A stretch of 64,000 nt of DNA from Ignisphaera sp. (GTDB lineage: Archaea > Thermoproteota > Thermoprotei_A > Sulfolobales > Ignisphaeraceae). The stretch covers positions 1-64,000 of the forward strand of contig JAVYNU010000008.1 in assembly GCA_038735125.1 (NCBI GenBank), read 5' to 3'. Under the pieces are notes generated by a model, which was not told where the DNA came from, did no database searches, and saw nothing but the letters and a program-made list of their open reading frames with translations. Shown in pieces: positions 1-64,000 of the stretch (the stretch's first letter is position 1; every line of letters starts with the position of its first letter). The position numbers were made by a program, and so were the translations under genes.

Positions 1-649
1 GTCTGCTGTTGTTGTTAGGGATCTTGTTAAGGTCTATGGTAGGGGGTCTGTAGGTGTTGATGGCCTTTCTTTTACTGTTGGCGATGGTGAGATATATGCT
101 TTGGTTGGGCCTAATGGGAGTGGTAAGACAACTACTCTTAGGATTATAGCTACTTTGATTAAGCCTACTAGAGGTAGTGTCTATGTCTATGGTGTTGACG
201 TTGTTAAAGAGCCTCTTCGTGTTAGGTCTATGATCAACTACCTGCCTGAAGAGGCTGGTGCATACAGGGATTTGACTGGCTATGACTTCATAAAGTTTAT
301 GCTTTCCCTAAGGTTTGGTGGTACAAAGCTTGAAGAAGCTGTTGAAGAAGCTGCCAAAATATGCGATCTCGGAAACACTTTGAAAAAGCCTATTAGAACA
401 TATAGCAAGGGCATGAAAAGAATACTCGCCGTCGCAACTGTTCTAGCCTCCAAACCAAAACTCCTAATACTAGACGAGCCAACAACCGGACTAGACGTTG
501 AGAAAAGCATATATGTTAGAGACCTGATTAAAAAATACGATAGAGATGTTGCAATAGGCGCCGCTACTGGTCCTCTACTCGCTAAAATTGGTGGTTGGCT
601 TGGTGGTCTTAGGATATTCGCTAAGCTACCCGCTTGGCTGAGGTGGTAA
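1..649 (+). CDS. ABC transporter ATP-binding protein, 5'-partial, abnormal C-terminus
   Basis: The frame is open from base 2, so the real start lies left of the window. About 215 residues are visible, with a Walker A (GPNGSGKT), a degenerate signature (YSKGM) and a Walker B plus D-loop (LLILDEPTTGLD), which is the order of an ABC-2 type export ATPase. Some 14 residues after the D-loop the sequence stops resembling the family. The H-loop histidine and the C-terminal third are missing, replaced by a short glycine/tryptophan-rich hydrophobic tail. This suggests an internal deletion that fused the ATPase to the end of another gene, so activity is doubtful. The following small membrane ORF starts one base after the stop. 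Confidence 0.75.
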   Translation, partial: SAVVVRDLVKVYGRGSVGVDGLSFTVGDGEIYALVGPNGSGKTTTLRIIATLIKPTRGSVYVYGVDVVKEPLRVRSMINYLPEEAGAYRDLTGYDFIKFMLSLRFGGTKLEEAVEEAAKICDLGNTLKKPIRTYSKGMKRILAVATVLASKPKLLILDEPTTGLDVEKSIYVRDLIKKYDRDVAIGAATGPLLAKIGGWLGGLRIFAKLPAWLRW

Positions 650-650
650 G

Positions 651-887
651 GTGAAGCTTTTTCAATTAAAATTATATATCAAATTATGTGTTTTGTGGTT
701 TATTAGCGGTCTTATTGTGGCAATTCCTGTTTATGTGCTAGTATTAAGTATTCTCCCACACTATGTGAGGTATATAGAGCCACAGCCACTCAACTACTCA
801 ATACTTCAAGCCCTTGTGTGGGCAGCGTTTATGTCTATTGTAATGCCAATAGTACAAAGGTTTGAGAAAAAGAAGAGGGCTAAATAG
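651..887 (+). CDS. Small two-helix membrane protein, unknown
   Basis: This is a 78-residue protein with a GTG start one base after the ABC ATPase stop, so the two are probably cotranslated. Two hydrophobic segments are visible at about residues 10-34 and 50-67, and the C-terminus ends in a lysine/arginine cluster (EKKKRAK) expected to face the cytoplasm. I do not recognise the family. It could be a membrane partner of the upstream ATPase or the end of a permease locus damaged by the same deletion. No catalytic motif is visible. Confidence 0.5.
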   Translation: MKLFQLKLYIKLCVLWFISGLIVAIPVYVLVLSILPHYVRYIEPQPLNYSILQALVWAAFMSIVMPIVQRFEKKKRAK

Positions 888-1296
888 TTTGGAGAGACCT
901 TGACATGTCATCCCATAGATTAAGCATCTCTACACCTCCTATATTCATTTAGATCCGCCTCTTTAGATCTAGGAGGCATAGTGTCTTTCTTCATTAGCTC
1001 TTTCCCACGGTAGACCATTCTCTCTAAGAAGACATGATAAATTACAAAACTTTGCATGAACTAGAAATTCTCACTTAGGGTCGTAGACTACAATAAAGCA
1101 TTTAACTTTTGAGAAAACCTTATTGCTTGCTCTTGTAAAGATCTCATACATCCTAGGAACTTTGATTGTATAGCAGTTCTAACCGGGTTCAAATCCCGGT
1201 CGCCACGCCAAAGAATTATCTTCTCCATAAAAAAACAGTTTAACTGGATTGCAAGACATCTGCTTTATGTTTTAGTGGACTAGAAAACTGTAGCTA
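888..1296. other. Intergenic region with inverted repeats and a tRNA fragment
   Basis: No credible gene is seen here. The stretch contains a perfect 10-base palindrome (901-910), a 7-base inverted repeat (CCTCCTA at 935-941 and TAGGAGG at 970-976) enclosing two copies of TAGATC, and the 3' end of a tRNA at 1183-1210 (listed separately). Together with the damaged genes on both sides it looks like an old recombination or insertion scar. Confidence 0.45.
1183..1210 (+). repeat. 3' fragment of a tRNA gene (T arm, acceptor strand, CCA): probable attachment-site scar
   Basis: The bases form a perfect T arm (CCGGG, loop TTCAAAT, CCCGG), then a seven-base acceptor 3' strand (TCGCCAC), a discriminator G and an encoded CCA. 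No anticodon stem pairs upstream, and the expected 5' acceptor strand GTGGCGA was not found in the preceding 300 bases. It is therefore a tRNA 3' end without the rest of the gene, as left by integrases that recombine into tRNA genes. A 3' half of a split tRNA is an alternative, but no anticodon half is recognisable here. Confidence 0.6.
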
Positions 1297-1533
1297 TTGC
1301 AGGAGCAGGGGCTAGCTGTTGTCGGCAGTATACACGCTGGTTTCTATGTTAAGGTGAAGAGGTTTCTGCGGCTAGATGAAACTGTTGTTGGCGATGGCTA
1401 CGCTGTTTATCTGGGGCAGGAGGCGAATCGGGCTGTTGGGTGTGCTCGTCTAGGTGTTGAAGCGTATGTGGTTGGTGCTGTGGGTAACGACTATGTAAAC
1501 AGAGTTTTGATTATCTCTAGGATTTTTCTGTAA
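1297..1533 (+). pseudogene. Truncated PfkB/ribokinase-family kinase remnant
   Basis: A TTG-initiated 78-codon frame matches only the N-terminus of PfkB-family sugar kinases: an initial VVGS strand, the DETV substrate-lid region, a decayed form of the GGKGANQA motif (read here as LGQEANRA) and the following ARLG-VVGAVGND segment. The similarity ends near 1488, and the rest of the frame runs into the 3' end of aroD on the other strand. The ATP-binding and catalytic C-terminal domain is absent. It cannot be a functional kinase and is part of the scar at this edge. Confidence 0.7.
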
Positions 1534-2144
1534 TGCATCTGACCCTTGGCTGTAGGTTCTGTCACATAGCCGTAGACAAGTTTTGAGCCTAGTAATGCGA
1601 AAGCTATTCTCTCTACAGGGTCTGTTGACATGGGCATAACAGCTATGTTGTCGCCTAACTCAAGTAGGCTGGCCAAGAACTTTTTATAGCCTTTGAAAGG
1701 TGTTGTAGCTATCTTTACAGCAAATGCCTTGTCAACATACTTTTTTACACTGTTTTTTATTTCGAGAAGCGACCTCGGTTTATCAAATAGATGGATAGAC
1801 ACAATAGCGTCTTCATATTCGATGCCATGTCTCTCCACAAAGCTTATTTCAACATCGTATAGTATGCCAAGTTCTCTCCAAAGCCTTATCAACCTCTTCT
1901 TCAACTCTGGATCAAATATTTTTGCACCCCCCTCACTGTACTCCCTGAGAGTTGCTATGACATTCCTACCCCTGAACACGGTGTAGTCTATACTGCTAGG
2001 GTTATCGAAGTAGTCTAGCCTAATCTCGACATAGTCTGCATCGCTGATTGAGAGAGCTGTCTCGAGATCCTCTAGGCTTTTTATGGGAATAGATGCTACA
2101 ACAAGTGGGCGTCTAGTTGATGCACCTACCCTGCTAGAACACAT
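1491..2144 (-). CDS. aroD: 3-dehydroquinate dehydratase, type I
   Basis: This enzyme removes water from 3-dehydroquinate to give 3-dehydroshikimate, step 3 of the shikimate pathway. The 217-residue protein is a typical archaeal type I length. Visible residues are the substrate-binding EIRLD (about 40-44), the catalytic histidine in SIHLF (H118), the Schiff-base lysine in AVKIA (K144) and the C-terminal GYVTEPTAKGQ loop. It is the last gene of the aromatic operon, and its start overlaps the end of aroA by 11 bases, implying translational coupling. Its 3' end overlaps the PfkB remnant on the opposite strand. Confidence 0.93.
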   Translation of the reverse strand: MCSSRVGASTRRPLVVASIPIKSLEDLETALSISDADYVEIRLDYFDNPSSIDYTVFRGRNVIATLREYSEGGAKIFDPELKKRLIRLWRELGILYDVEISFVERHGIEYEDAIVSIHLFDKPRSLLEIKNSVKKYVDKAFAVKIATTPFKGYKKFLASLLELGDNIAVMPMSTDPVERIAFALLGSKLVYGYVTEPTAKGQMHYRKILEIIKTLFT

Positions 2145-3369
2145 CTATATTTCCACCCAACGATATTAAGTCTCTCCAGAAGCCCGGATTGCTTTTATTG
2201 ACACACTCAGCCTTGTCTATGGAGCCCCCAGCCCTAAGGGCTATTGCTGCAAACATCATGGCGATTCTGTGGTCGTCAGGACAATAGATGCTTGTCTCGC
2301 GAGGCTCCCCACCAATTATATGAATGGCGTTGCCCCTTGTATACGCATCCACGCCAAAGGCTCTAAGCGTCGACACTATAGTTTCGACTCTATCACTTTC
2401 CTTTATCCTCAAATTCTCTATACCCTCGATAACAGTCTCACCCCTTGCCACAGCCGCTAGAGGCGCTATAGACACTGCTAGATCCGGGTCATCGAAAACA
2501 TTGATTCTTATACCCGAATAGTCGTCAGATGCTTTTGCATGCCAAACCCCATTGCTGTACAGGCTATATCCACCCATCTCTCTATAAGCATCAACCACCC
2601 TATGGGGCTTTGCATCGCCAGCCAGATTAGCTAGGTTGCCAACAGCTATTTCACCTCCTGTCAAAAGGGCTGAGGATACATAGAATGATGCTAACAGGTA
2701 GTCGCCTGGCACACTACCTGTGTACCCCCTCAGCTTCTCAGCAACATTAACATCTATTCTATTTTCATACATCTTGACATCCACCCCCAAGACAGTTAGA
2801 ACCTCTGCCGTCAGCTCTACGTATCTCCTTGAAGCCAAAGGCGGGATAATCTTTATTGTCCCGCCGCCCACCATAGCAAATGCTATCATAAACCCGCTTA
2901 TGTATTGGCTACTCTCATGACCAGAAATCTCTATGTACGTATCTCTAAGCCTCCCCTCCATTACAGTAGGCAGAGAATTATTTGAAAACGCGACCCCCCT
3001 GCTAGACAAAGCTTCTACCACAGCCTTGATGGGTCTCCTCCTAAGCGACTCACCGCCATCTATATAGATTTTACCACCAACAACAGCTGCAATCGGTATC
3101 AGCATTCTTAAAACAGTTGCAGAACCCCTTAAATATATCCTATCACTGTGCAGAGCAATTCTCTCTGGCCTTATGAATCTCCTCCCATCGAATCTAACAC
3201 CAAAAACAGATATAGCATCTAATGCGTCTGCAACATCGTCAGATAGCATAAGGTTGTCAAGAGCAATGTCTGTGAATAGCGATGAGAATACTAGTCTAAT
3301 TGCATAGTTTTTCGATGGTGGTGCAGAGACTTTTCCACGTATGATAGACTTTCTTATCACAGCCCTCAA
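2134..3369 (-). CDS. aroA: 3-phosphoshikimate 1-carboxyvinyltransferase (EPSP synthase)
   Basis: This enzyme transfers the enolpyruvyl group of PEP to shikimate 3-phosphate. The 411-residue protein has the N-terminal substrate motif PPSKNYAIR, with lysine 20 and arginine 25 conserved, although the usual SKS is SKN here. It also has the hinge motif RGSATVLRML, the RRRPI segment, a C-terminal DDHRIAMM motif and KSNPGFWRDL at the end. It overlaps aroK by four bases and aroD by 11. The Ser-to-Asn change in SKS is unusual but sits in an otherwise well-preserved enzyme. Confidence 0.95.
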   Translation of the reverse strand: MRAVIRKSIIRGKVSAPPSKNYAIRLVFSSLFTDIALDNLMLSDDVADALDAISVFGVRFDGRRFIRPERIALHSDRIYLRGSATVLRMLIPIAAVVGGKIYIDGGESLRRRPIKAVVEALSSRGVAFSNNSLPTVMEGRLRDTYIEISGHESSQYISGFMIAFAMVGGGTIKIIPPLASRRYVELTAEVLTVLGVDVKMYENRIDVNVAEKLRGYTGSVPGDYLLASFYVSSALLTGGEIAVGNLANLAGDAKPHRVVDAYREMGGYSLYSNGVWHAKASDDYSGIRINVFDDPDLAVSIAPLAAVARGETVIEGIENLRIKESDRVETIVSTLRAFGVDAYTRGNAIHIIGGEPRETSIYCPDDHRIAMMFAAIALRAGGSIDKAECVNKSNPGFWRDLISLGGNIDVF

Positions 3370-4163
3370 GGTTTTTCACCTAGTCTAACAAATCTATGCA
3401 TATATACCTCACCATACCTGCCAAAGAGATCTAACACAGGCCCTTCGTCGCCAAGCCTACAAACAGCGAAGATCGCAGGGCCGTTGCCCGAGACCCCTGC
3501 TGCCAGAGCACCGAGTTCGAGGGCCTTCCTCGGGATATCCTCTGGATAGTTTAGAAGCCTGGCTATGGCAAGCCCATTTATGGTCATGGCCTTTAGTATC
3601 TCCCCCTGCACAGCAATGTTGTAGGCCTCTACAAATATGTGGGAAAACCTTCTAAGTTTCTCAACATCTATTTGAGGTCTTTGAACATTTTTTGGTAGAA
3701 GAACAACTGCTGCAAGCTCGGATTTGTTGTCTACAACCCTCAGAATCTTCATGTTTGTATTATCTGTGAATACAATTCCACCATAGTACGCCGCAGCTGC
3801 ATCGTCTAAGGCGCCCGTTATAGACACTCCCGCTATTTTCGATAGCTCTGCTGCAAGTCTAGGAACATCAAGCTCTTCTAGCGAAAAGTGTCTTCTCAGA
3901 GCATCTATTAGCGCTACCGCCACCGAGCTACTACTCTTTAAACCGCTTCCCATCGGCACATCAGATTCTATTTCCACACACACCTTGGGCAATCCATATC
4001 TAGCTGTGAAATAGTTTATTATTGTTTCAACAAGTCTCGATGTATTTGTCGCAGCATCGCCACAAGATCTAATCTTTACCCGTGTCTTCATATCTATGGC
4101 CGCTGCCGATCCTAGGCCAGAGGGTATGGCATTAACTATTGATATCCCTCCCCATGCTGACAT
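3366..4163 (-). CDS. aroK: Shikimate kinase, archaeal GHMP type
   Basis: This 265-residue kinase phosphorylates shikimate at O3 using ATP. It is not related to bacterial P-loop AroK. It shows GHMP-superfamily motifs: the glycine/serine-rich phosphate loop [11 protein letters not shown] (about 70-80), a [13 protein letters not shown] segment with the likely catalytic aspartate, and the C-terminal motif [10 protein letters not shown]. Its position between aroC and aroA supports shikimate rather than homoserine or mevalonate as substrate. The start overlaps the aroC end by 28 bases. Confidence 0.92.
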
Positions 4164-5308
4164 ATCTCCCTATACCTCTTCCACCTATCCTCAACAACAT
4201 CAGCATCTTTTTGGCTAAGCCGTGTCGAAGGTATTAGACCAGATCTGATAGCGTGGTCGACCAGGGTTATAGCAGTCATGGCCTCTACAACAGCAACACC
4301 TCTAATACCAATGCACGGATCGTGTCTTCCCTCAACAACAATGGTTTTTTCCTCAAGTGTTCTAATATCGACTGTCTTTATCGGTTTTCTGATCGAGCTT
4401 GTCGGCTTGAAGACACATCTAAAAACTATCTGCTCCCCAGTTGATATACCGCCTACTATCCCCCCATAGAAATTGTTCCTCCACCTGATATCGCCGTTAA
4501 CGACTATGAGCTCGTCAGACACCTCACTACCCCTCTTATAGGCGGCTTCAAACCCTATACCAAGTTCGAAGCCGATAACAGCAGGTATTGACATGACTGC
4601 TTTGGCTAGATCGGCTTTGAGTTTATCGAAAACGGGTTCCCCCAGACCCCTTGGAACACCATCTACAACCACTCTAACTAGCGCCCCCACACTATCACCT
4701 TCTTTAATGGCCTCTTCCAAAATCTTTTGGAATGTCACTTCATACTCCTCCTTACAAGCCCTGAATCTTCTGCATCTAGATTTGAGAACATCTTCAAATG
4801 TTATACCCTCTTTGATTCTAGTGCCGTCAACAGCCTCTACACAGCCAGCCACTTTCGTATCTAGCAACATGAGAAGCTTTTTGGCTATAGCTCCTGCTGC
4901 AACCCTTGCCACAGTCTCTCTGCCGCTAGCCCTTCCACCACCTCTATAATCCCAGTTCTCAAAGCCATAGCGAAATATGTATGGAAGATCTGCATGCCCA
5001 GGCCTCGGGGTGTATTTCATCTTTTCGTAGTAACTAGAATCAACATCTGTGTTCTCAACCACAATTGCTATTGGCGCTCCAGTGGTTCTGCCGTTGAAGA
5101 CCCCGCTGACAATCTTAGCTCTATCCTGTTCCCTTCTCGGCGATGTATATGCATAGCCAGGTCTTCTAAATGATAGCTCAAAGTTTATGTCATCTTCTGA
5201 TATTGGCAGACCAGCTGGAACACCATCTACGACAACCCCTATTAGCGGCCCATGGCTTTCGCCAAATGTTGTAATTCTAAACATTTTACCAAATGAGTTT
5301 CCTGGCAT
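4136..5308 (-). CDS. aroC: Chorismate synthase
   Basis: This enzyme converts EPSP to chorismate using reduced FMN. Family signatures are clear: [11 protein letters not shown] near the N-terminus, [21 protein letters not shown], and [11 protein letters not shown] with its basic phosphate-binding residues. I place the start at the ATG at 5308 (MPGNSFGK), because the family begins with NSFG and the five upstream residues of the longer frame look unrelated. The protein is then 390 residues long. The gene lies between aroE, with which it overlaps, and aroK in the aromatic operon. Confidence 0.95.
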
Positions 5309-6089
5309 GGAGGTGCGCCACAACCTTTTCGCTTGGAAAGTCTATTCCAAGCCATATCCTCTGTGCTTCAAGAGCCTGGCCAACAAGTATCTCCAGCCCA
5401 TTGATCACAGCTGCCCCCACGCCTCTGGCTCTTCTAACAACAGATGTTTCTACAGGTCTATAGACAAGCTCTATAGCTAGCTTGAGGCCCCCATGGAAAC
5501 AGCTATCCGGTACAAAGTCTGGGTTTGGGGTAGCGTTAACAACTACAGCTGCCTCTCTACATGCTGAAGCACTGGACATCTCCACATCAACATATTTTCT
5601 AAGCTCCTTAACCAGCCTCTCTGCTCTATCACTAGATCTGTTGACAATCCTTATCCTACAGCCCCTTTCTCCCAGTGCCAATACAACAGCTTTAGCTGCT
5701 CCCCCAGCCCCAAAAACATAGCAAACCCCATTCTCGAGAAGCTCCTTATGGGGCTCGACAAGCTTTTTCAATGCTATGTAGTCTGTGTTGTAGCCCCTAC
5801 CTCTATACACAGTATTGACAGCGCCAACCCTCTCTGCAGAAGCGTCGAACGAGGTTAGATACTGCATAATCCTTTCTTTATACGGTATCGTTACATTGAG
5901 CCCCTCGCAAATGTCTATAAGGGCCCTGGCAACATAATCGAACTTCTCTTCAGCAACATCAAAAACGAGGTAAACAGCGTTGTAGCCAACCTCTCTGAAG
6001 ATGTAGTTGTGTATAGCTGGGGAGAGTGTATAGCCTATGTTTCTTCCCAAAATACCGAATATTTTTGTTGAAGAGTCTATCCAAAACAT
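5286..6089 (-). CDS. aroE: Shikimate dehydrogenase
   Basis: This NADPH-dependent enzyme reduces 3-dehydroshikimate to shikimate. The 267-residue protein carries the substrate site YTLSPAIHN (about 19-27), the catalytic lysine in NVTIPYKE, the GAVNTVY segment, a Rossmann GAGGAAKAV loop and the [10 protein letters not shown] stretch that usually recognises the NADP phosphate. It overlaps aroB upstream and aroC downstream, so it is translated as part of the polycistronic aromatic operon. Confidence 0.95.
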
Positions 6090-7150
6090 TTTACCAGAGC
6101 CTCTACATAGCTATCCACATCTACTGTTACAGACCTCCACCTACCAACTTCTGTTACAATTGGTATTGTTAGACCTCTCCAACCAGCCTTCTTATCTCTA
6201 GCCACAACGCTTTTCAGGACACTCGGGTCTCTAGGTAGCTCGATGCCAAGGTCTCTAAGACTTGCCGGCAGACCATACATCTTGAGCATTTCAACTATTT
6301 CTCTATGCACATCATAGCTTGAGAGGCCCATCAAAGCTGAAACCAGAGATTCGTAGGCCATGCCAACTGCCACAGCTTTTCCATGGCTTATAGAAAAGCC
6401 TGATAGAGACTCTATTAAATGGCCTACAGTATGTCCAAAGTTCAACACAATTCTAATGCCCTTAACATCAAAAACATCCTGTTCCACCACAAACAGTTTA
6501 TCAGCTATAGACCTCTCAACAACTCTTTCAAGCGCCTCCTCATCTCTGCTAAGAATCTTTTCACTATTGCCCCTGAGAAATTCATACAATTCTTTGTCTA
6601 AGGCGAGCCCATATTTTATTACCTCAGCTAAGCCGTTTACATACTCCTGCTGTGGAAGTGTATCAAGAAACCTTGTGTCGGCCACTATGATTCTAGGCTG
6701 GTAGAATGTGCCAAGAACATTCTTCACATTTTTAAAGTTTACAGCATTCTTCCCGCCTATAGCAGCGTCTACCATGCCAAGAAGGGTTGTTGGTATGGCA
6801 ACAAAGTTGACGCCTCTAAGATATATGGATGCCGCAAATCCTGTTACATCTGTTAGCGTCCCACCCCCAAAGGCCGCCACATAGTCACTTCTTTGAATGC
6901 CTGCTTCATGCATTCTCTCTACAATCTTCAATACAACCTCTATATCCTTAGCCTCTTCACCACCTTTCAAGACAACTTCGTCAACAATGTTCCTAAAAAC
7001 CTTTAGAATGGGCGAGGGCTCTAAAACATCTTGTCTGACGAGAAGTATCTTAGCCTTTTCCGGAATCTCCTCAGCAGCCTTCTCCAGCGCCCCCCTCCCT
7101 ATAAACGCCTTCGTCTCTTGACAGCACAAAACCTTGCTTAAGACCCTCAT
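6077..7150 (-). CDS. aroB: 3-dehydroquinate synthase
   Basis: This NAD- and metal-dependent enzyme cyclises DAHP to 3-dehydroquinate. The 357-residue protein shows the nucleotide site GGGTLTDVTGFAAS, the IPTTLLGMVDAAIGGKNAVN segment and the zinc site NFGHTVGH, and is of normal length. Having both AroB and a DAHP synthase (next gene) shows that this organism uses the canonical entry to the shikimate pathway, not the archaeal aspartate-semialdehyde/AroA'-B' route. It overlaps aroE by 13 bases. Confidence 0.95.
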   Translation of the reverse strand: MRVLSKVLCCQETKAFIGRGALEKAAEEIPEKAKILLVRQDVLEPSPILKVFRNIVDEVVLKGGEEAKDIEVVLKIVERMHEAGIQRSDYVAAFGGGTLTDVTGFAASIYLRGVNFVAIPTTLLGMVDAAIGGKNAVNFKNVKNVLGTFYQPRIIVADTRFLDTLPQQEYVNGLAEVIKYGLALDKELYEFLRGNSEKILSRDEEALERVVERSIADKLFVVEQDVFDVKGIRIVLNFGHTVGHLIESLSGFSISHGKAVAVGMAYESLVSALMGLSSYDVHREIVEMLKMYGLPASLRDLGIELPRDPSVLKSVVARDKKAGWRGLTIPIVTEVGRWRSVTVDVDSYVEALVKCFG

Positions 7151-8139
7151 ACCGATCTTCCAACAGCTTCTGCAACAGCTTTTAACCTTGTCATAAGCTT
7201 CTCGAACATCTCTATTGTTAGCTGCTGTTCATTGTCGCTCAAAGCCTTTTCAGGTGATAGATGAACCTCTATAATCAGCATATCCGCTCCTGCTGTAACA
7301 GCTGCTAGGGCCAGAGGCTCTACCAAGTCTCTTCTTCCAGCAGGGTGGCTAGGATCAACAGCTATTGGTAGGTGTGTAACGGTCTTCGTATATACAGCCG
7401 ACGCTATGTCAAGTGTGAATCTGGTGCTTTTCTCAAATGATCTTATCCCCCTCTCACATAGAACCACATTTCCATTCCCTTCTAGAAGCATGTACTCTGC
7501 CGCCAACAACCACTCCTCAACGGTCATTGCCATACCCCTTTTGAGTAGCGCTGGCTTGCGGCTTTTCCCAACTTCTTTAAGCAGATGAAAGTTCTGAGAG
7601 TTTCTAGCGCCTATCTGAAGCATGTGGGCATATCTAGCCACCTTCTCAACGTCTCTAGTGTCCATAACCTCTGTCACTATGGGCAACCCAGTTTCCTCAT
7701 AAACTCTCTTCAAAATCTCGAGCCCTTTTTCCCCAAGACCCTGGAAACTGTATGGGCTTGTCCTAGGCTTGTAAGCTCCACCCCTGAACATCTTTGCGCC
7801 AGCTCTTTTCACAGCTTTTGCAATTTCTATAGCTAGCTCCTCATCCTCTATCGCGCAGGGTCCTGCAGCAACAACAACGCTTCTACCACCAATCTCAACA
7901 CCGTCAACATCGACTACGGTTTTATCCCTCTTCCACTCACTAGACGCTAGCTGGTATGGTCTAGAGGGCTTGACCTTCACCTCGACACTGTCATCAACAA
8001 TGTCTTCAACTAGCTTATCTGGCCATGCAACAACTATTCTCCTTCCATATAGGTCGACCACTCTATAAGATGCTGATCTAGCCACTATCTTCTCTACCAA
8101 TTGCGATGGATCTGAATTGCTTTTTAGGATGAAGAGCAT
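7147..8139 (-). CDS. aroF: 3-deoxy-7-phosphoheptulonate (DAHP) synthase, Ibeta type
   Basis: This enzyme condenses PEP with erythrose 4-phosphate, committing carbon to aromatics. The 330-residue protein has an N-terminal ferredoxin-like regulatory domain (about 1-65), as in Thermotoga and Bacillus forms, then the barrel with VVAAGPCAIEDEE, FRGGAYKPRTSPYSFQG, the QIGARNSQNFHLL segment and the metal-binding DPSHPAGRRDLV. The regulatory domain suggests feedback control by an aromatic amino acid, which is an inference from the family. The start is preceded by GAGGTCT and lies inside the end of tyrA. Confidence 0.94.
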   Translation of the reverse strand: MLFILKSNSDPSQLVEKIVARSASYRVVDLYGRRIVVAWPDKLVEDIVDDSVEVKVKPSRPYQLASSEWKRDKTVVDVDGVEIGGRSVVVAAGPCAIEDEELAIEIAKAVKRAGAKMFRGGAYKPRTSPYSFQGLGEKGLEILKRVYEETGLPIVTEVMDTRDVEKVARYAHMLQIGARNSQNFHLLKEVGKSRKPALLKRGMAMTVEEWLLAAEYMLLEGNGNVVLCERGIRSFEKSTRFTLDIASAVYTKTVTHLPIAVDPSHPAGRRDLVEPLALAAVTAGADMLIIEVHLSPEKALSDNEQQLTIEMFEKLMTRLKAVAEAVGRSV

Positions 8140-9170
8140 AGACCTCTACCAGCATTAAAAGACAGTTCTCTTGATATATCCAAAAAACGTGATCTGATTT
8201 CCTGTGCATATGGATTTTCCCTCTGGATCTCCTCAACAGTATTGCAAATCTTTTTCAATCTAGCCACAACAGCATACACATCTCTAAATGTTGGCGTAGC
8301 AAATCTTGTGACATCGACTCCCATCTCTTTTGAGAACTTTTCAACAGCTTTGCTATAAGCCATTAGAAGAAAATGCGTCAAAGTTTGGACAACTGCCATG
8401 GCCTTTTCATGCTCATCCAGTGTTGCTACAACCGGTTCTACACCTATCGAGAGCCAAAGAGACATTGCCTCATCTATTGCACTATACCCTGTCTCACTTG
8501 GTATCAACACGACCTTCTCACCCGTGGGAGAAGAATATGGTCCAAAGAGCGGATGTGTAGAGATATATCTGAATCCGATATCCTTTGACAAACTCTCCAA
8601 ATGTTTAAACACCCTCTGTTTAGATGAGAAAATGTCCATAACGATCTTCCCCTTCATATAGCCGGCTATAGAGTCTATAAAGCCGCTTGTAAAGGCGTCC
8701 ATCGATAGAGCTAGAATTGAAATACTGCAACAGTCTAGCGCACTATGTATTGGTTTTGCATCTACTCCAAGCTCTCTTCCAACAGCCGTAGCTTTCTCTA
8801 CATCTCTACCTGTTATTGTGATTCTATATCCTTCGTTTTTAAAGCTTAGCGCAAGGGTCTTCGCCATAGCACCGTAGCCAACTATGCATATATCCCTGTC
8901 TTTAGGTGGGTCAACAACCATCGCTTTTATTTCAACAGCTTTCGAAGATGCTATAATATCTCTCGCTATTGATGTCGCAACATCTGTTGGCACACCATGT
9001 TTTGCTAACCTCTTTCTCCATTTTAGAATGACCTCCGCCTCCCTCTCAATATCTGTTATTGCCACACCTCTTCTCTTCTTCAACTCGGCTATTCTCTTAA
9101 CAAGCTCAATTCTTTTTCCAATGAGCTCGGCAATTTCATCGTCTATCCTATCTATTTCCTCCCTAAGCAT
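8124..9170 (-). CDS. tyrA: Chorismate mutase-prephenate dehydrogenase fusion
   Basis: This is a bifunctional enzyme for the tyrosine branch. Residues 1-85 form a helical AroQ chorismate mutase (LREEIDRIDDEIAELIGKR and IEREAEVI segments). Residues from about 92 form a TyrA-type dehydrogenase with a Rossmann loop (IVGYGAMAKTLA) and a THPLFGP motif. Total length is 348 residues. It would convert chorismate to prephenate and then oxidatively decarboxylate it to 4-hydroxyphenylpyruvate. Inclusion in the aro operon ties tyrosine formation to chorismate supply. It overlaps the transketolase gene by eight bases. Confidence 0.92.
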   Translation of the reverse strand: MLREEIDRIDDEIAELIGKRIELVKRIAELKKRRGVAITDIEREAEVILKWRKRLAKHGVPTDVATSIARDIIASSKAVEIKAMVVDPPKDRDICIVGYGAMAKTLALSFKNEGYRITITGRDVEKATAVGRELGVDAKPIHSALDCCSISILALSMDAFTSGFIDSIAGYMKGKIVMDIFSSKQRVFKHLESLSKDIGFRYISTHPLFGPYSSPTGEKVVLIPSETGYSAIDEAMSLWLSIGVEPVVATLDEHEKAMAVVQTLTHFLLMAYSKAVEKFSKEMGVDVTRFATPTFRDVYAVVARLKKICNTVEEIQRENPYAQEIRSRFLDISRELSFNAGRGLCSSS

Positions 9171-10119
9171 TTCTATCTCTATTCTTAACCACCTCCAAAC
9201 ACGCTTTCACAATAGCTTTTCTATCCAGTCCAAAGAACTCTAGGAGCTCTTGCTGACTCCTAGCTGATCTACCAAATGTTGTGGCTCCAATCATCTTCAT
9301 CGGAACTGGATATTCTTGAGCGACAACCTCTGCAATTGCGCTCCCCACCCCACCGAAAACCATATGCTCCTCCACAGTTACTATCCTACCGACGCTCTTG
9401 GCAGTTTTCACAATAGCCTCTCTATCTATGGGCTTAACAGACAAGACATTTACAACAGCTGCACTAATACCCATCTTCTCCAACTCCTTTGCAGCTTGAA
9501 GTGCTTCATATAGTATTGGTCCAGAGCCCATTATAGCGACATCGTGCCCCTCTCTCAACACATAGGCCTTGCCAAGCTCGCATCTATAGTCCATATCCTC
9601 TGTTACAGGTGGTGAATAGTCTCTGCCTATCCTTACATATGTAGGGTTCTTCACCTCAACAACAATTCTCTTCAGACATCTCCTAAGATCACCCACATCT
9701 GCTGGTACAACAACGTTCATGTTTGGCAATACTCTCATTAGTGCTATGTCCTCTAGCATCTGGTGGCTAGAGCCATCTGCAAAATCGCTATAGCCAGCAT
9801 GTGTAGCAACTATCTTCACATTTAGGTTCATTCTGGCAACACTATTTCTTATCTGCTCCCAGGCCCTCATAATGAATGCTGCAAATGCAACTACAACAGG
9901 TTTTGCCCCTGCTCTCGCAAGCCCTGCTGCAAATGTGATCATATGCTGCTCTGATATGCCAACATTGAAATATCTATCTTTGAAAAGCTCGCCGAATTTT
10001 ATAGCCCTTGTAGACTTACCTACATCGGCTGTGACAACAGCGACATTCTGATCCTCTTCACCTATCTCAACAAGTAGCTCCCCTAAGGCATCTCTAAAGT
10101 TCTTCACACTAGTGAGCAT
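9163..10119 (-). CDS. Transketolase, C-terminal subunit
   Basis: This 318-residue protein corresponds to the pyrimidine-binding and C-terminal domains of transketolase (DVGKSTRA, GISEQHMITFAAGLA with the catalytic glutamate, and THAGYSDFADGSSHQ). It pairs with the separately encoded N-terminal subunit just upstream. In this operon its evident job is to make erythrose 4-phosphate, the second substrate of DAHP synthase, because many archaea lack an oxidative pentose phosphate pathway. The two transketolase genes overlap by 11 bases, which supports stoichiometric synthesis. Confidence 0.9.
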   Translation of the reverse strand: MLTSVKNFRDALGELLVEIGEEDQNVAVVTADVGKSTRAIKFGELFKDRYFNVGISEQHMITFAAGLARAGAKPVVVAFAAFIMRAWEQIRNSVARMNLNVKIVATHAGYSDFADGSSHQMLEDIALMRVLPNMNVVVPADVGDLRRCLKRIVVEVKNPTYVRIGRDYSPPVTEDMDYRCELGKAYVLREGHDVAIMGSGPILYEALQAAKELEKMGISAAVVNVLSVKPIDREAIVKTAKSVGRIVTVEEHMVFGGVGSAIAEVVAQEYPVPMKMIGATTFGRSARSQQELLEFFGLDRKAIVKACLEVVKNRDRNA

Positions 10120-10930
10120 TGTTTATAGCCCCACTAGACTCTATCACATTGCCTGTTTGAGCAAATATCACAACTGGTTTGTCGGAATCCATAGCCTCTT
10201 CCAAAGCTGTTATCAGGCTAACAACATCTACTCCATTAGCCCATAGAACCCTCCAGCCAACAATCTTCCACACAAGAGGCATGTAACTCTTCGGCTTAAT
10301 CTCTTCTGTATTTCCATCAAGTTGGAAACCGTTCCAATCAACTATTACGATAAGATTGTCCAACTTTAGTGTAGCAGCATGTGTTATAGCCTCCCATACA
10401 ATACCCTCATCTTGCTCACCATCGCCAATCACAACATATACCCTTCCCCTACCACCAGCCCTTTTAATCCAAGCAGCAATACCAACACCAATGCTAAGAC
10501 CTTGACCGAGACTACCTGTAGACACATCAACACTTGGCACAGATATCTCAGGGTGATTCTGAAGCAGAGATCCAATAGCATTTATCTTAACAAGCTCAGA
10601 CTTAGGTATAGAGCCAAGCTCAGCGAGAACAGCATAGAGAGCTGGTACAGCATGGCCCTTGCTCAGTATGAGCCAGTCCTTATCAACTTCGTTGCCATTC
10701 CTATTGACATACCTAGCCATAAGCACGGACAATATCTTTAAACAGGTCAGCGAAGATCTTAGATGCACATGCCTATCCTGTTCATACATTACCAGAAGAT
10801 CTTCATAGGCTGCCTTACTAAGCTTTTCAACAATCTCGACGTCTTTCTCTAAACTTAAAATCTTTAATATTGGCTTTGCATCTCCCTTCACCATTGGAGT
10901 AGATCGAATTCCATCAAAACCACCAAACAA
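10109..10930 (-). CDS. Transketolase, N-terminal (TPP-binding) subunit
   Basis: This subunit binds thiamine diphosphate. Visible motifs are LSKGHAVPALYA, STGSLGQGLSIGVG and the TPP motif GDGEQDEGIVWEA followed by VDWNGFQLDG. It is the first gene of the aromatic operon. The longest frame begins with a TTG at 10930, which would give an almost leaderless mRNA from the TATA box at 10954-10963. An ATG at 10894 (MVKGDAK) is the alternative and would leave a leader of about 35 bases. I cannot decide between them from sequence alone. Confidence 0.9.
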   Translation of the reverse strand: MFGGFDGIRSTPMVKGDAKPILKILSLEKDVEIVEKLSKAAYEDLLVMYEQDRHVHLRSSLTCLKILSVLMARYVNRNGNEVDKDWLILSKGHAVPALYAVLAELGSIPKSELVKINAIGSLLQNHPEISVPSVDVSTGSLGQGLSIGVGIAAWIKRAGGRGRVYVVIGDGEQDEGIVWEAITHAATLKLDNLIVIVDWNGFQLDGNTEEIKPKSYMPLVWKIVGWRVLWANGVDVVSLITALEEAMDSDKPVVIFAQTGNVIESSGAINNAH

Positions 10931-11260
10931 CAGAAAGCCTTCTATGAAACAGGCTTAAAAACTTATCCTTTTACATAAACATAATAAATCTGTTAAAAAA
11001 GATAATAATCTGTAACAATAATGTAACAAATACCAAGCCATAATATAATTGATTTTGAGTTTCCTCGTAACACTTCAATAACTAGATTTCTGTTCTGTCT
11101 TTTTTAGTGATGCAATTTTGAGTCATGAAATAATTATACAGATCATTGATTACCTTACAGAAACTTTGATTTTTCTTGATGAAAATTTTAAACATTTCTA
11201 GACTAGATACGGGATATAGAAATCTAATCGTTAGAAAGACCCCCACAAGGGAGTGGAAAT
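10931..11260. other. Divergent intergenic region between aromatic operon and GPN GTPase
   Basis: This AT-rich region of about 330 bases holds no credible gene. It contains the aromatic operon promoter on the minus strand at its left end and should hold the promoter of the GPN GTPase near its right end. No conserved RNA structure or clear repressor palindrome was seen. Confidence 0.6.
10954..10963 (-). promoter_or_regulatory. TATA box of the aromatic operon
   Basis: Read on the minus strand this is AGTTTTTAAG, a crenarchaeal TATA element preceded by a purine-rich stretch. It lies about 28 bases upstream of the TTG at 10930, so transcription would begin almost at that codon. Confidence 0.55.
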
Positions 11261-12025
11261 GTGTTGAGCAAGGTTACCGTAGTTTTTGTTGGTCCTGCTG
11301 GCTCCGGCAAGTCCACTCTTGTCTCTGCTTATTCGATGTGGCTTGAAAAAGAAATTGGTGCGAGGGTGTACAAGGTTAATCTCGATACAGCTGCTGAGTA
11401 CATTCCCTACGTACCAGATTTTGATGTGAGGGTTTATATAGATGCCCATAGAATTGCCAAGGAACTTGGCCTCGGCCCCAATGGCGCTCTTGTGAAGTCT
11501 ATGGATATTCTAGCAGAGCGTGTGGATATAGTTGAGGATGCTATTAGAAAGGTTGACGCTGATTTTGTTCTGGTTGATACCCCAGGCCAGATGGAGGTAT
11601 TCATATTTAGGGATGTTGCCCCCAAAATTTTTGAGGCCATAAAAAGGGTTTCCAAGAATGTCCTAGCATTGTTTGTACTGGATGGGGAGGTTATCAAGAG
11701 ATTTGAGGACTACGCATTCATATCTATAATGTCTGTTGCCTTACAAGCCAGACTGGGGGTTGATGTAATTCCAGCCATAAACAAATGCGATATAGCCCCA
11801 AATCTGGAGTTGATGGGGGATGTGGTAAGCGATGTGGATCTCGTCACAGAGAGGTTGAGGAAAAGTGGGCTATATGGAGAAATGCTGGCAAAGATCATGG
11901 ATATTCTGTGGCTATATGCAAAAGCGACTAGGGTTCCAAAGGTATCTGCAAAGAATATGCAGGGACTTGAAGAGCTCCATAGAATTGTACATGAGTTTAC
12001 ATGTAGCTGTGGCGATCTAACATAG
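11261..12025 (+). CDS. GPN-loop GTPase (Gpn/XAB1 family)
   Basis: This 254-residue cytosolic GTPase belongs to the archaeal-eukaryotic GPN family. It has a P-loop GPAGSGKST (about 9-17), the family-defining GPNGAL insertion, the G3 motif DTPGQ and the base-recognition motif NKCD. Eukaryotic relatives help assemble RNA polymerase II; the archaeal role is not firmly known. The start is a GTG preceded eight bases upstream by GGGAGTGG. It is transcribed away from the aromatic operon and converges with the DsbA-like gene. Confidence 0.9.
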   Translation: MLSKVTVVFVGPAGSGKSTLVSAYSMWLEKEIGARVYKVNLDTAAEYIPYVPDFDVRVYIDAHRIAKELGLGPNGALVKSMDILAERVDIVEDAIRKVDADFVLVDTPGQMEVFIFRDVAPKIFEAIKRVSKNVLALFVLDGEVIKRFEDYAFISIMSVALQARLGVDVIPAINKCDIAPNLELMGDVVSDVDLVTERLRKSGLYGEMLAKIMDILWLYAKATRVPKVSAKNMQGLEELHRIVHEFTCSCGDLT

Positions 12026-12060
12026 AATTAATTTTGAATAAATATTGAAAAACATTTATT

Positions 12061-13107
12061 CTAAAGATATGATCTGACAATGTTCAAGAGGTCGCTAGCA
12101 GAGGTATAGCCTACTACTACAATTCCCCTACCACTCTCTCTATTCCATATCACAAACCCCGGTGTCCCGAAAATTCCATATTCTCGGGCCTCTTGAATAT
12201 CCTTAATTATAATATTGTCCACAACAGTTAAATTAACATTGAATTCGCTTATACCTGTAACATTCTTTATCATTGCAGTTACGTTCTCAGGCGATGGATC
12301 TGTGCCTCTAGCGACATAGGCATAGATGCCCTTCATAATGCTGAAAACAGCTGTAGCATTTCTGGTAGTTATGTACAAAGCCGTAACGTTTCTATGTATA
12401 TTTTCAACACCTGGATGTATAAGCAGGTTCTTTAAAACTATGGCAAAGGTGTTGTTATCTATAAGATCTTCTATTATAGGCATAGACTCGCTATAGAATT
12501 TTGCACAATATGGACACCATGCATCCTCATATATAACCAAGTAGTATTTAGCATTTAGAGAGCCTACAACAGGTGTTTCATTCAACTGAATATAAGGCTC
12601 CCTAAGGGTTTCTATCAACACCTTAGGCTCTTTAAGAATGGGAACACCATAATATGCTAAATAGCTATAGATGCCGATGGTTGCATTCTCTTTAATAATA
12701 TAGTATTTCCCATTAACATCAAAGAGCTGCGAACTTGCCTTTGCAGTTGATAGGTCCTTTGATGTGTAGATGCCCATCAAAGGAAATGACTTGTATTGAC
12801 TCAAAATACCCTTTGTATTGTCATCCAACTCAGAATATTTCTTTATGCATAGCGAGAATGTTAGGTTTAATGAACCGCTTGTGTTAGAGGCTATGAAACT
12901 CTGTATGCTGTTCATCAAATGCTTAAAAACAGTTTCATTTGGTGGAACGCTATAGTAAACAACAAAGAAGGTGTTATCACTTTCAATTCTACATGCACCA
13001 CTAGACTTCCAAATCAAACCCATGGAATACAGCAGGCCTACGACAGCTACAACTATAGCAACAATAGCTACTACGACAACCAATAGTGTTTTATCCAATT
13101 GATGCAC
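12061..13107 (-). CDS. Membrane-anchored DsbA-like thiol-disulfide oxidoreductase
   Basis: This 348-residue protein has one N-terminal membrane helix (about 7-30), an extracytoplasmic stretch and a C-terminal thioredoxin-fold domain with active site CPYC (C198, C201) and a cis-proline motif GTPGFV. At least nine N-x-S/T sequons lie after the anchor, fitting export and N-glycosylation. It probably forms or isomerises disulfides in secreted proteins. The GTG start at 13107 has a TATA-like TTTTTATAAT upstream. The first 150 residues of the outer part are of unclear function. Confidence 0.85.
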   Translation of the reverse strand: MHQLDKTLLVVVVAIVAIVVAVVGLLYSMGLIWKSSGACRIESDNTFFVVYYSVPPNETVFKHLMNSIQSFIASNTSGSLNLTFSLCIKKYSELDDNTKGILSQYKSFPLMGIYTSKDLSTAKASSQLFDVNGKYYIIKENATIGIYSYLAYYGVPILKEPKVLIETLREPYIQLNETPVVGSLNAKYYLVIYEDAWCPYCAKFYSESMPIIEDLIDNNTFAIVLKNLLIHPGVENIHRNVTALYITTRNATAVFSIMKGIYAYVARGTDPSPENVTAMIKNVTGISEFNVNLTVVDNIIIKDIQEAREYGIFGTPGFVIWNRESGRGIVVVGYTSASDLLNIVRSYL

Positions 13108-13176
13108 CTTGAGAATTATAAAAAGCTAGCACACAATATAAATCTATTAGAGATGATTTACAGGATATGTAAATGC

Positions 13177-14523
13177 TTAGTGAACCCATATTGGATAGTG
13201 CTGATGTGTATGAACAGGATTCATTTCATTAACATAGTTTGTAAGCATCATTTTTCTAACCTCTTTCAAGTCTCTTGTTTGGGCCAATACCCATGAGAGC
13301 TTCACATATGCTGTCTCAGGCAACATGTCGTCTCCCGGTATAACGCCTATTTCCAAAAGTTTTCTGCCAGTTGTGTACACATTCATATTCACTCTTCCGA
13401 ACAATGTTTGTGTTGTCATAACAACTGCTATTCCTTCTTCAACAGCTCTTCTAATGGATTCTATGGCATAGCTTCCTATGTGCCCTAGTCCTGTTCCTTC
13501 AATGACTATTCCATGAAATTTTCTATCGACTAGAAAATCTATTATCTCGCTCTGGAAGCCTGGATAGGCCTTAACCATTGCAACCCTATCATCAAATGAT
13601 GCGAAGTATTTTATCTCCTCTATGCTTTTAGCCCTTGGAATATATCTGCTGTTGATAGTCTCTACATCCATTTTCATTAGATTAATTCTTGCTAGTGGAA
13701 TATCATTGATGCTTTGGAAAGCGTCTCTTCTACTACTATGCATCTTCCTCACCTTAACACCTCTATGAGCATAAGCCTCCGCATCAGATGGGGATGCATG
13801 CATAACAACAGTAACCTCTCCAAAAGGCGCCCTAAGAGTTGTTATGACAGCTGCCAAGAGATTGAGAGCTGCATCAGTACTTGGCCTATCGCTACTCCTC
13901 TGAGCACCGACGAGAGCTATGGGCATTGGCAAGCCTTGTATGGAGAAGGCTAGTGCAGCTGCTGTATAGCCCATTGTGTCAGTGCCATGGGTAACAACAA
14001 CACCATCAACGCCACCAACAATAGCTTTGTAAACAGATTCCGCAATCGATTTCCAATGTACTGGCGTCATATCCTCGCTGAGAATGTTAAACAGAACCTC
14101 AACGTCATAACCAGCGAGACTCTTCAGCTCAGGGATTATCTCCATCAGCTCTGCAGGGCTCATAGCAGGCTTGACAGCCCCTGTCTCGTACTCAACCTTA
14201 CTGGCTATAGTTCCTCCACATCCAAGGATTTTAACAACAGGCTTCTGGAGCTGGCTTATATCCTGGGTTCTCGCCTCTACCCTCTCTCTACATTCAACAA
14301 CATCTATTTTAGAGACTCTGCTAATCGTAATGCCAATGTTATATCCGTTATCTAGTTTAATAACAATTATATCTGCTTCACTAAACTCGTGATGCGGCAT
14401 TAGAATACCTTCGAATATGATGTTGTCTTGTAACAACAATCTAATTCTGCATCCAACTGCAGCTCCAAGCCTCTCTAGAGACTCTCGCACAGCACCTACA
14501 TAGCCTGGCAAAGGATCTCGCAT
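13177..14523 (-). CDS. gatD: Glutamyl-tRNA(Gln) amidotransferase subunit D
   Basis: This is the asparaginase-like subunit of the archaeal GatDE enzyme that converts Glu-tRNA(Gln) to Gln-tRNA(Gln), supplying ammonia from an amide donor. The 448 residues include a small N-terminal SH3-like domain (about 1-75) and then the amidase region with LGCGGTIASK (nucleophilic threonine) and VVTHGTDTMGYTA. The partner gatE is not in this window. The ATG at 14523 is preceded by GGTG. Length and motifs are normal for GatD and longer than plain L-asparaginases. Confidence 0.93.
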   Translation of the reverse strand: MRDPLPGYVGAVRESLERLGAAVGCRIRLLLQDNIIFEGILMPHHEFSEADIIVIKLDNGYNIGITISRVSKIDVVECRERVEARTQDISQLQKPVVKILGCGGTIASKVEYETGAVKPAMSPAELMEIIPELKSLAGYDVEVLFNILSEDMTPVHWKSIAESVYKAIVGGVDGVVVTHGTDTMGYTAAALAFSIQGLPMPIALVGAQRSSDRPSTDAALNLLAAVITTLRAPFGEVTVVMHASPSDAEAYAHRGVKVRKMHSSRRDAFQSINDIPLARINLMKMDVETINSRYIPRAKSIEEIKYFASFDDRVAMVKAYPGFQSEIIDFLVDRKFHGIVIEGTGLGHIGSYAIESIRRAVEEGIAVVMTTQTLFGRVNMNVYTTGRKLLEIGVIPGDDMLPETAYVKLSWVLAQTRDLKEVRKMMLTNYVNEMNPVHTHQHYPIWVH

Positions 14524-14618
14524 ATTTCTACACCAAAAAACTAAAACTACTGTCAGATGAGAAGAATTTTAATGCTGGCTGGACATAAAATGGTTTTTGG
14601 TTTATTGCAACTGTTTGT

Positions 14619-16427
14619 CTAGGCCTCCTCGGCCTTGGGCTCCGCCTTCTCTATCTTCTTAAGCCTCCTCAAATACATCTCATAGATCTCCTTACTTGTT
14701 GTAGCCTCTGTCGGAGATTTGTCTTCTCTCCATCTTATGAACCTTGGGAATCTTATCGATATTCCAGCACCTGGTTTCACCCATCCTTTGCAACATGTAT
14801 GCACAGGAGATAGGGTGAGCTCAGCACCTGTAACCTCCATGACTAGAGCTGGCTCGAACCAGACATCGGCATCTATATCGCTGTCTACTCTTTGGTGTTT
14901 ATGGGGCAGTTTATAGGGTTCTAGCTTTCTTGGTAGTTGTGCAAGCTCCTCATCTGTGAATCCTGTCCCAACCTTGCAGACAGTGACAAACCTGTCTGTA
15001 TCTGGGTCATATGCCGCTAGGAGAAGTGCTCCATAGGTTCCGCTTCTCTTACCCCTTCCATGGAATGCGCCAACAACCACAAGGTCAACGGTGTCTGTGA
15101 GTTCGCTCTTATAGTCTCTCTTGTATTTTATCCATAGCCATCCTCTTACCCCAGCCTGGTAAACAGAGTCTCTTCCGAGAGACTTTACAACGAGCCCCTC
15201 ACAACCGCTCTCAATGGCTTTTAGAAATAGTTGCTCAAGCTCTTTACTATCCTTGACAATGGCTCCCTCAGCAATCTTAAACTCTTCACCCTCGTCAATT
15301 ATCTTCTTCAGATACTCTCTCCTCTCTGGAAGAAGCTTAGTAGTGAGGTCAACACCATCGACATACAGACAATCGAATAATCTTACAATAACTGGAATCT
15401 CTTTGATAGCCTCGTGAATGTCCTTTTTTCTCTTTCTATGCATAAGTTCTTGAAATGGCCTGAACTCGCCTGTTTCAGGATCTATAGCAACTATCTCCCC
15501 CTCTACAATAGCTTCAGATGCTCTTATACGTTTCAGAGCCATTTCCACAACATCTGGATATTGGTATGTTATCTCCTCTAGTCTCCTAGAGAATATCCAA
15601 ATCTTATCGCCCTTCTTATGTATCTGTGCCCTCTCACCATCATATTTGAACTCAGCTAGTGCTGGAAAACCAGCTTTGTTTAGAATCTCTACAGGATCGC
15701 TGCCTCTCTCAGCTAGCATTGGTCTTAGGGGGATGCCAGGGGTTGGCTTAACGTTCTTTAGCTCTCCAACACCTTTTTCAGCAAGGATCTTTGCTATTGC
15801 GCCTAAATCAGGGAAAATGTTATACACCCTCTCTACAAGGTCTCTAGAAGCTCCAAAAGCTGATGCCAAGCCGTCCATCACCGTAGCCTCTCCAACGCCC
15901 AGTCTAAGCCTGCCCTCAACAAATCTAACAATATACTTAGCTTCCTTGGCATCAGCATCCATGAGAAGCGCTGTTAGCAGTCTAAGCTTCATATCTCTGC
16001 TGCCCTCTCCTTGCAACATAGCAATCTTCACAAGGGTGTTATAGACTGTTGCAACGTCAAGCTTCTTCTGCTCGTTTTTAGTACTCTTAATAAATGCAGC
16101 CAACCCTGTTGATCTTCCCTGCTTTCCTAGTTTAAGCTTCTCAATAACTGCACCATAATCGCCTAGAGACTTATGAAGCTTTTCAACCTCGCTTTCATTA
16201 GTGTTTGTAGCCATTGCAATGGCTTTCTGAATACCCTTCTCAGCAATCCCGATCTCGGGCATCCCCTTCCAATCAGGCCATAATATGCCTAGAATAAAGT
16301 AGACAACCTTGTCAATATCACTAGCAGGAGTCTTCTTAAACAGCGAAGCCAGTGTAGCTGCTTGTTGGATTTTACTCGAAGTCTTCTCTAGGATGTCAAG
16401 AGTTTGGGCAACTAGTGAAAACTCCAT
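14619..16427 (-). CDS. lig: ATP-dependent DNA ligase, archaeal type
   Basis: This 602-residue replicative ligase seals nicks using ATP. An N-terminal helical DNA-binding domain (about 1-220) is followed by the adenylation domain with motif I FKYDGERAQIH (adenylated K261), motif III (RLFDCLYVDG), motif IV (EGLVVKSL) and motif V (WIKYKRDY). A C-terminal OB-fold holds RFPRFIRWREDKSPTEATT. A short acidic/lysine tail closes the protein. The ATG follows a GGTG element. It is a single-copy housekeeping gene by context. Confidence 0.95.
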   Translation of the reverse strand: MEFSLVAQTLDILEKTSSKIQQAATLASLFKKTPASDIDKVVYFILGILWPDWKGMPEIGIAEKGIQKAIAMATNTNESEVEKLHKSLGDYGAVIEKLKLGKQGRSTGLAAFIKSTKNEQKKLDVATVYNTLVKIAMLQGEGSRDMKLRLLTALLMDADAKEAKYIVRFVEGRLRLGVGEATVMDGLASAFGASRDLVERVYNIFPDLGAIAKILAEKGVGELKNVKPTPGIPLRPMLAERGSDPVEILNKAGFPALAEFKYDGERAQIHKKGDKIWIFSRRLEEITYQYPDVVEMALKRIRASEAIVEGEIVAIDPETGEFRPFQELMHRKRKKDIHEAIKEIPVIVRLFDCLYVDGVDLTTKLLPERREYLKKIIDEGEEFKIAEGAIVKDSKELEQLFLKAIESGCEGLVVKSLGRDSVYQAGVRGWLWIKYKRDYKSELTDTVDLVVVGAFHGRGKRSGTYGALLLAAYDPDTDRFVTVCKVGTGFTDEELAQLPRKLEPYKLPHKHQRVDSDIDADVWFEPALVMEVTGAELTLSPVHTCCKGWVKPGAGISIRFPRFIRWREDKSPTEATTSKEIYEMYLRRLKKIEKAEPKAEEA

Positions 16428-16559
16428 CTAAGCACCACATATGGTATTATATAGCCAAACAGATTTATAACTAGATACACAGCTAATTTAATGGATGATG
16501 AGAACCCGGCAAAAATGAATATGTGATTAGTCAGAGTTGCTCTGACAAACACTAAATAC

Positions 16560-16838
16560 TCAGCGCTTAACAATCTCAGTTAATGCCCCAATTGCTTGGC
16601 CGGGTAGGTTTCTGCTGAACTTGGCTATTGCGACAGAGTTCCTGAAACTGTGTATCTTCACTATTCTCCCATTGTAAATGTTTCCATATTTATCCACAAC
16701 CCTAATCTTTGCACCAACTAGACTTCCCACCGTTTTTACATCAGCAAGGAGCTGCACCAGAACATGATCATTGTACTGTCTTCCACCACCTCTCCTAAAA
16801 CCTTTAATTATTCCGAAGACCTTCAAACTACTGTTCAA
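16560..16838 (-). CDS. rpl35ae: 50S ribosomal protein L35Ae (eL33)
   Basis: This 92-residue protein is an archaeal-eukaryotic large-subunit ribosomal protein. The family pattern is visible: RQYNDHVLVQ, a central VGAKIRVVDKYGNIYNGRIVKIH barrel strand set, and the C-terminal NLPGQAIG motif. Translation starts at TTG, with GGTGAG five bases upstream deciding the start. It sits between DNA ligase and the CdvB gene, all on the minus strand but with separate spacing. Confidence 0.92.
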   Translation of the reverse strand: MNSSLKVFGIIKGFRRGGGRQYNDHVLVQLLADVKTVGSLVGAKIRVVDKYGNIYNGRIVKIHSFRNSVAIAKFSRNLPGQAIGALTEIVKR

Positions 16839-16972
16839 TGTGGCTCACCCACATCTAGTATGAGGTGTGCCAGCTACATTGATGTAGATGAGGGCGTGTC
16901 AACAAGAAAATGGATTTGGAGGAGAAAAAAGCTTTGCTACTAATTCAAAAACATTGAATTAATTAGATTTGT

Positions 16973-17635
16973 TTATGCTGATCCAGTTGCTGGTGCTGTA
17001 GCTTTTTGAGCGGCTGATGTAATTGCTGATGGGAGCTCTGGGAACTTCTCCTTCATTCTCTGCTCTGCTATCACCCTAGCCTCGTCTAATATCTTTCTAG
17101 CCTCTGGCGTTGTGTATACGTCTCCCGCTGGTAGTCCAAGCGCTTCTCCAGCTGATATTACAACATCTCTCAGACCCTCCTCGACCTCTGATAACTCAAG
17201 GGACATCTCAGGCATTATACCCTTTATTATTCCTCTTAACTCCCTTATAACACCTACAACAGGTATTAGACCAGACATAACGTCACCCATTGTAATCACA
17301 GTGTCTAGTCGTAGAGCCACTTGTTCAAGTGCTACTTGAGTTATTGTCAGCTGCTTTACCATTTTTCTTATCTCTGCTATTTCATTTGCATACATAGCTG
17401 CTCTAACTTCATCACCTTGTGTAAGGGCATCGACAACCCTCTCAAATAGTGTTCTGTCTCTCTCCCTAAGCCTCTCAACAAATACCTCTAATCTGCTTAC
17501 CATGGCCCTTATCTTGTAGTCTGCCATGACCAGCTTCTGCTTTATAGGCTCCTTCTTCCTGAAGAGATCCTTAAATTTCTCACCAACTGATGGGCCTCCA
17601 GCCCATCTTTTTTCGAAGTCAGACATTGAGACCAT
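16973..17635 (-). CDS. cdvB: CdvB-family (ESCRT-III/Snf7) protein
   Basis: This 220-residue, mostly helical protein belongs to the ESCRT-III-like filament proteins that drive cell division and vesiculation in Crenarchaeota. Basic residues at the N-terminus (RKKEPIKQKL) precede long amphipathic helices (about 35-130), a short hydrophobic segment and acidic helices ending near 160-205. The winged-helix/MIM2 tail that recruits CdvC and CdvA in main CdvB proteins is not evident, so it may be a CdvB1/B2-type paralogue. A strong TATA box lies upstream. CdvA and CdvC are not in this window. Confidence 0.88.
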   Translation of the reverse strand: MVSMSDFEKRWAGGPSVGEKFKDLFRKKEPIKQKLVMADYKIRAMVSRLEVFVERLRERDRTLFERVVDALTQGDEVRAAMYANEIAEIRKMVKQLTITQVALEQVALRLDTVITMGDVMSGLIPVVGVIRELRGIIKGIMPEMSLELSEVEEGLRDVVISAGEALGLPAGDVYTTPEARKILDEARVIAEQRMKEKFPELPSAITSAAQKATAPATGSA

Positions 17636-17671
17636 GTGTTTTTCCCGAGAATCAATATACTAATGAATTAT

Positions 17672-17681
17672 AGTATATAAG
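17672..17681 (-). promoter_or_regulatory. TATA box of the CdvB-family gene
   Basis: On the minus strand this reads CTTATATACT. It lies about 40 bases upstream of the ATG at 17635, so a leader of about 15 bases is expected. It is a strong match to the crenarchaeal consensus. Confidence 0.55.
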
Positions 17682-17808
17682 GGTCTGGGCAAATTGCTCT
17701 AATTATTCCACTAGCATTCTTGAATGGTATGGCGATAGATGATGTTAAAAGGCTTAAAGCTTTATAAATCCTATTTTTGAGGCATAGACGATTTTTAGCT
17801 GGTTATCT

Positions 17809-18399
17809 ATGAGATCAATTGGCATATCTGGGGTTCCAGGAACTGGAAAATCCCAGCTTGCAAAGAGACTATCGCAATACCTGGGTATCGAGGTTGTAGA
17901 GCTTAGTGAGTTCGCCATAAGAAACAACTATGTGATTGCATACGATGATAATAGAAGTAGCTATATAATAGATGAGGAAAGGTTGAGCATGGCAGTCGAG
18001 GAGATGGTTAAGGAGAAGGGGCCCATTATAATAGTTGGGCACTATATAGAGATTGTACCGAAAAATGTTCTAGAAGTTGCTTTAGTTCTCAGAAGAAACC
18101 CCCTCGAAATTATAAAAGTACTTGAAAACAGAGGGTGGAGCCCCAGAAAAATAGCCGAAAATGTTGAGGCAGAACTTGTTGGTATATGTACAGCAAATGC
18201 CATTGAAGAGTTTGGAGAGGATATTGTAATAGAAATCGACTCAACATCAAAAACAGTTGATGATCTCGCGAAAGAGGCTATCGACATAATCTTCGGTGAT
18301 AAACCAACATACTATGGATACTCAATAGACTGGACATCAAAACTATCAGATGAGGATCTACAGACACTACTACATTTTATTGAAATGTATAGAGAATAG
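17809..18399 (+). CDS. AK6/Fap7-type adenylate kinase family protein
   Basis: This 196-residue P-loop kinase has the Walker A GVPGTGKS at residues 8-15 and the short nucleotide-monophosphate-binding region typical of AK6/Fap7, which in eukaryotes acts in small-subunit ribosome maturation as well as adenylate phosphorylation. The family's RGW motif (NRGWSPRKIAEN) is present near residues 107-118. The C-terminal 35 residues extend beyond the core. It starts with ATG at 17809, with a TATA-like CTTTATAAATC some 45 bases upstream, and is divergent from the CdvB-family gene. Confidence 0.85.
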   Translation: MRSIGISGVPGTGKSQLAKRLSQYLGIEVVELSEFAIRNNYVIAYDDNRSSYIIDEERLSMAVEEMVKEKGPIIIVGHYIEIVPKNVLEVALVLRRNPLEIIKVLENRGWSPRKIAENVEAELVGICTANAIEEFGEDIVIEIDSTSKTVDDLAKEAIDIIFGDKPTYYGYSIDWTSKLSDEDLQTLLHFIEMYRE

Positions 18400-18473
18400 T
18401 TCTTTTACTAACATTCTCTTCATTTGTGTAAAAAGCGATAGACTAAGACACGCAATAATTGGTTGCCGAAGTA

Positions 18474-18484
18474 CTTTATATATA
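18474..18484 (+). promoter_or_regulatory. TATA box of the 18.5 kb two-gene cassette
   Basis: The element CTTTATATATA lies 26-36 bases upstream of the ATG at 18510. A GGTGAGG ribosome-binding sequence follows at 18501-18507. Confidence 0.55.
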
Positions 18485-18509
18485 CCCCACGTAGCTAGCG
18501 GGTGAGGCC

Positions 18510-18809
18510 ATGGTAAGAAAGCTTTATAGACAAGGCGATGTAATATTAGAAAAAGTTATGGATTTGAGTAATAATAACATAGAGATGCTTCGCTGTGAAA
18601 AGGTAAGCGATAGGCTTGAGATAGTAAGTGAGATAGGGCATAGACATTTGCTGGAGGCAGAGGTCTATAGGGGTTATCGAACCTATGTTGTTGTAAGAAA
18701 GCAGGCAATGATGATGCACGACCAGCATCCTCCAGTTGTTGTAGAGCCTGGGATCTATGAATTGAGGTTTGTTAGAGATTGGCTATTAGATGCTAGACCA
18801 ATTGACTAA
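18510..18809 (+). CDS. Small conserved protein, RQGDV family, unknown function
   Basis: This 99-residue soluble protein begins with a strand carrying RQGDVIL, then GHRHLLEAEVY, a YVVVR strand and HPPVVVEPGIYELRFVRDW. From memory this pattern (QGDV, GH-H, HPPV-L-PG-Y, R-REY) resembles a small family found mostly in bacteria and often encoded beside a larger DUF6745-like protein; I have not verified this. Three conserved histidines could bind metal. A strong TATA box and a GGTGAGG site precede the ATG. It overlaps the next gene by 20 bases, so the pair is coupled. Confidence 0.7.
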   Translation: MVRKLYRQGDVILEKVMDLSNNNIEMLRCEKVSDRLEIVSEIGHRHLLEAEVYRGYRTYVVVRKQAMMMHDQHPPVVVEPGIYELRFVRDWLLDARPID

Positions 18810-19827
18810 GCCGCTGATGAGGACCAATGATATGGGTTCGAAATTCATTCATATAGGCTTTGGCATACCATATGAAAGAAACTATGAGGTATTGCAATGC
18901 GATAGAATAACATCTATTTGTGCGAAAAGAAGGGAATACGTAAACGCAATATTCATAGCTAGGGCATATGTTGTTAATAAGCTGTTTAGGAGTGTGTTCT
19001 CTGTGCTACCGATACAGAGTATTCATAGCTATAGGTATAGTGGTAGAGAATATTACGTTTATAGCTATAGCGATTCACTTGTTAGCTTAATTGAAAAGCT
19101 AATTGACTTTGCATATACTGTCCATAAATATTGTAACACCAGATCATGTTATCTAACGATACTAAACGATGTTGTATCTAGTTGCCTTAATAGTATAGAG
19201 AAATGCATAGAGCACATAGATAACTGGATGGGATACATCAATAAAGTTACAACCAATTTGAGTAGTGGAGGAAGAAAAGCACTATATACGAGATTCTCAA
19301 AGAGAATGGCAAAAGTGCTAAACAAATTCTATGAGTATTTCCCACAAGGCTTTGAAATACCACTGTTCATAACCAGTTATGAATGCTACAAAGACACTCA
19401 AACAGTTCTCGAAAAATTCTTTGGAAAAGAAGTTAGCGAGAGATATGCAAACAGGATATGCAGAGACAACTCAGTATACCTATTAGCAAGAGACGACATA
19501 TTTGCAATAACTAGCTCAAAAACAAAAAGACAAGATAACTGTTTTACGAATGACCACAACATGCAATGTATATTCATAGATGACTACAGTGAAACAAACG
19601 GTTATATAATATTCAAGCTTGTCAATGCCGAGGTGCAAGAAGACAAGGTTTCAAGGATTAGATGGGTAGCTCTACTAGGATATGACAAAACGGCAAAGCA
19701 GATATTCTTACACTACGTGCCAAGAACGCTAGTATTACATGGAGCGGAGACATGCAGAAAATGGCTACTGGGAATAGCTGATGACTTTGGTGTTGAAAGA
19801 GATGAATATGAAGTAATAGAAGTGTAG
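18790..19827 (+). CDS. Cysteine-rich protein of unknown function, possible DUF6745 relative
   Basis: This 345-residue protein overlaps the small upstream gene. It has 11 cysteines and many tyrosines, which is high for a crenarchaeal cytosolic protein and may reflect disulfides. Most of the body is not recognised. The last 55 residues (WVALLGYDKTAKQIFLHYVP, then a CRKWLLGIADDFGVERDEY tail) resemble the C-terminus of DUF6745-type proteins that end in a short GL-P-EY segment. No nucleotide-binding or catalytic motif is obvious. The start could also be the ATG at residue 10 or 15. Function is unknown. Confidence 0.65.
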   Translation: MLDQLTKPLMRTNDMGSKFIHIGFGIPYERNYEVLQCDRITSICAKRREYVNAIFIARAYVVNKLFRSVFSVLPIQSIHSYRYSGREYYVYSYSDSLVSLIEKLIDFAYTVHKYCNTRSCYLTILNDVVSSCLNSIEKCIEHIDNWMGYINKVTTNLSSGGRKALYTRFSKRMAKVLNKFYEYFPQGFEIPLFITSYECYKDTQTVLEKFFGKEVSERYANRICRDNSVYLLARDDIFAITSSKTKRQDNCFTNDHNMQCIFIDDYSETNGYIIFKLVNAEVQEDKVSRIRWVALLGYDKTAKQIFLHYVPRTLVLHGAETCRKWLLGIADDFGVERDEYEVIEV

Positions 19828-20140
19828 ATATTGGATTTCTACATACCTGCATAAGATTTTGCATAGATGGTCGTTTCATCTCTAGATCCTGCAACATATT
19901 ACGTAGTACAGTTTTTCTCTAAAGCCTATAAGGCTTACTAAGTAATTTCCTTGGGAGCTTCTTTAAAGGTTGTACATAATCTCATATGAGGCTGTAGTCC
20001 AGGTTTTGGACATGAATGTTTTCTCTAAATAACCAAGACATATAAGACATATTCAAACATATGAACTTTGCCATAATTATTTAATTCTCGACATGTGAGG
20101 CAAAACTTTAAAATTTTGTTCTATTGCTATTACCATTTAG
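19828..20140. other. Intergenic region with promoter for the TIM-barrel gene
   Basis: No gene is seen. A short hairpin (AAGCCT, ATA, AGGCTT) lies near 19922-19937 and could serve as a terminator for the upstream cassette. A TATA-like ACTTTAAAATT at about 20106-20116 precedes the next gene. The rest is AT-rich without recognisable structure. Confidence 0.45.
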
Positions 20141-21265
20141 GTGAATCTATTGGCTTTGTTTGAGCTTTTGAATAAATTGAATGAATTTAGAGGATTTTTA
20201 GAGGGAGAGGCTATAGATAAGTTTCTAGACACCTTTAACATAAAGTTTGGCAGTGGCACCTGGGCTGCTGGTGGATTTAGCGATAGATTTATGGCTAGAG
20301 GCTATTTCCCTGATCTTTCATCTGATGTTATATCAAGAATTGAGAGAATAAAGAAGGCTGGGATAAGAGCTTTCGTCCCAATAAATGTTGAATTTCTTGA
20401 TGAAAACTATGAAATAAAGTGGGATCTTGTAGACAGGGTTTTGGACTATAGCAAGAAGAATAATATGGTTATTGCAGGTCTCGCGCTAGATCTTTCAGGA
20501 ATTCCAGAACTTAAAATGGGCTCTATAACAAATCCTGATCCCAATCTTAGGAAAAAGGCTATAAGGATCATTGTTGAAAGCATGGAAATTGCAAAAAGAT
20601 TTGGAGTTGATGTCGTGTCTTTCTGGCCTGGTCAAGATGGTTGGGATTATAGCTTTGAGGTAAACTATGGAAAGAAGCTTGCCGTTTTTATGGATGGTTT
20701 GAGGGAGCTTGGAGAAGAGGCTTTAAAGAGGGGTTTAAAGCTTTGTATAGAGGCAAAGCTTAAAGAGCCTAAAGAAGGCAACATGATTATGCCCACAACA
20801 CACGTAGCTATGGTAATCGCAAAGAAGATAAATGAAGATTTTGGTAAAGATGTTGTTGGAATAACAATAGACTACGGCCATGAGCTTATGTACGCTGTCG
20901 AGCCAGCGTATACGGTGTATCTTGCAAAATACTTTAACGTTCCTCTACTATCAATTCATATAAATACAGCTAAAACACATAGCAACGATGAGGATAGGGT
21001 TGTTGGAACAGGCGATGTATGGATGTTTATAGATTTTCTCTATGCAACAATAGATACAGGATACAATGGATGGTACATATTAGATCAATTCACATACAGA
21101 ATGAATCCCGTAGACGGTATGAAATTATCAAAAGTGTTCTTCGTAAATGCTATGAAAAAAGCATTAGAGATCTACAGACACAGAGATGAGCTTGAGAAGG
21201 CTAGGGAGATTGGAGATCAATCAAAAATTTTAGAAATGGTAGGAAAAATTCTGTACAACCTCTAA
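20141..21265 (+). CDS. Xylose isomerase-like TIM-barrel sugar isomerase/epimerase
   Basis: This 374-residue protein belongs to the xylose isomerase-like TIM-barrel superfamily. Visible barrel elements include SFWPGQDGWDYSFEVNY (about 164-180), the acidic metal ligand in CIEAKLKEP, a TIDYGHE strand and a SIHIN histidine, then the C-terminal DQFTYRM segment. These are the acidic and histidine ligands of a divalent-metal isomerase. The substrate is not clear: L-rhamnose, xylose or another sugar are possible. It stands alone, with a TATA box about 30 bases upstream. The start may be GTG 20141, or TTG 20150 with AGGTGA before it. Confidence 0.75.
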   Translation: MNLLALFELLNKLNEFRGFLEGEAIDKFLDTFNIKFGSGTWAAGGFSDRFMARGYFPDLSSDVISRIERIKKAGIRAFVPINVEFLDENYEIKWDLVDRVLDYSKKNNMVIAGLALDLSGIPELKMGSITNPDPNLRKKAIRIIVESMEIAKRFGVDVVSFWPGQDGWDYSFEVNYGKKLAVFMDGLRELGEEALKRGLKLCIEAKLKEPKEGNMIMPTTHVAMVIAKKINEDFGKDVVGITIDYGHELMYAVEPAYTVYLAKYFNVPLLSIHINTAKTHSNDEDRVVGTGDVWMFIDFLYATIDTGYNGWYILDQFTYRMNPVDGMKLSKVFFVNAMKKALEIYRHRDELEKAREIGDQSKILEMVGKILYNL

Positions 21266-21464
21266 ACAAGCTCTATTAATTATCTTAATTAGACCGTGAA
21301 ATTCAATATATTTTTAAATTCAAGTACAAAAGGTTTGGATAATGTTAGCTAAACAGCATGTTCTCGGCTGATCGGTGTGCGTTATTTCTTGGAGGAATTA
21401 TATGGAATTTGTATCATTATCAGCGTCAGATTCAGATACCTAAAATTTTTCGTTAAAAAAGTTT

Positions 21465-21731
21465 ATTGATACTGGTTTCGACAAGACGTTTGAGATCTCA
21501 TAAAAAGTATTGTGCAACTTCTCATCCAGATTACTGTGAGTATCGTGCTGGTGAAACGTTTGCTATGCTTTTAAAGTATTTAAAGAAAAATATTTTCTAT
21601 GCATCGTAAGTGATAGTTCTTTAGGAACCTCAGATACAAGTCTAGCTCCACAGAAACTTGCTAAGATTAGAAAGTTGGAGCAGGAAGAGTTAGCCGAGTT
21701 TAGGGTGAAAAGATTTTTAGCTAAGATATAA
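21465..21731 (+). pseudogene. Decayed small gene in two frames, unknown
   Basis: One frame (to about 21605) reads a cysteine/histidine-containing segment with SHKKYCATSHPDYCEYRAG and then a helical stretch. The overlapping next frame continues with a soluble, charged segment (APQKLAKIRKLEQEELAE) and ends at 21731. Both halves look like real protein composition, and neither has a good start. The simplest reading is one small gene with a frameshift near 21590. The CxxH/CxxY arrangement could be a zinc site. I do not recognise the family. Confidence 0.35.
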
Positions 21732-21796
21732 AGATATGGTTATATACCACATAATAAAAAGGCTAGAGCAAAGCTAGTATACCATTTATAAGACCT

Positions 21797-21875
21797 CTAG
21801 ATGAACCGCTCTTCGCCGAGGGGAGTGCAGTGAAACACTCCCGCAGGCGGGGAGAAGGGGATGAAAAACCGTGAT
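21797..21875 (+). mobile_element. Possible tnpB 3'-end remnant (GC-rich hairpin)
   Basis: The stretch is GC-rich in an AT-rich surrounding and contains a hairpin (GGGAGTG at 21819-21825 pairing with CACTCCC). One plus-strand frame reads a short tail ending in GEGDEKP before a stop, similar in style to the last residues of archaeal IS605-type TnpB, and to the remnant at 39.2-39.4 kb that ends in GDHKKP. No TnpB core is left. A small structured RNA is an alternative. Confidence 0.3.
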
Positions 21876-22121
21876 GAGCCTGAGGGTGGCTATAAATGAC
21901 CATAAAACACCATAAACAAACACTCTCGGGTGAACGGCTAGAACCAAGCTGTATAGTTACACGTCCAACAAATGCCATATGTGTTTAGAACTTTGGAAAA
22001 TATTGTGGAATGGCTCGTGATTTAGTGTTTACAAAATTTATTGAAATGCTTAGTGAAGGGGCAGAACCATTAAATAGTAGTTACAATAGTACAATAGATG
22101 TTTCTAGTTTTTAAACAGCAA

Positions 22122-22133
22122 AATTTTTAAATA
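22122..22133 (+). promoter_or_regulatory. TATA box of the H4MPT/methanofuran C1 operon
   Basis: The AT-rich element AATTTTTAAATA lies about 45 bases upstream of the first ATG of mtdB. Transcription would begin near 22155. All six C1 genes follow with gaps of no more than about 17 bases, so this is probably the only promoter. Confidence 0.5.
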
Positions 22134-22173
22134 CTATCATAATAATTATTGATTACCATACCTAGGTGTGTCT

Positions 22174-23085
22174 ATGTCTTTGCAGCAACCAAAGTTGGTG
22201 TTCCTATTTCTGGATACAGATAAGCATGTAAGTCCTTTTGAGCCTCTAATGGTCGTAGATCTATTTCCAGATGCACATATATTACTATATGGTGGTGTAG
22301 AGCCGCAGGATGTTCAGAGAATTGTTCAAGACGCTATGTTTCCCAGGGGTCCAAAAGGTGTTAGATTCACTAAAATGTTTATAGGTGGATATGATGTGGA
22401 GAAGGTTGAGAAAATTGTTGAGGCAGTCAAAAAAACTATGTTCCCACCCTTCGAATTCTCCGTAGTTATAGACCCTAGAGGAGCTAACACAACAGCAGCC
22501 GCAGCCATTGCAAAAATATATCAAATTTGTATTAAACATGGATTTGGAGATTTTAAAAACAAGAATGTTGCAATCCTAGCTGGGACAGGGCCTGTTGGAA
22601 TGGTTGCAGCATCTATTTTTGGTACTGAGGGTGCCAAGGTCTATATAACTTCTCGTAGCTTAGAAAAGGCAGTTGCTGTTGCAAATAGGGTTAATAAGGA
22701 GCTTGGATTTGAGGCGGTATATGGTGTTAAAGCTCATAGCCAAGATGAGATGTGCAAAGCTATTGAGAATGCAGATCTTGTTTTAGCTGGTGGAGCTGCT
22801 GGTGTCAGGCTTTTGAATCTTGATACCCTTAAAGGTTGTGGAAAGAGGGTGAGGGTTGTTGCGGATGTTAATGCTGTTCCTCCAACAGGTATTGAGGGAT
22901 TGGAGCCAAATGATGAGGATAAAGAGGTTGTTCCAGGTGTTTATGGTGTTGGCGCTTTGAGAATAGGAGCTTTAAAGAATAAGATATTGGCTGAGTTGTT
23001 TAAACGAGCCGTAGAAGCGCCGAAGGGCTTTTTTGAACATAAAGCTGCTTGGGAAATAGCAAAGCAGTTGATTGTAAGTAAGTAA
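22174..23085 (+). CDS. mtdB: NAD(P)-dependent methylene-tetrahydromethanopterin dehydrogenase
   Basis: This enzyme interconverts methylene-H4MPT and methenyl-H4MPT using a pyridine nucleotide. It is the MtdA/MtdB type known from methylotrophic bacteria rather than the F420-dependent Mtd of methanogens. About 303 residues show an N-terminal substrate domain, an IDPRGANTTAAAA segment, a Rossmann loop AGTGPVGMVAA (about 130-140) followed by ITSRS, and a C-terminal DVNAVPPTGIEG segment. I prefer the ATG at 22174, which follows AGGTG, over the GTG six bases earlier. It is the first gene of the C1 operon. Using NAD(P) links the pathway to Nfn at 31-33 kb. Confidence 0.9.
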   Translation: MSLQQPKLVFLFLDTDKHVSPFEPLMVVDLFPDAHILLYGGVEPQDVQRIVQDAMFPRGPKGVRFTKMFIGGYDVEKVEKIVEAVKKTMFPPFEFSVVIDPRGANTTAAAAIAKIYQICIKHGFGDFKNKNVAILAGTGPVGMVAASIFGTEGAKVYITSRSLEKAVAVANRVNKELGFEAVYGVKAHSQDEMCKAIENADLVLAGGAAGVRLLNLDTLKGCGKRVRVVADVNAVPPTGIEGLEPNDEDKEVVPGVYGVGALRIGALKNKILAELFKRAVEAPKGFFEHKAAWEIAKQLIVSK

Positions 23086-23102
23086 AGTAGTTGGTGTGGT
23101 AT

Positions 23103-24032
23103 TTGCTTCAGATAGGTTCTGTAGTTATTGAAGATACATTTGCAGAAGCATTTCCAATGTATGCAACAAGGGTTATTATCACAGCAAAAAGTTTTAGATG
23201 GGCTTTAACAGCTGCCAGAGTTGCAACAGGTTTTGGCACATCTGTCATAGCATCTCCTGGAGAGTGTGGTATAGAAACAATTCTATCACCTAGAATAACA
23301 CCCGATTCAAGACCAGGTGTGACAATTCAAATATATCATACAGATCCTGCAAATCTTAAGTTGGTAACAATTACTAGAATAGGGCAATGCATTTTAACAG
23401 CCCCAACAACGGCTGTATTCAACGGTTTGCCAAAAGCTAAAAGAAAAATGGGTATTGGAAAAGCTCTTGCAAAATTTGGCGACGGTTTTGAAAAAGAGGA
23501 TACACTTTATGGTAGAAAAGTTTGGAGAATACCTGTTATGGAGGGGGAATTCATAGTTGAGGATAGCATAGGTATTGTAAAAGGGGTTGCTGGTGGGAAT
23601 ATACTTATCCTTGCTAAAGATAGTGATGCAGGTTTAGAGGCTGCTGTAAAAGCTGTTAAAGCCATTAGAAAATATGTCAGAGGTGTTATAACGCCATTCC
23701 CAGGAGGGATAGTTAGATCAGGATCGAAGGTAGGGTCGTTAAAATACCCAAAGCTTAGAGCAACAACAAATCATCTGTACTGCCCAACACTTAAAAACAT
23801 TGTTAAAGACTCTAAGGTTCCACCAGAGGTTAACAGCGTATATGAGATCGTGATAAATGGTTTAAAGAGAGAATTTGTTCTTAAGGCAATGGGCATAGCG
23901 ATAAAGGCTGCCTCAACAGTTCCAGGAGTGGTGAAAATAGATGCTGGTAACTATGGAGGTAAGTTAGGGCCTTATCCATTATATCTGAGAGAGGCTTTGG
24001 AGATGGTCAAAAATGTTGATGTAAGGGTTTAG
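23103..24032 (+). CDS. ftr: Formylmethanofuran:tetrahydromethanopterin formyltransferase
   Basis: This soluble enzyme moves the formyl group between methanofuran and H4MPT. The protein of about 309 residues starts with the family's VIEDTFAEAFPM and carries ASPGECGIE, DSRPGVTIQIYH, the CILTAPTTAVFNGLP segment, AGGNILILAK, and GVITPFPGGIVRSGSKVG. I place the start at TTG 23103, which follows GGTGTGG at a good distance and matches the usual family N-terminus; the longer frame begins at 23091. It lies between mtdB and fwdDB, and its stop is directly followed by the fwdDB ATG. Confidence 0.93.
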   Translation: MLQIGSVVIEDTFAEAFPMYATRVIITAKSFRWALTAARVATGFGTSVIASPGECGIETILSPRITPDSRPGVTIQIYHTDPANLKLVTITRIGQCILTAPTTAVFNGLPKAKRKMGIGKALAKFGDGFEKEDTLYGRKVWRIPVMEGEFIVEDSIGIVKGVAGGNILILAKDSDAGLEAAVKAVKAIRKYVRGVITPFPGGIVRSGSKVGSLKYPKLRATTNHLYCPTLKNIVKDSKVPPEVNSVYEIVINGLKREFVLKAMGIAIKAASTVPGVVKIDAGNYGGKLGPYPLYLREALEMVKNVDVRV

Positions 24033-25766
24033 ATGGCAATGCCAAAAGTATATACCTTAGTTACAGGTAGAACCATAGGTCAAGGAGTTTGGATGGAGAG
24101 TGAAGGTAAATGGTCAGAAAAGTATAGAGATGCTGTAGCATATGCCGAGATGAATCCAGATGATATTAAGGAGCTTGGGGCGGTAGATACAATCAAGATA
24201 ACATCTAGCTATGGATCAATAGTGCTATCTGTAAAACCCAGTGATAAAGTGAGGAGAGGAGCAGTATTCATACCGATGGGTCCTTGGGCAAACTTTATAG
24301 TAGATTCAGATACAGATGGAACTGGCATACCGTATTTCAAAAGTACAAAAGTTGTTGTGGAACCTTCCCAAGAGCCAAAAACGACCTTAGCTGATATCCT
24401 AAAAAATCTTAATGCCAAAGTTCTAGAGGTTCCAATGACAGATTTAGAGATTAGATTAGGTGAGAAGAAAGTTTTCAACAATGTTACATGCCCATTCTGT
24501 GGAGATCTTTGTGACTATCTATCTATAGAGGTTAGTGGAACAAAAATTATTAGGAATGTTGGTGGATGCTCAATATCTATTGCAAAGTTTCTTAACTACT
24601 ACAAACACAGAATTTTAAAGCCATATATAAGGAATGACAATAGATTCGTTGAAGTAGATTTGGAGAAAGCCATTGAGAAAGCAACTGAAATTCTTGTAAA
24701 CTCAAAGTATCCTCTAATCTACGGTCTTTCAAATACATGTGTAGAGGCTATAGATATTGCTGTAGAAATTGCAGAGGTTGTCCACGGAGCCATAGACAAC
24801 ACTTCAGTTGTTTGTCACGGCCCAACAATTCTAGCTGCTCAGGAAACAGGTACTGTCACATCAACTTTTGCACCAATACTTCATCTAGCAGATGTAATAG
24901 TTTTTTGGGGCTGTAATCCTAGAGAGGCTCATCAAAACCATATCACAAGGCTTGTAATGTCTAAGGGGAGGTTTATTGAGGGTAGGAAGCAGAGAAAGAT
25001 TATAGTAATAGATGTTAGGAAGACTATGACAGCAGAACTAGCAGATATGTTCATACAAGTTGAGCCTGGAAAAGACCTGGAGCTTCTAAGGGCTTTGAGA
25101 ATGGCTATAAAAGATCTTGAGATAGAGGCTCCTGTTGTTGCGGGGGTTCCAAAGGAAAAGGTGCTAGAGTTGGCAGATATTTTAAGGACAGCTAGATACG
25201 GTGTTGTATTCTTTGGCATGGGTCTCACGCAAAATGATGCAAGGTATAAGAATATTGAGGAGGCAATAAAGCTTGTTCAAGATCTTAATGAATGGACAAA
25301 ATTTGTTCTACTCCCAATGAGAGGGCACTTCAATGTTACTGGAGCTAATCAGGTTCTTCTATGGAATACAGGTTACCCTTATTCAGTTGACTTTACAAGA
25401 GGGTTCCCAAGAATGTACATAGGCGTTACATCTGCAGTTGATTTGCTCTCCAATGGGGATGTAGACGCTGCTTTGATAATAGCTTCAGACCCCGCTGCGC
25501 ACTTTCCAAGGAAAGCCATTGAACACCTTTCCAAAATATCTGTAGTGGTTATTGATGCTAAATGGTCTCTCACTACATCATTTGCAGATGTTGTTATACC
25601 AGCTGGTTTAACTGGTATAGAGTGTGAGGGTACAGCATATAGAATGGATGGCATGACAATATACATGAAGAAGGTTTTAGATCCGCCACCAGGAGTTTTA
25701 TGCGATAGGGAAGTTCTTGAGATGCTTCTTGAAAAGATTAAGGAGTTGAAGGGGCTGAGGACATGA
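24033..25766 (+). CDS. fwdB: Formylmethanofuran dehydrogenase, fused subunits D and B
   Basis: This 577-residue protein joins two subunits that are separate in methanogens. Residues 1-115 match FwdD, the molybdopterin-dinucleotide-binding beta domain (TGRTIGQGV, KYRDAVAYAEM, FIPMGPWAN). Residues from about 145 match FwdB, a molybdenum/tungsten oxidoreductase. Cluster cysteines are visible in CPFCGDLC (C153, C156, C160) with C179, and the metal-ligand cysteine is in VCHGPT (C261), about 118 residues into the FwdB part, as in methanogen FwdB. It would reduce CO2 to formate, or the reverse, within the Fwd complex. All key residues are intact. I do not know this fusion from methanogens. Confidence 0.93.
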   Translation: MAMPKVYTLVTGRTIGQGVWMESEGKWSEKYRDAVAYAEMNPDDIKELGAVDTIKITSSYGSIVLSVKPSDKVRRGAVFIPMGPWANFIVDSDTDGTGIPYFKSTKVVVEPSQEPKTTLADILKNLNAKVLEVPMTDLEIRLGEKKVFNNVTCPFCGDLCDYLSIEVSGTKIIRNVGGCSISIAKFLNYYKHRILKPYIRNDNRFVEVDLEKAIEKATEILVNSKYPLIYGLSNTCVEAIDIAVEIAEVVHGAIDNTSVVCHGPTILAAQETGTVTSTFAPILHLADVIVFWGCNPREAHQNHITRLVMSKGRFIEGRKQRKIIVIDVRKTMTAELADMFIQVEPGKDLELLRALRMAIKDLEIEAPVVAGVPKEKVLELADILRTARYGVVFFGMGLTQNDARYKNIEEAIKLVQDLNEWTKFVLLPMRGHFNVTGANQVLLWNTGYPYSVDFTRGFPRMYIGVTSAVDLLSNGDVDAALIIASDPAAHFPRKAIEHLSKISVVVIDAKWSLTTSFADVVIPAGLTGIECEGTAYRMDGMTIYMKKVLDPPPGVLCDREVLEMLLEKIKELKGLRT

Positions 25767-27484
25767 GTATGTTACTTATAAAAAATGGCATTGTATTTGA
25801 CCCCTTGAATAACATTAAAGGAGAAGTAATGGATATAGCAGTGAAGAACGGCAAAATTGTTGATCCAAAGGAAATCGATGAAAAAAGTGCCATTGTTATA
25901 GACGCTAAGAACAAGGTTGTCATGGCTGGTGGAATAGATATCCACTCACATATTGCTGGGCCAAAAGTCAATGTTGGTAGGATGATAAGACCAGAAGACC
26001 ACTATTTAACTAATAACCCGCATAGACTACCTTATAGAAGAGCTGAAACAGGAATCACAGTACCAAATGTATATAGAATTGGCTATGGTTATGCAAAACT
26101 TGGCTACACATTTGTTGTAGAGCCCGCAACACCACCTATAAAAACTAGACACACACATCACGAGCTCAACTCTATTCCAATCATAGACAAAGCTGCATAT
26201 GTTCTTGTAGACTCTAACTGGATTGCATTAGACTTAATTAAAGAGGAGAAAAAAGATCTTCTAACAGCCTATTTAGCATGGCTTCTCTACGCAACAAAAA
26301 CATATGCATTAAAGCTTGTTGACCCTGGCTCTGATGTTTCATGGGTTCTCAGAGGAAGAGGTATAGACATAGATGAGGAAATACCGCACTACGGCATGAC
26401 ACCAAAAGATATAATAGCATCTATAGCTGAAGCTGCACAGATATTGAACATTCCCCACAAAGTCCACATACACTGTAACAGACTTGGGTATCCAGGAAAC
26501 TATATAACAACGCTAAAAACCGTGAACATCTCTTCAACAATCAGAAAAATTTCTCCTGGACCATCAATGCACATAACACATGTACAATTCACAGGATACA
26601 AAGGAGATTCCTGGGCAACACTAGAAAGCGGTGGCGAGGATATAGCAAAAGAGCTGAACAAAAATCCTGATATAACATTGGATTTGGGGCAGGTAATATT
26701 GGGAAGAACAGCAACAACAATGACAGCTGATGCACCATTTGAATTTGTATTGTACCATTTAACTAGATGGAAATGGGCTAGCAGCGATACTGAAATAGAT
26801 GCTGCATCTGGCATAGTCCCATATAGGTATAGAAAGAAGAGTTATGTCAACACCATTCAGTGGGTTATAGGCTTGGAGATAGCTCTTCTAGCAAAAGACT
26901 TGTGGAGAGTTTTCATAACAACAGATCATCCAAATGCTGGAACATTCTTTGACTATCCAAAGATATTTGCATGGCTTGTAAGTAAAAAAGCTAGGGAGGA
27001 TATGATGAAGGAAGTCAACCAAAGGGCATTGAAGCGTTCTGCCCTACCCTCTATAGATAGAGAATATACCTTATACGACATCGCAATTCTTACTAGAGCA
27101 TCTCCTGCAAAACTTCTTGGACTAGAGAAGATAAAGGGTCATCTTGGTGTGGGTGCAGATGCAGATATAGCTATATATGATATCAATCCATTTGAGGTTG
27201 ATATATCTAAAAACTATGAGGTTGTCACAAAAGCTTTTAGCAGAGCTTGGATAGTTATTAAGGGAGGTGAAATTGTTGTTAAAGATGGGGAAGTTGTTAA
27301 TACAGTTTATGGAAGAACGTTCTATGTTAAGCCAGAGATTCCAGAGGATGTAGAGAAGGACCTGATGAACTATCTGCAGCCAAGATTCAAGGAACTTTAC
27401 ACAGTTACATTAGAGAATTTTGTTATTAGGGAAAAGGAGATTAGAAACCCATTTGAGGTAAAGATTAAAACTTATTTGAGGTGA
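25763..27484 (+). CDS. fwdA: Formylmethanofuran dehydrogenase subunit A (formate-methanofuran condensing amidohydrolase)
   Basis: FwdA is the binuclear-zinc amidohydrolase that joins formate to methanofuran, or hydrolyses formylmethanofuran. The 573-residue protein has all expected ligands: HxH in DIHSHIAG (H61, H63), the likely carbamylated lysine in ALKLVDPG (K184), histidines in VHIHC (H237) and ITHVQF (H273), and the catalytic aspartate in ITTDHPNAG (D388). Its ATG overlaps the fwdDB stop by four bases, indicating coupled synthesis of complex partners. The length is normal for FwdA. Confidence 0.95.
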   Translation: MSMLLIKNGIVFDPLNNIKGEVMDIAVKNGKIVDPKEIDEKSAIVIDAKNKVVMAGGIDIHSHIAGPKVNVGRMIRPEDHYLTNNPHRLPYRRAETGITVPNVYRIGYGYAKLGYTFVVEPATPPIKTRHTHHELNSIPIIDKAAYVLVDSNWIALDLIKEEKKDLLTAYLAWLLYATKTYALKLVDPGSDVSWVLRGRGIDIDEEIPHYGMTPKDIIASIAEAAQILNIPHKVHIHCNRLGYPGNYITTLKTVNISSTIRKISPGPSMHITHVQFTGYKGDSWATLESGGEDIAKELNKNPDITLDLGQVILGRTATTMTADAPFEFVLYHLTRWKWASSDTEIDAASGIVPYRYRKKSYVNTIQWVIGLEIALLAKDLWRVFITTDHPNAGTFFDYPKIFAWLVSKKAREDMMKEVNQRALKRSALPSIDREYTLYDIAILTRASPAKLLGLEKIKGHLGVGADADIAIYDINPFEVDISKNYEVVTKAFSRAWIVIKGGEIVVKDGEVVNTVYGRTFYVKPEIPEDVEKDLMNYLQPRFKELYTVTLENFVIREKEIRNPFEVKIKTYLR

Positions 27485-27489
27485 TTACA

Positions 27490-28338
27490 ATGAGTTATGT
27501 CCTCAAGCTAAAATACTCACCAAAAGTATTGGTTGACGCCAGAAACATTTCGCCAGATAAATTTGCTGGCAAGACTCTAAATGAGATAAAGAAGCTTAAG
27601 ATACTTGAAGGAGGTTATGAAACGACAATAGAAAGTATATTCGATGTTGATGGGCCGTCTCAAGCACCTCAAGATATTAAATCTATTGAGATAACAATTG
27701 AGGGTGGCTCAAACAAGCTGTGTTTTATAGGCTATAGGATGAGTGGAGGAAAGGTAGTCATAAAAGGTGGCGCAGGACACTTCACAGGATATAAAATGAG
27801 TGGAGGAACAATTGTTGTACATGGAAGTGTTAGAGACTATTTAGGATGCAAAATGAAGGGTGGGGTAATAGAGGTTTTTGGCGATGCTGGTCACAGAATT
27901 GGGAGTAAGCTTCATGGTGAAAAATCTGGAAAAGGTATGAGAGGTGGAACAATCACCATACACGGTAATGCCGGCTCGTATGTTGGGTGGGGTGCTGGTG
28001 GTGGAACAATTGTTATTGACAAAAATGCAAAAAACTTTGTTGGCTCTGATATCGCTGGAGCTGTAGTTGTTGTTAAAGGTTCTGCTGGTATATATCCCGG
28101 ATTTGGTATGTCTAGTGGTAGAGTTGTTATTGGCGGTAGGATAGAGTCTATGGCTCCTAGCTTCTACATAGATTCTATTATACCGTCTCTAAAGGTTAGG
28201 GGGATAGCATTTAACAAGCCGTTTGCTACATTCATAGGAGATGTTATCTCTGGTGGGAGAGGATTATTGCAAATATCATATGAAGACAACAAAGATTTTG
28301 TGGATTTATATAAAAACCTTTTGGAGGAGTCTATATGA
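27490..28338 (+). CDS. fwdC: Formylmethanofuran dehydrogenase subunit C
   Basis: This protein of about 282 residues is the right-handed beta-helix subunit related to the glutamate synthase C-terminal domain. Repeats of the form MSGG-VVIKG-AG-YTGY recur about seven times between residues 75 and 240. It probably scaffolds FwdA and the FwdB/D unit. I use the ATG at 27490, preceded by GAGGTGA that spans the fwdA stop, rather than the GTG at 27481. It overlaps mch by four bases. No FwdE, F or G (ferredoxin-like) genes are adjacent. Confidence 0.93.
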   Translation: MSYVLKLKYSPKVLVDARNISPDKFAGKTLNEIKKLKILEGGYETTIESIFDVDGPSQAPQDIKSIEITIEGGSNKLCFIGYRMSGGKVVIKGGAGHFTGYKMSGGTIVVHGSVRDYLGCKMKGGVIEVFGDAGHRIGSKLHGEKSGKGMRGGTITIHGNAGSYVGWGAGGGTIVIDKNAKNFVGSDIAGAVVVVKGSAGIYPGFGMSSGRVVIGGRIESMAPSFYIDSIIPSLKVRGIAFNKPFATFIGDVISGGRGLLQISYEDNKDFVDLYKNLLEESI

Positions 28339-29306
28339 GCCTTGTTAAGATTCCTTCAAAACCCATGAACAAACTAGCTATGCAGATAGTTTCAGATGCT
28401 ATCTCAAGAGAGAAAGAGCTTAACATAGTTGTTACGAAAGTTGGCGGGGCTACTGTTATTGATGCAGGCGTCAAGACTTTTGGTAGTCTAGAAGCTGGTT
28501 TAGTTGTATCAAAAATTTGCTTAGGTGGATTAGCAGATGTATATACAACGCATTTCCAAATTGCTGACATATTTCTACAGGCAGTTGCAGTCTCTACAGA
28601 CTATCCAATAGAGTCTTGTATGGCATCTCAATTAGCTGGCTGGAGAATACAAGTAAAAGACTTTTTCGCAAATGGGAGCGGACCTGCAAGAGCTCTTGCA
28701 AGAAAGCCTAAGAAGCTGTTTGACTATCTAGGCTATGTAGAGCAATCAGATGAAGCTGTAATAGTTCTTGAAACAGATAGATATCCATTTGAAGAAGTTG
28801 TTGAATACATATCAAATGAAGTTAATGTGTCTCCACAGAACTTGTATATAGTCTTAGTCTCTCCTGCAAGCATAGCTGGAAGCCTGCAGGTTAGCGCTAG
28901 AATAGTTGAAACCGGCATATTTAAACTGCATAGCATTGGCTTCAACATAAAAACCATTAGATATGGCTTTGGAGTTTGCCCGATAGCACCTTTACATCCA
29001 GACCCACTTGTAATGGCTGGTAGAACAAATGATATGCTACTTTATGCGGGCTCAACATTCTATATAGTCGACTTCGATGATGATCAAAAACTCAGAGAAT
29101 TCGTTGAAAAAGCCCCGAGTTCTGCATCTAAAGACTATGGAAAGTCGTTTACAGAGCTTGTAAAGATATATGGCTGGGACTTTCTATACAAAGTAGATCC
29201 GCAGATATTTGCACCTGCTGTTATAGTTGTAAACAATGTTAGAACAGGCTCAACATTTAAGGCAGGGGCTATAAACCTTGAAATAATTAGGAAGGTGTAT
29301 TCGTAG
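28335..29306 (+). CDS. mch: Methenyltetrahydromethanopterin cyclohydrolase
   Basis: This enzyme hydrolyses methenyl-H4MPT to formyl-H4MPT or catalyses the reverse. The 323-residue protein follows the family from end to end: GGATVIDAGV, EAGLVVSKICLGGLADV, ASQLAGWRI, GSGPARALA, VLETDRYPFEEVVEY, SLQVSARIVETGI and YGFGVCPIAP, then GRTND. Its ATG follows GGAGGAG within the end of fwdC. It is the last gene of the plus-strand C1 operon and converges on mfnE. With mtdB and ftr it completes the formyl-to-methylene segment. Confidence 0.94.
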   Translation: MSLVKIPSKPMNKLAMQIVSDAISREKELNIVVTKVGGATVIDAGVKTFGSLEAGLVVSKICLGGLADVYTTHFQIADIFLQAVAVSTDYPIESCMASQLAGWRIQVKDFFANGSGPARALARKPKKLFDYLGYVEQSDEAVIVLETDRYPFEEVVEYISNEVNVSPQNLYIVLVSPASIAGSLQVSARIVETGIFKLHSIGFNIKTIRYGFGVCPIAPLHPDPLVMAGRTNDMLLYAGSTFYIVDFDDDQKLREFVEKAPSSASKDYGKSFTELVKIYGWDFLYKVDPQIFAPAVIVVNNVRTGSTFKAGAINLEIIRKVYS

Positions 29307-29321
29307 TATACATCCCCAAGC

Positions 29322-29975
29322 CTAACACATCACTGTTGTGTATTCCCCCTCAACACCCTTGACAATATCCTTTAAAATCCAAGGCTTTTTCACATTGAAT
29401 ATTGCAACCTTTATGCAAAGGTTTTCAACAAGTTTTGCAACATATTCGTCAACAACATTTTGAGTAATTTTCTCAAAATCTTCAGCTCTAATCCTCTTAA
29501 TCAACCCTCCTCTAGCATCCTTAACACCATCAACCACCTTTCCTAGGCATACAAGCCCACACCCTATTTTAGATGCTATGAAAATTGCTATAGAGTCGCT
29601 TGTAACGCTCCAGCTATGTGGAAGCTCATCAAATTTTCTCAAAATTGTATATGGCATTACAATAGGTATTCTATTATTTGATAGAATGAAGCTAATATCT
29701 TCTATGCTATAAGCCTCTTCAAATAACGGGCTAAAACTCTTTATGTATGTTCCGTAAAGCTCCATAGCCTTTATAGCCATCCAATGGGCTGTATCATTGT
29801 CAAATCCGATCTCTTTTTGAATATCTCTGATAAGGTCTGCAAATATGCTTCCACCTGGCAAAATAACAACTCTAATTCTATCTCTATGAAGATCTTCAAT
29901 TTCTTTAACAAGACTTTTTAAAGAATTTGCATCCTTTATTAAATGACCTGAAATTTTTATAACGATACAGTTCAT
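29322..29975 (-). CDS. mfnE: Amino acid kinase family protein, methanofuran biosynthesis kinase MfnE
   Basis: This 217-residue protein has the amino-acid-kinase fold: KISGHLI at the N-terminus, a VILPGGSIFADL phosphate-binding loop, and a SVTSDSIAIFIASKIG segment. MfnE phosphorylates the aminomethylfuran-methyl phosphate intermediate to the diphosphate used for methanofuran assembly. The assignment rests on the fold, the short length and its four-base overlap with mfnF. Other small amino-acid kinases (uridylate or isopentenyl phosphate kinase) are less likely given this context. Confidence 0.82.
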   Translation of the reverse strand: MNCIVIKISGHLIKDANSLKSLVKEIEDLHRDRIRVVILPGGSIFADLIRDIQKEIGFDNDTAHWMAIKAMELYGTYIKSFSPLFEEAYSIEDISFILSNNRIPIVMPYTILRKFDELPHSWSVTSDSIAIFIASKIGCGLVCLGKVVDGVKDARGGLIKRIRAEDFEKITQNVVDEYVAKLVENLCIKVAIFNVKKPWILKDIVKGVEGEYTTVMC

Positions 29976-31048
29976 TTATTCAAAACCTCTTCGGCCACCA
30001 TAGCAGCTACAGCATATGATGGAAAAACAGATGCTATTCCATATCCAACAACATCGTCTATATCGATAACCTCTCTAAAGCCTGCTCTTCTACACGCCTC
30101 CACAGCTATATGCTTACCAATACCTGCTACAATAGCTTTAAAATCATCTAGCCTAATCTTTTGTGATGCAAGCCAGCTTCTTATCTGCATAAGAGCTTCG
30201 AAGACTTTAAACACTTGCACTTCATAAATGTATCTAGCTATCTCAATAACCTCTTCAACACTAAGCATCTTGGCATCTGCACAAGGAACTCTAGCTATTC
30301 TCGCAACTGCCTCTTCAAAGCTTCTCCCCCTTCCATCAGCTGTTTCTGTGGAATACTCATCACTTTTTATATACCCTAAAACAAGATGTACATCACCTGA
30401 CAATGCAAATCTCTCCGAAGAGACCCTGGCAAAAAATCCTTTATACGGAACTTTATCGACTATAGCACATACATTAGTTCTCAGAACACCTGTGTAAACA
30501 AGCTCTCCATACACAAGCTTTTCGGGATCTGTATAGCCTCTCGTAAATGTTTTCCCATCTACAATTGGTATAATCGTGGTTGTTGTACTCCCAATATCCA
30601 CGAAAACAATGTTTCTATAACCTTTCTCAACAGCTATTCTCTCTAAAAGCCATGCAGATGCGACCCAATTAGAAGCTGCAAACATCATTGGATTCTTTAA
30701 AACATCTTCGAAAACCTTTAAATCCATGTCAAGAGACACAAAATAATTCTCTATAGAATCGCTAAAAACACTTTCAACTAATTCAGCAATACTCATAACA
30801 CCAACATCTTTAGATACAAAAACATCGCTTAACTCAGCAGTCATTGAAGCACCTACATAATACTCCCCCGATCTAACACCAAACCTCATTCTAATATCCT
30901 TTAAAATACTAGCTATAGACCTTGGACCCAAAATCCAAATAGGGTTGTATACCCTTACAACATCTTTAACGGCAAAAGAGCCATTTTCGTATAGAACCTT
31001 AACAGCTTTTATATTAGCCCCGCCAATATCAAGTCCAATGAAGATCAT
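29972..31048 (-). CDS. mfnF: Methanofuran biosynthesis protein MfnF (H4MPT-linked C1 pathway protein)
   Basis: MfnF couples the furan diphosphate to glutamyl-tyramine, making the aminomethylfuran-phenoxy core of methanofuran. The fold is of the hydantoinase/actin-like ATPase type: IGLDIGGANIKAV at the N-terminus, NWVASAWLL, VDIGSTTTTIIPI, RGYTDPEKLVYGELVYTGVLRT and a late VAGIGKH. I place the start at ATG 31048, which has GGGGTGGG ten bases upstream; a longer frame to 31126 lacks this. It overlaps mfnE by four bases and is divergent from nfnA. Confidence 0.87.
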   Translation of the reverse strand: MIFIGLDIGGANIKAVKVLYENGSFAVKDVVRVYNPIWILGPRSIASILKDIRMRFGVRSGEYYVGASMTAELSDVFVSKDVGVMSIAELVESVFSDSIENYFVSLDMDLKVFEDVLKNPMMFAASNWVASAWLLERIAVEKGYRNIVFVDIGSTTTTIIPIVDGKTFTRGYTDPEKLVYGELVYTGVLRTNVCAIVDKVPYKGFFARVSSERFALSGDVHLVLGYIKSDEYSTETADGRGRSFEEAVARIARVPCADAKMLSVEEVIEIARYIYEVQVFKVFEALMQIRSWLASQKIRLDDFKAIVAGIGKHIAVEACRRAGFREVIDIDDVVGYGIASVFPSYAVAAMVAEEVLNK

Positions 31049-31207
31049 TTTTGACAACCCACCCCAAATATTTCTAGCTTTGGAACTTATATCAATATAG
31101 CTATTTAAGAATCGTTTAAACAACATCTTTGCTTTATAATGGTCTCTAATAAAATCTCTTAGAAATTATCAATATAATTGTCTGGTTTTAAAACATTTTA
31201 ACCAAAA

Positions 31208-31220
31208 CTTTTATTTAAAG
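31208..31220 (+). promoter_or_regulatory. TATA box of the nfnAB operon
   Basis: The element CTTTTATTTAAAG lies about 70-80 bases upstream of the nfnA ATG, which predicts a transcription start near 31240 and a leader of about 45 bases. Confidence 0.45.
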
Positions 31221-31286
31221 GTTTGTGCTCCTCTTGAATATAGCTAATTGGTATCGTCAAGCTTGTGCATTGTGCAGGTGAAGATG

Positions 31287-32132
31287 ATGAGTTTCGAAAT
31301 AATCGGTAAGAAGAGTCTTGCTGAAGGTATTGTGGAGATGGATGTCCATGCCCCTAGAGTTGCCTGTTCTGCGAGACCTGGCCAATTTGTTATTGTTATG
31401 GCATGCGAAGAGTGTGAGAGAATACCTCTCACACTTGTTGACTGGAGCTGTAGGGATGGATGGATTAGACTCGTTTTCCAGGAGGTTGGTGTGTCAACAT
31501 ATAAACTTGGTATGATGAATGTGGGTGATAGGCTTTATCATGTTGTTGGACCCTTGGGCAACCCTACACATGTTGAGAAATTTGGTGTTGTCGCTGTTGT
31601 TGCTGGTGGTGTTGCTATAGCGGCCGCATATCCGATTGCCAGGGCTTTTAGAGAAGCTGGCAATATTGTCGTGTCTTTTATTGGTGCAAGAACCTCTAGG
31701 CTACTCATATACAGAGACTACATTACAAAGATTAGCGATGAGATGCATATCTCCACTGACGATGGTTCTGAGGGCTTCAAAGGATTTGTTACGCAGCTTC
31801 TTGAAAAAAGGTTTGCAGAGGGCTTCAAGCCAAATCTTGTATGGGTTGTTGGTCCTGCACCAATGATGAGAAGCTGTAGTGTTGTGACAAAACGGTTTGA
31901 GATTAAGACTATTGCCAGCTTGAATCCTATTATGGTTTGTGGCATGGGCATGTGTGGTGCTTGTAGGGTTCGCATTAAAAACGAGATTAGATTCACATGC
32001 GTTGATGGACCCGAATTCGATGCGTGGGATGTGGACTGGGACGAGCTGATCCAAAGGCTTTCTGCCTATCGAGAGGAAGAGTCCTATGCATTGAAGCTGT
32101 TTTTAGAGAGTAGGAAGGTTAAAGGTGGATAA
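31287..32132 (+). CDS. nfnA: NADH-dependent ferredoxin:NADP+ oxidoreductase (Nfn) / sulfide dehydrogenase, small subunit
   Basis: This protein of about 281 residues has an FAD-binding ferredoxin-reductase domain (ARPGQFVIVMA, RIPLTLVDW, the FQEVGVSTYKL segment and VVGPLGNP), an NAD-binding domain and a C-terminal [2Fe-2S] site with CGMGMCGACRV and a fourth cysteine in RFTCVDGPEFD. That is the pattern of NfnA. The complex exchanges electrons between NADPH, NADH and ferredoxin. Start: ATG 31287 with AGGTGA five bases upstream; an in-frame ATG at 31284 is also possible. It is coupled to nfnB with a gap of three bases. Confidence 0.9.
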   Translation: MSFEIIGKKSLAEGIVEMDVHAPRVACSARPGQFVIVMACEECERIPLTLVDWSCRDGWIRLVFQEVGVSTYKLGMMNVGDRLYHVVGPLGNPTHVEKFGVVAVVAGGVAIAAAYPIARAFREAGNIVVSFIGARTSRLLIYRDYITKISDEMHISTDDGSEGFKGFVTQLLEKRFAEGFKPNLVWVVGPAPMMRSCSVVTKRFEIKTIASLNPIMVCGMGMCGACRVRIKNEIRFTCVDGPEFDAWDVDWDELIQRLSAYREEESYALKLFLESRKVKGG

Positions 32133-33512
<1,380 letters not shown>

Positions 33513-33809
33513 CAAACATCACTAACACCTTTTCTCATTATTCTGTATTCTAGGTATATGTAGTAACTACATATTTAATGCAAATTGGTCTTCTGGCCTT
33601 ATTTTATGAAGCTATATATCATAGTCTATAACTGGTATCTTTAAACAAGAAGATTTTATAATTTGAAAAGCTTTGAAGTCACTAAATTTCTATGTGTTAA
33701 TCGGCTATAGTTCCTAAGAATTTATTGTTATAGTACAGACATTTTATTATAAGATAGACATTCACATGTTTCAATGTTGGTACTAATGATAATAATTTTC
33801 TTTTCTGGG
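33513..33809. other. Convergent intergenic region with a 19-base palindrome
   Basis: This AT-rich region of nearly 300 bases lies between the ends of nfnB and birA. The only notable element is a perfect inverted repeat with nine-base arms (ATATGTAGT and ACTACATAT, 33556-33574) around one central A, about 45 bases past the nfnB stop. No gene is seen. Confidence 0.5.
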
Positions 33810-34769
33810 CTATGTATTAATCAGATGTATGACATCTCCAACATATACTTTGGTTATGGTATTCTCTTTCGTTCTTATTCTTAGAGCTCCATCATCCTCT
33901 ATATCTTCTGCAACGCCCTCTATTTCTTGATTAAATGATATTACCTTTACTTTTCTACCTATTGTTGATGAGAGTTTTCTCCACTCATTTAAAATTTCTT
34001 TTTCCTCTTGTCTAAGCCTTGTATAGACAATGTCAGTATTCTTGATTATGTTGATTAGAAGTGGTATCCTGGGTATGTCAGAACCCATGACCTTCTTTAA
34101 TGTTGTTGCCGTGTCCAAGAGGTGGTGAGGAAGATCATTATTGACATTGACACCTATGCCAAGAACTATATGGCGAATCTGATCAGCTTCTAAAACACCT
34201 TCTATGAGTATTCCAGCGACCTTCTTTTCACTAACCAGAACATCGTTTGGCCACTTAACCCTTGCCTCGATATCAAGCAGACTTTTTATAGCCTTTGCAA
34301 CAGCAACAGATGAGGCAAGGCTTAGTAGATGCATGTTTCTAAGATGCTTTGGCTTGAGAATTATTGAGAGCCATAGCCCCCCTCTAGACGCTATCCATTG
34401 CCTGCCCATCCTGCCTCTTCCACGCTTAAGCTCCTCAGCAATGACGACAGTACCCTCTGGAGCACCACTAGACGCTAGGGCATGTGCTACATCTTGTGTT
34501 GAGTCGCACGAGTCTAGATAGTGTATATAGTATCTAAGGCTTGTGTCAATGAACTCGACATATCTATGTGCATGTGAAATATTGTCGAGGTCGGCAAGTC
34601 TATAGCCGAGCTTCGGATGAATCTCAACTATAAAGCCTTTGGAGATAAGCCTCTTAATAGCTCTGTTAATAGTTGCTCTTGAAACCCCCAGGTACTTGGC
34701 TATCGAGGCTCCAGATACATAACCTCTGCTCATCAGAAGAATCCTCAAAACCTCGTCCTCAATCGCCAT
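33810..34769 (-). CDS. birA: Biotin-protein ligase with N-terminal HTH (BirA)
   Basis: Residues 1-65 form a winged helix (LGVSRATINRAIKRLISKGF), and the rest is a biotin-[acetyl-CoA-carboxylase] ligase with CDSTQDVA, the biotinyl-AMP loop GRGRMGRQW, KWPNDVLV and GIGVNVN. Like E. coli BirA it could both attach biotin and repress transcription. It is the last gene of a biotin uptake operon, and palindromes at the bioY promoter are candidate operators. The length is 319 residues and all ligase motifs are intact. Confidence 0.93.
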   Translation of the reverse strand: MAIEDEVLRILLMSRGYVSGASIAKYLGVSRATINRAIKRLISKGFIVEIHPKLGYRLADLDNISHAHRYVEFIDTSLRYYIHYLDSCDSTQDVAHALASSGAPEGTVVIAEELKRGRGRMGRQWIASRGGLWLSIILKPKHLRNMHLLSLASSVAVAKAIKSLLDIEARVKWPNDVLVSEKKVAGILIEGVLEADQIRHIVLGIGVNVNNDLPHHLLDTATTLKKVMGSDIPRIPLLINIIKNTDIVYTRLRQEEKEILNEWRKLSSTIGRKVKVISFNQEIEGVAEDIEDDGALRIRTKENTITKVYVGDVIHLINT

Positions 34770-34786
34770 GCACCAAACCCGAGATA

Positions 34787-35392
34787 TTATCTTTGCCTGT
34801 CTAATCTAAGAATTTTTGACCTCGTTAAAATAGCTTCTACACTCTGTATAGAGGAGTAGAGAGCCAGGAATAGAAACGCCTTTACAGATAATACAAAAGT
34901 TTCAATCCTATCTAGATAGGAGTTGCAAGGCAGGTTATTTCTGTATAGCCTGTATATAAATGTCCACTGCATGGGAAGAGACTTCAGCATTTTCACTGAT
35001 AGTGCTAGGGATATGCCCAACGTTGGGGATAGCCTATATGAAAACTCTAAGAGCTTCGGTATGTTTACACAGCTTATCAAAGATATTGATACTGTTGCAA
35101 CAGCAGCAATTCTGAGAATGTTTATAAGGATAATGCTGACATCTACAAAGCCGATCACAATGAATTGAATGATAGATGCGAGTAGCGTGTAGATAGTAGC
35201 AAGAGGTGTAACAACCTTTGCAACACTGGCTAGCGCCCCTAGATTTATAAAGATCGACGATACGATGACGGCGACGAGGATGGCGAGTAGAAGCTGTGTG
35301 TTGCTAAGCATCGATACAGCTATTGCTATCGCAACTGCAACAGATATTGCTTGTATTGGATGCAGAGTCTTTCTACAGGAAGTGCCGCTCAA
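34787..35392 (-). CDS. ecfT: ECF transporter transmembrane component EcfT (biotin module)
   Basis: This 201-residue membrane protein has several hydrophobic helices (clear ones about 11-65 and 66-105) and a cytoplasmic coupling region around SVKMLKSLPMQWTF, where EcfT proteins carry Ala-Arg-x motifs; these are degenerate here. It lies between the double ATPase and birA and overlaps the ATPase by four bases. With BioY and EcfA it should form the energised biotin importer. The weak coupling motif is the only oddity. Confidence 0.8.
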   Translation of the reverse strand: MSGTSCRKTLHPIQAISVAVAIAIAVSMLSNTQLLLAILVAVIVSSIFINLGALASVAKVVTPLATIYTLLASIIQFIVIGFVDVSIILINILRIAAVATVSISLISCVNIPKLLEFSYRLSPTLGISLALSVKMLKSLPMQWTFIYRLYRNNLPCNSYLDRIETFVLSVKAFLFLALYSSIQSVEAILTRSKILRLDRQR

Positions 35393-36660
35393 TTACCATT
35401 CCCATTCAATGGTTTTACAACACCATCATCAATTATATAAACCTTGTGAAGCCTCTTCGCAAAATCTAGGTCATGTGATGCCACAAGAATTGCCTTGTCT
35501 TCCTCAAGCATGTTGTTAAATGATTTTAGCATAGACTCCCTAGCTATGCAGTCAAGCCCTAGCGTGGGCTCGTCAACTATAATCACATCGGCTTTTGATA
35601 TATATGCTAGTGCCAGCGACAATAGCCTTGCCTTTCCAATGCTAAGACTGTAAACATTTCTATACATTTCATTGCCTAGTCCAAACATCTCCAAGACATT
35701 TTCTACGCTATCTCTAAACCTGTGTCTATTGGCGAAAAGCTTTGCAACTCCTTCTACAGTGTCGCTTGGGAACCAGTAGACAGGGTTTTGAGGAATAACA
35801 AAAATCTTCTTTTCTCTGTAGACAGCCACCCTACCACTAGACGGCTTTATGATGCCGGCCAACACATTTAACAGTGTTGTTTTTCCCGATCCGTTTCTAC
35901 CAACAATTGCCACAGCCTCCCCAAGACCCACTGAAATGCTGGCCCCCTTGAGAATATGTCTGCCGCTGAGCACAACACCTATGTTCTCGGCCGATATAAC
36001 TGCATCTCCTGTGCCAACGCCTCTAAGAATCGTATTTCCACTGCATGTAAATGGTGTTTTCCCAATCTCTATAAAGATGTTGCAGAACCTCTTAACGAGG
36101 TCTATCCGATGATCAACCAACATTATGGCGACGCCATTCCTTTTAGCAAAAACCTTTAAGTAGTTGAAGACCTCTTCTATGCTCCACCAATCGATATGTG
36201 AAGATGGCTCGTCTATGGCTATAAGCTTAGCACCACCTGCCAGTGCCGAGTAGAGTAGGAATCTGTATAGCTGGCCATCAGAAAGCCTGCTAATATCTCT
36301 ATCTAGATTAGGACCGCAATCGCATTTGTCTATCCCTAGGATTGCAAGCTCTTCTCTAGGGGTAGAAGCTATGAAGAAACTGTAAACATCTTGGGGAACA
36401 TATGCTACAAGCCCTCTACGCAAAGCCTCTGACGGGCTCAGCCCACAGACTCTGACACTACCTTCAACTCTAAACCCTTTGTACAGCTCCTGCAAAACAC
36501 CTGTAACAACCTTGAGAAGAGTTGTCTTGCCGGAGCCTGTTGGACCAAAAACGCATGCAACATCACCTTCGCCAATACTTAGCGAGACCTCCTTCAAAAT
36601 CTGTGTTTCTCTAAACCAAACAGACAGATTGTTAACATCGAGGATTCTACCCGAAGACAA
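35389..36660 (-). CDS. ecfA: ECF transporter ATPase, two fused ABC domains
   Basis: This protein of about 423 residues contains two ABC ATPase domains in one chain, equivalent to an EcfA-EcfA' pair. Domain 1 has FGPTGSGKTTLL and a LIAIDEPSSHIDW Walker B; domain 2 has VGRNGSGKTTLL, a SIGKARLLSLA signature and a VIIVDEPTLGLD Walker B with a SHD switch. I place the start at TTG 36660, which follows AGGGG and overlaps the bioY end by 14 bases. The longer frame to 36711 lies inside bioY and looks unrelated to the family. Confidence 0.9.
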   Translation of the reverse strand: MSSGRILDVNNLSVWFRETQILKEVSLSIGEGDVACVFGPTGSGKTTLLKVVTGVLQELYKGFRVEGSVRVCGLSPSEALRRGLVAYVPQDVYSFFIASTPREELAILGIDKCDCGPNLDRDISRLSDGQLYRFLLYSALAGGAKLIAIDEPSSHIDWWSIEEVFNYLKVFAKRNGVAIMLVDHRIDLVKRFCNIFIEIGKTPFTCSGNTILRGVGTGDAVISAENIGVVLSGRHILKGASISVGLGEAVAIVGRNGSGKTTLLNVLAGIIKPSSGRVAVYREKKIFVIPQNPVYWFPSDTVEGVAKLFANRHRFRDSVENVLEMFGLGNEMYRNVYSLSIGKARLLSLALAYISKADVIIVDEPTLGLDCIARESMLKSFNNMLEEDKAILVASHDLDFAKRLHKVYIIDDGVVKPLNGNGN

Positions 36661-37321
36661 TGCCCCTGCCCTCGAAATATCTAGCCAAAGCCTTTGCAAC
36701 GGCAACTGCAATCACATGGTCCATGAGCATATCCTGCGGAACAAAAACAGCTACTGTGGCAATGAACAGTACTAGAATCTTGTTTCCAGAAACACCAACA
36801 AAGCTAGCAATTTTCGAAGCCCAATTAAACAAATTGGCATTGGATAGGACATACCATGTGAAGACAGCAAAACCCAGGATATAGACTGGTAGGACAGCCA
36901 CAGCAGATAGCAAAACCAGAGAAACAGCATCTCTAAAACCGATATCGCTCAATCTAATGCTTCTCCTCCTAAGATAGAACCTCGATAAGATGCTCATCAA
37001 GAGAGATGCAATTGGGAAACCAGTTATATAGCCGCCTGTAGGCCCAATCAAAACATACAGTCCACCTCTAAACCCAGCTGCAACAGGCAGGCCAACAGCA
37101 ATCAAAAGAATGTACAGAGACTGGGAAAACAATGCGTATTTTGGTGGCAGAAGCAGACCAGATAAGATAATCCCCACATTCTGCATGGTGTATGGGACAG
37201 GCCCTAGATAGAAACTTGCCTGAGCCATTATACCAGTTACAACAGCTAGCACAACAGATACAACAAGGTAGTAGACCTTCTCACCTATAGACATTGTTCT
37301 GTTGTCGTTCATTGGTATCAC
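36647..37321 (-). CDS. bioY: Biotin transporter substrate-binding protein BioY
   Basis: BioY is the S component of the biotin ECF transporter. The protein has about six membrane helices and the family motifs GPVPYTMQNVG, YILLIAVGLPVAAGFRGG, GPTGGYITGFP and the late DHVIAVAVAKAL. At 224 residues the length is normal. The GTG start at 37321 lies about 28 bases downstream of a TATA box, so the mRNA is nearly leaderless; ATG 37312 is an alternative. It leads a four-gene operon ending with birA. Confidence 0.92.
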   Translation of the reverse strand: MIPMNDNRTMSIGEKVYYLVVSVVLAVVTGIMAQASFYLGPVPYTMQNVGIILSGLLLPPKYALFSQSLYILLIAVGLPVAAGFRGGLYVLIGPTGGYITGFPIASLLMSILSRFYLRRRSIRLSDIGFRDAVSLVLLSAVAVLPVYILGFAVFTWYVLSNANLFNWASKIASFVGVSGNKILVLFIATVAVFVPQDMLMDHVIAVAVAKALARYFEGRGIVFG

Positions 37322-37634
37322 TATATGAAACAGTTCAAGATGGAGATATATAAGACTTTCGAAAGTATATCAATGTATAGATGAAACCGTTTCAAATTGA
37401 ACAGATAGGAAGTAGTACTACGATAAGCCAAACCCAGTACAGCTAAAGCCGGGGCTTAGTCGCACAATAACCACATGGCATGTCACAACATTGTATATGA
37501 GGGCTCAGCAACATAACTACAACATAACTATAAAGCAGTACCACCAAAGATTGTGCAACCTCGGCTATGCAAATGATAGCCGACAACAGAAACAGTATTG
37601 TATCCCTTTCTATTGATTATCATTCACAACATTT
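37322..37634. other. Intergenic region between bioY promoter and NUDIX gene
   Basis: Apart from the bioY promoter, this stretch holds a hairpin with eight-base arms (TCGGCTAT at 37561-37568 and ATAGCCGA at 37576-37583) located some 50 bases beyond the NUDIX stop, a possible terminator or processing site. A smaller GCC-rich hairpin lies near 37445. No gene is seen. Confidence 0.45.
37326..37394 (-). promoter_or_regulatory. bioY promoter with two palindromic operator-like sites
   Basis: A TATA box (CTTATATATCTC read on the minus strand) lies at 37344-37354. On its start side is TGAAACAGTTCA (37326-37337), and on its upstream side is the perfect palindrome TGAAAC-C-GTTTCA (37382-37394). Two similar half-site pairs bracketing TATA are expected for a repressor. 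BirA, encoded in the same operon, is the obvious candidate, but this is inference. Confidence 0.55.
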
Positions 37635-38132
37635 TTATAATTGTTGTTGCAAAGGAAGAAAACAATTCTCTTTCTCGATAAGTTTTTTAACAAGAGTCTT
37701 TGTTGTGATGGTTACATCATCTCTCCTCAAAACATCTTCTAGAGGGGTCCAGGATACATTAACAGCGTCTCCGCCTGGCCTTATCTCACCTTGGATACTG
37801 TTTTGATCAAATAGAACATCTAGAATGACGTAGTGATACTGAACCCTCCCAAATTCATCCTTTGTAACAGCGTTATAAACATCTATAATACCTATGGGCT
37901 TAGCCCTTATGCCAGTCTCTTCCTCAAGTTCTCTAACAGCTGCCTCAGCAATGTCTTCCCCAGCCTCTATAGCCCCACCAGGTACAGACCAAAAACCTGC
38001 TCTCGGTGGATAACCCCTTTTAACAAGAAGAATCTTGCCATCTCTAATAACAACACATCCAACTGCTGCAATAGCATAATGCGGATAGACTCTATTGCTT
38101 ATCACAATCAACACCAAATCACGGCAACGCAC
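37635..38132 (-). CDS. NUDIX hydrolase
   Basis: This 165-residue cytosolic hydrolase has a complete NUDIX box, GAIEAGEDIAEAAVRELEEE followed by TGI, preceded by FWSVPGG. The sequence around it (VKRGYPPRAGFW) resembles ADP-ribose or nucleoside-diphosphate-sugar pyrophosphatases, but the substrate cannot be fixed. The GTG start at 38132 is the longest; a later TTG or GTG is also possible because the first ten residues are not typical. Confidence 0.85.
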   Translation of the reverse strand: MRCRDLVLIVISNRVYPHYAIAAVGCVVIRDGKILLVKRGYPPRAGFWSVPGGAIEAGEDIAEAAVRELEEETGIRAKPIGIIDVYNAVTKDEFGRVQYHYVILDVLFDQNSIQGEIRPGGDAVNVSWTPLEDVLRRDDVTITTKTLVKKLIEKENCFLPLQQQL

Positions 38133-38374
38133 CTAATAATCTCTCTAGACTTTTAAACTCTTATCCATATCAACCCTAAACCCAAAAATTCTCTAGATCA
38201 GATGCTCACAATGCACACATCTTCATAGATGCTACGGAGCCAACACAAATTCCATTGCTTACATTAATCAATATACCACAGCTCAGTATTGCAGTGGCTG
38301 TGGTGAGCAAAATGCTTATTTTTCTAAGAAGCTAATTCATTTTATAAGTTGTGGGGTTTGTTGGGCTGTGCTAG

Positions 38375-39235
38375 ATGTGTGCAGCATCAACTACTAGCAA
38401 CAGTAGCCTCAAGAGCGGGTTTCTACGTTTGCTTAGAGAAGATGAGGAGTTTAGGTATGCTGTAGCTGGTTTGCTTGGCCTAGACACTATCCTAAGCGAG
38501 TTGAAAAAACTAAGAGAAGACTTTCTCATTTTCGTTAAGGAGCAGGAGAGGAGGTGGGAGGAGAATAATAGGCGTTGGGAAGAAAATAACAGAAAATGGG
38601 AGGAAAACAGCAAGAGGTGGGAGGAGGCATACAAGAGGTTTGAGGCTATAGAAAATGAGTTGAAGGCTCTTAGAGAGGATCAGAAGAGGCTTTGGGAAGA
38701 GAGTAGGAGGATTTGGGAGGAGATCCACAAGATCTGGCAAGAGATAAAATTAATGAGAAAAGATTATGAAGATCTTCGAAAAGATGTTGTAACGTTGAAA
38801 AAAGATGTCGATGTATTGAAACGCGATATGAGATCAGTCAAAAAATCTATTCAGAGAATTGACACAACTATTAATAGACTTGCCATATCTATTGAGGATG
38901 AGGCAAACGAGTTTATTAGTTACCTCTTAAAGCAAAGAGGAATAGATATAAAGACTGAGCCTAGTGTTATTGGTCAAAGAGAATTTGATGTCTATGGAAC
39001 TAATGGTGTTATAACGGTTGTTGGAGAGGCTAAGACAAGGGCAGGGGCTAAGACTGCTAGAAAACTTATTGAGAGAGTTGAGGAAGCTAGAAAAATTCAG
39101 CCAGAGAAATTTCCAGGAAAAACAATTGTAGTGATATACTGTATGAGAGCAACACCAGATGCCATAGAAGAGGCTAGCAGACTAGGTATATGGGTTATTG
39201 AATCAGGCAAAGAGAGAACACAGCTGGGTATGTAG
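38375..39235 (+). CDS. Coiled-coil protein with C-terminal PD-(D/E)XK nuclease-like domain
   Basis: This 286-residue protein has a short helical N-terminus, a long charged coiled coil (about 45-165) that includes repeats of RRWEENN-type heptads, and a C-terminal domain with FDVYG and VVGEAKTRAG (about 206-222), the D-ExK pattern of PD-(D/E)XK nucleases. Such DUF3782-like proteins are frequent in crenarchaeal genomes, often in several copies; their role is not known to me. It starts at ATG 38375 and stands alone. Confidence 0.7.
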   Translation: MCAASTTSNSSLKSGFLRLLREDEEFRYAVAGLLGLDTILSELKKLREDFLIFVKEQERRWEENNRRWEENNRKWEENSKRWEEAYKRFEAIENELKALREDQKRLWEESRRIWEEIHKIWQEIKLMRKDYEDLRKDVVTLKKDVDVLKRDMRSVKKSIQRIDTTINRLAISIEDEANEFISYLLKQRGIDIKTEPSVIGQREFDVYGTNGVITVVGEAKTRAGAKTARKLIERVEEARKIQPEKFPGKTIVVIYCMRATPDAIEEASRLGIWVIESGKERTQLGM

Positions 39236-39239
39236 CCGT

Positions 39240-39435
39240 TTGTCTCTAGAGGGTCATCCCATGTATTTTATGGCTTTTTATGGTCGCCTCTAGGGGCTTC
39301 TACCTCGTCCAGAGGACTCTCCCAGCCCATCTCATGGGCTCATGAGTGGCTGTCGAGGTGAATGGAACGCACCTCCCATCTAGGGTAGACCCGCCTAGGC
39401 GATGGGAGCAACGCTCCAAGCCTAGGCGGGCTCTA
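39240..39435 (-). mobile_element. GC-rich structured remnant, probable tnpB 3' end / omega-RNA-like
   Basis: Strong foldbacks include 39390-39400 with 39420-39430 (11 perfect pairs, CCCGCCTAGGC), CTCCCATC at 39373-39380 with GATGGGAG at 39401-39408, GAGGTG with CACCTC (39355-39375) and AGCCCAT-CTC-ATGGGCT near 39330. The first two interleave as a-b-a'-b', the topology of a pseudoknot. On the minus strand short frames read GLERCSHRLGG and MGWESPLDEVEAPRGDHKKP before a stop, the style of archaeal TnpB tails. TnpB guide RNAs overlap the tnpB 3' end and contain pseudoknots, so a decayed IS605-type element fits. An independent ncRNA cannot be excluded. Confidence 0.45.
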
Positions 39436-39907
39436 GTCAATACCAAACCGAACTAAACCACCCTAATAAATATTTCTGTCTTAGTCACGGCTATGAGGTA
39501 CAAGTTCAGGATATGCCTTTAGACCCAAAGAAAACAACAAACTCCGAAAAACACAATGAAGTAATAAAGAGATGTGGATTAGATAAGCACATGGCATCAG
39601 CATAACTCATAGCCCTAAAAGAACTTAAACAACCCTAAATATTGTTTCTGCCCCTGGACTACAAAGCTCACTACTTTGAAAGTAGTGCAACGAGGTCTCA
39701 AATACCATGTATCTTCCAATCAAAATAAAATGCTTATAGACTAAAGAGTGCTGTGCTATCGATAAGCAGATGGAGCTAGAAACAGTTGAAAAATATGACT
39801 ATGTTTAACATTAAAAGTCTTGAGACTTAGATAAGCGACTCTTATTAAATATCTTGGTAAGTATCGATTAGTTACTTAGATACAGGGGTTTCTATGTCTT
39901 CAAAAAG

Positions 39908-40129
39908 CTACAGTACCTCTATTAAACCGTTTTCAAGTTTTCTATAGCATAGCATAGAGTTGACCATATATGTACAGACTATTTTACCACCATTATTGCT
40001 GATAGTTTCGTTGTCAGCCTTATTGTTGATATCTACCTCACTATTTTCCACAGCATGCTTGCCCAGGTACTCTCTTCTGATGTTTCTAACTAGTCTGAGT
40101 ATACCTAGGTCTAATCTCACAGTTTTCAC
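39908..40129 (-). CDS. Possible small protein, unknown
   Basis: This is a 73-residue frame that begins with GTG inside CTTGAGGTGAAAACTG, so its ribosome-binding site is weak or it is leaderless. The N-terminal 22 residues are basic and amphipathic (LGILRLVRNIRREYLG), and the remainder is polar with many asparagines. I do not recognise it. Expression is uncertain, since the region is otherwise decayed. Confidence 0.3.
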   Translation of the reverse strand: MKTVRLDLGILRLVRNIRREYLGKHAVENSEVDINNKADNETISNNGGKIVCTYMVNSMLCYRKLENGLIEVL

Positions 40130-40296
40130 CTCAAGTCTAGTTATACTGCTAACACTCTAATAAATTTGCCTCCTATAAAATTATTATCAGTTATATACAG
40201 CTTTAGTCACAGTATACCCGGATAAAGTCTGTATCTAAACCGAGTAGGCAACATTATTCGAATTTGCATATTTGATTGAATTTATACAAAAATTGT

Positions 40297-41055
40297 TTAG
40301 CTCCAATCAATAAGTTCAATAGCTTTGCTCAGTCTTTGGCATCTACTTTCTTTTATAACAAAAGCGTCTTCTACCTTCACACTTCCATAGCCTGGTAGCA
40401 TAAGTGGTGAATGCACCATTGCAACAACCATATTTGCCCTAGCATCTGCAGCTCTGTGTGCAGGGACTATTGTTGTTATTGGATACTCCTCCACTTGCAG
40501 TCCAACACCGTGGATATATCCAACAATCCTCTTGTCTAGGAGTCCATACCTAGAGTAGATAGAGTCTAGGCGTTTCATCACATCAATAAATCTTGTGCCA
40601 GGTCTAGTCATGGAGACAGCTTCTTCGTAGATCTCCTTAGCACAGTTGAAAGCTTTTCTAATTTTATCTGGTTTTGAATCGCCTACAAATATTGATGCTG
40701 AGCAATTTGCGTAATATCCATTGTAGTCTGCACCAATTACCATGGATACAAGAACGTTTTTCTCTATTACGACACCTCTAAGTGGTTCTGCATGTATTCT
40801 AGGATGTGGACCCACATTTATGTATATGTGCGGCTCTTCTGATCCCAGCCTATAAGCTGTGCTATATGCTTCCGCAGCCAGCTCCAGCTCTGGCATACCC
40901 TCTTTAACAAAGCTCATAGCTTTTTCGAGAACCCTCGTCGATATTTCAGCAGCCTTCGATATAGCCTCAATTTCGTGGCTATCCTTAATAGATCTCATCT
41001 CAGTTAATATCGGCCCAATATCAACAACCTCAACATCTCTATTGGGTTCACCTCT
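40297..41055 (-). pseudogene. M24 aminopeptidase-like protein, C-terminal fragment (split by TnpB element)
   Basis: The frame running from about 41055 encodes the pita-bread domain of an Xaa-Pro dipeptidase-like protein (RGEPNRDVEVVDIG, then MRSIKDSHEIEAISKAAEIS, IHGVGLQVEEYP and GYGSVKVEDAFVI). The N-terminal domain is at 42562-42954, on the far side of a TnpB element. Several metal ligands are missing: the usual DxG and SDxTR aspartates read as MVIG and ANCSA, and the glutamate before PG is a histidine. The ancestor was thus probably a non-catalytic homologue even before interruption. The short piece from ATG 40998 could still be translated. Confidence 0.75.
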
Positions 41056-42285
41056 TTATATGCTTGTATATGATTTTATATAGGTGGTCATCGGCTCATT
41101 TCCGTTTGGGGTGGTTTGTCGGGTTTCATTCTTCATTCCATCCCCGTTGGGGGAAGACCCAAGGCTTCCCCACATCCCCCGTAGGTAGATGTTTATTGCT
41201 CCAACAAAATCCCTGTCTCTTTTGAATCCGCATTTCCTGCAGATTGCCAGTCTATGTATGTAGTTTAACTTTGTGCCGCACCTTGGACATGTTGATGATG
41301 TGTTTCTTGGGTCTATAATGAGTATTGGAACGTTGTACTCAATGGATTTGGCTATAATAGTATGTTGAAGCTTTCTATAGGCAAATAGCGTTAGCCTCCA
41401 CCTAACACCATTGTTTTTGCCATTGATAGACTCTCTCAGATGCTCTAAATCCTCTAGTACAACTGCGTGTCCTCTTCTATATGCTTTAACTACAACCTCC
41501 TTTGCTAGTTTCCAGCAGAAATCGTTGATGATGTTCCTAGCTCTTCTATGGAGAGCTCTAACCCTGTTTAGAATCCTCTCGTTGTATCTCCACCTCTTAG
41601 GATACTTCTTCTGAAGTTCCTCGGCTCTAGCCCTCTTGCTCAATGCCTCGACAAATCTTGTTCTATACCTTCTAGCCTCAGAGCCATCGAATGTTGTAAC
41701 AGCTCTCAGATTCACATCAACTGCTGTGAAGCCTTTTGGAGCATATGGATTGTACCTGACCTCGAAGACTATACTGATATAGATTTTCTTGTTCTCATAC
41801 TTTACATGAACTTCCTTCCACCTCAAGTTTTTGAATTTCTCGATGTACTCCCTCCTATGCTTTAATCTAAGAGTATATTGCTTGTCTCTCAAGACAACTT
41901 TGACAACTCCTTTGTCTAACTCAACTCTTGCATCTTGGTAGTCTAGTCTAGCAGATAGTTTTCTGACACTCGGCTTGTCGCCATTGCTATTCCTAGCCGA
42001 TTTCACTAGAGCTAGCGCATAGCTGTAGATATTTCTAGCTACGTGTGCTCTAAAGCCATATTCTCTAAGCATTGGGTAGAACATTTGATGCAACTGGCTT
42101 TTCTTTGGAAGCCCATCCAAATCCCATAGAGCGTCTACAACCTTTTGCAGAGCATACCTATATACCGCCAAGTCCCACAGCAAATCACTAACACTACATT
42201 CGACCACCTCAGCCCCTGTCTTGAGAGCCTTGCGATATGCACCCTCAGACATCCACCTACAGCCTAGGCGGATAAACGCCTTCAT
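41056..42285 (-). CDS. tnpB: IS200/IS605-family TnpB (RuvC-like RNA-guided nuclease)
   Basis: This 409-residue protein is a compact Cas12-like nuclease ancestor. The RuvC triad is intact: D190 in AVDVNLR, E278 in VVLEDLEHL and D359 in RDRDFVGAINI. A zinc ribbon lies between (CPRCG at 333-337 and CRKCG at 349-353). No tnpA transposase accompanies it. The last 35 codons overlap a foldback (GGGGAAG with CTTCCCC), as expected for the guide RNA scaffold. The stop codon lies at the junction with the interrupted M24-like gene. Confidence 0.92.
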   Translation of the reverse strand: MKAFIRLGCRWMSEGAYRKALKTGAEVVECSVSDLLWDLAVYRYALQKVVDALWDLDGLPKKSQLHQMFYPMLREYGFRAHVARNIYSYALALVKSARNSNGDKPSVRKLSARLDYQDARVELDKGVVKVVLRDKQYTLRLKHRREYIEKFKNLRWKEVHVKYENKKIYISIVFEVRYNPYAPKGFTAVDVNLRAVTTFDGSEARRYRTRFVEALSKRARAEELQKKYPKRWRYNERILNRVRALHRRARNIINDFCWKLAKEVVVKAYRRGHAVVLEDLEHLRESINGKNNGVRWRLTLFAYRKLQHTIIAKSIEYNVPILIIDPRNTSSTCPRCGTKLNYIHRLAICRKCGFKRDRDFVGAINIYLRGMWGSLGSSPNGDGMKNETRQTTPNGNEPMTTYIKSYTSI

Positions 42286-42309
42286 CGGAGCTCACAACAT
42301 TAGTTATTC

Positions 42310-42339
42310 AGAGTGCAAATTTATAAGTTTTTACACTCT
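42310..42339 (+). promoter_or_regulatory. TATA box flanked by inverted repeat, small divergent gene in TnpB element
   Basis: AGAGTG (42310-42315) and CACTCT (42334-42339) flank TTTATAAG, so a dimeric regulator could cover the TATA box. The ATG at 42349 lies where transcription should begin. The tnpB start is 25 bases to the left, so the site could affect both genes. Confidence 0.5.
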
Positions 42340-42348
42340 ATTACCTAT

Positions 42349-42504
42349 ATGGTGAAAGTGATGGTCTCTATATATGTGTTTGAAGCAAAGATTGTTAAAA
42401 CCATGAGGAAATACCTGATATACCCACCAAAAGAATATCAAGAAAAGCTATCAAAGCTACACGGAAAGAAGGTTAAGGTAGTGGTAATAGAAGAAAGTGA
42501 TTAA
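42349..42504 (+). CDS. 51-residue protein, possibly AbrB/antitoxin-like, in TnpB element
   Basis: The frame begins with ATG 42349 about 25 bases after a TATA box, which suggests leaderless translation. The protein has two short beta strands, then KTMRKYLIYPPKEYQEKLSKL and KKVKVVVIEE. This strand-helix-strand layout recalls swapped-hairpin AbrB or short antitoxin-type DNA-binding proteins, but the match is weak. It lies within the insertion, transcribed away from tnpB, and may regulate it. Confidence 0.6.
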   Translation: MVKVMVSIYVFEAKIVKTMRKYLIYPPKEYQEKLSKLHGKKVKVVVIEESD

Positions 42505-42561
42505 AAACAATCAGATGGGAACATAAGCTAAGCCACGAAGAGCATATGCTTTTATATGCAG

Positions 42562-42954
42562 TCATATAAATTTTGCTACGGCTCTCTTAAACATTTCGTA
42601 GAATAGTATGTAGGCATCTCTTTCAGTGCCAAACACCATGCCAACTCTCCTAGCCTTTAAAGACTTTATACTCGTTACAACCTTGTTCATGAGGTCTCCG
42701 CCATCGGTATATGCAACAACATCGACTTCCCTGAGCTTCGATAGAGACAAGAACCCCTCCTCCTCACCTACAGCCACAAAAACCTTTGGATTGCCATCAG
42801 AAGGAATTAAGAGCGCGGGTCTAAGCCACTTAACACCAACAAGGTACTTGAAATCTGATAGTGTGCGAATCATGGCACAGTCTATCCCCTTCTCCCTAAG
42901 CAAGCACTGAAGCCTTTCAACCCTAGATTTAAAAATGGATGGAGATAGAGACAT
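42562..42954 (-). pseudogene. M24 aminopeptidase-like protein, N-terminal fragment
   Basis: This 130-residue fragment is the creatinase N-terminal domain of an Xaa-Pro dipeptidase-like protein (RVERLQCLLREKGID, FKYLVGV, LREVDVVAYTDG). Coding homology ends near KRAVAK, exactly where the TnpB element begins, and resumes at 41055. Added together the pieces give about 380 residues, normal for the family. The fragment has its own start and could yield a truncated protein. Confidence 0.75.
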
Positions 42955-43077
42955 TCATGTAGCACCAACCAATATTACACATAGAAGTTACTAATAAACT
43001 TTGTCATAACAAATCTGAGTCTACATAATCTAGGTAATGAAAAACTAAGGTATTCAAAGCCATAGTGTTACATAATC

Positions 43078-43090
43078 AAATTTAAAAATG
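43078..43090 (+). promoter_or_regulatory. TATA box of the MBX/MBS-type operon
   Basis: The element AAATTTAAAAATG lies about 30 bases before the predicted transcription start near 43111. The 12-gene operon follows without larger gaps. Confidence 0.45.
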
Positions 43091-43156
43091 ATCTAGTCAA
43101 ATAATTTGTTGAATTTCGTATAGGCAGGGGGTTGAACTATAGCTGAGTCAAGCGCC

Positions 43157-44683
43157 TTGATTGCATTGACTCCATATCTGCTCATATTAGGCTCGTTCAC
43201 ACTGATATTCTTTAAGGTTTTTAGGGTAAAGCAGATATATTCTGCCATCTATACACTGTTTTTCCTCGCCTTAGCAACTATTTTCTCCGCTATAATCTAT
43301 GTTGATGCAACTTCAAGTAGACTTCTATACTATTTTCTTGGTGGCTTCCCACCACCAATAGGCATTACCTATGCTGTCGATGAATTCTCATCTTTCATAG
43401 CATTTCTAACAACTTTGTTGGCACTAGCTCTGTTTCCACTTACACTGATTTTCTCTGAATCTGTTGATGAGTATACCATGGCTAGCTACCTTGGTTTGTT
43501 AGCAGGTTTTACTGGGATTCTATACACAGGCGATCTATTTAACATGTTTGTTATGCTAGAGGTTACGCTTATATCAACCTATAGCCTTATGGTCTTGACA
43601 GGGTCGAGAAATAACTACAAAGCAGTTTTCAACTACATGATTGTTGCAAGTGTTTCAAGTCTTTTCTTCTTTATGGGAGTGGTTCTAATATATTTTGCCA
43701 CCAGCACTGTTAACATTGGTCATCTTGGGCTCATCTTAAGCGGTCTAAGCACCTCATATAGAGGCTACACAGCTAATGTGGCTACAGCCATGACTATTTT
43801 TGTTTCAATGCTTATGTGGAGTCTTGTAGTTGATGAGGCTCTGACCCCCCTGCATTTCTGGCTCCCACCTGCATACTCTTCTATAAACCCAGCTGTAGCC
43901 TCTCTTCTAGCCGGGGTCTCTGAGGGAATAGCATACTACGCCCTTCTAAGAATTGTCTATACAGTGCTAAATGGGCTGGGCCCAGCTATAGAGTACATGC
44001 TTCGCATCTTAGGCATGGCAACAATTGTTGTTGGTGGGCTTGGTGCTCTATACTCCAACAGATTTAGCTATATAGCCTCCTACACCGTGGTTCTAGACAC
44101 AGGCTACATAGCACTTGCACTATCTCTTGGGCCAAGCGCTATCCAAATTGCTCTCACATACATTGTTGCACATATGATTGTAAAGCCCATTCTATTCCTG
44201 TCAAGTGGATGGATAAAGAAGATGTATGCTGACGACTCTCTCGAGAACATCCAAGGCGCTCTGAGAAGCTCTCCAATCATGCAGATGGGGCTTTTGATAG
44301 CCGCTCTCTCGGTTATCGGCGTGCCCCCAACGATCATGTTTTTAGCTAAGCTTGGCGTCTACGAATCTCTCTTCACTTTGCTGTCAAAGGATTTCACAAT
44401 ACCTATAGCGCTAGCCGTGGCATTTATGGGTTCTGCCCTAGCTTTGGCTGCTTTCGCAAAGCTGATTGCATCAACTGTTCTTGCACCACCGCAGAATGAG
44501 GTAAAGCTATCTCCGCCATTTACACTAAGAGCCTATATAGCTGTTTTCGCTGTGCTAGCCATAGTCCTCGGTCTGTTCTACAGCGGGATACTCGAACCTG
44601 TTACTAGATATACTTCTGATGCTCTTGTACATGGTAGAGACTATTACCTACAGATAATTAAAGGTTTTCTCTATGGTGGATAG
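43157..44683 (+). CDS. Proton/sodium-pumping antiporter subunit (MrpD/NuoN/MbxH-like)
   Basis: This 508-residue protein has about 14 membrane helices. Charged residues of ion-pumping subunits are present: the helix-5 glutamate in FVMLEVTL, the histidine/proline segment LTPLHFWLPPAYSSI and the lysine in AHMIVKPILFLSSG. It should couple electron transfer to ion movement. The start is odd. The only standard codon is TTG 43157, but AGGGGGT at 43126-43132 would better suit an ATA codon at 43139, six codons upstream in frame. It begins the operon and overlaps the J-K gene by 11 bases. Confidence 0.9.
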   Translation: MIALTPYLLILGSFTLIFFKVFRVKQIYSAIYTLFFLALATIFSAIIYVDATSSRLLYYFLGGFPPPIGITYAVDEFSSFIAFLTTLLALALFPLTLIFSESVDEYTMASYLGLLAGFTGILYTGDLFNMFVMLEVTLISTYSLMVLTGSRNNYKAVFNYMIVASVSSLFFFMGVVLIYFATSTVNIGHLGLILSGLSTSYRGYTANVATAMTIFVSMLMWSLVVDEALTPLHFWLPPAYSSINPAVASLLAGVSEGIAYYALLRIVYTVLNGLGPAIEYMLRILGMATIVVGGLGALYSNRFSYIASYTVVLDTGYIALALSLGPSAIQIALTYIVAHMIVKPILFLSSGWIKKMYADDSLENIQGALRSSPIMQMGLLIAALSVIGVPPTIMFLAKLGVYESLFTLLSKDFTIPIALAVAFMGSALALAAFAKLIASTVLAPPQNEVKLSPPFTLRAYIAVFAVLAIVLGLFYSGILEPVTRYTSDALVHGRDYYLQIIKGFLYGG

Positions 44684-45728
44684 CAAAATGGGCTTGGGCG
44701 ACATAATTATAAAGGTTATTGAGGCTTTGGCAAGGTGGGCTAGAAGTAGAAGCATCTGGATGCTTCACTACTGCTCAGCTTGTGGCGCTGTGGAGTTCCC
44801 AATGCTTGTGATGTCTCCGCTTGACTGGGAGAGATATGGTTATATGCCAGCGCCGACACCAAGGCAATCAGATATATTCATCGGCATGGGATATCTGACT
44901 AAGAAAACAGTTAAACTTGTCTTGAATATGTATAGACAGATACCCGAACCGAGATATGTTGCCGCTGGGTGTAACTGTACTGCAACAGGCGGGCTTTACT
45001 GGGATAGCTATGCAACCTATAAGAGGTTGGATGAATTTGTTGAGGTTGAGGGGTGGGTACCAGGATGCATGCCAATGCCAGACGACTACCTCAGCCTAAT
45101 AGAGTATCTGAGAAACAGAATTGGCGAATCAGACCAGGCAAAGGTAATTTCTAGGATAAAGCCTGAAGCATTCAATAAGATAGCAACTTACGAAGAGCTT
45201 GAGAAGAGGTTTCTAAAGGAATACATGGAAAAGCTGGCTGCCTCAAGCCAGAAGCCCATAGACTATCAATTCAAGTCAACGTTTCCAGAATGTTATGAGA
45301 GAATAGAGAAGAGTAAAATATGTAAGACAAGCATTGAAAGAGATAGGGTAAGGGACGCAGTTAAATACTATCTTGAAAAAGGATACAAAATATTGGTGAA
45401 TATCAACGCTGTTGACTACCCAGAGAAAAACGTTATAGAAATTTACTACATATTTGAGAATCCCTATTCAGGCGAGCAAATATGGATAAAGACTTTTGTT
45501 ACAAGGACAAACCCCGAGATGGACACTATACACGATCTAACCCCATTGGCATTCTACATAGAGAAGGAAGTATACGAAATGATGGGGATAGTATTCAAAG
45601 GTCATCCAGACCTCAGGAAATGGATTCTAGATGGTAATTGGGAGGGCCCACCACCACTTAGAAAAGACGTTAACACTGCTGACTTTGTTGTGAAGGTGAT
45701 GTACAATGGCTATAGGTATGGAAGGTAG
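44673..45728 (+). CDS. Fused NuoB-like and NuoC-like subunit (MbxJ-MbxK)
   Basis: Residues 1-165 are a NuoB/MbhJ-type subunit with cluster cysteines CSAC (C34, C37), GCNC (C100/C102) and VPGCMP (C132) for the proximal [4Fe-4S] centre. Residues from about 220 are a NuoC/MbhK-type subunit (VNINAVDYPEKNVIEIYYIF and EVYEMMGIVFKGHPDLRKWIL). In MBH/MBX operons these are separate genes; here they form one chain of 351 residues. The downstream overlap with the large-subunit gene is 23 bases. Confidence 0.9.
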   Translation: MVDSKMGLGDIIIKVIEALARWARSRSIWMLHYCSACGAVEFPMLVMSPLDWERYGYMPAPTPRQSDIFIGMGYLTKKTVKLVLNMYRQIPEPRYVAAGCNCTATGGLYWDSYATYKRLDEFVEVEGWVPGCMPMPDDYLSLIEYLRNRIGESDQAKVISRIKPEAFNKIATYEELEKRFLKEYMEKLAASSQKPIDYQFKSTFPECYERIEKSKICKTSIERDRVRDAVKYYLEKGYKILVNINAVDYPEKNVIEIYYIFENPYSGEQIWIKTFVTRTNPEMDTIHDLTPLAFYIEKEVYEMMGIVFKGHPDLRKWILDGNWEGPPPLRKDVNTADFVVKVMYNGYRYGR

Positions 45729-46821
45729 GGAATATACCGTAGTATACTTCGGTCCACAACACCCAGGAGCACCAGGTAATATAGCCTACAAACTGTGGTT
45801 AGATGGTGAGAGGGTTGTGAGAGCCGAGCTAATACCAGGTTTTCTGCATAGAGGATTCGAGAAAATGTTGGAGAACAGAACGTGGGAGATGAACATCGTT
45901 TTAAGCTACAGATTCTGTGTTGAAGACCCAGACAACCTAGAGATTGCATATGCGCTTGCCGTAGAAGAGATATTCAAGGTTAGTATCCCAGAGAACGCAA
46001 AATGGATTAGAATGATACAGTCTGAAATGAGTAGAATAGCCTCCCACATGTTCTGGGTTCACTTCATGGCTGGGAGCACAGGTTTGAGAACCCCCGCCTT
46101 CTGGGCTTCGGCAGCTAGAGAAGAGATTCTGAAGTGGTTTGCCAGGATATCGGGACATAGAATATATCACAACATCAGTGTTCCTGGAGGGATTAGATAT
46201 GAACTCCCAGAAAACTTTGTAGACGATACTCTAAAGGTTTTGGAGTTTGTGGAAGAGAGGACAAGAGATGTTGAAGCCGCTCTGCTTAAAAATAGGGTAT
46301 TCAGGGCTAGAACAGTTGGATTGGGGAGGCTCACACCAGATGAGGCCATACAACTGGGTGTCACAGGCCCTGTTCTAAGGGCAACTGGACTAAAATATGA
46401 CACTAGACTCAATGTTCCATACCTCAACTATGATAAGGTGAAATTCGATGTGCCAACAGGTTCAAGTGGAGACTCCTATGACAGAGCTGCTGTAAGGTTC
46501 AAGGAGATATACCAGTCTATTTCGATAATAAGACAGGCATTGGAAAACATAAGACTTGGTGAACCGCTGAGAGTTAAGGTACCTATGGCCGCTCCGCCAG
46601 GCGAGGGAGTAGCACGTGTTGAGAGCGCTCGTGGAGAATATATGATTCATATTATAAGCCGTGGGGGTAGAAACCCATATAGGGTCAGACTGAAGAGCGT
46701 CTCAATGCCCTTGCTCACAACAGTTGTTGACCATATTATTAGGAAAGAGGAGATCACCATAGCTGATTTCCCCGTTTTACTAGCCTCTCTAGATCCATGT
46801 GCACCAGATTTGGATAGGTGA
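45706..46821 (+). CDS. NuoD/hydrogenase-large-subunit-like protein (MbxL-like), NiFe site incomplete
   Basis: This 371-residue protein is the large peripheral subunit, with YFGPQHPGAPGN, GFLHRGFEKMLE, SRIASHMFWV, GGIRYELP and LTPDEAIQLGVTGP. NiFe hydrogenases need two CxxC pairs. Here only one cysteine of each remains: C71 in YRFCVEDP and C365 in DPCAPDLDR. This matches the pattern known for MBX/MBS (sulfane sulfur reductase), not hydrogenase. The partner chains suggest oxidation of ferredoxin. The ATG overlaps the J-K gene, giving tight coupling. Confidence 0.9.
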   Translation: MAIGMEGREYTVVYFGPQHPGAPGNIAYKLWLDGERVVRAELIPGFLHRGFEKMLENRTWEMNIVLSYRFCVEDPDNLEIAYALAVEEIFKVSIPENAKWIRMIQSEMSRIASHMFWVHFMAGSTGLRTPAFWASAAREEILKWFARISGHRIYHNISVPGGIRYELPENFVDDTLKVLEFVEERTRDVEAALLKNRVFRARTVGLGRLTPDEAIQLGVTGPVLRATGLKYDTRLNVPYLNYDKVKFDVPTGSSGDSYDRAAVRFKEIYQSISIIRQALENIRLGEPLRVKVPMAAPPGEGVARVESARGEYMIHIISRGGRNPYRVRLKSVSMPLLTTVVDHIIRKEEITIADFPVLLASLDPCAPDLDR

Positions 46822-47288
46822 TTAGAGTGGTTTGGGCAACATTCGCTAAATCGATTAAGTATTTGGTGGCAAGGCCTTATACTAGGCAGGTACCAAGAAT
46901 AGACAAGCCGTTTAAAACAAGTGTTTTGAGAGGTGCCCACATACTCGATATGAACAAGTGTACAGGTTGTGGTATGTGCCAGATTATGTGCCCAGCTGCA
47001 TGTATAGACTTTGTTGTTGTAGAGGGCGACTATCCCCAGAATCCGAAGAAGAGATTTCCGAGAATAGATCAGAGCAAATGCACATTCTGTGGTCTATGCG
47101 TTGAGTACTGCCCCTTCAACGCATTGTTCATGACAATGGCAACAGGCTTTGAACTGTTCACCACAGACAAATCAAAAACATTTAAAGAGCCTACACAGCT
47201 CAAAGGCGATGTAAAGACCATTACAGTTTCGCGAGAACTCTTCTTGGGTGCCTACGAAAAGCAGAAGAAGGGACAAGCCGCAAGGTGA
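46818..47288 (+). CDS. 2x[4Fe-4S] ferredoxin-type subunit (MbxN/NuoI-like)
   Basis: This 156-residue iron-sulfur protein has two four-cysteine sets, CTGCGMCQIMCPAAC (about 50-64) and CTFCGLCVEYCP (about 92-103). It should pass electrons from ferredoxin to the proximal cluster in the J domain. The GTG start overlaps the large-subunit stop by four bases. The C-terminal 40 residues are polar and not conserved. Confidence 0.92.
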   Translation: MIRVVWATFAKSIKYLVARPYTRQVPRIDKPFKTSVLRGAHILDMNKCTGCGMCQIMCPAACIDFVVVEGDYPQNPKKRFPRIDQSKCTFCGLCVEYCPFNALFMTMATGFELFTTDKSKTFKEPTQLKGDVKTITVSRELFLGAYEKQKKGQAAR

Positions 47289-47295
47289 TTGTGTT

Positions 47296-47580
47296 ATGGT
47301 CACCTTCGAATCTATTGAGCCTCTTGTAACTGCTGCAATGTCTATGTTCACAGTAGCAATGATTACATACTCTATAAGAGCATTTACAGCAAAAAACCTT
47401 GGAGATGTTACACTAGCCATTGATGCACTCACATCGACTCTAGTGGTCATACTTATACTCATAGCACTGTACTACAGATCTTCGATGCTTCTAATCGGCG
47501 CTATACCACTTGCCTCATGGATCTTCCTCACAGATCTTGTTGTTTCAAGGTATTTAGAGAAGAGGGGTGGTAGAAGATGA
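47296..47580 (+). CDS. MrpF-like antiporter subunit
   Basis: This 94-residue membrane protein has three helices (about 10-27, 37-60 and 65-84). The middle contains NLGDVTLAIDALTS, the region that is normally DRVVALD in MrpF. The start is ATG 47296 with GGTGA eight bases before it; a longer frame from 47248 would overlap the ferredoxin gene in another frame and is unlikely. It belongs to the Mrp module that exchanges Na+ and H+. Confidence 0.85.
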   Translation: MVTFESIEPLVTAAMSMFTVAMITYSIRAFTAKNLGDVTLAIDALTSTLVVILILIALYYRSSMLLIGAIPLASWIFLTDLVVSRYLEKRGGRR

Positions 47581-47951
47581 TCGATTTGATTCTTGTGTAT
47601 CTAGGTGCTGCAATACTGGTTATTGGAGGTATACTCAATGTTATTGCTGCCATAGGGTTCTTCAAATTTAAGGAGTTTTATGCAAGACTCCATGCAGCTA
47701 CTATAGCGACTATAGGCGGTGGCTTCTATCCACTAATTGGAATAGCTATAATGGTTCTAGGACTTGACACAGATGTCTACATGAAGGCTGTTTTCGCAGG
47801 AGTCTCATTCATTACTGCATTATTGGTTGCCTTGGGTGTTCCAGCCGGTTCTCACATACTTGCAAGAGCTGTTTATAGAAGTGGGGAGGCAAAGCCGATG
47901 GTGTCTGTGGATAGGTTGAAGGAGGATTTGGAGAGGGGTGATATGGAGTGA
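47577..47951 (+). CDS. MrpG-like antiporter subunit
   Basis: This 124-residue protein has three membrane helices and the family's FKFKEFYARLHAATIATIGG segment, followed by a cytoplasmic tail of about 30 residues. It overlaps the MrpF-like gene by four bases and the next gene by four bases. Confidence 0.9.
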   Translation: MIDLILVYLGAAILVIGGILNVIAAIGFFKFKEFYARLHAATIATIGGGFYPLIGIAIMVLGLDTDVYMKAVFAGVSFITALLVALGVPAGSHILARAVYRSGEAKPMVSVDRLKEDLERGDME

Positions 47952-48196
47952 TACCCCTCATATTAGCCGCTATAGCCTCTACCCTAGCATTTGTGGCAAC
48001 CGTTGTTGTGGTGCGCACAAAGGATGTTGCCAAAGCTGTTGTAATAGGCGGGATAGAGTCTGCCTTCTATGCAATAGTTTTGTCTGTTTTCCTAGCACCA
48101 GATCTCCTAATAGCTTACATAGCTATTGGTCTTGGCATGAACACTGTACTGCTTCTTTACCTCCTTTCAAAGGGTGAGAGATATGAAGAGATATAG
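47948..48196 (+). CDS. MbhD/DUF4040-like membrane subunit
   Basis: This 82-residue protein has three hydrophobic helices and a VRTKDVAKAVVIGGIESAFYA segment resembling the Mbh/Mbx D subunits and the N-terminal piece of MrpB-related chains. It overlaps MrpG by four bases and the MrpB-like gene by 23, as is typical for the operon. Its role is structural within the ion-translocating module. Confidence 0.8.
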   Translation: MIPLILAAIASTLAFVATVVVVRTKDVAKAVVIGGIESAFYAIVLSVFLAPDLLIAYIAIGLGMNTVLLLYLLSKGERYEEI

Positions 48197-48989
48197 AACA
48201 TTTCTAGAGATCATAATTCCAATAGCTATAGGGCTTTCACTATATGCTATAATGTTTTACACAGACATGTTTAGAATAGACAAAGAGCTGACAACACTTG
48301 CACAACTCTATGCACAGCTGGTTCCCGATTCACAATCGCCATTCACATCCAAGAGCTTTGAAATTGTCACCTCTGTTATATGGGATCAGAGAGGCTTTGA
48401 CACCTATTTTGAGACTAGTGTGCTCTACATAGCGATTATAGCTGCCGTAGGTGTTGCCACAAAAGCTGGGAAGGCGATTGAAGAGCGTCTAATACACTAT
48501 AGAGAATCAACAATTATAGTGAGGCTTATATCAAGATTGGTGGCGCCAATTGTTGTAGTTGTTAGCGTTTCCATTGCTTTGCATGGTCACATAACCCCTG
48601 GTGGAGGCTTCCAGGGAGGGTCAGTATTTGCAATAGCCCCATTATTACTAATGCTAGCCTATTCAAGTAGCTATATATCTGGGAGGGAGTTGAAAGAGAA
48701 TAGAATGTTATTTATGAGGGGGTTGGGTGTTACTGTAATAGCTCTCACAGGACTTGCCCCACTGATATACTATATTGCAGCATCTAACTATGCATATCTA
48801 TTCCAGAACCTCGCTAAGCCAGATTCTGTCTTCACATACCCTGCAACAATATATCTCGGGTTTGCCACTATGTTGTTATCGGGAACGCTAATAATATTCA
48901 ATTCCATGGAGTACATAGCAGTGCTGTCGGGTTTCACCATAGCCTTGTACTACCTAACAAAGTATTTTGAGGGTGGAGACAGTGCTTGA
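48174..48989 (+). CDS. MrpB-like antiporter subunit (MnhB domain)
   Basis: This 271-residue protein has an N-terminal helix, an extracytoplasmic stretch and a C-terminal MnhB domain with HGHITPGGGFQGGSVFA (about 142-158), the diagnostic motif of MrpB/MbhF. It appears to be a fusion of an MbhE-type N-terminal region with the MnhB domain. It overlaps the flanking genes. Confidence 0.87.
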   Translation: MRDMKRYRTFLEIIIPIAIGLSLYAIMFYTDMFRIDKELTTLAQLYAQLVPDSQSPFTSKSFEIVTSVIWDQRGFDTYFETSVLYIAIIAAVGVATKAGKAIEERLIHYRESTIIVRLISRLVAPIVVVVSVSIALHGHITPGGGFQGGSVFAIAPLLLMLAYSSSYISGRELKENRMLFMRGLGVTVIALTGLAPLIYYIAASNYAYLFQNLAKPDSVFTYPATIYLGFATMLLSGTLIIFNSMEYIAVLSGFTIALYYLTKYFEGGDSA

Positions 48990-49383
48990 GGAGGCTCTGT
49001 GGTACTATATAGGAGTGATAGTCTCGCTAACCATAGCTGTTGCAGCCTACGGTATTGCAAGCAGACCTCACATTGTGAAAAAGCTGACTCTATTTACGAT
49101 AATAGGCGATGCTGTATACATTCTACTTGTGTACCTAGGCTACACAATAGGTGCTACCAACCCTCCTGTCTACCCAAATGGAAGCCTGGCAAACCCTGAA
49201 CTTCCATCGGGTTCAGCATTAAAGCAATTCGCTAAGACTGTTGTCGACCCCGTTCCACAGGTTTTAATAGTTACAGCGATTGTGATTGGCTTGGCAGTGT
49301 TCATACTCATGGTAATAATATCGATTAGAATGGTAGAGGAGAAGGGCACTCTAATGCTGAATAAAATAGATGAGGGTGAGTGA
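48967..49383 (+). CDS. MrpC/NuoK-like antiporter subunit
   Basis: This protein of about 138 residues has three helices of NuoK type (LWYYIGVIVSLTIAVAAYG, LFTIIGDAVYILLVYLG and DPVPQVLIVTAIVIGLAVFIL), with the conserved ALTAIVIG-like third helix. The start is uncertain among TTG 48967, GTG 48973 and GTG 48982, all inside the end of the MrpB-like gene. It overlaps the MrpE gene by four bases. Confidence 0.85.
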   Translation: MRVETVLEEALWYYIGVIVSLTIAVAAYGIASRPHIVKKLTLFTIIGDAVYILLVYLGYTIGATNPPVYPNGSLANPELPSGSALKQFAKTVVDPVPQVLIVTAIVIGLAVFILMVIISIRMVEEKGTLMLNKIDEGE

Positions 49384-49889
49384 CAATGAGGAAAAGCTTG
49401 TCGATAGCTATATTCACAATAATCTTTGCAGCTATATACATGGTGTATACAGGATCATACAACCTGCTAGAGGCTCTAATAGCCGTTGTAGCCGGGGCCA
49501 CAGTAGCATATATTTTTGCGGCTGATTTGATAGAGGACTACAGCAAAATATCTATTAAGAGATTGGGCTATGCTCTGTTTTATCTGCTCAAATACTTTAC
49601 CATAATAGAGTACAATGCCCATATGGGTGTATTGAAACTGATACTGAATCCAAAAGCTAGGTATAGCCCAGCTATTGTGAGGGTTCCCTACGATGTTAGC
49701 AACACCTATTCAATAGTCTTTATAGCAAACTCGATAACCAACACGCCTGGCACTGTTGTTATAGATATTGATGAAAAGCGGAAGTACTACTATGTTCACT
49801 GGATAGATGCCATGGCCATAGAGGATAAAGAGGCTAAGAAGAGTGTTTCACAAGAGTTTGAGGATTATATAAAGAAGATTTTTGAGTAG
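49380..49889 (+). CDS. MrpE-like antiporter subunit
   Basis: This 169-residue protein has two N-terminal helices and a soluble C-terminal domain with FIANSITNTPGTVVIDID (about 117-134), the MrpE signature. It also has a characteristic YYYVHWIDA strand. The gene is directly followed by an unknown two-helix subunit. Confidence 0.88.
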   Translation: MTMRKSLSIAIFTIIFAAIYMVYTGSYNLLEALIAVVAGATVAYIFAADLIEDYSKISIKRLGYALFYLLKYFTIIEYNAHMGVLKLILNPKARYSPAIVRVPYDVSNTYSIVFIANSITNTPGTVVIDIDEKRKYYYVHWIDAMAIEDKEAKKSVSQEFEDYIKKIFE

Positions 49890-50237
49890 GTGTATAGAAT
49901 GGATATATACACTCTAATAGCTTTGTACACAGGCCTTGGAACATTAACAGGGTTGGTTATATACGCAGTATTTTACCTTGCGATGCAATACTATGTAGAG
50001 AGAAGAGCTCCTACACAACGGGATGAGGTTTCAGAGCTTCCTGTCATGGGAGGCTTCATATATGCAGAATTGCCGAGAACATCGGTGACCAGAATCATTC
50101 GAGACATAATAAAAAGATCTCTTGGTGCACAAAGAGCGAGATCGCTCTACGAACTGTCTAGAAACTTTAGCATCTGGTACATAGCAGCGTTAATACTGCT
50201 TGCAATAGTTGTTGTATTAGCGTATTTATTTGGGTGA
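49890..50237 (+). CDS. Two-helix membrane protein of the MBX-type operon, possible MbhI analogue
   Basis: This 115-residue protein has a helix at about 9-31, a basic amphipathic middle (RIIRDIIKRSLGAQRAR) and a helix at about 92-114. In MBH a small MbhI subunit bridges the antiporter and hydrogenase modules, and the position and layout here suggest a similar linker. Sequence recognition is weak. It overlaps the NuoH-like gene by four bases, so it is likely a real subunit. Confidence 0.6.
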   Translation: MYRMDIYTLIALYTGLGTLTGLVIYAVFYLAMQYYVERRAPTQRDEVSELPVMGGFIYAELPRTSVTRIIRDIIKRSLGAQRARSLYELSRNFSIWYIAALILLAIVVVLAYLFG

Positions 50238-51220
50238 TGGATTTGGAGGCTCTGGATCTAATATTAGAATCCCTTATCTATCCAGGGCTTGTCACAACAA
50301 TATTTTTCATAGTGTTTACACAGTGGATAGCTAGGAAACTGTCTGCTAGAATAATGTATAGGAGGGGGCCGGTATATGCAGGCCCAGCCGGCTTTCTCCA
50401 GCCGCTTGCTGATCTATTTAAGCTTGTGCTTAAGAGGGATCTTGTAAACAGGTATTCCATGGGTGTAAGCCCAGTTGTGTTAGTTTCAATTGCAACGGGG
50501 TTCATAGTTGTTGCACAGCTGTTTCTCCCCGTAGCCTATAGACCTATATACTCATCTTTCGATGTTATTGCATTGCTCTACTTTTTGCTGTTGGCACCAT
50601 TTGCACTAGCCTATCTAGCTGCTGGGCATCCAAATCCCTATACAACTATAGGTGTTGCCAGATACCTAGCAATATTGTTTGTCGCTGAACCCGCATTTGC
50701 AATTAGTGTTCTGGTGCCTGTGCTGATAGCTTCTCAAAGGTTTGGCACTGAATATAGTATATATGGAACTAGTGTTGTATCTCATCTTCTTTGGGCCGTG
50801 GATCCATTTAAAACAATCGCAATGATTTTATCTGCCATTGCAGGCTTCATATCAATGTTTGCCATCCTAGGTCTAAAGCCTTTTGATGCTCCGGAAGCTG
50901 AATCAGAGATTTACTGGGGTATGTTCACAGAGGTTGGGGGGCCTAGACTGGCACTAGCATTTTTCATGAAGTTTGCTGAGAGGATACTATTCCCAATGAT
51001 ATATGCAGCGCTTTTTCTGGGGGGTGTGTGGCCTACAAACTCATTTAACTGGTTTGCAAATGCATTGACGGTATATCTAAAGACTCTCATAGTGTTTGTA
51101 GCTACTGTTGTTGTAGACTCTATATTGCCGAGGTATAGACCGGACCAAGCCGTTTCATTCATACTGAAATATATTTATCCAATGTCTATAGCAAGCCTCT
51201 TGCTGGTGATAGTGAAGTAG
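50234..51220 (+). CDS. NuoH/MbxM-like membrane anchor subunit
   Basis: This 328-residue protein has about eight helices. Family features include RIMYRRGPVYAGPAGFLQPLADLFKL near the N-terminus and a PFDAPEAESEIYWGMFTEVGG loop (about 216-236), which contacts the J and L subunits. It anchors the electron-transfer arm to the ion pump. The last subunit gene of the operon, it is followed within three bases by a methyltransferase gene that may be cotranscribed. Confidence 0.92.
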   Translation: MMDLEALDLILESLIYPGLVTTIFFIVFTQWIARKLSARIMYRRGPVYAGPAGFLQPLADLFKLVLKRDLVNRYSMGVSPVVLVSIATGFIVVAQLFLPVAYRPIYSSFDVIALLYFLLLAPFALAYLAAGHPNPYTTIGVARYLAILFVAEPAFAISVLVPVLIASQRFGTEYSIYGTSVVSHLLWAVDPFKTIAMILSAIAGFISMFAILGLKPFDAPEAESEIYWGMFTEVGGPRLALAFFMKFAERILFPMIYAALFLGGVWPTNSFNWFANALTVYLKTLIVFVATVVVDSILPRYRPDQAVSFILKYIYPMSIASLLLVIVK

Positions 51221-51222
51221 CT

Positions 51223-51867
51223 ATGGATGTTGGGAAGCCATCTTATGTTGTATTCGATGAGAATGTTATTAAATATGATCAGTGGTTTGACAGAAACAGA
51301 ATTGTTTATGAAAACGAGATTTCTCTTTTCAGAAAGTTCTTTCCATGCAGAAGACCATGTATTGAGATAGGTGTTGGCACAGGTAGATTTGCCCAGCCAC
51401 TAGATGTAGAGATTGGTCTAGACCCATCTGTAGAGGCGTTGAAGATAGCCCACAGAAGAGGTGTTCTTGTAGCCTCGGGCTTTGGAGAGATGACCCCATT
51501 TAGAAGCGAGAGCTTTTCAACGGTATACATAATAGTGACACTATGCTTTGTCGAAAACCCGCATAAGGTATTGGAAGAGGCTGTAAGGGTGTTGAAGAAG
51601 GGTGGGAGGCTAGTGGTATGCATAATACCATTGGATTCGTCACTTGGTTTGACATACCATAGAAAGAAGATAACAAAAGAGAGTGTATTCTATAGCTACG
51701 CCACATTCTATACAAAAAGCCAGTTGGTAGAAATGCTGACAAGTCTAAACCTAAGGATACTGAGAGTTGCAAACACACTAACAAAAACAGGCTTGGAGCC
51801 TGTCGCCGAAGAGCCTGTCGAGGGTGATAAAGGGTCTTTTGTATGCTATGAAGCGGCAAAGGAATGA
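51223..51867 (+). CDS. Class I SAM-dependent methyltransferase
   Basis: This 214-residue methyltransferase has motif I EIGVGTGRFA (about 48-57), the acidic GLDPS at the end of strand 2, and a post-motif VLKKGGRLVV (about 124-133). It resembles small-molecule (UbiE/Methyltransf_11) methylases, but the substrate is unknown. The ATG lies two bases after the NuoH-like stop, so it may be read with the MBX operon, but nothing in the sequence ties it functionally to the complex. Confidence 0.8.
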   Translation: MDVGKPSYVVFDENVIKYDQWFDRNRIVYENEISLFRKFFPCRRPCIEIGVGTGRFAQPLDVEIGLDPSVEALKIAHRRGVLVASGFGEMTPFRSESFSTVYIIVTLCFVENPHKVLEEAVRVLKKGGRLVVCIIPLDSSLGLTYHRKKITKESVFYSYATFYTKSQLVEMLTSLNLRILRVANTLTKTGLEPVAEEPVEGDKGSFVCYEAAKE

Positions 51868-51955
51868 GTTTTTATGAGCTATGCAAAACTTTTTAGCTAA
51901 GTATGGACACAGTAATGGTGAAGAGCACATTGAGTAATTTTTGCGGTGCCAACAC

Positions 51956-53410
51956 TTGCCAAACTACCTCGTTACTGTGTCTGGCGAGGCTATACTCAAG
52001 TCTAGTAGGTCTAGGCCAAAGTTTTTCAATGCTCTGATTAGAAACATCTCCGACGCTGTTTCGAGAGCTGGTGGCAGGGTAATTAGCATTGATGTTGTCG
52101 AGGCTAAGATACATCTTGTAACAGATGTCGATGCTATCGACGCTATTTCCAGGGTTTTTGGGGTCTATAGAGTTGGCAGAGTTCTTGTATACGAGTTTAG
52201 GGATCTAAGCGACTTGACTAGGTGGGTAGCAGAGAACTCCAAGGACGTTGTTGTGGGGAGAAGATTCGCTGTAAGGGTTAAGAGAAGCGGTGTTCACAGC
52301 TTCACATCGATTGATGTTGCCAGGGAGGTTGGGGCTCTTCTCAAACCGTTTTCATCTGGTGTTGATCTAGATAACCCAGAGGTTGTTGTTGAGGTAGAGG
52401 TGAGGGGCTCGAAAGCCTTTCTTTATAGAGACTCTGTCAAAGGGCCTGGCGGTCTCCCAACAGGGGTTGAGGGAAGGGCCCTTGTGCTCTTCTCAGGGGG
52501 CTTCGACTCCCCCGTAGCAGCTTGGTACACTGCTAGAAGAGGTGTTGAGATAGGCTTTCTACATTTCATACTAGGGCCTCTAGAATCAACATACAATGCA
52601 TTTGTTGTTGCCAAGAAACTGTCTTTCGATTGGCTCTATGGCTACAGGCCGAAGTTCATAGCGATAGACTTTAGAGATGTTGTGAAGGAGATTGTGGAGA
52701 AGGTTGATTGGAGCTATAGACAGGTTGTCCTAAGAGCTCTAATGTATTTAGCCGCATCAAAGATAGTTGAGGAGCTTGGCTACGACGCTATTGTAACTGG
52801 CGAGTCTCTTGGTCAGGCATCTAGCCAAACACTCAAGAATATAGCGGCTATAGAGAGCTGCATAAGAATGTCTAAACCTATTCTAAGACCTTTGATATCA
52901 TTTGATAAGGAGGAGATTATAGAGTTGTCAAGGAGGCTCGGACTATATGAGTTGTCTTCAAAGGTTGTTGAGGCTTGTGCAATAGCTCCATCAAAGGTGG
53001 TGACAGCTGCAACATCTGATGGTCTATCTAAGAGGCTTGGATCTATAGATATGAAAGTTGTTGAGGAAGCATTGAAGAAGAGGATAATTGTTAGTGTGTT
53101 AGAAGCCAGGTCTGAGGATGTGATTCCAGAAACAGATATAGAAATAGATTTTATACCAAGCAATGCGCTGATTATTGATGCTAGGAAGGAGACTGGCGTA
53201 GGCGAATTGCCTATAGGTAATGCTATACCTCTTAACAAGGTAGATTTTAGTAGCATCCCCCCAGACAAGCCAATAATCATCATATGTGATACAGGTGGTC
53301 TAAGCTACATAATTGCGAAAGAACTTAGGGAAAAAGGCTTTAAGGCCTATAGTCTTCGCGGCGGAGCAAAGGCTTGCAAAGTTTTTGCAGAAAATTCCAA
53401 GACTACTTAA
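51956..53410 (+). CDS. thiI: tRNA 4-thiouridine sulfurtransferase ThiI with rhodanese-like tail
   Basis: Residues 1-165 hold a ferredoxin-like and THUMP domain, then the adenylating PP-loop ALVLFSGGFDSPVAAW. The C-terminal 100 residues form a rhodanese-like domain with a likely active-site cysteine in IICDTGGLS. It would thiolate U8 of tRNA and may also serve thiamine thiazole formation. I choose TTG 51956, which has CGGTG seven bases before it and matches the usual N-terminus (NYLVTVSGEAILKS); the longer frame starts at 51941. Confidence 0.9.
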   Translation: MPNYLVTVSGEAILKSSRSRPKFFNALIRNISDAVSRAGGRVISIDVVEAKIHLVTDVDAIDAISRVFGVYRVGRVLVYEFRDLSDLTRWVAENSKDVVVGRRFAVRVKRSGVHSFTSIDVAREVGALLKPFSSGVDLDNPEVVVEVEVRGSKAFLYRDSVKGPGGLPTGVEGRALVLFSGGFDSPVAAWYTARRGVEIGFLHFILGPLESTYNAFVVAKKLSFDWLYGYRPKFIAIDFRDVVKEIVEKVDWSYRQVVLRALMYLAASKIVEELGYDAIVTGESLGQASSQTLKNIAAIESCIRMSKPILRPLISFDKEEIIELSRRLGLYELSSKVVEACAIAPSKVVTAATSDGLSKRLGSIDMKVVEEALKKRIIVSVLEARSEDVIPETDIEIDFIPSNALIIDARKETGVGELPIGNAIPLNKVDFSSIPPDKPIIIICDTGGLSYIIAKELREKGFKAYSLRGGAKACKVFAENSKTT

Positions 53411-54434
53411 TCAATCTCCATGTTCTGTTTGAGCGGCTCCTCGCAATAGTTATCTCAACACCGCTTGCCCTAGGCTCTGCAACAAAACTCTCTATCCTAT
53501 ACCCCCTCCACTTAGCCTCTTTAGTAATGCTATTTGCAACTCCGAGAGCTTTTCTATAGTGATATGGATAGATGCCGTATACCATGGGCCCCCAGATGCT
53601 CTGACCAACACCTATCAGACCATGCCTAGCCATTATGTCCATCACACCTTTCGCTTCTTCACATTGTATCGAAGTTTCCAGCACCTTCTCAAGATTCTCT
53701 ATAACCATTCTCTGAAACTTTGTGAGGGCAACTGCGAATGTTCCAAGATCTTTTCTGGCTATCGATGGCAATATATATAGCATGAGCGTTTTATAGAACT
53801 CTAGCTGTGTATCTTTTGGAAGTGGCACTGGTTTTTCAAGGAGCTTGTCATGATTATTCAAGCCACATCCCTTCGCATTTTTGATTATAGAGACCACAAA
53901 TATCCATCCCTTCGGAATCCTTTGTCTATATATCGGATATGGAACATCGTCTACGTTGGAGGGAGGACTTACCACACCTTCTGATGAAACCACCCTTCCA
54001 GAATCAACTATAAAACCACCGAGCTCAAAGGCGGCTATGCCAATGCCTGAGTACTTGCCTCTACCAAGCTTAAATGCGACATCCCTAATCTCGAGTCCAA
54101 GGTCGTATAGAAGAGAGACAGCATAACCTATTGCTAGTGCTAGTTGTGTTGTTGAACCAAGTCCAACATGTCTAGGATAAGCCTCTAGAACCTCTACACT
54201 GAACCCTTTTACCCCTAGACCATCCCTAACAGCATTAACAACATCAGAAACATCAATATTTGTTCTATTATCCACCTTAATCTCTTCAGACTCAGAAACC
54301 CTCACAATGATTCTGGGGTTGTCGATGGCTATTCCAACCCCACCCCAAGCAATATTATCATCTAGAAAATTGTAGAAGCCGAAGTGAATTCTAGCAGAAG
54401 ATACTATGGTGACACTACGCATAGACTCTCCCAA
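53403..54434 (-). CDS. mptG: Beta-ribofuranosylaminobenzene 5'-phosphate (RFAP) synthase
   Basis: RFAP synthase condenses 4-hydroxybenzoate or aminobenzoate with PRPP, the first committed step towards the methanopterin side chain. The 343-residue protein is a GHMP-superfamily member with SSARIHFGFYNF, a WGGVGIAIDNP strand, HVGLGSTTQLALAIG (about 85-99) and GKYSGIGIAAFELGGF. Its presence shows that the cell makes an H4MPT-type carrier, matching the C1 operon at 22-29 kb. Its 3' end overlaps that of thiI by eight bases on the opposite strand. Confidence 0.9.
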   Translation of the reverse strand: MGESMRSVTIVSSARIHFGFYNFLDDNIAWGGVGIAIDNPRIIVRVSESEEIKVDNRTNIDVSDVVNAVRDGLGVKGFSVEVLEAYPRHVGLGSTTQLALAIGYAVSLLYDLGLEIRDVAFKLGRGKYSGIGIAAFELGGFIVDSGRVVSSEGVVSPPSNVDDVPYPIYRQRIPKGWIFVVSIIKNAKGCGLNNHDKLLEKPVPLPKDTQLEFYKTLMLYILPSIARKDLGTFAVALTKFQRMVIENLEKVLETSIQCEEAKGVMDIMARHGLIGVGQSIWGPMVYGIYPYHYRKALGVANSITKEAKWRGYRIESFVAEPRASGVEITIARSRSNRTWRLIK

Positions 54435-54500
54435 ACTAATTCTAAAAATTTTAGAGTTATTTCAGTTTATCTAACCATACATAGGCATGTAGATAAAACA

Positions 54501-54509
54501 CTTTTTATG
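54501..54509 (+). promoter_or_regulatory. TATA box of the QueT-type transporter operon
   Basis: The element CTTTTTATG predicts transcription from about 54532. This excludes the ATG at 54517 and supports ATG 54541 as the start of the S component. Confidence 0.45.
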
Positions 54510-54540
54510 TTGGCCTATGCAATTTCCCATTAGATCCTAT

Positions 54541-55044
54541 ATGCAGTACAAGATATCTTTGAAACTTATTACGGCAATAGTGATTGCAGCAACATACTCA
54601 TCTTTAGTCATAGTGCTACAGTTTATTAGCTTTGGCCCAATCCAGATTAGAGTAGCCGACATGCTATCTCCTATAACCTATGTCACAGGATTTGAGGGTG
54701 TTCTTGGCCTGACTCTAGGCACATTAATCGGAAATTTTGTATCGCCTTATGGGATTCTTGATATGGTTATAGGTACTCTATGCACATTTGTTTTCAGCTC
54801 TATAAACTGGTTGCTTGGCAGGGTCTTTGGATATAGAAAATGGCTGCTACCTGTAGTAGCATTGGTGGACGCTCTTGTTGTAGGGATATTCATAGGGGTT
54901 ATCCTACTTGGCGTTGTATACAATGCTGGCGAGCCCATATACCTATTCGCTTTGCTGACAGGCGAAAACCTCGTAGCCACCATGCCTGGAGCTCTCCTGC
55001 TTGTTCCACTCATTAGAAAATACTACCAGAGGTTAGTGAAGTAA
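54541..55044 (+). CDS. queT: QueT-like ECF transporter S component (deazapurine precursor uptake)
   Basis: This membrane protein of about 167 residues has five or six helices. The motifs QIRVADMLSPITYVTG and GLTLGTLIGNFVSPYG match the QueT family, S components proposed to import queuosine or archaeosine precursors. It is followed by its own ABC ATPase and EcfT and then, convergently, queC, which fits a preQ0-type substrate. I use ATG 54541 because the TATA box at 54501 places the transcript start after the ATG at 54517. Confidence 0.8.
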   Translation: MQYKISLKLITAIVIAATYSSLVIVLQFISFGPIQIRVADMLSPITYVTGFEGVLGLTLGTLIGNFVSPYGILDMVIGTLCTFVFSSINWLLGRVFGYRKWLLPVVALVDALVVGIFIGVILLGVVYNAGEPIYLFALLTGENLVATMPGALLLVPLIRKYYQRLVK

Positions 55045-55125
55045 ATTGTTAAGAGGCTGTCTATAGTAATACCTCTATCAGCTTTTAAGCAAAGAATTTC
55101 CTGCCTTAGTGAATAGGTGGTTTAA

Positions 55126-55863
55126 TTGATTATAGAGGCTAGGAACCTTAGGGTTTCTTTCAACAGCATCGAGATATTGAGGGGCATTTCAATAGTTTTT
55201 GATAGTGGTGTCCACATTGTATTGGGTAGGAATGGAGCTGGCAAAACAACTTTTTTGAGGGCTTTGGCCAATCTAGTGAGGTTCGATGGTGATGTGCTTG
55301 CTGGGGGTAGGAGCGTTAAGAAGATGAGTAGAAAAGAGATAGCTATGCTGATTGGGTATTGCTGGCAAAATCCATACTATGGCTTTGTAGAGGCAACTGT
55401 AGAGGATGAGATAAAGGCTATCACTAGGATACTTGGGGTTTCAGGTGATTGGAGAATAGTCGAGCTTCTAGTGCCTAGAGAGTACATGGATAGAGATCCA
55501 TCGACACTTAGCGGTGGAGAGGCTAAAAGGGTTTCTATGGCCTCTATACTAGTTGCAGACCAGCCCATATGGCTTCTAGACGAGCCGTTCACATATCTTG
55601 ATAGAGATGGTGTTGAAGCTGTTGCCAACCTCATCGACTATGGGAGGAGAAGGGGGAAGACAATAATTGTTACACTCCACGAGATATTCTACGCCAATCT
55701 CATAAAGCCAGACACATATGCAATCATAGATGGTGGCACAATAAAGTTTTTTGGTAGGTGGAGCAGTCTCAGCGATGATGAGCTGGTCAAAGCGGGTTTA
55801 GTGCCAAGGGGTGTGATATGTGATACTCTCTGTGGTCCAAGAGGTCTTGGGGTACAGGGTTAA
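55126..55863 (+). CDS. ecfA: ECF transporter ATPase (QueT module)
   Basis: This 245-residue ABC ATPase has VLGRNGAGKTTFL, a TLSGGEAKRV signature, IWLLDEPFTYLD and the switch histidine in TLHE. It begins with a TTG at 55126, about 40 bases after a TATA-like GCTTTTAAGC. Only one ATPase is present, so it would act as a homodimer, unlike the fused pair of the biotin module. The 44-base overlap with the EcfT gene indicates coupling. Confidence 0.87.
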   Translation: MIIEARNLRVSFNSIEILRGISIVFDSGVHIVLGRNGAGKTTFLRALANLVRFDGDVLAGGRSVKKMSRKEIAMLIGYCWQNPYYGFVEATVEDEIKAITRILGVSGDWRIVELLVPREYMDRDPSTLSGGEAKRVSMASILVADQPIWLLDEPFTYLDRDGVEAVANLIDYGRRRGKTIIVTLHEIFYANLIKPDTYAIIDGGTIKFFGRWSSLSDDELVKAGLVPRGVICDTLCGPRGLGVQG

Positions 55864-56395
55864 GGCACCAAGAATTGCGTTTTCAAAGTGGTTCTCAATA
55901 GCGAAGATAGTCCTGTTTATACTATCTATAGTGGTTCCAGTGGTAGCGCCAACAGCTGCTTCGCTTGGTCTCGTAACATCTCTTGTGATACTCCTAGCTG
56001 TGTTGGGGCTTAGAAGAAGCGCTGTCTACACCGTCTTCACAGCCGCAATCCTATATCTAATAATGTTTTCCACTGCTTTTCTATTCCACGGAGACTTGGA
56101 GAGGATAACTAGGCTAACTCTGCTGGCCTCATCATCGCTATCAACAATAATACTAATAGCATCGACAACAAAGCCATCGATGCTTAGAAGGTGGCCAACT
56201 CTATATCTATTCTCAATAGTTTTTGCAAACACATTGAAAGAGGTTGTAGATATTGCAACTGTTTATAGGGCTAGGGGCTCCAGGGGGCTAAGATACGTTT
56301 TACAAGTTGTGGTGGCTTCCATAGCAATGGCTATAGCTAGGACAAGCACGCTTGTGGACTCACTAAAGGCTAGAGGGATTGAGGTCACGGAGTAG
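55820..56395 (+). CDS. ecfT: ECF transporter transmembrane component EcfT (QueT module)
   Basis: This 191-residue membrane protein has about five helices and two clear coupling motifs, YRARGSRG (about 149-156) and LKARGIE near the C-terminus, which are the ARG sites that contact the ATPases. The start is GTG 55820 or a slightly later GTG/TTG, inside the end of the ATPase gene. It converges with queC. Confidence 0.82.
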   Translation: MILSVVQEVLGYRVKAPRIAFSKWFSIAKIVLFILSIVVPVVAPTAASLGLVTSLVILLAVLGLRRSAVYTVFTAAILYLIMFSTAFLFHGDLERITRLTLLASSSLSTIILIASTTKPSMLRRWPTLYLFSIVFANTLKEVVDIATVYRARGSRGLRYVLQVVVASIAMAIARTSTLVDSLKARGIEVTE

Positions 56396-56409
56396 AAACA
56401 TTTATTCTA

Positions 56410-57156
56410 TCACATATACTCTGTCTTGTCCTCTACCCCAGCCTCTCTAAAAGCTCTCTTTCTATTCAAACAGCTTTCACACTTACCACAATGCTTCTCA
56501 AAACCCTGGTAACAGCTCCACGTCTCAAATATCAAGTCCCCGACAAGCTCATAGCATTTTCTTATAACATCTCTCTTCCTCATCATCTCTATGCTGGGGG
56601 TCCATATGGATACCCTAGAGGAGTACTTTCTAAAGTGGCAGATTCTAAACGCGGCCTGGAGAGAGTGGAAACATTCTGGAGCGCAGTCTGGGTATTTAGG
56701 TCCCCAGTCTTCTGCGGGAGCAACATCATCGTATTGAGAGCCCAGAACAACAACGACATTTGTATCCTCTTCCTCTGCAACGGTGTATGCATATGCTGTT
56801 GCTATAGTCGCCATAACAACGTTTCTAATTGGCACTACAACAGAAGGTCTATACTCCTCCTCGACAGTAACACTCTCATCTGTTAGCTGTGTCCCCCTCC
56901 AAAGCCTCTTCATGAAAGACATGTCCAGTATATGGATCTTTTCAACTGTTCCCCAACCCCTTTCCTTTGCAACCCTATTAACCTTGTCAACAAGTCTCTT
57001 GACAGTTTCCATCTCCCTAAACCTAGCTTTGTGTCCATAGTCAAAGTAGAGAACCTCTGCGTTGAACCCTTTTGACAACCAGAAAACCATGCTACAGAAG
57101 CTGTCTGGCCCGCCGCTAACAACAGCTATAACCTTTGTCTTCATAAACGTGGCCAC
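56410..57156 (-). CDS. queC: 7-cyano-7-deazaguanine (preQ0) synthase
   Basis: QueC makes preQ0, the precursor of archaeosine in tRNA, from 7-carboxy-7-deazaguanine and ammonia using ATP. The 248-residue protein has the PP-loop VVSGGPDSF at the N-terminus, VVPIRNVVMATIATAYA and the zinc-binding C-terminus with SCYQGFEKHCGKCESC. The family's extra cysteines near 160-180 (CAPECF) are unusual. It ends 14 bases from the end of the QueT-module EcfT gene. Confidence 0.92.
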   Translation of the reverse strand: MATFMKTKVIAVVSGGPDSFCSMVFWLSKGFNAEVLYFDYGHKARFREMETVKRLVDKVNRVAKERGWGTVEKIHILDMSFMKRLWRGTQLTDESVTVEEEYRPSVVVPIRNVVMATIATAYAYTVAEEEDTNVVVVLGSQYDDVAPAEDWGPKYPDCAPECFHSLQAAFRICHFRKYSSRVSIWTPSIEMMRKRDVIRKCYELVGDLIFETWSCYQGFEKHCGKCESCLNRKRAFREAGVEDKTEYM

Positions 57157-57204
57157 CCCAGCTGATACAGTCCTGTCTTCATGTTTAGCATAGCTTATAA
57201 AGCT

Positions 57205-58340
57205 TTATCTTTCTCTTCCCCTTGACATAACCTCGTAGCACACCTCTCCGTTTTTCTCCATAGACTTTAGAGCCTTGTAAACACCCCTTAATGTGTACTC
57301 TCCATTCTCTTTCCAAATCTCATAGGCAGTTGCAAGAGATTTCCTAGAGAGAGTCTCTATTATACGGCTCTTCAATAAACTGTGCCTCCCACTCCTCACA
57401 ACATGTTTTATCCCGCCACTGAGTATAGCTATAGAATTGCCTATGTTCTCAGCTATGTAGTAGATTATAGCTGATATCGGCTTGGCTTTGATACCCCTTT
57501 GGGCAAGCGTTTTCAGCGCTTCGTATATCTCTTCATCAGATATCCTAACAGTTTTTATCTCCTGGCTTAGCCTAAGCAGATCCGGGGTATTCTGTGACCC
57601 TGCAAGAACAGCTACAATGCTGTAGCTTGTGTCGAACCCTGCTTTCCTCAGATCCTGAATACCCTTTAGAATTGAGTATGCAAGCAAACCCGTTTCAGTT
57701 GGAACCACAATATTTTCTACCCTAGTATTAGATTCATAGACTTCGAAGACTATTGTCTTGAGCCCCTCAACAGTCAATGGATTGAAGTAGCTGATGTAGA
57801 TAAGGCTGTCTCCCCCTGCACTGCAAAGACGTGTTCTTCGCCAATCCAATGTTTTTCGACGCAAAATACATTAGATCATCTACTAAAACTTCAAAGAGGT
57901 TTTGTATCTAGACAGAGATTCTATTAGAGCCAATAGCATGCTCCATATAGTACACAACAGATTTTGTGAAATCTTCAACATATTGAACAATAAACGACTT
58001 GTTGATGGCGTTGCCAAGACTCATAACATGCGATACTATGACTGCTGAAGCGCGATCTGCGTAGGAGCCCGTTGGATTCCTAGACTCATCTTTGATCAGA
58101 ACGCCCTCGATTTTGTATATGGGTGTTAGAGCCTCGCCTAAGGAAAATTCTTTTCCAAAAGATGGTAGGAGGAATGAATATCTCCAAACACCAGTTAGCA
58201 TAGTCAACCTTGAACACAGGGTTTTCATAGTCTATAACGAGAAGACCTCCGCATACTGGGCAAGAGCATGTAGAAGGGGTTTCACGAAAAACAGCTTTGC
58301 AGTTTATGCATCGGAAAAAGTAGTTTTTTCCATTGCTCAC
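57205..58340 (-). pseudogene. Threonine-synthase-like PLP-fold protein, broken by frameshifts
   Basis: Read with frame changes, this is one gene. An N-terminal zinc ribbon (CINCK and CPVCGG) ends near 58195. The next frame continues with SLGEALTPIYK and DESRNPTGSYADRASAV to about 57908. A third frame gives GEEHVFAVQGETALSTSATSIH (near 57790-57850), and the last frame holds YFNPLTVEGLKT and the C-terminus to 57205. At least three frameshifts are needed; the one near 57780 looks like loss of a four-base ATCC repeat. The PLP lysine position (GSFKDR in active enzymes) reads GSYADR, so it may have been inactive beforehand. Confidence 0.72.
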
Positions 58341-58937
58341 TACCTCTTCACCAAGCCAATGAAGTATCTATACACCTTGTCATCTCCTGTGATCTCGGGG
58401 CAGAAGGTTAATGCGATTAGATTTCCCTGCTTTGCTGCAACACCGATTTTACCTGTCAGCGGGCGTTCTATATATCCTGTTATCCTGGCCTCGTTCCAAG
58501 CCTCGACTATTCCAGGAGCTCTAATGAAAGCTGCAATAACATCTCCTATCTCGTCGATGTATACCCTGGCAACAAAGCTGTTTTTCTGGCGCCCGAAAAT
58601 ATTTCTGATTACGTTTATATCCATTAGTTCGAGTGTTGGCTGATTGGTCTCCCCCAAGACCCTGTCGGAAACCTTTTTTAGCCATTACTATAGCCCCTGC
58701 GCAGGTGCCCATAACCGGTGAGCCACTTCTTGCAAATTCTCTGACTGCATCAACCATTCCCTTTATCAACATTAGTTTTCCTATTGTTGTAGACTCTCCC
58801 CCAGGTATTATCAAAGCATCTATGTTTCTCAGATCACTTGGTGTTTTAACATATTGCACTTCTATCCCCAGCCCCTTCAGCGCCTGGTAGTGCTCTAGGT
58901 AATCTCCTTGCAGTGCTAGGACACCTACCCTAGCCAC
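58340..58937 (-). pseudogene. pdxT: Pyridoxal 5'-phosphate synthase glutaminase subunit PdxT, frameshifted
   Basis: The N-terminal frame (to about 58680) has GVLALQGDYLEH, PGGESTTIG and the nucleophile region GTCAGAIVMA. The remainder (RVLGETNQPTLELMD to the C-terminus) lies in the +1 frame. The shift occurs at a run of six A (58674-58679). With one A fewer the gene would be continuous at about 199 residues, the normal length. The triad histidine of FHPE is also changed, reading TFCPE. Both changes suggest loss of glutaminase activity. It lies immediately downstream of pdxS. Confidence 0.8.
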
Positions 58938-58940
58938 CCT

Positions 58941-59978
58941 CTACTCACCTCTAATCTGCATCAGCTCCTCTGGTCTCAGCTTCCTAATATCGATTCCAGT
59001 CATAGACACCTTTTCAGAGACCATTTTCTGTGTCTCAACAACAGTCTCTGGGTCATCGTAGAATGATGTAGCCAAGACTATTGCTCTCGCCCTCGCCTCT
59101 GGGTCACCACTCTTGAATATGCCTGAACCGACAAAAATGCCGTCGGCTCCAAGCCACATCATGAGTGCAGCATCAGCTGGTGTGGCTATGCCACCTGCGG
59201 CAAAGTTTACCACAGGTAGCCTGCCGAGTCTTGCTGTAAGCAATGCTAGTTCATATGGGACCTTATTCTCTTTGGCGTAGACCCAGATAGCCTCGTAGTC
59301 TCCAGCCATATAATATCCTCTAAGCGTTGCGATATCCCTGTTAACAAGCTTCATATGCTTAACAGCCTCGGCCACATTACCTGTTCCCGGCTCCCCCTTT
59401 GTCCTAATCATCGATGCCCCCTCGTATATTCTCCTCAAGGCCTCTGGCAAGTTTCTAGCCCCATTTACGAAGGGTGTTTTGAAAGCCCATTTATCTATAT
59501 GGGCCTTTTCATCAACTGGCGTCAAAACCTCACTTTCATCTATCAAGTCAACCCCTATCTCCTCGAGCAACCTAGCCTCCTCAGCATGTCCAATTCTGCA
59601 CTTTGCTGAAACAGGAATTGTTATAGAGTTCATAACAGCTTCTACGACCTTCAAATCAGCTGTTCTAGTTACACCACCAGCTGCTCTAATATCGTATGGA
59701 AGCTTATCCAGAACCATTACGCCAACAGCACCAGCATCCTCAGCTATAGCAGCTTGCTTCTCGTTGGTGACATCCATTATAACTCCCCCCTTAAGCATAG
59801 ATACAAAGCCGTATCTAACAAGTGGGGTTCCCTCTCTAATGGGTATTACCTCTAGACCCTCCTCCCTGGCCCTATCCCTCAGCTCAAGCAGACCATATAT
59901 GAGATCCCTAAGTTTCTCAAGCCAAATATACGAATCTACCAACTTCAATGCAAACCAACCCAGAGCTGTCGTTGACAT
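58941..59978 (-). CDS. pdxS: Pyridoxal 5'-phosphate synthase subunit PdxS
   Basis: PdxS builds PLP from ribose 5-phosphate, glyceraldehyde 3-phosphate and ammonia. The protein has the TIM-barrel motifs [60 protein letters not shown] and a late [24 protein letters not shown] use ATG 59978 (MSTTALGWF), giving 345 residues; the frame extends upstream to 60032 but there is hydrophobic and atypical. Its amidotransferase partner pdxT, four bases downstream, is damaged, so it may depend on free ammonia. Confidence 0.93.
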
Positions 59979-60039
59979 GGTTATGAATAATAAAATTTGC
60001 TGAACGTTCAATAAACATAACCAAAATAGCAAAAGCCCT

Positions 60040-60110
60040 TGAAATATGTTTCAAACTCATTATCGTAATTATTTTGAGAAAAACTTATTAATCTTGAAAC
60101 AGGTTTCAAG
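60040..60110. promoter_or_regulatory. Divergent promoter region of pdxS and W-rich gene with two palindromes
   Basis: The first inverted repeat, TTGAAA-TATG-TTTCAA, lies at about 60041-60056. The second, CTTGAAAC-AG-GTTTCAAG with eight-base arms, lies at 60093-60110. The second sits just after a TATA-like ACTTATTAATC (60083-60093) and thus over the probable start of the plus-strand transcript. Both read as TTGAAA/TTTCAA dyads and may bind one regulator that controls both directions. Confidence 0.55.
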
Positions 60111-60124
60111 ATCTGGCGACAAAA

Positions 60125-60397
60125 ATGAGTTGGTGGTGGAGCCCATACCCAGGGAAAGGGCCGTGGAGCTGGTTACCACCGCTACTGAGACCAGGTTGGT
60201 GGCTGGGCAGGGGATGGTGCTGGTGGCTATGGTGGCCATACGTAACATATTCATATCCATGGCCCTTCCCAGCAATTCCAGATCCAGAACTTGAACGCAG
60301 ATACCTCGAGGATATAAAGAGATATCTATCAGATGTTGTCATAAAAGAGATCGATAGAAGGTTAGAGATGCTTAGAAAAGAACAAACTAATACCTAA
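60125..60397 (+). CDS. Tryptophan/proline/glycine-rich small protein with charged C-terminal helix
   Basis: This 90-residue protein starts with ATG 60125 just downstream of a TATA box and palindrome. The first 50 residues contain about 13 tryptophans with prolines, glycines and tyrosines (MSWWWSPYPGKG and GRGWCWWLWWPY). The last 40 form a charged helix (LERRYLEDIKRYLSDVVIK). The layout recalls small archaeal DUF5320-like proteins with an aromatic or glycine head and a coiled tail; the match is loose. Function is unknown. Confidence 0.65.
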   Translation: MSWWWSPYPGKGPWSWLPPLLRPGWWLGRGWCWWLWWPYVTYSYPWPFPAIPDPELERRYLEDIKRYLSDVVIKEIDRRLEMLRKEQTNT

Positions 60398-60970
60398 ATT
60401 GATACTACATTTTTATCTGACAATTAATCAACAATAAATCCATTTTTGATTTAACATTTAGAACAAACCTCGTTTTCTCACAACTATTAAAGAACTTCTT
60501 TAATAATTTCTTTGAGTAGTAATTAGTAATGCTTGATGCTACTTTTATTTTTCTAATGTAAGTTTTTGAAACTCACAAATATTGATGTTTGCAGCTACTA
60601 GATGAATATTGAAAAGGATACAATATTCCTAACGTATTTAAAGAATTTTGAATAATGTGACTAACATCTTTCATGTATAGGGAGTGCAGTTGGGATGATT
60701 AGAGGAGTGTTCATAACAGTGTATGCGGAATCAAAGGAACTATAGCTTGTTAGTGAAGCGATCGCTACAATTTATGACTTTTAACTTAGTAACATATGTC
60801 TCGTGCATCTTCCCCAGGCCTCAATCAAAGAAATAATTTTTAATCTACATATATTATAGCTATTGTGTTTTTATGCTTTGAACCCTATGTGTATGGCAAA
60901 TAGTTGACAAAGATGTGAAGTAGGATGTGTAAAGTATCTCTGCGAAGCATACTCTAATGGTGTTCTTGAA
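60398..60970. other. Intergenic region, AT-rich, one palindrome
   Basis: In more than 570 bases I see no gene. A perfect inverted repeat with nine-base arms (ATTAAAGAA and TTCTTTAAT around C) lies at 60486-60504. Near 60697 a 16-codon frame starts with ATG and stops early, perhaps a remnant. The rest is without recognisable structure. Confidence 0.5.
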
Positions 60971-62678
60971 CTAGGGCATGAGTTTATGTTTTCTATTTTC
61001 TTGGTGTGGCGAATGCGGCTTTATGTAGTGTTTGACCAGCTCGAGTATTACTGTAACTACTGTTGCTAGCCATGTGAATAGCGTGGCTAGAGTGTATAGA
61101 GGCTCTCTGGGAAGTAGCTTAGAGGTTGTTTCAAGTAGTATATGGATTTGAAGCGCTAGCGCGAGCCCACCTATGAGGAGATCTAGTGCTTTTCCAAGTG
61201 TTTCGCCAAGTCTTTCGGTGGGTATTGTAATATACTTTAAAATGTTGCCAAATAGTACTCTCAAGGTTCTTATAAAGACTATCATTATAGCTGTAGACGA
61301 GATGATTGCTGAAGCCATGGCAATAAATGGAGGCATGTTATATTTCTCAACAGCGTTCACTACAAGAGAGTTTGTGTACGTGAATAATAATGTAGATGCT
61401 GTAAACCTTATTATTGGTGACAACATAACTGTTGCCACATCCACTCTCTTGACATAGACATCGGCAAGATTTTTGAAGAAACCAGCTATTTTGGTCGGTG
61501 CAATACTCTCGATGTAAATTGTTTTCGTGACTATTCTGGGCGTTGCAACTCCGAATAGCATTATCGTAGTAAGCACAGCTACTGTAAAACTGTGGATTTA
61601 AGCAACACACCCCTCTCTACAAGCATATCCGTAAACACTATACCCATTTCGCTTAGTGGTGTGAGGTACAAGGCCAAGGTAGCGCTATCAGAGATTCTAT
61701 AACCTGTAAAGAGTGCTGCTATAAGCAATCCGATTGCTCTAGCCACGTAGGCTACCAACCCAAGCATTACACCAACTAGTACTATGTCTAAGCTTTGTCC
61801 AGAGCCTATCCCCAGATATAGTTGCGAACCTAGGGAGGTGAAGTATAGTAAAAAGCCCAAGGCTCCTCAACCCATTGACCATATCAGCAATGTCATTGAG
61901 TTTGAGAAAGGCTGAGAATGAGATCCCTGCTATAAATGCTCCGAAAAGAGGTGGAAGACCAGCCGCTGATGCTATAGAGGCGAAGAGGATTGCAAAACCA
62001 GTGGCCACCACAAACTTGTTTTCCCTATCAGCTATAAACCTTGTTCTACTCAAAAATTTGAGCAAAAACCTTGAGAGAGCTAGTAAAAGCACTATAAGAC
62101 CGGCAACAATAATGATTTGGACAAAGGCTTCGAGAGGAATTTTAGATAGTGAAACACCCACAACAAAGAGTAGTGTGAAGAATGTGAAGTGAAGAAGATC
62201 CTCTACACTTGTCTGCATAACAGCTCTAGCATAAAGAGATGGTTTTACATTGGAAAAGGATTTAGACAAAGCTGCTACAGCCATGCTAGAGCCGTTGATA
62301 AGCAGAAGAAATAGGACCATCCTTTCAACATATCCGAACTCAAGTAGCCAAGACAAAAAGCCGCTGAAAACCCATAGAATAGCGTATAGTATTAGCTCAG
62401 AAGCTACAACACTACGGATATTCTCAACAATTTTGTAAAAACCTATAGAGTTGCCAAGGATGAAAGAAAATAAGGTTAGGCCAAGCCACCTCAGAGACTC
62501 GCCATAGCTAAGACTAGACACAACATCGATACCAAACCACGTTAAAACAGCCGAGGCCACTACACCACCAAGGATATACCCAACAACATCAGATAAACCA
62601 AACCTTCGAAATAGCCAGGAGAAAAGCGAGCCAGCGACAAGAAGAAAAAATAATCATTGCAACATCCACAAGCAACAC
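60971..62678 (-). pseudogene. CPA2-type cation:proton antiporter, broken by frameshifts
   Basis: The frames at 62660-62560, 61739-62560, 61579-61860 and 60971-61576 are consecutive parts of one KefB/NapA-like antiporter of about 560 residues. The N-terminal helix leads to RRFGLSDVVGYILGG, later helices have GLPPLFGAFIAGISF, and a LTPLSEMGIVF segment precedes the C-terminal helices. Shifts are needed at a run of six T (about 62648), near 61860-61875 and near 61585. The first is a single-base homopolymer change, so either decay or sequence error is possible. The C-terminal 80 residues form extra helices. Confidence 0.7.
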
Positions 62679-62955
62679 CTAATACACTATACAGCATCTC
62701 TTCTGCGAAACACATTATTGATTTCCAATAACACTAAATTATTAGCTTTTTGCAACTTTTGCTAATTCAAAACATCTCTTTGCATGCTAAGAAGACATAT
62801 AGGAGATCTTCATATTTGATGTTATCAGCAATGGTATTGGGAAATGCGCATGGATTTAAATACAGCAATGGGTTGTCTTCAACACCAGTTTTTTGATGTG
62901 CATAACAATAGTGTCTAAGCAACTGATTGTAATTGACAAAAATTGATGGAATTGC

Positions 62956-64000
62956 TTATGATTCTAGTGCCTCGCTGAAGTAGTGTTGCCGGTGGTAAAC
63001 GATTTGTTTCTCGCCTACTATTTTGAATTTTCCTTCTAGCTGTGTATCCTCACTATTTCTACCAACCATTACCTTGTATTCTCCGGGCTCTATAACGAGA
63101 TGCATGTCTCTGTCGTAAAATGCTAAAGCCTCTGTTGGTATTCTAAAGATTATTCTCTTTGATTGCCCAGGAATTAGATATATCTTTTTGAATCCCTTCA
63201 ACTCTTTAACAGGTCTTGTTACAGAGGAGAACTCTTTTGATATATATAGCTGGACAACCTCTTTACCTGGCCTGTTTCCAATGTTCTCTACAGTAACCTC
63301 GATCTCCACTACCCCAAATGGTTTAACCTCTGGCGTTTTGATGATAAGGTTGCTATATCTGAATTGTGTGTAGCTGAGGCCAAACCCAAATGGGAATAGT
63401 GGCTTTGCATCCAAGTCTATATAGTCTCTAAATGACGATGGCTTTCTGGAGTAGTATACCGGTACCTGTCCAACAGATTTTGGTATCGATACAGGGAGCC
63501 TCCCACCTGGCTCTGCATCACCGAAAAGTACCTCCGCGATTGCGTTTCCTCCCTCCTCGCCTGGGAGCCAGGCCTCTACAACAGCATTAACATATGGGAG
63601 AATATTCGTTATGGCTAGTGGCCTACCATTTATAAGTATAAGAACTATGGGCTTGCCAGTTTTATGTAACTCCTTTATCAGCTCCTCTTGAACTCCTGGG
63701 AGCTTTAGATCACTTCTATCAACACCTTCACCAGTGGTATGCTGCAACTCTTTCCGATTTAGTCCAAACCATGCAGGGTCCAAACCGCTTTTCTCACCCA
63801 TTACAGCCACTATAACATCTGCTTCTCTAGCCGCTTTCAATGCCTCCTCGAAGCCACTTTTATCTTCTGAGGCAATGTCACAACCCTTAGCATACAAAAC
63901 CTTAGTGTCTTTCGAGACCTTGTTTATTATCCCCTCCAAAACTGTTACGACCTTTACAGATGTTGTATTTCTTGCTAGATGTGCATCATAGTGATAGTCT
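62956..64000 (-). CDS. Glycoside hydrolase family 3 beta-glycosidase, 5'-partial
   Basis: The frame is open to the right edge, so the N-terminal barrel with the catalytic nucleophile lies outside. The visible 347 residues include the GH3 C-terminal alpha/beta domain (ADVIVAVMGEKSGLD and PIVLILINGRPLAI, then EAWLPGEEGGNAIAEVLFG, PGGRLPVSIPKSVGQ and the FPFGFGLSYTQF motif), followed by a fibronectin-III-like domain (VTVENIGNRPGKEVVQLY). No export signal can be judged. The probable role is hydrolysis of beta-glucosides or xylosides. Confidence 0.9.
   Translation of the reverse strand, partial: DYHYDAHLARNTTSVKVVTVLEGIINKVSKDTKVLYAKGCDIASEDKSGFEEALKAAREADVIVAVMGEKSGLDPAWFGLNRKELQHTTGEGVDRSDLKLPGVQEELIKELHKTGKPIVLILINGRPLAITNILPYVNAVVEAWLPGEEGGNAIAEVLFGDAEPGGRLPVSIPKSVGQVPVYYSRKPSSFRDYIDLDAKPLFPFGFGLSYTQFRYSNLIIKTPEVKPFGVVEIEVTVENIGNRPGKEVVQLYISKEFSSVTRPVKELKGFKKIYLIPGQSKRIIFRIPTEALAFYDRDMHLVIEPGEYKVMVGRNSEDTQLEGKFKIVGEKQIVYHRQHYFSEALES

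Follow-up and report, generated by a model that had tools for sequence, protein, structure and literature searches.

A probable H4MPT-type Wood–Ljungdahl pathway in an Ignisphaera species, with the F420-dependent steps apparently replaced

Archaea usually run the two redox steps of the H4MPT pathway, those of Mtd and Mer, on coenzyme F420. Two parts of the present picture are already known. A modified Wood–Ljungdahl pathway with NADP-dependent methylene-H4MPT dehydrogenase and MTHFR has been described in Altiarchaeales (PMC4975002), and H4MPT and methanofuran genes were reported in some Ignisphaera by Chistoserdova in 2016, their role in organisms other than methanogens being called 'enigmatic' in the portion of that article available to us (PMC5020050). 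The locus described here lies in a window of 64,000 nucleotides, the whole stretch analysed, from a genome of 1.81 Mb (99.9% complete) of a boiling-spring archaeon that shares its genus with Ignisphaera aggregans. The genome was searched for named families with one query each, and 11 Ignisphaera congeners were compared. We consider it probable that this Ignisphaera species possesses a complete Wood–Ljungdahl pathway on H4MPT in which Mtd and Mer have been replaced and F420 synthesis has been lost.

The C1 operon and its neighbours in the window

All eight genes named in the preliminary description (mtdB, ftr, fwdDB, fwdA, fwdC, mch, mfnE and mfnF) were found where it had placed them, and its outer positions, 22174 and 31048, correspond to ATG starts internal to mtdB and mfnF. 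Six of them form a forward-strand operon at 22168-29306. The first, mtdB (22168..23085, with the ATG start probably at 22174), encodes an NAD(P)-type methylene-H4MPT dehydrogenase with an Mpt_N domain (Pfam PF09176, 2e-21) and a Rossmann domain, similar over its full length to MtdA (structures 6TLK, 6TGE and 1LU9, 1e-47). The pyridine-nucleotide type thus holds as a family assignment, and the hydride carrier is expected to be NAD(P), the sequence being compatible with either NAD or NADP. The earlier label of an enzyme known from methylotrophic bacteria was too narrow, since among 398 sampled genomes of Thermoproteota, the phylum to which Ignisphaera belongs, 55 carry MtdB.

The genes that follow exceed the curated NCBIfam cut-offs: ftr (23091..24032), for formylmethanofuran:H4MPT formyltransferase (NF002554, 1.7e-123; score 411.8 against 297); fwdDB (24033..25766), for the catalytic subunit of formylmethanofuran dehydrogenase (TIGR03129, 2.5e-152; 507 against 328); fwdA (25763..27484), for the amidohydrolase subunit (TIGR03121, 2.8e-221; 736 against 393); fwdC (27481..28338; TIGR03122, 5e-60; 203 against 131); and mch (28335..29306), for methenyl-H4MPT cyclohydrolase (TIGR03120, 7e-113; 377 against 229). 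Together with MtdB they make up the complete set from CO2 and the formyl level to methylene-H4MPT that had been claimed. FwdDB is a real fusion, as the first 125 residues encoded by the FwdB reading frame are recognised as FwdD (6e-28). Aligned to 5T5I_B, FwdB keeps the [4Fe-4S] motif CxxCxxxC (as CPFCGDLC), and the cysteine of its CHGP motif falls on the tungsten ligand Cys118; the metal-binding motifs of FwdA are conserved against 8RJA_A and 5T5I_A. The dehydrogenase is therefore of the methanogen-like redox type, and a bacterial Fhc-type hydrolase is rejected by the intact redox motifs of FwdB.

Directly opposite the operon, as described earlier, lie two reverse-strand genes for methanofuran synthesis. 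The mfnF-type gene (29972..31126, with the ATG start probably at 31048) exceeds the curated cut-off of TIGR03123 (1.4e-85; 287 against 244) and matches NF040623 below cut-off (7e-62), and the mfnE-like kinase gene (29322..29975) matches NF040622 at 1.2e-35, below that model's cut-off; the same pairing occurs in G024, G013, G044 and G049. Beyond them, on the forward strand, are a sudB/nfnA-like gene for an FAD/NAD-binding subunit (31248..32132; NF004862, 5.6e-109) and its sudA/gltA/nfnB-like partner (32136..33512; TIGR01316, 2.3e-181), both over cut-off. The former subunit is probably a link between NAD(P)H and ferredoxin. A pair of this type also adjoins FwdDB in the distant genome G357 (L150), and in G402 (L142) it shares one stretch with CODH/ACS and MtdB.

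CODH/ACS and the direction of the pathway

The C1 block had been described as running to methylene-H4MPT, and the set stands, but it does not end there. Elsewhere the genome encodes CdhA-B-C-D-E, the corrinoid activase RACo, an ADP-forming acetate-CoA ligase and a MetF-superfamily protein of 256 aa, here termed METFL (C5:75350-76120); RACo, the ligase and METFL lie within one CODH/ACS cluster (C5:64302-78357). CdhA (1150 bits against a cut-off of 781), CdhC (613 against 356) and CdhE-gamma (568 against 306) are clear matches. There are two ORFs of the CdhD/E family; the CdhD (delta) orthologue of G074 exceeds the TIGR00381 cut-off and the copy of our genome is 77% identical to it, and for the ORF assigned as CdhB no NCBIfam model gave a match. 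Just upstream are genes for an MtrH homologue (C5:58456-59355) and for MfnB-like, MptN-like and MfnD-like ATP-grasp proteins. The genome further encodes Fae (C2:60747-61220) and a GlyA-type SHMT (C6:99163), so that CODH/ACS, fae and glyA, which the preliminary description had proposed to look for, are all present. In G013 the C1 module, CODH/ACS, cofactor genes and a NiFe hydrogenase share one island of about 47 kb, and several congeners show linkage of the pathway to operons for group-4-type hydrogenases. Because CODH/ACS, RACo, the ligase, MtrH and a MetF-family protein are encoded in the same genome, the C1 module can be read as the upper methyl branch of a Wood–Ljungdahl pathway.

In the pathway that we propose, CO2 would be reduced on methanofuran by the ferredoxin-linked Fwd complex (FwdDB, FwdA and FwdC), the formyl group would be moved to H4MPT by Ftr and cyclised by Mch, and MtdB would carry out its reduction with NAD(P)H. 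METFL would then convert methylene-H4MPT to methyl-H4MPT in place of the F420-dependent Mer, CODH/ACS (CdhABCDE, with RACo maintaining its activity) would join the methyl group and CO to acetyl-CoA, and the adjacent ADP-forming ligase would form acetate and ATP from it. Electrons may be exchanged among ferredoxin, NAD(P)H and H2 by the neighbouring SudBA/Nfn-type enzyme and by a NiFe hydrogenase of the group-4 type. What is read directly from sequence is the gene content, the motifs, the linkage of the genes and the two alternative enzyme sets described below. The genes leave the direction to inference, as had been stated before, and we favour an acetogenic electron sink. Of the two roles suggested earlier, CO2 reduction is thus the nearer, although its main outlet should be acetyl-CoA and not serine and glycine.

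It is unlikely, though by no means negligible, that the pathway runs in reverse, with acetyl-CoA or methyl groups (entering through MtrH and URO-D-type methyltransferases) oxidised to CO2 and the electrons passed to H2 or sulfur compounds. The enzymes are reversible, MtrH and weakly matching MtaA/CmuA-like proteins are present, and the hydrogenase operons tied to the pathway would fit such a mode. However, the island was found to contain no methyltransferase/corrinoid cassette, and the cluster contains an ADP-forming acetate-CoA ligase, an enzyme that is usually acetate-forming. An oxidative mode has been discussed for Korarchaeia (PMC10667645), whereas a fermentative metabolism is described for the cultured relative I. 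aggregans (PMC3035270).

A candidate reductase and the exchange of redox enzymes

The step from methylene- to methyl-H4MPT depends on METFL, which we take as a candidate methylene-H4MPT reductase replacing Mer. METFL falls below every threshold of Pfam (PF02219 included) and NCBIfam, and phmmer with the single sequence against solved structures gave nothing useful. In a wider alignment of 25 sequences, 7 members match PF02219 at E values up to 1 (the best at 8e-8), and the profile of these sequences matches the Thermus thermophilus MTHFR at 3e-4. In E. coli MetF, Glu28 and Asp120 are catalytic positions, the glutamate ending the first strand and the aspartate contacting the pterin (PMC11094777). 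E9 and D95 of METFL align with them in a local HH alignment (46 columns, E 6e-4) and with MAFFT, a global HH alignment having failed, and E9 is invariant across the 25 sequences. In G034, G052, G049 and G136 the gene for METFL stands next to that for MtdB, and MtrH adjoins METFL in I. aggregans and Mer in G044 and G061. The N-terminal part (~250 aa) of long MtdB fusions in other Thermoproteota was also considered as a METFL-type reductase and gave no match.

If METFL were not such a reductase and CODH/ACS drew its methyl groups from elsewhere, the methyl branch would be broken between methylene and methyl. The position of METFL under all family thresholds speaks for this, as does its occurrence in I. 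aggregans and G068, both of which have neither CODH/ACS nor Ftr, so that METFL is not pathway-specific and may serve methionine synthesis. We consider it rather improbable, however, given the homology to the MTHFR profile, the conservation of both acidic active-site residues, the adjacency to MtdB or MtrH and a presence reciprocal with that of Mer across the eight pathway-positive genomes.

These eight genomes divide into two groups. G000, G013, G024, G034, G052 and G074, our genome among them, have MtdB and METFL, and Mtd, Mer and CofD are absent; G044 and G061 have Mtd, Mer and CofD (2-phospho-L-lactate transferase), and MtdB and METFL are absent. Ftr, found in 8 of the 11 genomes of the genus (mtdB orthologues in 6), and CdhD are kept in all eight, and the operons are otherwise colinear (Ftr-Mtd-FwdDB-A-C-Mch in G044 and G061, MtdB-Ftr-FwdDB-A-C-Mch in our genome). 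The split gives a Fisher p of 0.036 with phylogeny ignored, and it probably reflects few independent events, one or two switches. As the alternative sets sit on a shared Ftr and CODH/ACS, the ancestral Mtd and Mer appear to have been replaced within the genus and F420 synthesis was probably lost, the latter with CofD as the sole marker and a CofE-like protein remaining in our genome. A tree suggests two separate acquisitions of MtdB in Ignisphaera-like genomes, but these are not required, since the AU test does not reject a single forced clade (p 0.062). We lean slightly towards the fuller reading, a crenarchaeal Wood–Ljungdahl pathway wholly free of F420, in which a short MetF-type reductase not recognised before and MtdB replaced Mer and Mtd in one genus, perhaps with two acquisitions of MtdB, and F420 was dropped altogether.

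A purely assimilatory branch, making only methylene- and methyl-H4MPT for serine, purines and methionine, is very unlikely. A GlyA-type SHMT is encoded and I. aggregans retains METFL, MtrH, SHMT and Fae but none of the other genes, but since I. aggregans lives without Fwd, Ftr, MtdB and CODH, biosynthetic C1 supply does not need them, and the module is linked to CODH/ACS, the ligase and hydrogenase. The oxidation of formaldehyde-level C1 units to CO2, the other role suggested earlier, would have Fae join formaldehyde (for example from reversed RuMP pentose synthesis) to H4MPT, followed by MtdB, Mch, Ftr and Fwd. Fae is encoded in our genome, and MtdB works in formaldehyde oxidation in methylotrophic bacteria, but Fae lies outside the C1 operon and does not co-vary with the module (Fisher p 1.0), occurring without Ftr in G002, G068 and G098 and missing from G044, which has the module. 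Moreover, formaldehyde oxidation would leave unexplained why CODH/ACS, RACo and cofactor genes sit on one island with the module, and as the main role we reject this highly improbable reading. That the module comes from an ordinary methanogen or that the contig is a chimera, as the methanogen-like Fwd, Ftr and Mch might suggest, can be dismissed, as neither McrA (with a search positive in two control methanogens) nor Mer was found in the 99.9%-complete genome, and the order mtdB-ftr-fwdDB-fwdA-fwdC-mch is repeated in the independent congeners G024, G013 and G074. The preliminary description of a non-methanogen crenarchaeote is thereby confirmed, and its statement that the 64 kb hold no mcr, mtr or mer extends to the whole genome for McrA and Mer but not for mtr, given the MtrH homologue.

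Comparison with described pathways

The linkage to CODH/ACS offers a testable answer to the question of what H4MPT and methanofuran genes do in non-methanogens, and a genus of hyperthermophiles that has been described as fermentative would gain a potential route for CO2 fixation or acetogenesis. Near relatives that run the same chassis on either F420 or MtdB and a MetF-type enzyme would constitute a natural experiment on redox-carrier exchange in an ancient carbon-fixation route of archaea, and in other archaea that have no Mer, the missing reductase now has a specific candidate in METFL. The available portion of the 2016 article makes no mention of CODH/ACS, of the split between Mtd/Mer and MtdB/MetF or of a role (PMC5020050).

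The formaldehyde-oxidation pathway of methylotrophs (MtdB, Mch, Fhc) shares MtdB, Mch, Ftr and homologues of FwdA, FwdB and FwdC with Ignisphaera, in which, by contrast, the FeS and tungsten-ligand cysteines of FwdB are kept and CODH/ACS is present. The homoacetogenic pathway of Korarchaeia and Bathyarchaeia, like Ignisphaera of the phylum Thermoproteota, has Fwd-Ftr-Mch, CODH/ACS, an ADP-forming acetyl-CoA synthetase and no Mcr, but in Korarchaeia it uses the F420-dependent Mtd and Mer (PMC10667645), as do the sister genomes G044 and G061. In ANME-1 a MetF-family protein stands in for the F420-dependent Mer in an H4MPT pathway, as METFL is proposed to do here, but there F420 and Mcr are kept and MetF is paired with MetV (PMC9012536), whereas in our genome Mtd and CofD are also gone and Mcr is absent. 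In Altiarchaeales, too, the pathway is of the H4MPT type, with an NADP dehydrogenase and MTHFR for the F420 enzymes and an acetyl-CoA decarbonylase/synthase, but they belong to another archaeal phylum and their core genes include an F420 dehydrogenase (PMC4975002). Their MTHFR is annotated as such, while the METFL of Ignisphaera lies under the family thresholds, and in contrast to Altiarchaeales both enzyme sets alternate within the one genus Ignisphaera.

The C1 genes and their place in the pathway

The source organism is taken to be a species of Ignisphaera, the genus that includes I. aggregans, and its 1.81-Mb genome (12 contigs) is 99.9% complete. The preliminary description had placed MtdB, Ftr, FwdDB, FwdA, FwdC and Mch opposite MfnF and MfnE, and this set was found at 22168-31126: an FwdD-FwdB fusion and the other C1 genes are tightly packed on the plus strand (22168-29306), MfnE and MfnF lie on the opposite strand (29322-31126), and a SudBA/NfnAB-like pair follows (31248-33512). 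MtdB aligns to MtdA structures along its length. In alignments, FwdB retains its [4Fe-4S] CxxCxxxC motif and the cysteine matching Cys118 of 5T5I, the tungsten ligand, and FwdA retains the histidines, the lysine and the aspartate that bind the metals; Fwd is therefore a redox-active formylmethanofuran dehydrogenase. A bacterial Fhc-type hydrolase was ruled out by the same intact motifs.

McrA and Mer were both searched for in this genome and neither was found; Fae, a GlyA-type SHMT and CODH/ACS are encoded. The earlier view that the C1 route ends at methylene-H4MPT has to be given up. A CODH/ACS cluster lies on another contig (C5:64302-78357) in the order CooC-like, CdhA, CdhB, CdhC, CdhD, CdhE, RACo, a second CooC-like ATPase, METFL (a 256-aa protein of the MetF superfamily) and ADP-forming acetate-CoA ligase, with MtrH-family, MfnB-type, HisA-like, MptN-like RimK ligase, CofE-like and MfnD-like ATP-grasp genes directly upstream. 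In the congener G013, both parts occupy a single island (C5, ~14.6 to 62 kb) running from Fae, adenylate kinase, acetate-CoA ligase, METFL, RACo, CODH/ACS and cofactor genes to Mch-FwdC-FwdA-FwdDB-Ftr-MtdB, followed by an NAD(P)H-type flavoprotein, its accompanying FeS protein and a hydrogenase operon. The C1 block is therefore the upper methyl branch of the Wood–Ljungdahl pathway. Both NiFe cysteine pairs are present in the hydrogenase large subunit of the source genome (C4:30864) and in those of G013, G074 and G044. MtaA/CmuA-like (URO-D family) proteins, possibly acting in methyl transfer, gave weak matches near CODH/ACS and near Fae (loci L049:12027-13130 and L019:15654-16982).

The window also holds a gene cluster for taking up and using biotin (33810-37321: biotin protein ligase, ABC ATPase and BioY), an ORF carrying a Cas12f1-like TNB domain (41056-42285), whose product is probably a nuclease associated with a transposon, and an MBX-type Mrp/complex I-like set (43157-51220), which is probably not a hydrogenase because its large subunit lacks the NiFe cysteine pairs. 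ARAGORN found no tRNA gene in the 64 kb.

Apparent exchange of the F420 steps within the genus

We searched eleven genomes from the genus, the relatives being drafts in which an absence may be a gap, with completeness of at least 93% in eight genomes of the comparison. F420-type Mtd, Mer and CofD are present in G044 and G061, where searches found neither MtdB nor METFL; MtdB and METFL are present in the source genome, G013, G024, G034, G052 and G074, where searches found no Mtd, Mer or CofD. Ftr and CdhD occur in 8/8 of these pathway genomes. I. aggregans and G068 retain METFL, Fae and SHMT, and searches of both found no Ftr, MtdB or CdhD; among the tested genes, G098 (75% complete) yielded only Fae. 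G068 is a close relative without CODH/ACS and Ftr, and at its locus L154 (C1:62001-82000) the genes for METFL, adenylate kinase, acetate-CoA ligase and SudBA now stand side by side, as they would after excision of the island.

The window operon (MtdB-Ftr-FwdDB-FwdA-FwdC-Mch) is colinear with that of G044 and G061 (Ftr-Mtd-FwdDB-FwdA-FwdC-Mch) apart from the dehydrogenase. G034 has Ftr-FwdDB-FwdA-FwdC-Mch with MtdB elsewhere, next to METFL, and G052 matches it up to the contig end, with MtdB and METFL inside the CODH/ACS cluster. In a tree of the module, the F420-type versions branch off outside every MtdB-type version, also those from G124 and DRTY, two genomes that do not belong to the genus, while CODH/ACS, searched within the family, is about equally close throughout. 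MtdB of G034, G052, G049 and G136 groups with that of G407, a member of a more distant family, apart from that of the source genome, G013, G024 and G074. This topology suggests separate acquisitions, but a tree constrained to a single MtdB clade was not rejected (AU test, p 0.062). As few as one or two evolutionary events may underlie the exchange.

A CofE-like protein (PF01996; L048:10891-11817, with homologues in L157, L158 and L162) is retained in genomes without CofD, adjoining Ftr in G034 and G052 and cofactor genes elsewhere, and may serve as glutamate ligase for either methanofuran or H4MPT. In other Thermoproteota, MtdB makes up the C-terminal half of a longer protein (570-600 aa; L140-L146 and L148; genomes G458, G411, G402, G384, G467, G323, G268 and G451) that usually adjoins F420-type Mtd and often Ftr; its ~250-aa N-terminal part matched no Pfam family and not METFL.

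The candidate reductase and the direction of flow

METFL alone matched no Pfam or NCBIfam family. When 25 homologues from the order were combined in a profile, its first match was T. thermophilus MTHFR (3e-4), and members of the homologue set matched PF02219 (8e-8). Glu9 is invariant in the alignment, and MAFFT placed Glu9 and Asp95 on Glu28 and Asp120 of E. coli MetF, positions whose mutation in MTHFR leaves almost no turnover, the Glu being common to Mer and Mfr too (PMC11094777). This homology and the aligned catalytic positions make METFL the leading candidate for reducing methylene-H4MPT in genomes without Mer. The MtrH neighbour is Mer in G044 and G061 and METFL in I. aggregans, and the latter suggests an older biosynthetic role of METFL in methyl supply, the pathway having later recruited or retained it.

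We infer the direction of flow and all enzyme activities from sequence. Fwd would reduce CO2 with ferredoxin, Ftr and then Mch would follow, the MtdB and METFL steps would run on NAD(P)H, and CODH/ACS would form acetyl-CoA, from which the ADP-forming ligase would yield acetate and ATP. SudBA/Nfn-type genes adjoin the C1 genes in the window and FwdDB in the distant G357, and in G402 (C9, L142) a SudBA pair shares a stretch of ~19 kb with CODH/ACS, Mtd and the MtdB fusion; this recurrence supports NAD(P)H-ferredoxin exchange, putatively by the SudBA/Nfn-type enzyme, as part of the system. The acetate-forming ligase and the fermentative habit of a relative, together with the analogous case of Korarchaeia (PMC10667645), favour the reductive direction, in which the pathway would serve as an electron sink or fix CO2. 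The reverse, oxidative direction is less likely.

Relation to known systems

It has been reported that some Ignisphaera carry H4MPT/methanofuran genes and others do not, and the role of such genes in these organisms was termed enigmatic (Chistoserdova 2016, PMC5020050). In a hot-spring study (PMC8579995), the Ignisphaera MAGs recovered were inferred to be fermenters, and CODH/ACS and formate-H4F ligase served as the markers in a screen for the pathway, a choice that may miss an H4MPT version. Our search of the non-subscription literature found no paper describing CODH/ACS in Ignisphaera. MtdB itself is common in the phylum (55/398 genomes); what is new is the putatively complete pathway in Ignisphaera, the apparent exchange, inside one genus, of the two F420 steps and with them CofD, and METFL as a candidate reductase. 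Comparable combinations come from Altiarchaeales, where an NADP-dependent methylene-H4MPT dehydrogenase is combined with MTHFR (PMC4975002), and from ANME-1, where MetF is thought to stand in for Mer (PMC9012536).

Follow-up and report, generated by a model that had tools for sequence, protein, structure and literature searches.

In the window, the whole stretch of 64,000 nucleotides from Ignisphaera sp. that was analysed, positions 24033-25766 of the forward strand form one uninterrupted ORF of 577 amino acids with an ATG start and a TGA stop. Searches with protein family models revealed a pterin-binding domain at residues 8-105 (Molydop_binding, PF01568; 61.8 bits, cut-off 26.8), followed by the Molybdopterin domain (PF00384) at residues 193-552 and by the FwdB equivalog TIGR03129 (one_C_dehyd_B) at residues 150-569 (507.2 bits, cut-off 327.8). 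The FwdD-type part (residues 1-112; 24033..24368), which also aligns to the solved FwdD chains 5t5i_D and 8rja_D, is joined by a linker (residues 113-147; 24369..24473) to the FwdB part (residues 148-577 and the stop codon; 24474..25766), where a complete FwdB spans residues 148-574. With the narrower NCBIfam models both FwdD and FwdA scored below the respective cut-offs, the FwdD model (NF042908) matching residues 7-125 with 97.4 bits (E 6.3e-28; cut-off 175). This single frame, with PF01568 placed before TIGR03129, agrees with an initial annotation of the same DNA that proposed a FwdD-type domain (about residues 1-115) joined to FwdB.

The fused gene, here called fwdDB, is located between an upstream pair consisting of an mtdB-like gene for methylene-tetrahydromethanopterin dehydrogenase (22168..23085; PF09176 Mpt_N, 76.2 bits, cut-off 27) and ftr for formylmethanofuran:H4MPT formyltransferase (23091..24032; TIGR03119, 401.9 bits, cut-off 292.6) and a downstream group consisting of fwdA for the amidohydrolase subunit (25763..27484; TIGR03121, 735.6 bits, cut-off 392.75), fwdC for the beta-helical subunit (27481..28338; TIGR03122, 202.9 bits, cut-off 130.65) and mch for methenyl-H4MPT cyclohydrolase (28335..29306; TIGR03120, 376.8 bits, cut-off 228.8). 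All are on the forward strand, with 4-base overlaps between the gene ends from fwdDB through mch, and both partner subunits of an Fwd, FwdA and FwdC, are found above cut-off in the same operon. In FwdA the residues HSH 61-63, K184, HxH 235-237 and D388, which we take to have metal roles, align with 5t5i_A. On the reverse strand follow an mfnE-like kinase gene (29322..29975; NF040622, 123.1 bits, below the cut-off of 300) and an mfnF-like gene (29972..31126; TIGR03123, 287.4 bits, cut-off 244.1; NF040623 MfnF, 209.4 bits, below the cut-off of 520), both for methanofuran biosynthesis. The mtdB-ftr-fwd-mch operon recurs in relatives; the slot for methylene-H4MPT dehydrogenase is occupied by the MtdB-like type (window:22168-23085) in some members of Ignisphaera and by an F420-dependent Mtd (L139:11668-12534) in others. 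A free-standing formaldehyde-activating enzyme (Fae) of 173 aa is encoded elsewhere in the window genome (G000:C2:60747-61223, L133:8730-9251; 246.5 bits, cut-off 118), and Fae was found in five of the six genus genomes searched, the window genome included (all except G008). According to the parts of Chistoserdova 2016 (PMC5020050) available to us some Ignisphaera genomes contain H4MPT/methanofuran genes and some do not, and in the literature searches made on Ignisphaera together with formylmethanofuran there was no match.

To address the redox capacity of the chain, its ligands and predicted fold were compared with the solved relatives that it matched, 5t5i_B (E 9.9e-134), 8rja_B, 5t5i_D and 8rja_D. 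The cluster cysteines C153, C156, C160 and C179 and the metal-ligand cysteine C261 (in VCHGPT) are situated exactly where the initial annotation placed them and are, together with H262 and R430, invariant among 28 aligned fused homologues, so that the FwdB part carries both the [4Fe-4S] cysteines and the Cys/Sec metal ligand of an Fwd. His119 and Arg288 of FwdB are regarded as residues with a functional role. The phmmer alignments place C261 opposite Cys118 in 5t5i_B and opposite Cys116 in 8rja_B, the latter being the tungsten ligand according to the portion of PMC11493965 at hand, in which no mention of FwdB His119 or Arg288 was found. The AlphaFold2 model of the fused chain has a pLDDT of 92.2 and a pTM of 0.91, and structure comparison (VIA-align), which covers mainly residues 143-577 and hence the FwdB part rather than the placement of D, superposed this part on 5t5i_B with Z 44.1 and an rmsd of 1.1 over 428 aligned residues.

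Compared with the Fwd of Methanothermobacter wolfeii (5t5i) and Candidatus Ethanoperedens thermophilum (8rja), the Ignisphaera protein thus has the same cluster and metal ligands, the same B fold (rmsd 1.1), a homologous D and the same FwdA and FwdC partners, but differs in that B and D, separate chains in both solved complexes, form one chain, and in that their electron modules (FwdF/FwdG or FwdG/FwdI) were not seen in the Ignisphaera operon. The bacterial FhcABCD complex (6s6y) shares another part of the set, since FwdA matches 6s6y_A and the Ftr (FhcD) family is encoded in the same operon. The resemblance of the mtdB-ftr-fwdA-fwdC-mch set to the bacterial formaldehyde-oxidation pathway and the lack of an adjoining gene for an electron-transfer subunit would fit a complex that only hydrolyses formyl-methanofuran to formate via FwdA, with FwdDB as a scaffold. 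The B subunit itself speaks against such a role: the alignment of the 6s6y chains begins at model residue 196 and leaves out the cluster domain, which bears out the earlier statement that bacterial FhcB has lost the redox site, and FhcB is listed without Mo/W-bisPGD in what we could consult of PMC10100899, whereas FwdDB retains both the cluster domain and the metal ligand. Furthermore, the nearest solved relatives are dehydrogenases with 39-48% identity, as against 23-25% for FhcB, and we regard the purely hydrolytic role as improbable. Because of the invariant ligands, the position of C261 at that of the tungsten ligand, the Fwd-like fold and the contrast with FhcB, a redox-competent FwdB is well supported at the level of sequence and prediction. 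The initial annotation went further and called the locus a true dehydrogenase; the residues and the gene context make this likely.

Given its place in an mtdB-ftr-fwdDB-fwdA-fwdC-mch operon in an archaeon of the Ignisphaera type, the fused protein is best read as a redox-active catalytic subunit of Fwd. We give a probability of roughly 0.85 to the gene encoding the redox-catalytic subunit of an archaeal W/Mo formylmethanofuran dehydrogenase, with the adjacent fwdD and fwdB merged into a single frame. In such an enzyme the D domain would pack on the bis-pterin cofactor as the separate FwdD does, FwdA would interconvert formyl-methanofuran with formate and methanofuran, the formate would travel via an internal cavity, which FwdC stabilises, and FwdDB would interconvert formate and CO2. 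As MtdB, Mch and Ftr are encoded alongside and a free-standing Fae is present in the genome, its likely job in this hyperthermophile, taken not to be a methanogen, would be to oxidise C1 units bound to H4MPT (at the formaldehyde level) to CO2, or to run the opposite way. This would put a redox-competent Fwd into an organism that has an MtdB-type pathway and is presumably no methanogen, and the compact, fused hyperthermophile enzyme could conveniently supply the CO2-reducing FwdBD module from one gene.

When searching 10 other genomes of the genus, both domains were read stop-free in one frame in eight (G001, G003, G004 and G006-G010), and no stop-free two-domain frame was found in the remaining two (G002 and G005). 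An artefact of sequencing or assembly was rejected on account of the same fusion in other assemblies of the genus, and the frame being open through both domains in eight of them also argues against chance. Across the 35 linker codons the first, second and third positions differ 5/8/17 times from L005 and 14/6/20 times from L006, that is mostly third-position substitutions, the pattern of coding DNA. The solved FwdD chains align to residue 124-125 and 5t5i_B from residue 148, leaving about 23 residues between the homologous cores, while the separate 5t5i chains have about 11 residues of free ends (FwdD 123-130 and FwdB 1-3); with our own profiles the core-to-core distance is 31-40 residues over 38 fused sequences. 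Two proteins could still be made, either by internal initiation, for instance at the ATG of codon 135, which is found in five of nine close sequences 18 codons ahead of the first cluster cysteine, or by proteolysis of the linker, and one relative (L030) has become split again. No internal start codon common to all nine compared sequences was found, codon 135 included, the linker is predicted to be ordered (pLDDT block means 92-95) and the frame is open across 36 fused sequences of one clade, all of which makes two separate products very unlikely. The fusion is real and very likely functional.

The domain order was compared with that of single-chain formate dehydrogenases (FdhH, FdhF), which according to the sections of PMC3458885 and PMC7331816 accessible to us consist of the same domain set, i.e. 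a cluster domain, two Rossmann-like domains and a beta-barrel pterin domain. In these enzymes the pterin-binding domain is C-terminal, as it is in the formate dehydrogenase-like paralogue L002 of the window genome (B-like residues 28-497, then D-like residues 590-679), whereas in FwdDB it is N-terminal (residues 8-105). A C-terminal molydopterin-binding domain is therefore not what FwdDB has, and the reversed order pointed out in the initial annotation holds. The mimicry of formate dehydrogenases suggested there was rejected, as split relatives show a simple colinear D-B gene order, and the fusion is best explained by the joining of adjacent fwdD and fwdB genes.

When 398 genomes drawn from the phylum were searched with the fused protein (E ≤ 1e-30), 109 gave a match. 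A stop-free match across both parts was present in 25 genomes among the matches listed (G282, whose listed stop is the terminal one, is counted here) and four more (G295, G299, G308 and G366) showed two stop-free pieces in one frame, giving the fusion in at least 29 of the 398 genomes and at least 14 families. Among the named archaeal loci, taken as the best 80 of 581 stretches encoding a relative, 21 are fused and 59 have a separate fwdD directly upstream of fwdB; the fused ones among these 80 include loci from Ignisphaera, another Desulfurococcaceae MAG, Thermofilaceae, Culexarchaeia, a Methanomethylicia MAG, Nezhaarchaeota, Geothermarchaeota, Hecatellales, Undinarchaeales and Methanoculleus sp. 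Afa-1. In the portions seen of Padalko, Nair and Sousa 2024 (PMC11237513) subunit B-D fusions are reported from 16 Methanomicrobiales and 14 TACK assemblies (cluster 525), joining the same two subunits without any difference that we could find, the domain order not being stated in those portions, and in the excerpt seen of PMC7331816 the joining of FwdB with FwdD is discussed as a stage on the way to formate dehydrogenases. Two further papers that bring up FwdB and FwdD do not deal with a fusion protein of this kind, and the literature on Culexarchaeia and formylmethanofuran added nothing. The fusion of Methanoculleus sp. Afa-1 (L127) has D before B, as in Ignisphaera. Being widespread in related archaea and in print (PMC11237513, as far as consulted), the D-before-B fusion is not new, contrary to what the initial annotation assumed, and a novel architecture was rejected on the same grounds. 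With the pathway in Ignisphaera also published, the novelty of the locus is small.

Many split pairs stand close to a fusion. In L040, L042, L044 and L045 the two genes are in the same frame, with no more than a stop codon and a few codons separating D from B, showing how easily a fusion can arise, and the arrangement D-stop-B in the same frame was found in 46 of the 59 split named loci, a share biased by the relatedness ranking and thus not a statistic. A maximum-likelihood tree of the B domain (quick search, SH-aLRT only, unrooted) was made from 103 sequences, 38 fused and 65 split, leaving out 12 duplicate loci (L010, L011, L024, L027, L028, L031, L032, L036, L037, L039, L044 and L046), repeat loci of the window genome (L001-L003), L012 (which ends at a contig edge with no D part), ORFs with a B score below 480 bits and the second copy of G003, and with the two-piece f31 genomes represented only by the similar L108. 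The tree requires four state changes, of which at least three are forced by starred branches. The 36 fused sequences and the re-split L030 form one side of a single branch (SH-aLRT 99.3), and separate fusions outside this Thermoproteota-group clade are seen in Undinarchaeales (L075) and Methanoculleus (L127). The simplest reading, though no proof since the root was not inferred and some sequences are long (L108, L013, L062 and L075_99), is a single old fusion, a subsequent fission and two additional fusions, and the fusion in Ignisphaera is best explained as the inherited architecture of this large Thermoproteota-group clade. The Undinarchaeales locus L075 (3-1647 and 7986-9719) carries two fwd gene sets, a fused one and a split one in which the frames of D and B differ.

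No FwdF/FwdG gene adjoins fwdDB in the operon, and a screen for Fe-S motifs in the DNA around fused loci gave few candidates. Downstream in the window, genes for an NfnA/SudB-like FAD/NAD-binding subunit (31248..32132, forward strand; NF004862, 364 bits, cut-off 220) and an NfnB/SudA-like subunit (32136..33512, forward strand; PF14691, PF07992) could by their inferred role offer a possible ferredoxin:NAD(P) link. In two relatives, G003 (L136:13183-18808) and G001 (L141:1-8320), a group 4 [NiFe]-hydrogenase, a GltD-like FAD protein and a HydN-like Fe-S protein are encoded directly upstream of the mtdB-ftr-fwd operon. These hydrogenases contain RICGIC and DPCFSC motifs, which we take as signatures of such enzymes. 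A related hydrogenase/FAD/HydN-like module is situated away from the operon in the window genome (L149:2963-11913, G000:C4). The position of the module beside the operon in relatives suggests where the electrons may go, and our best guess for the acceptor is ferredoxin, from which electrons could pass on to NAD(P) or to a group 4 [NiFe]-hydrogenase. Further downstream the window contains a Mrp-linked complex I-like membrane complex (43157-51220), the D-like subunit of which is without paired CxxC nickel motifs, and a gene for a probable transposon protein of the TnpB type, which has a Cas12f1-like TNB domain (41056-42285).

FwdA, Ftr and Mch are all present in eight of the 11 genomes of the genus. 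The one-contig complete genome of Ignisphaera aggregans (G009) encodes a fused FwdDB, with the cluster and metal cysteines retained, together with FwdC (L134:8050-10576), and a search of that genome gave no match to FwdA (E ≤ 1e-50) or to Ftr or Mch (E ≤ 1e-10). This case and a weak match to the FDH-alpha profile might suggest that the chain in the window is a formate dehydrogenase outside methanofuran chemistry; with fwdA, fwdC, ftr and mch in the same operon and a TIGR03129 score far over its cut-off we consider this hardly probable, and the redox-catalytic Fwd subunit remains our reading of the window gene. G003 has, besides its full operon, a second FwdDB that is 51% identical to that of I. 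aggregans and is accompanied by FwdC with no adjoining FwdA. We tentatively propose, as a possibility of modest likelihood, that Ignisphaera FwdDB is a detachable CO2/formate module, so that species with the full pathway would oxidise methanofuran-bound C1 units, possibly to H2 via the group 4 [NiFe]-hydrogenase and HydN-like Fe-S protein encoded next to the operon in G001 and G003, and the diverged FwdDB of I. aggregans, with FwdC alone, would be an Fwd-derived enzyme acting on its own as formate dehydrogenase or CO2 reductase. A corresponding loss of FwdA at the DB-FwdC loci of Lokiarchaeota was rejected, FwdA being encoded elsewhere in all five Lokiarchaeota genomes searched. The FwdA-less FwdDB-FwdC pair is the part worth follow-up: it belongs to a cultured type strain, in which it would be directly testable whether FwdBD can serve in vivo simply as a formate dehydrogenase. 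A MobA-like gene is located convergently beside the I. aggregans pair (L134).
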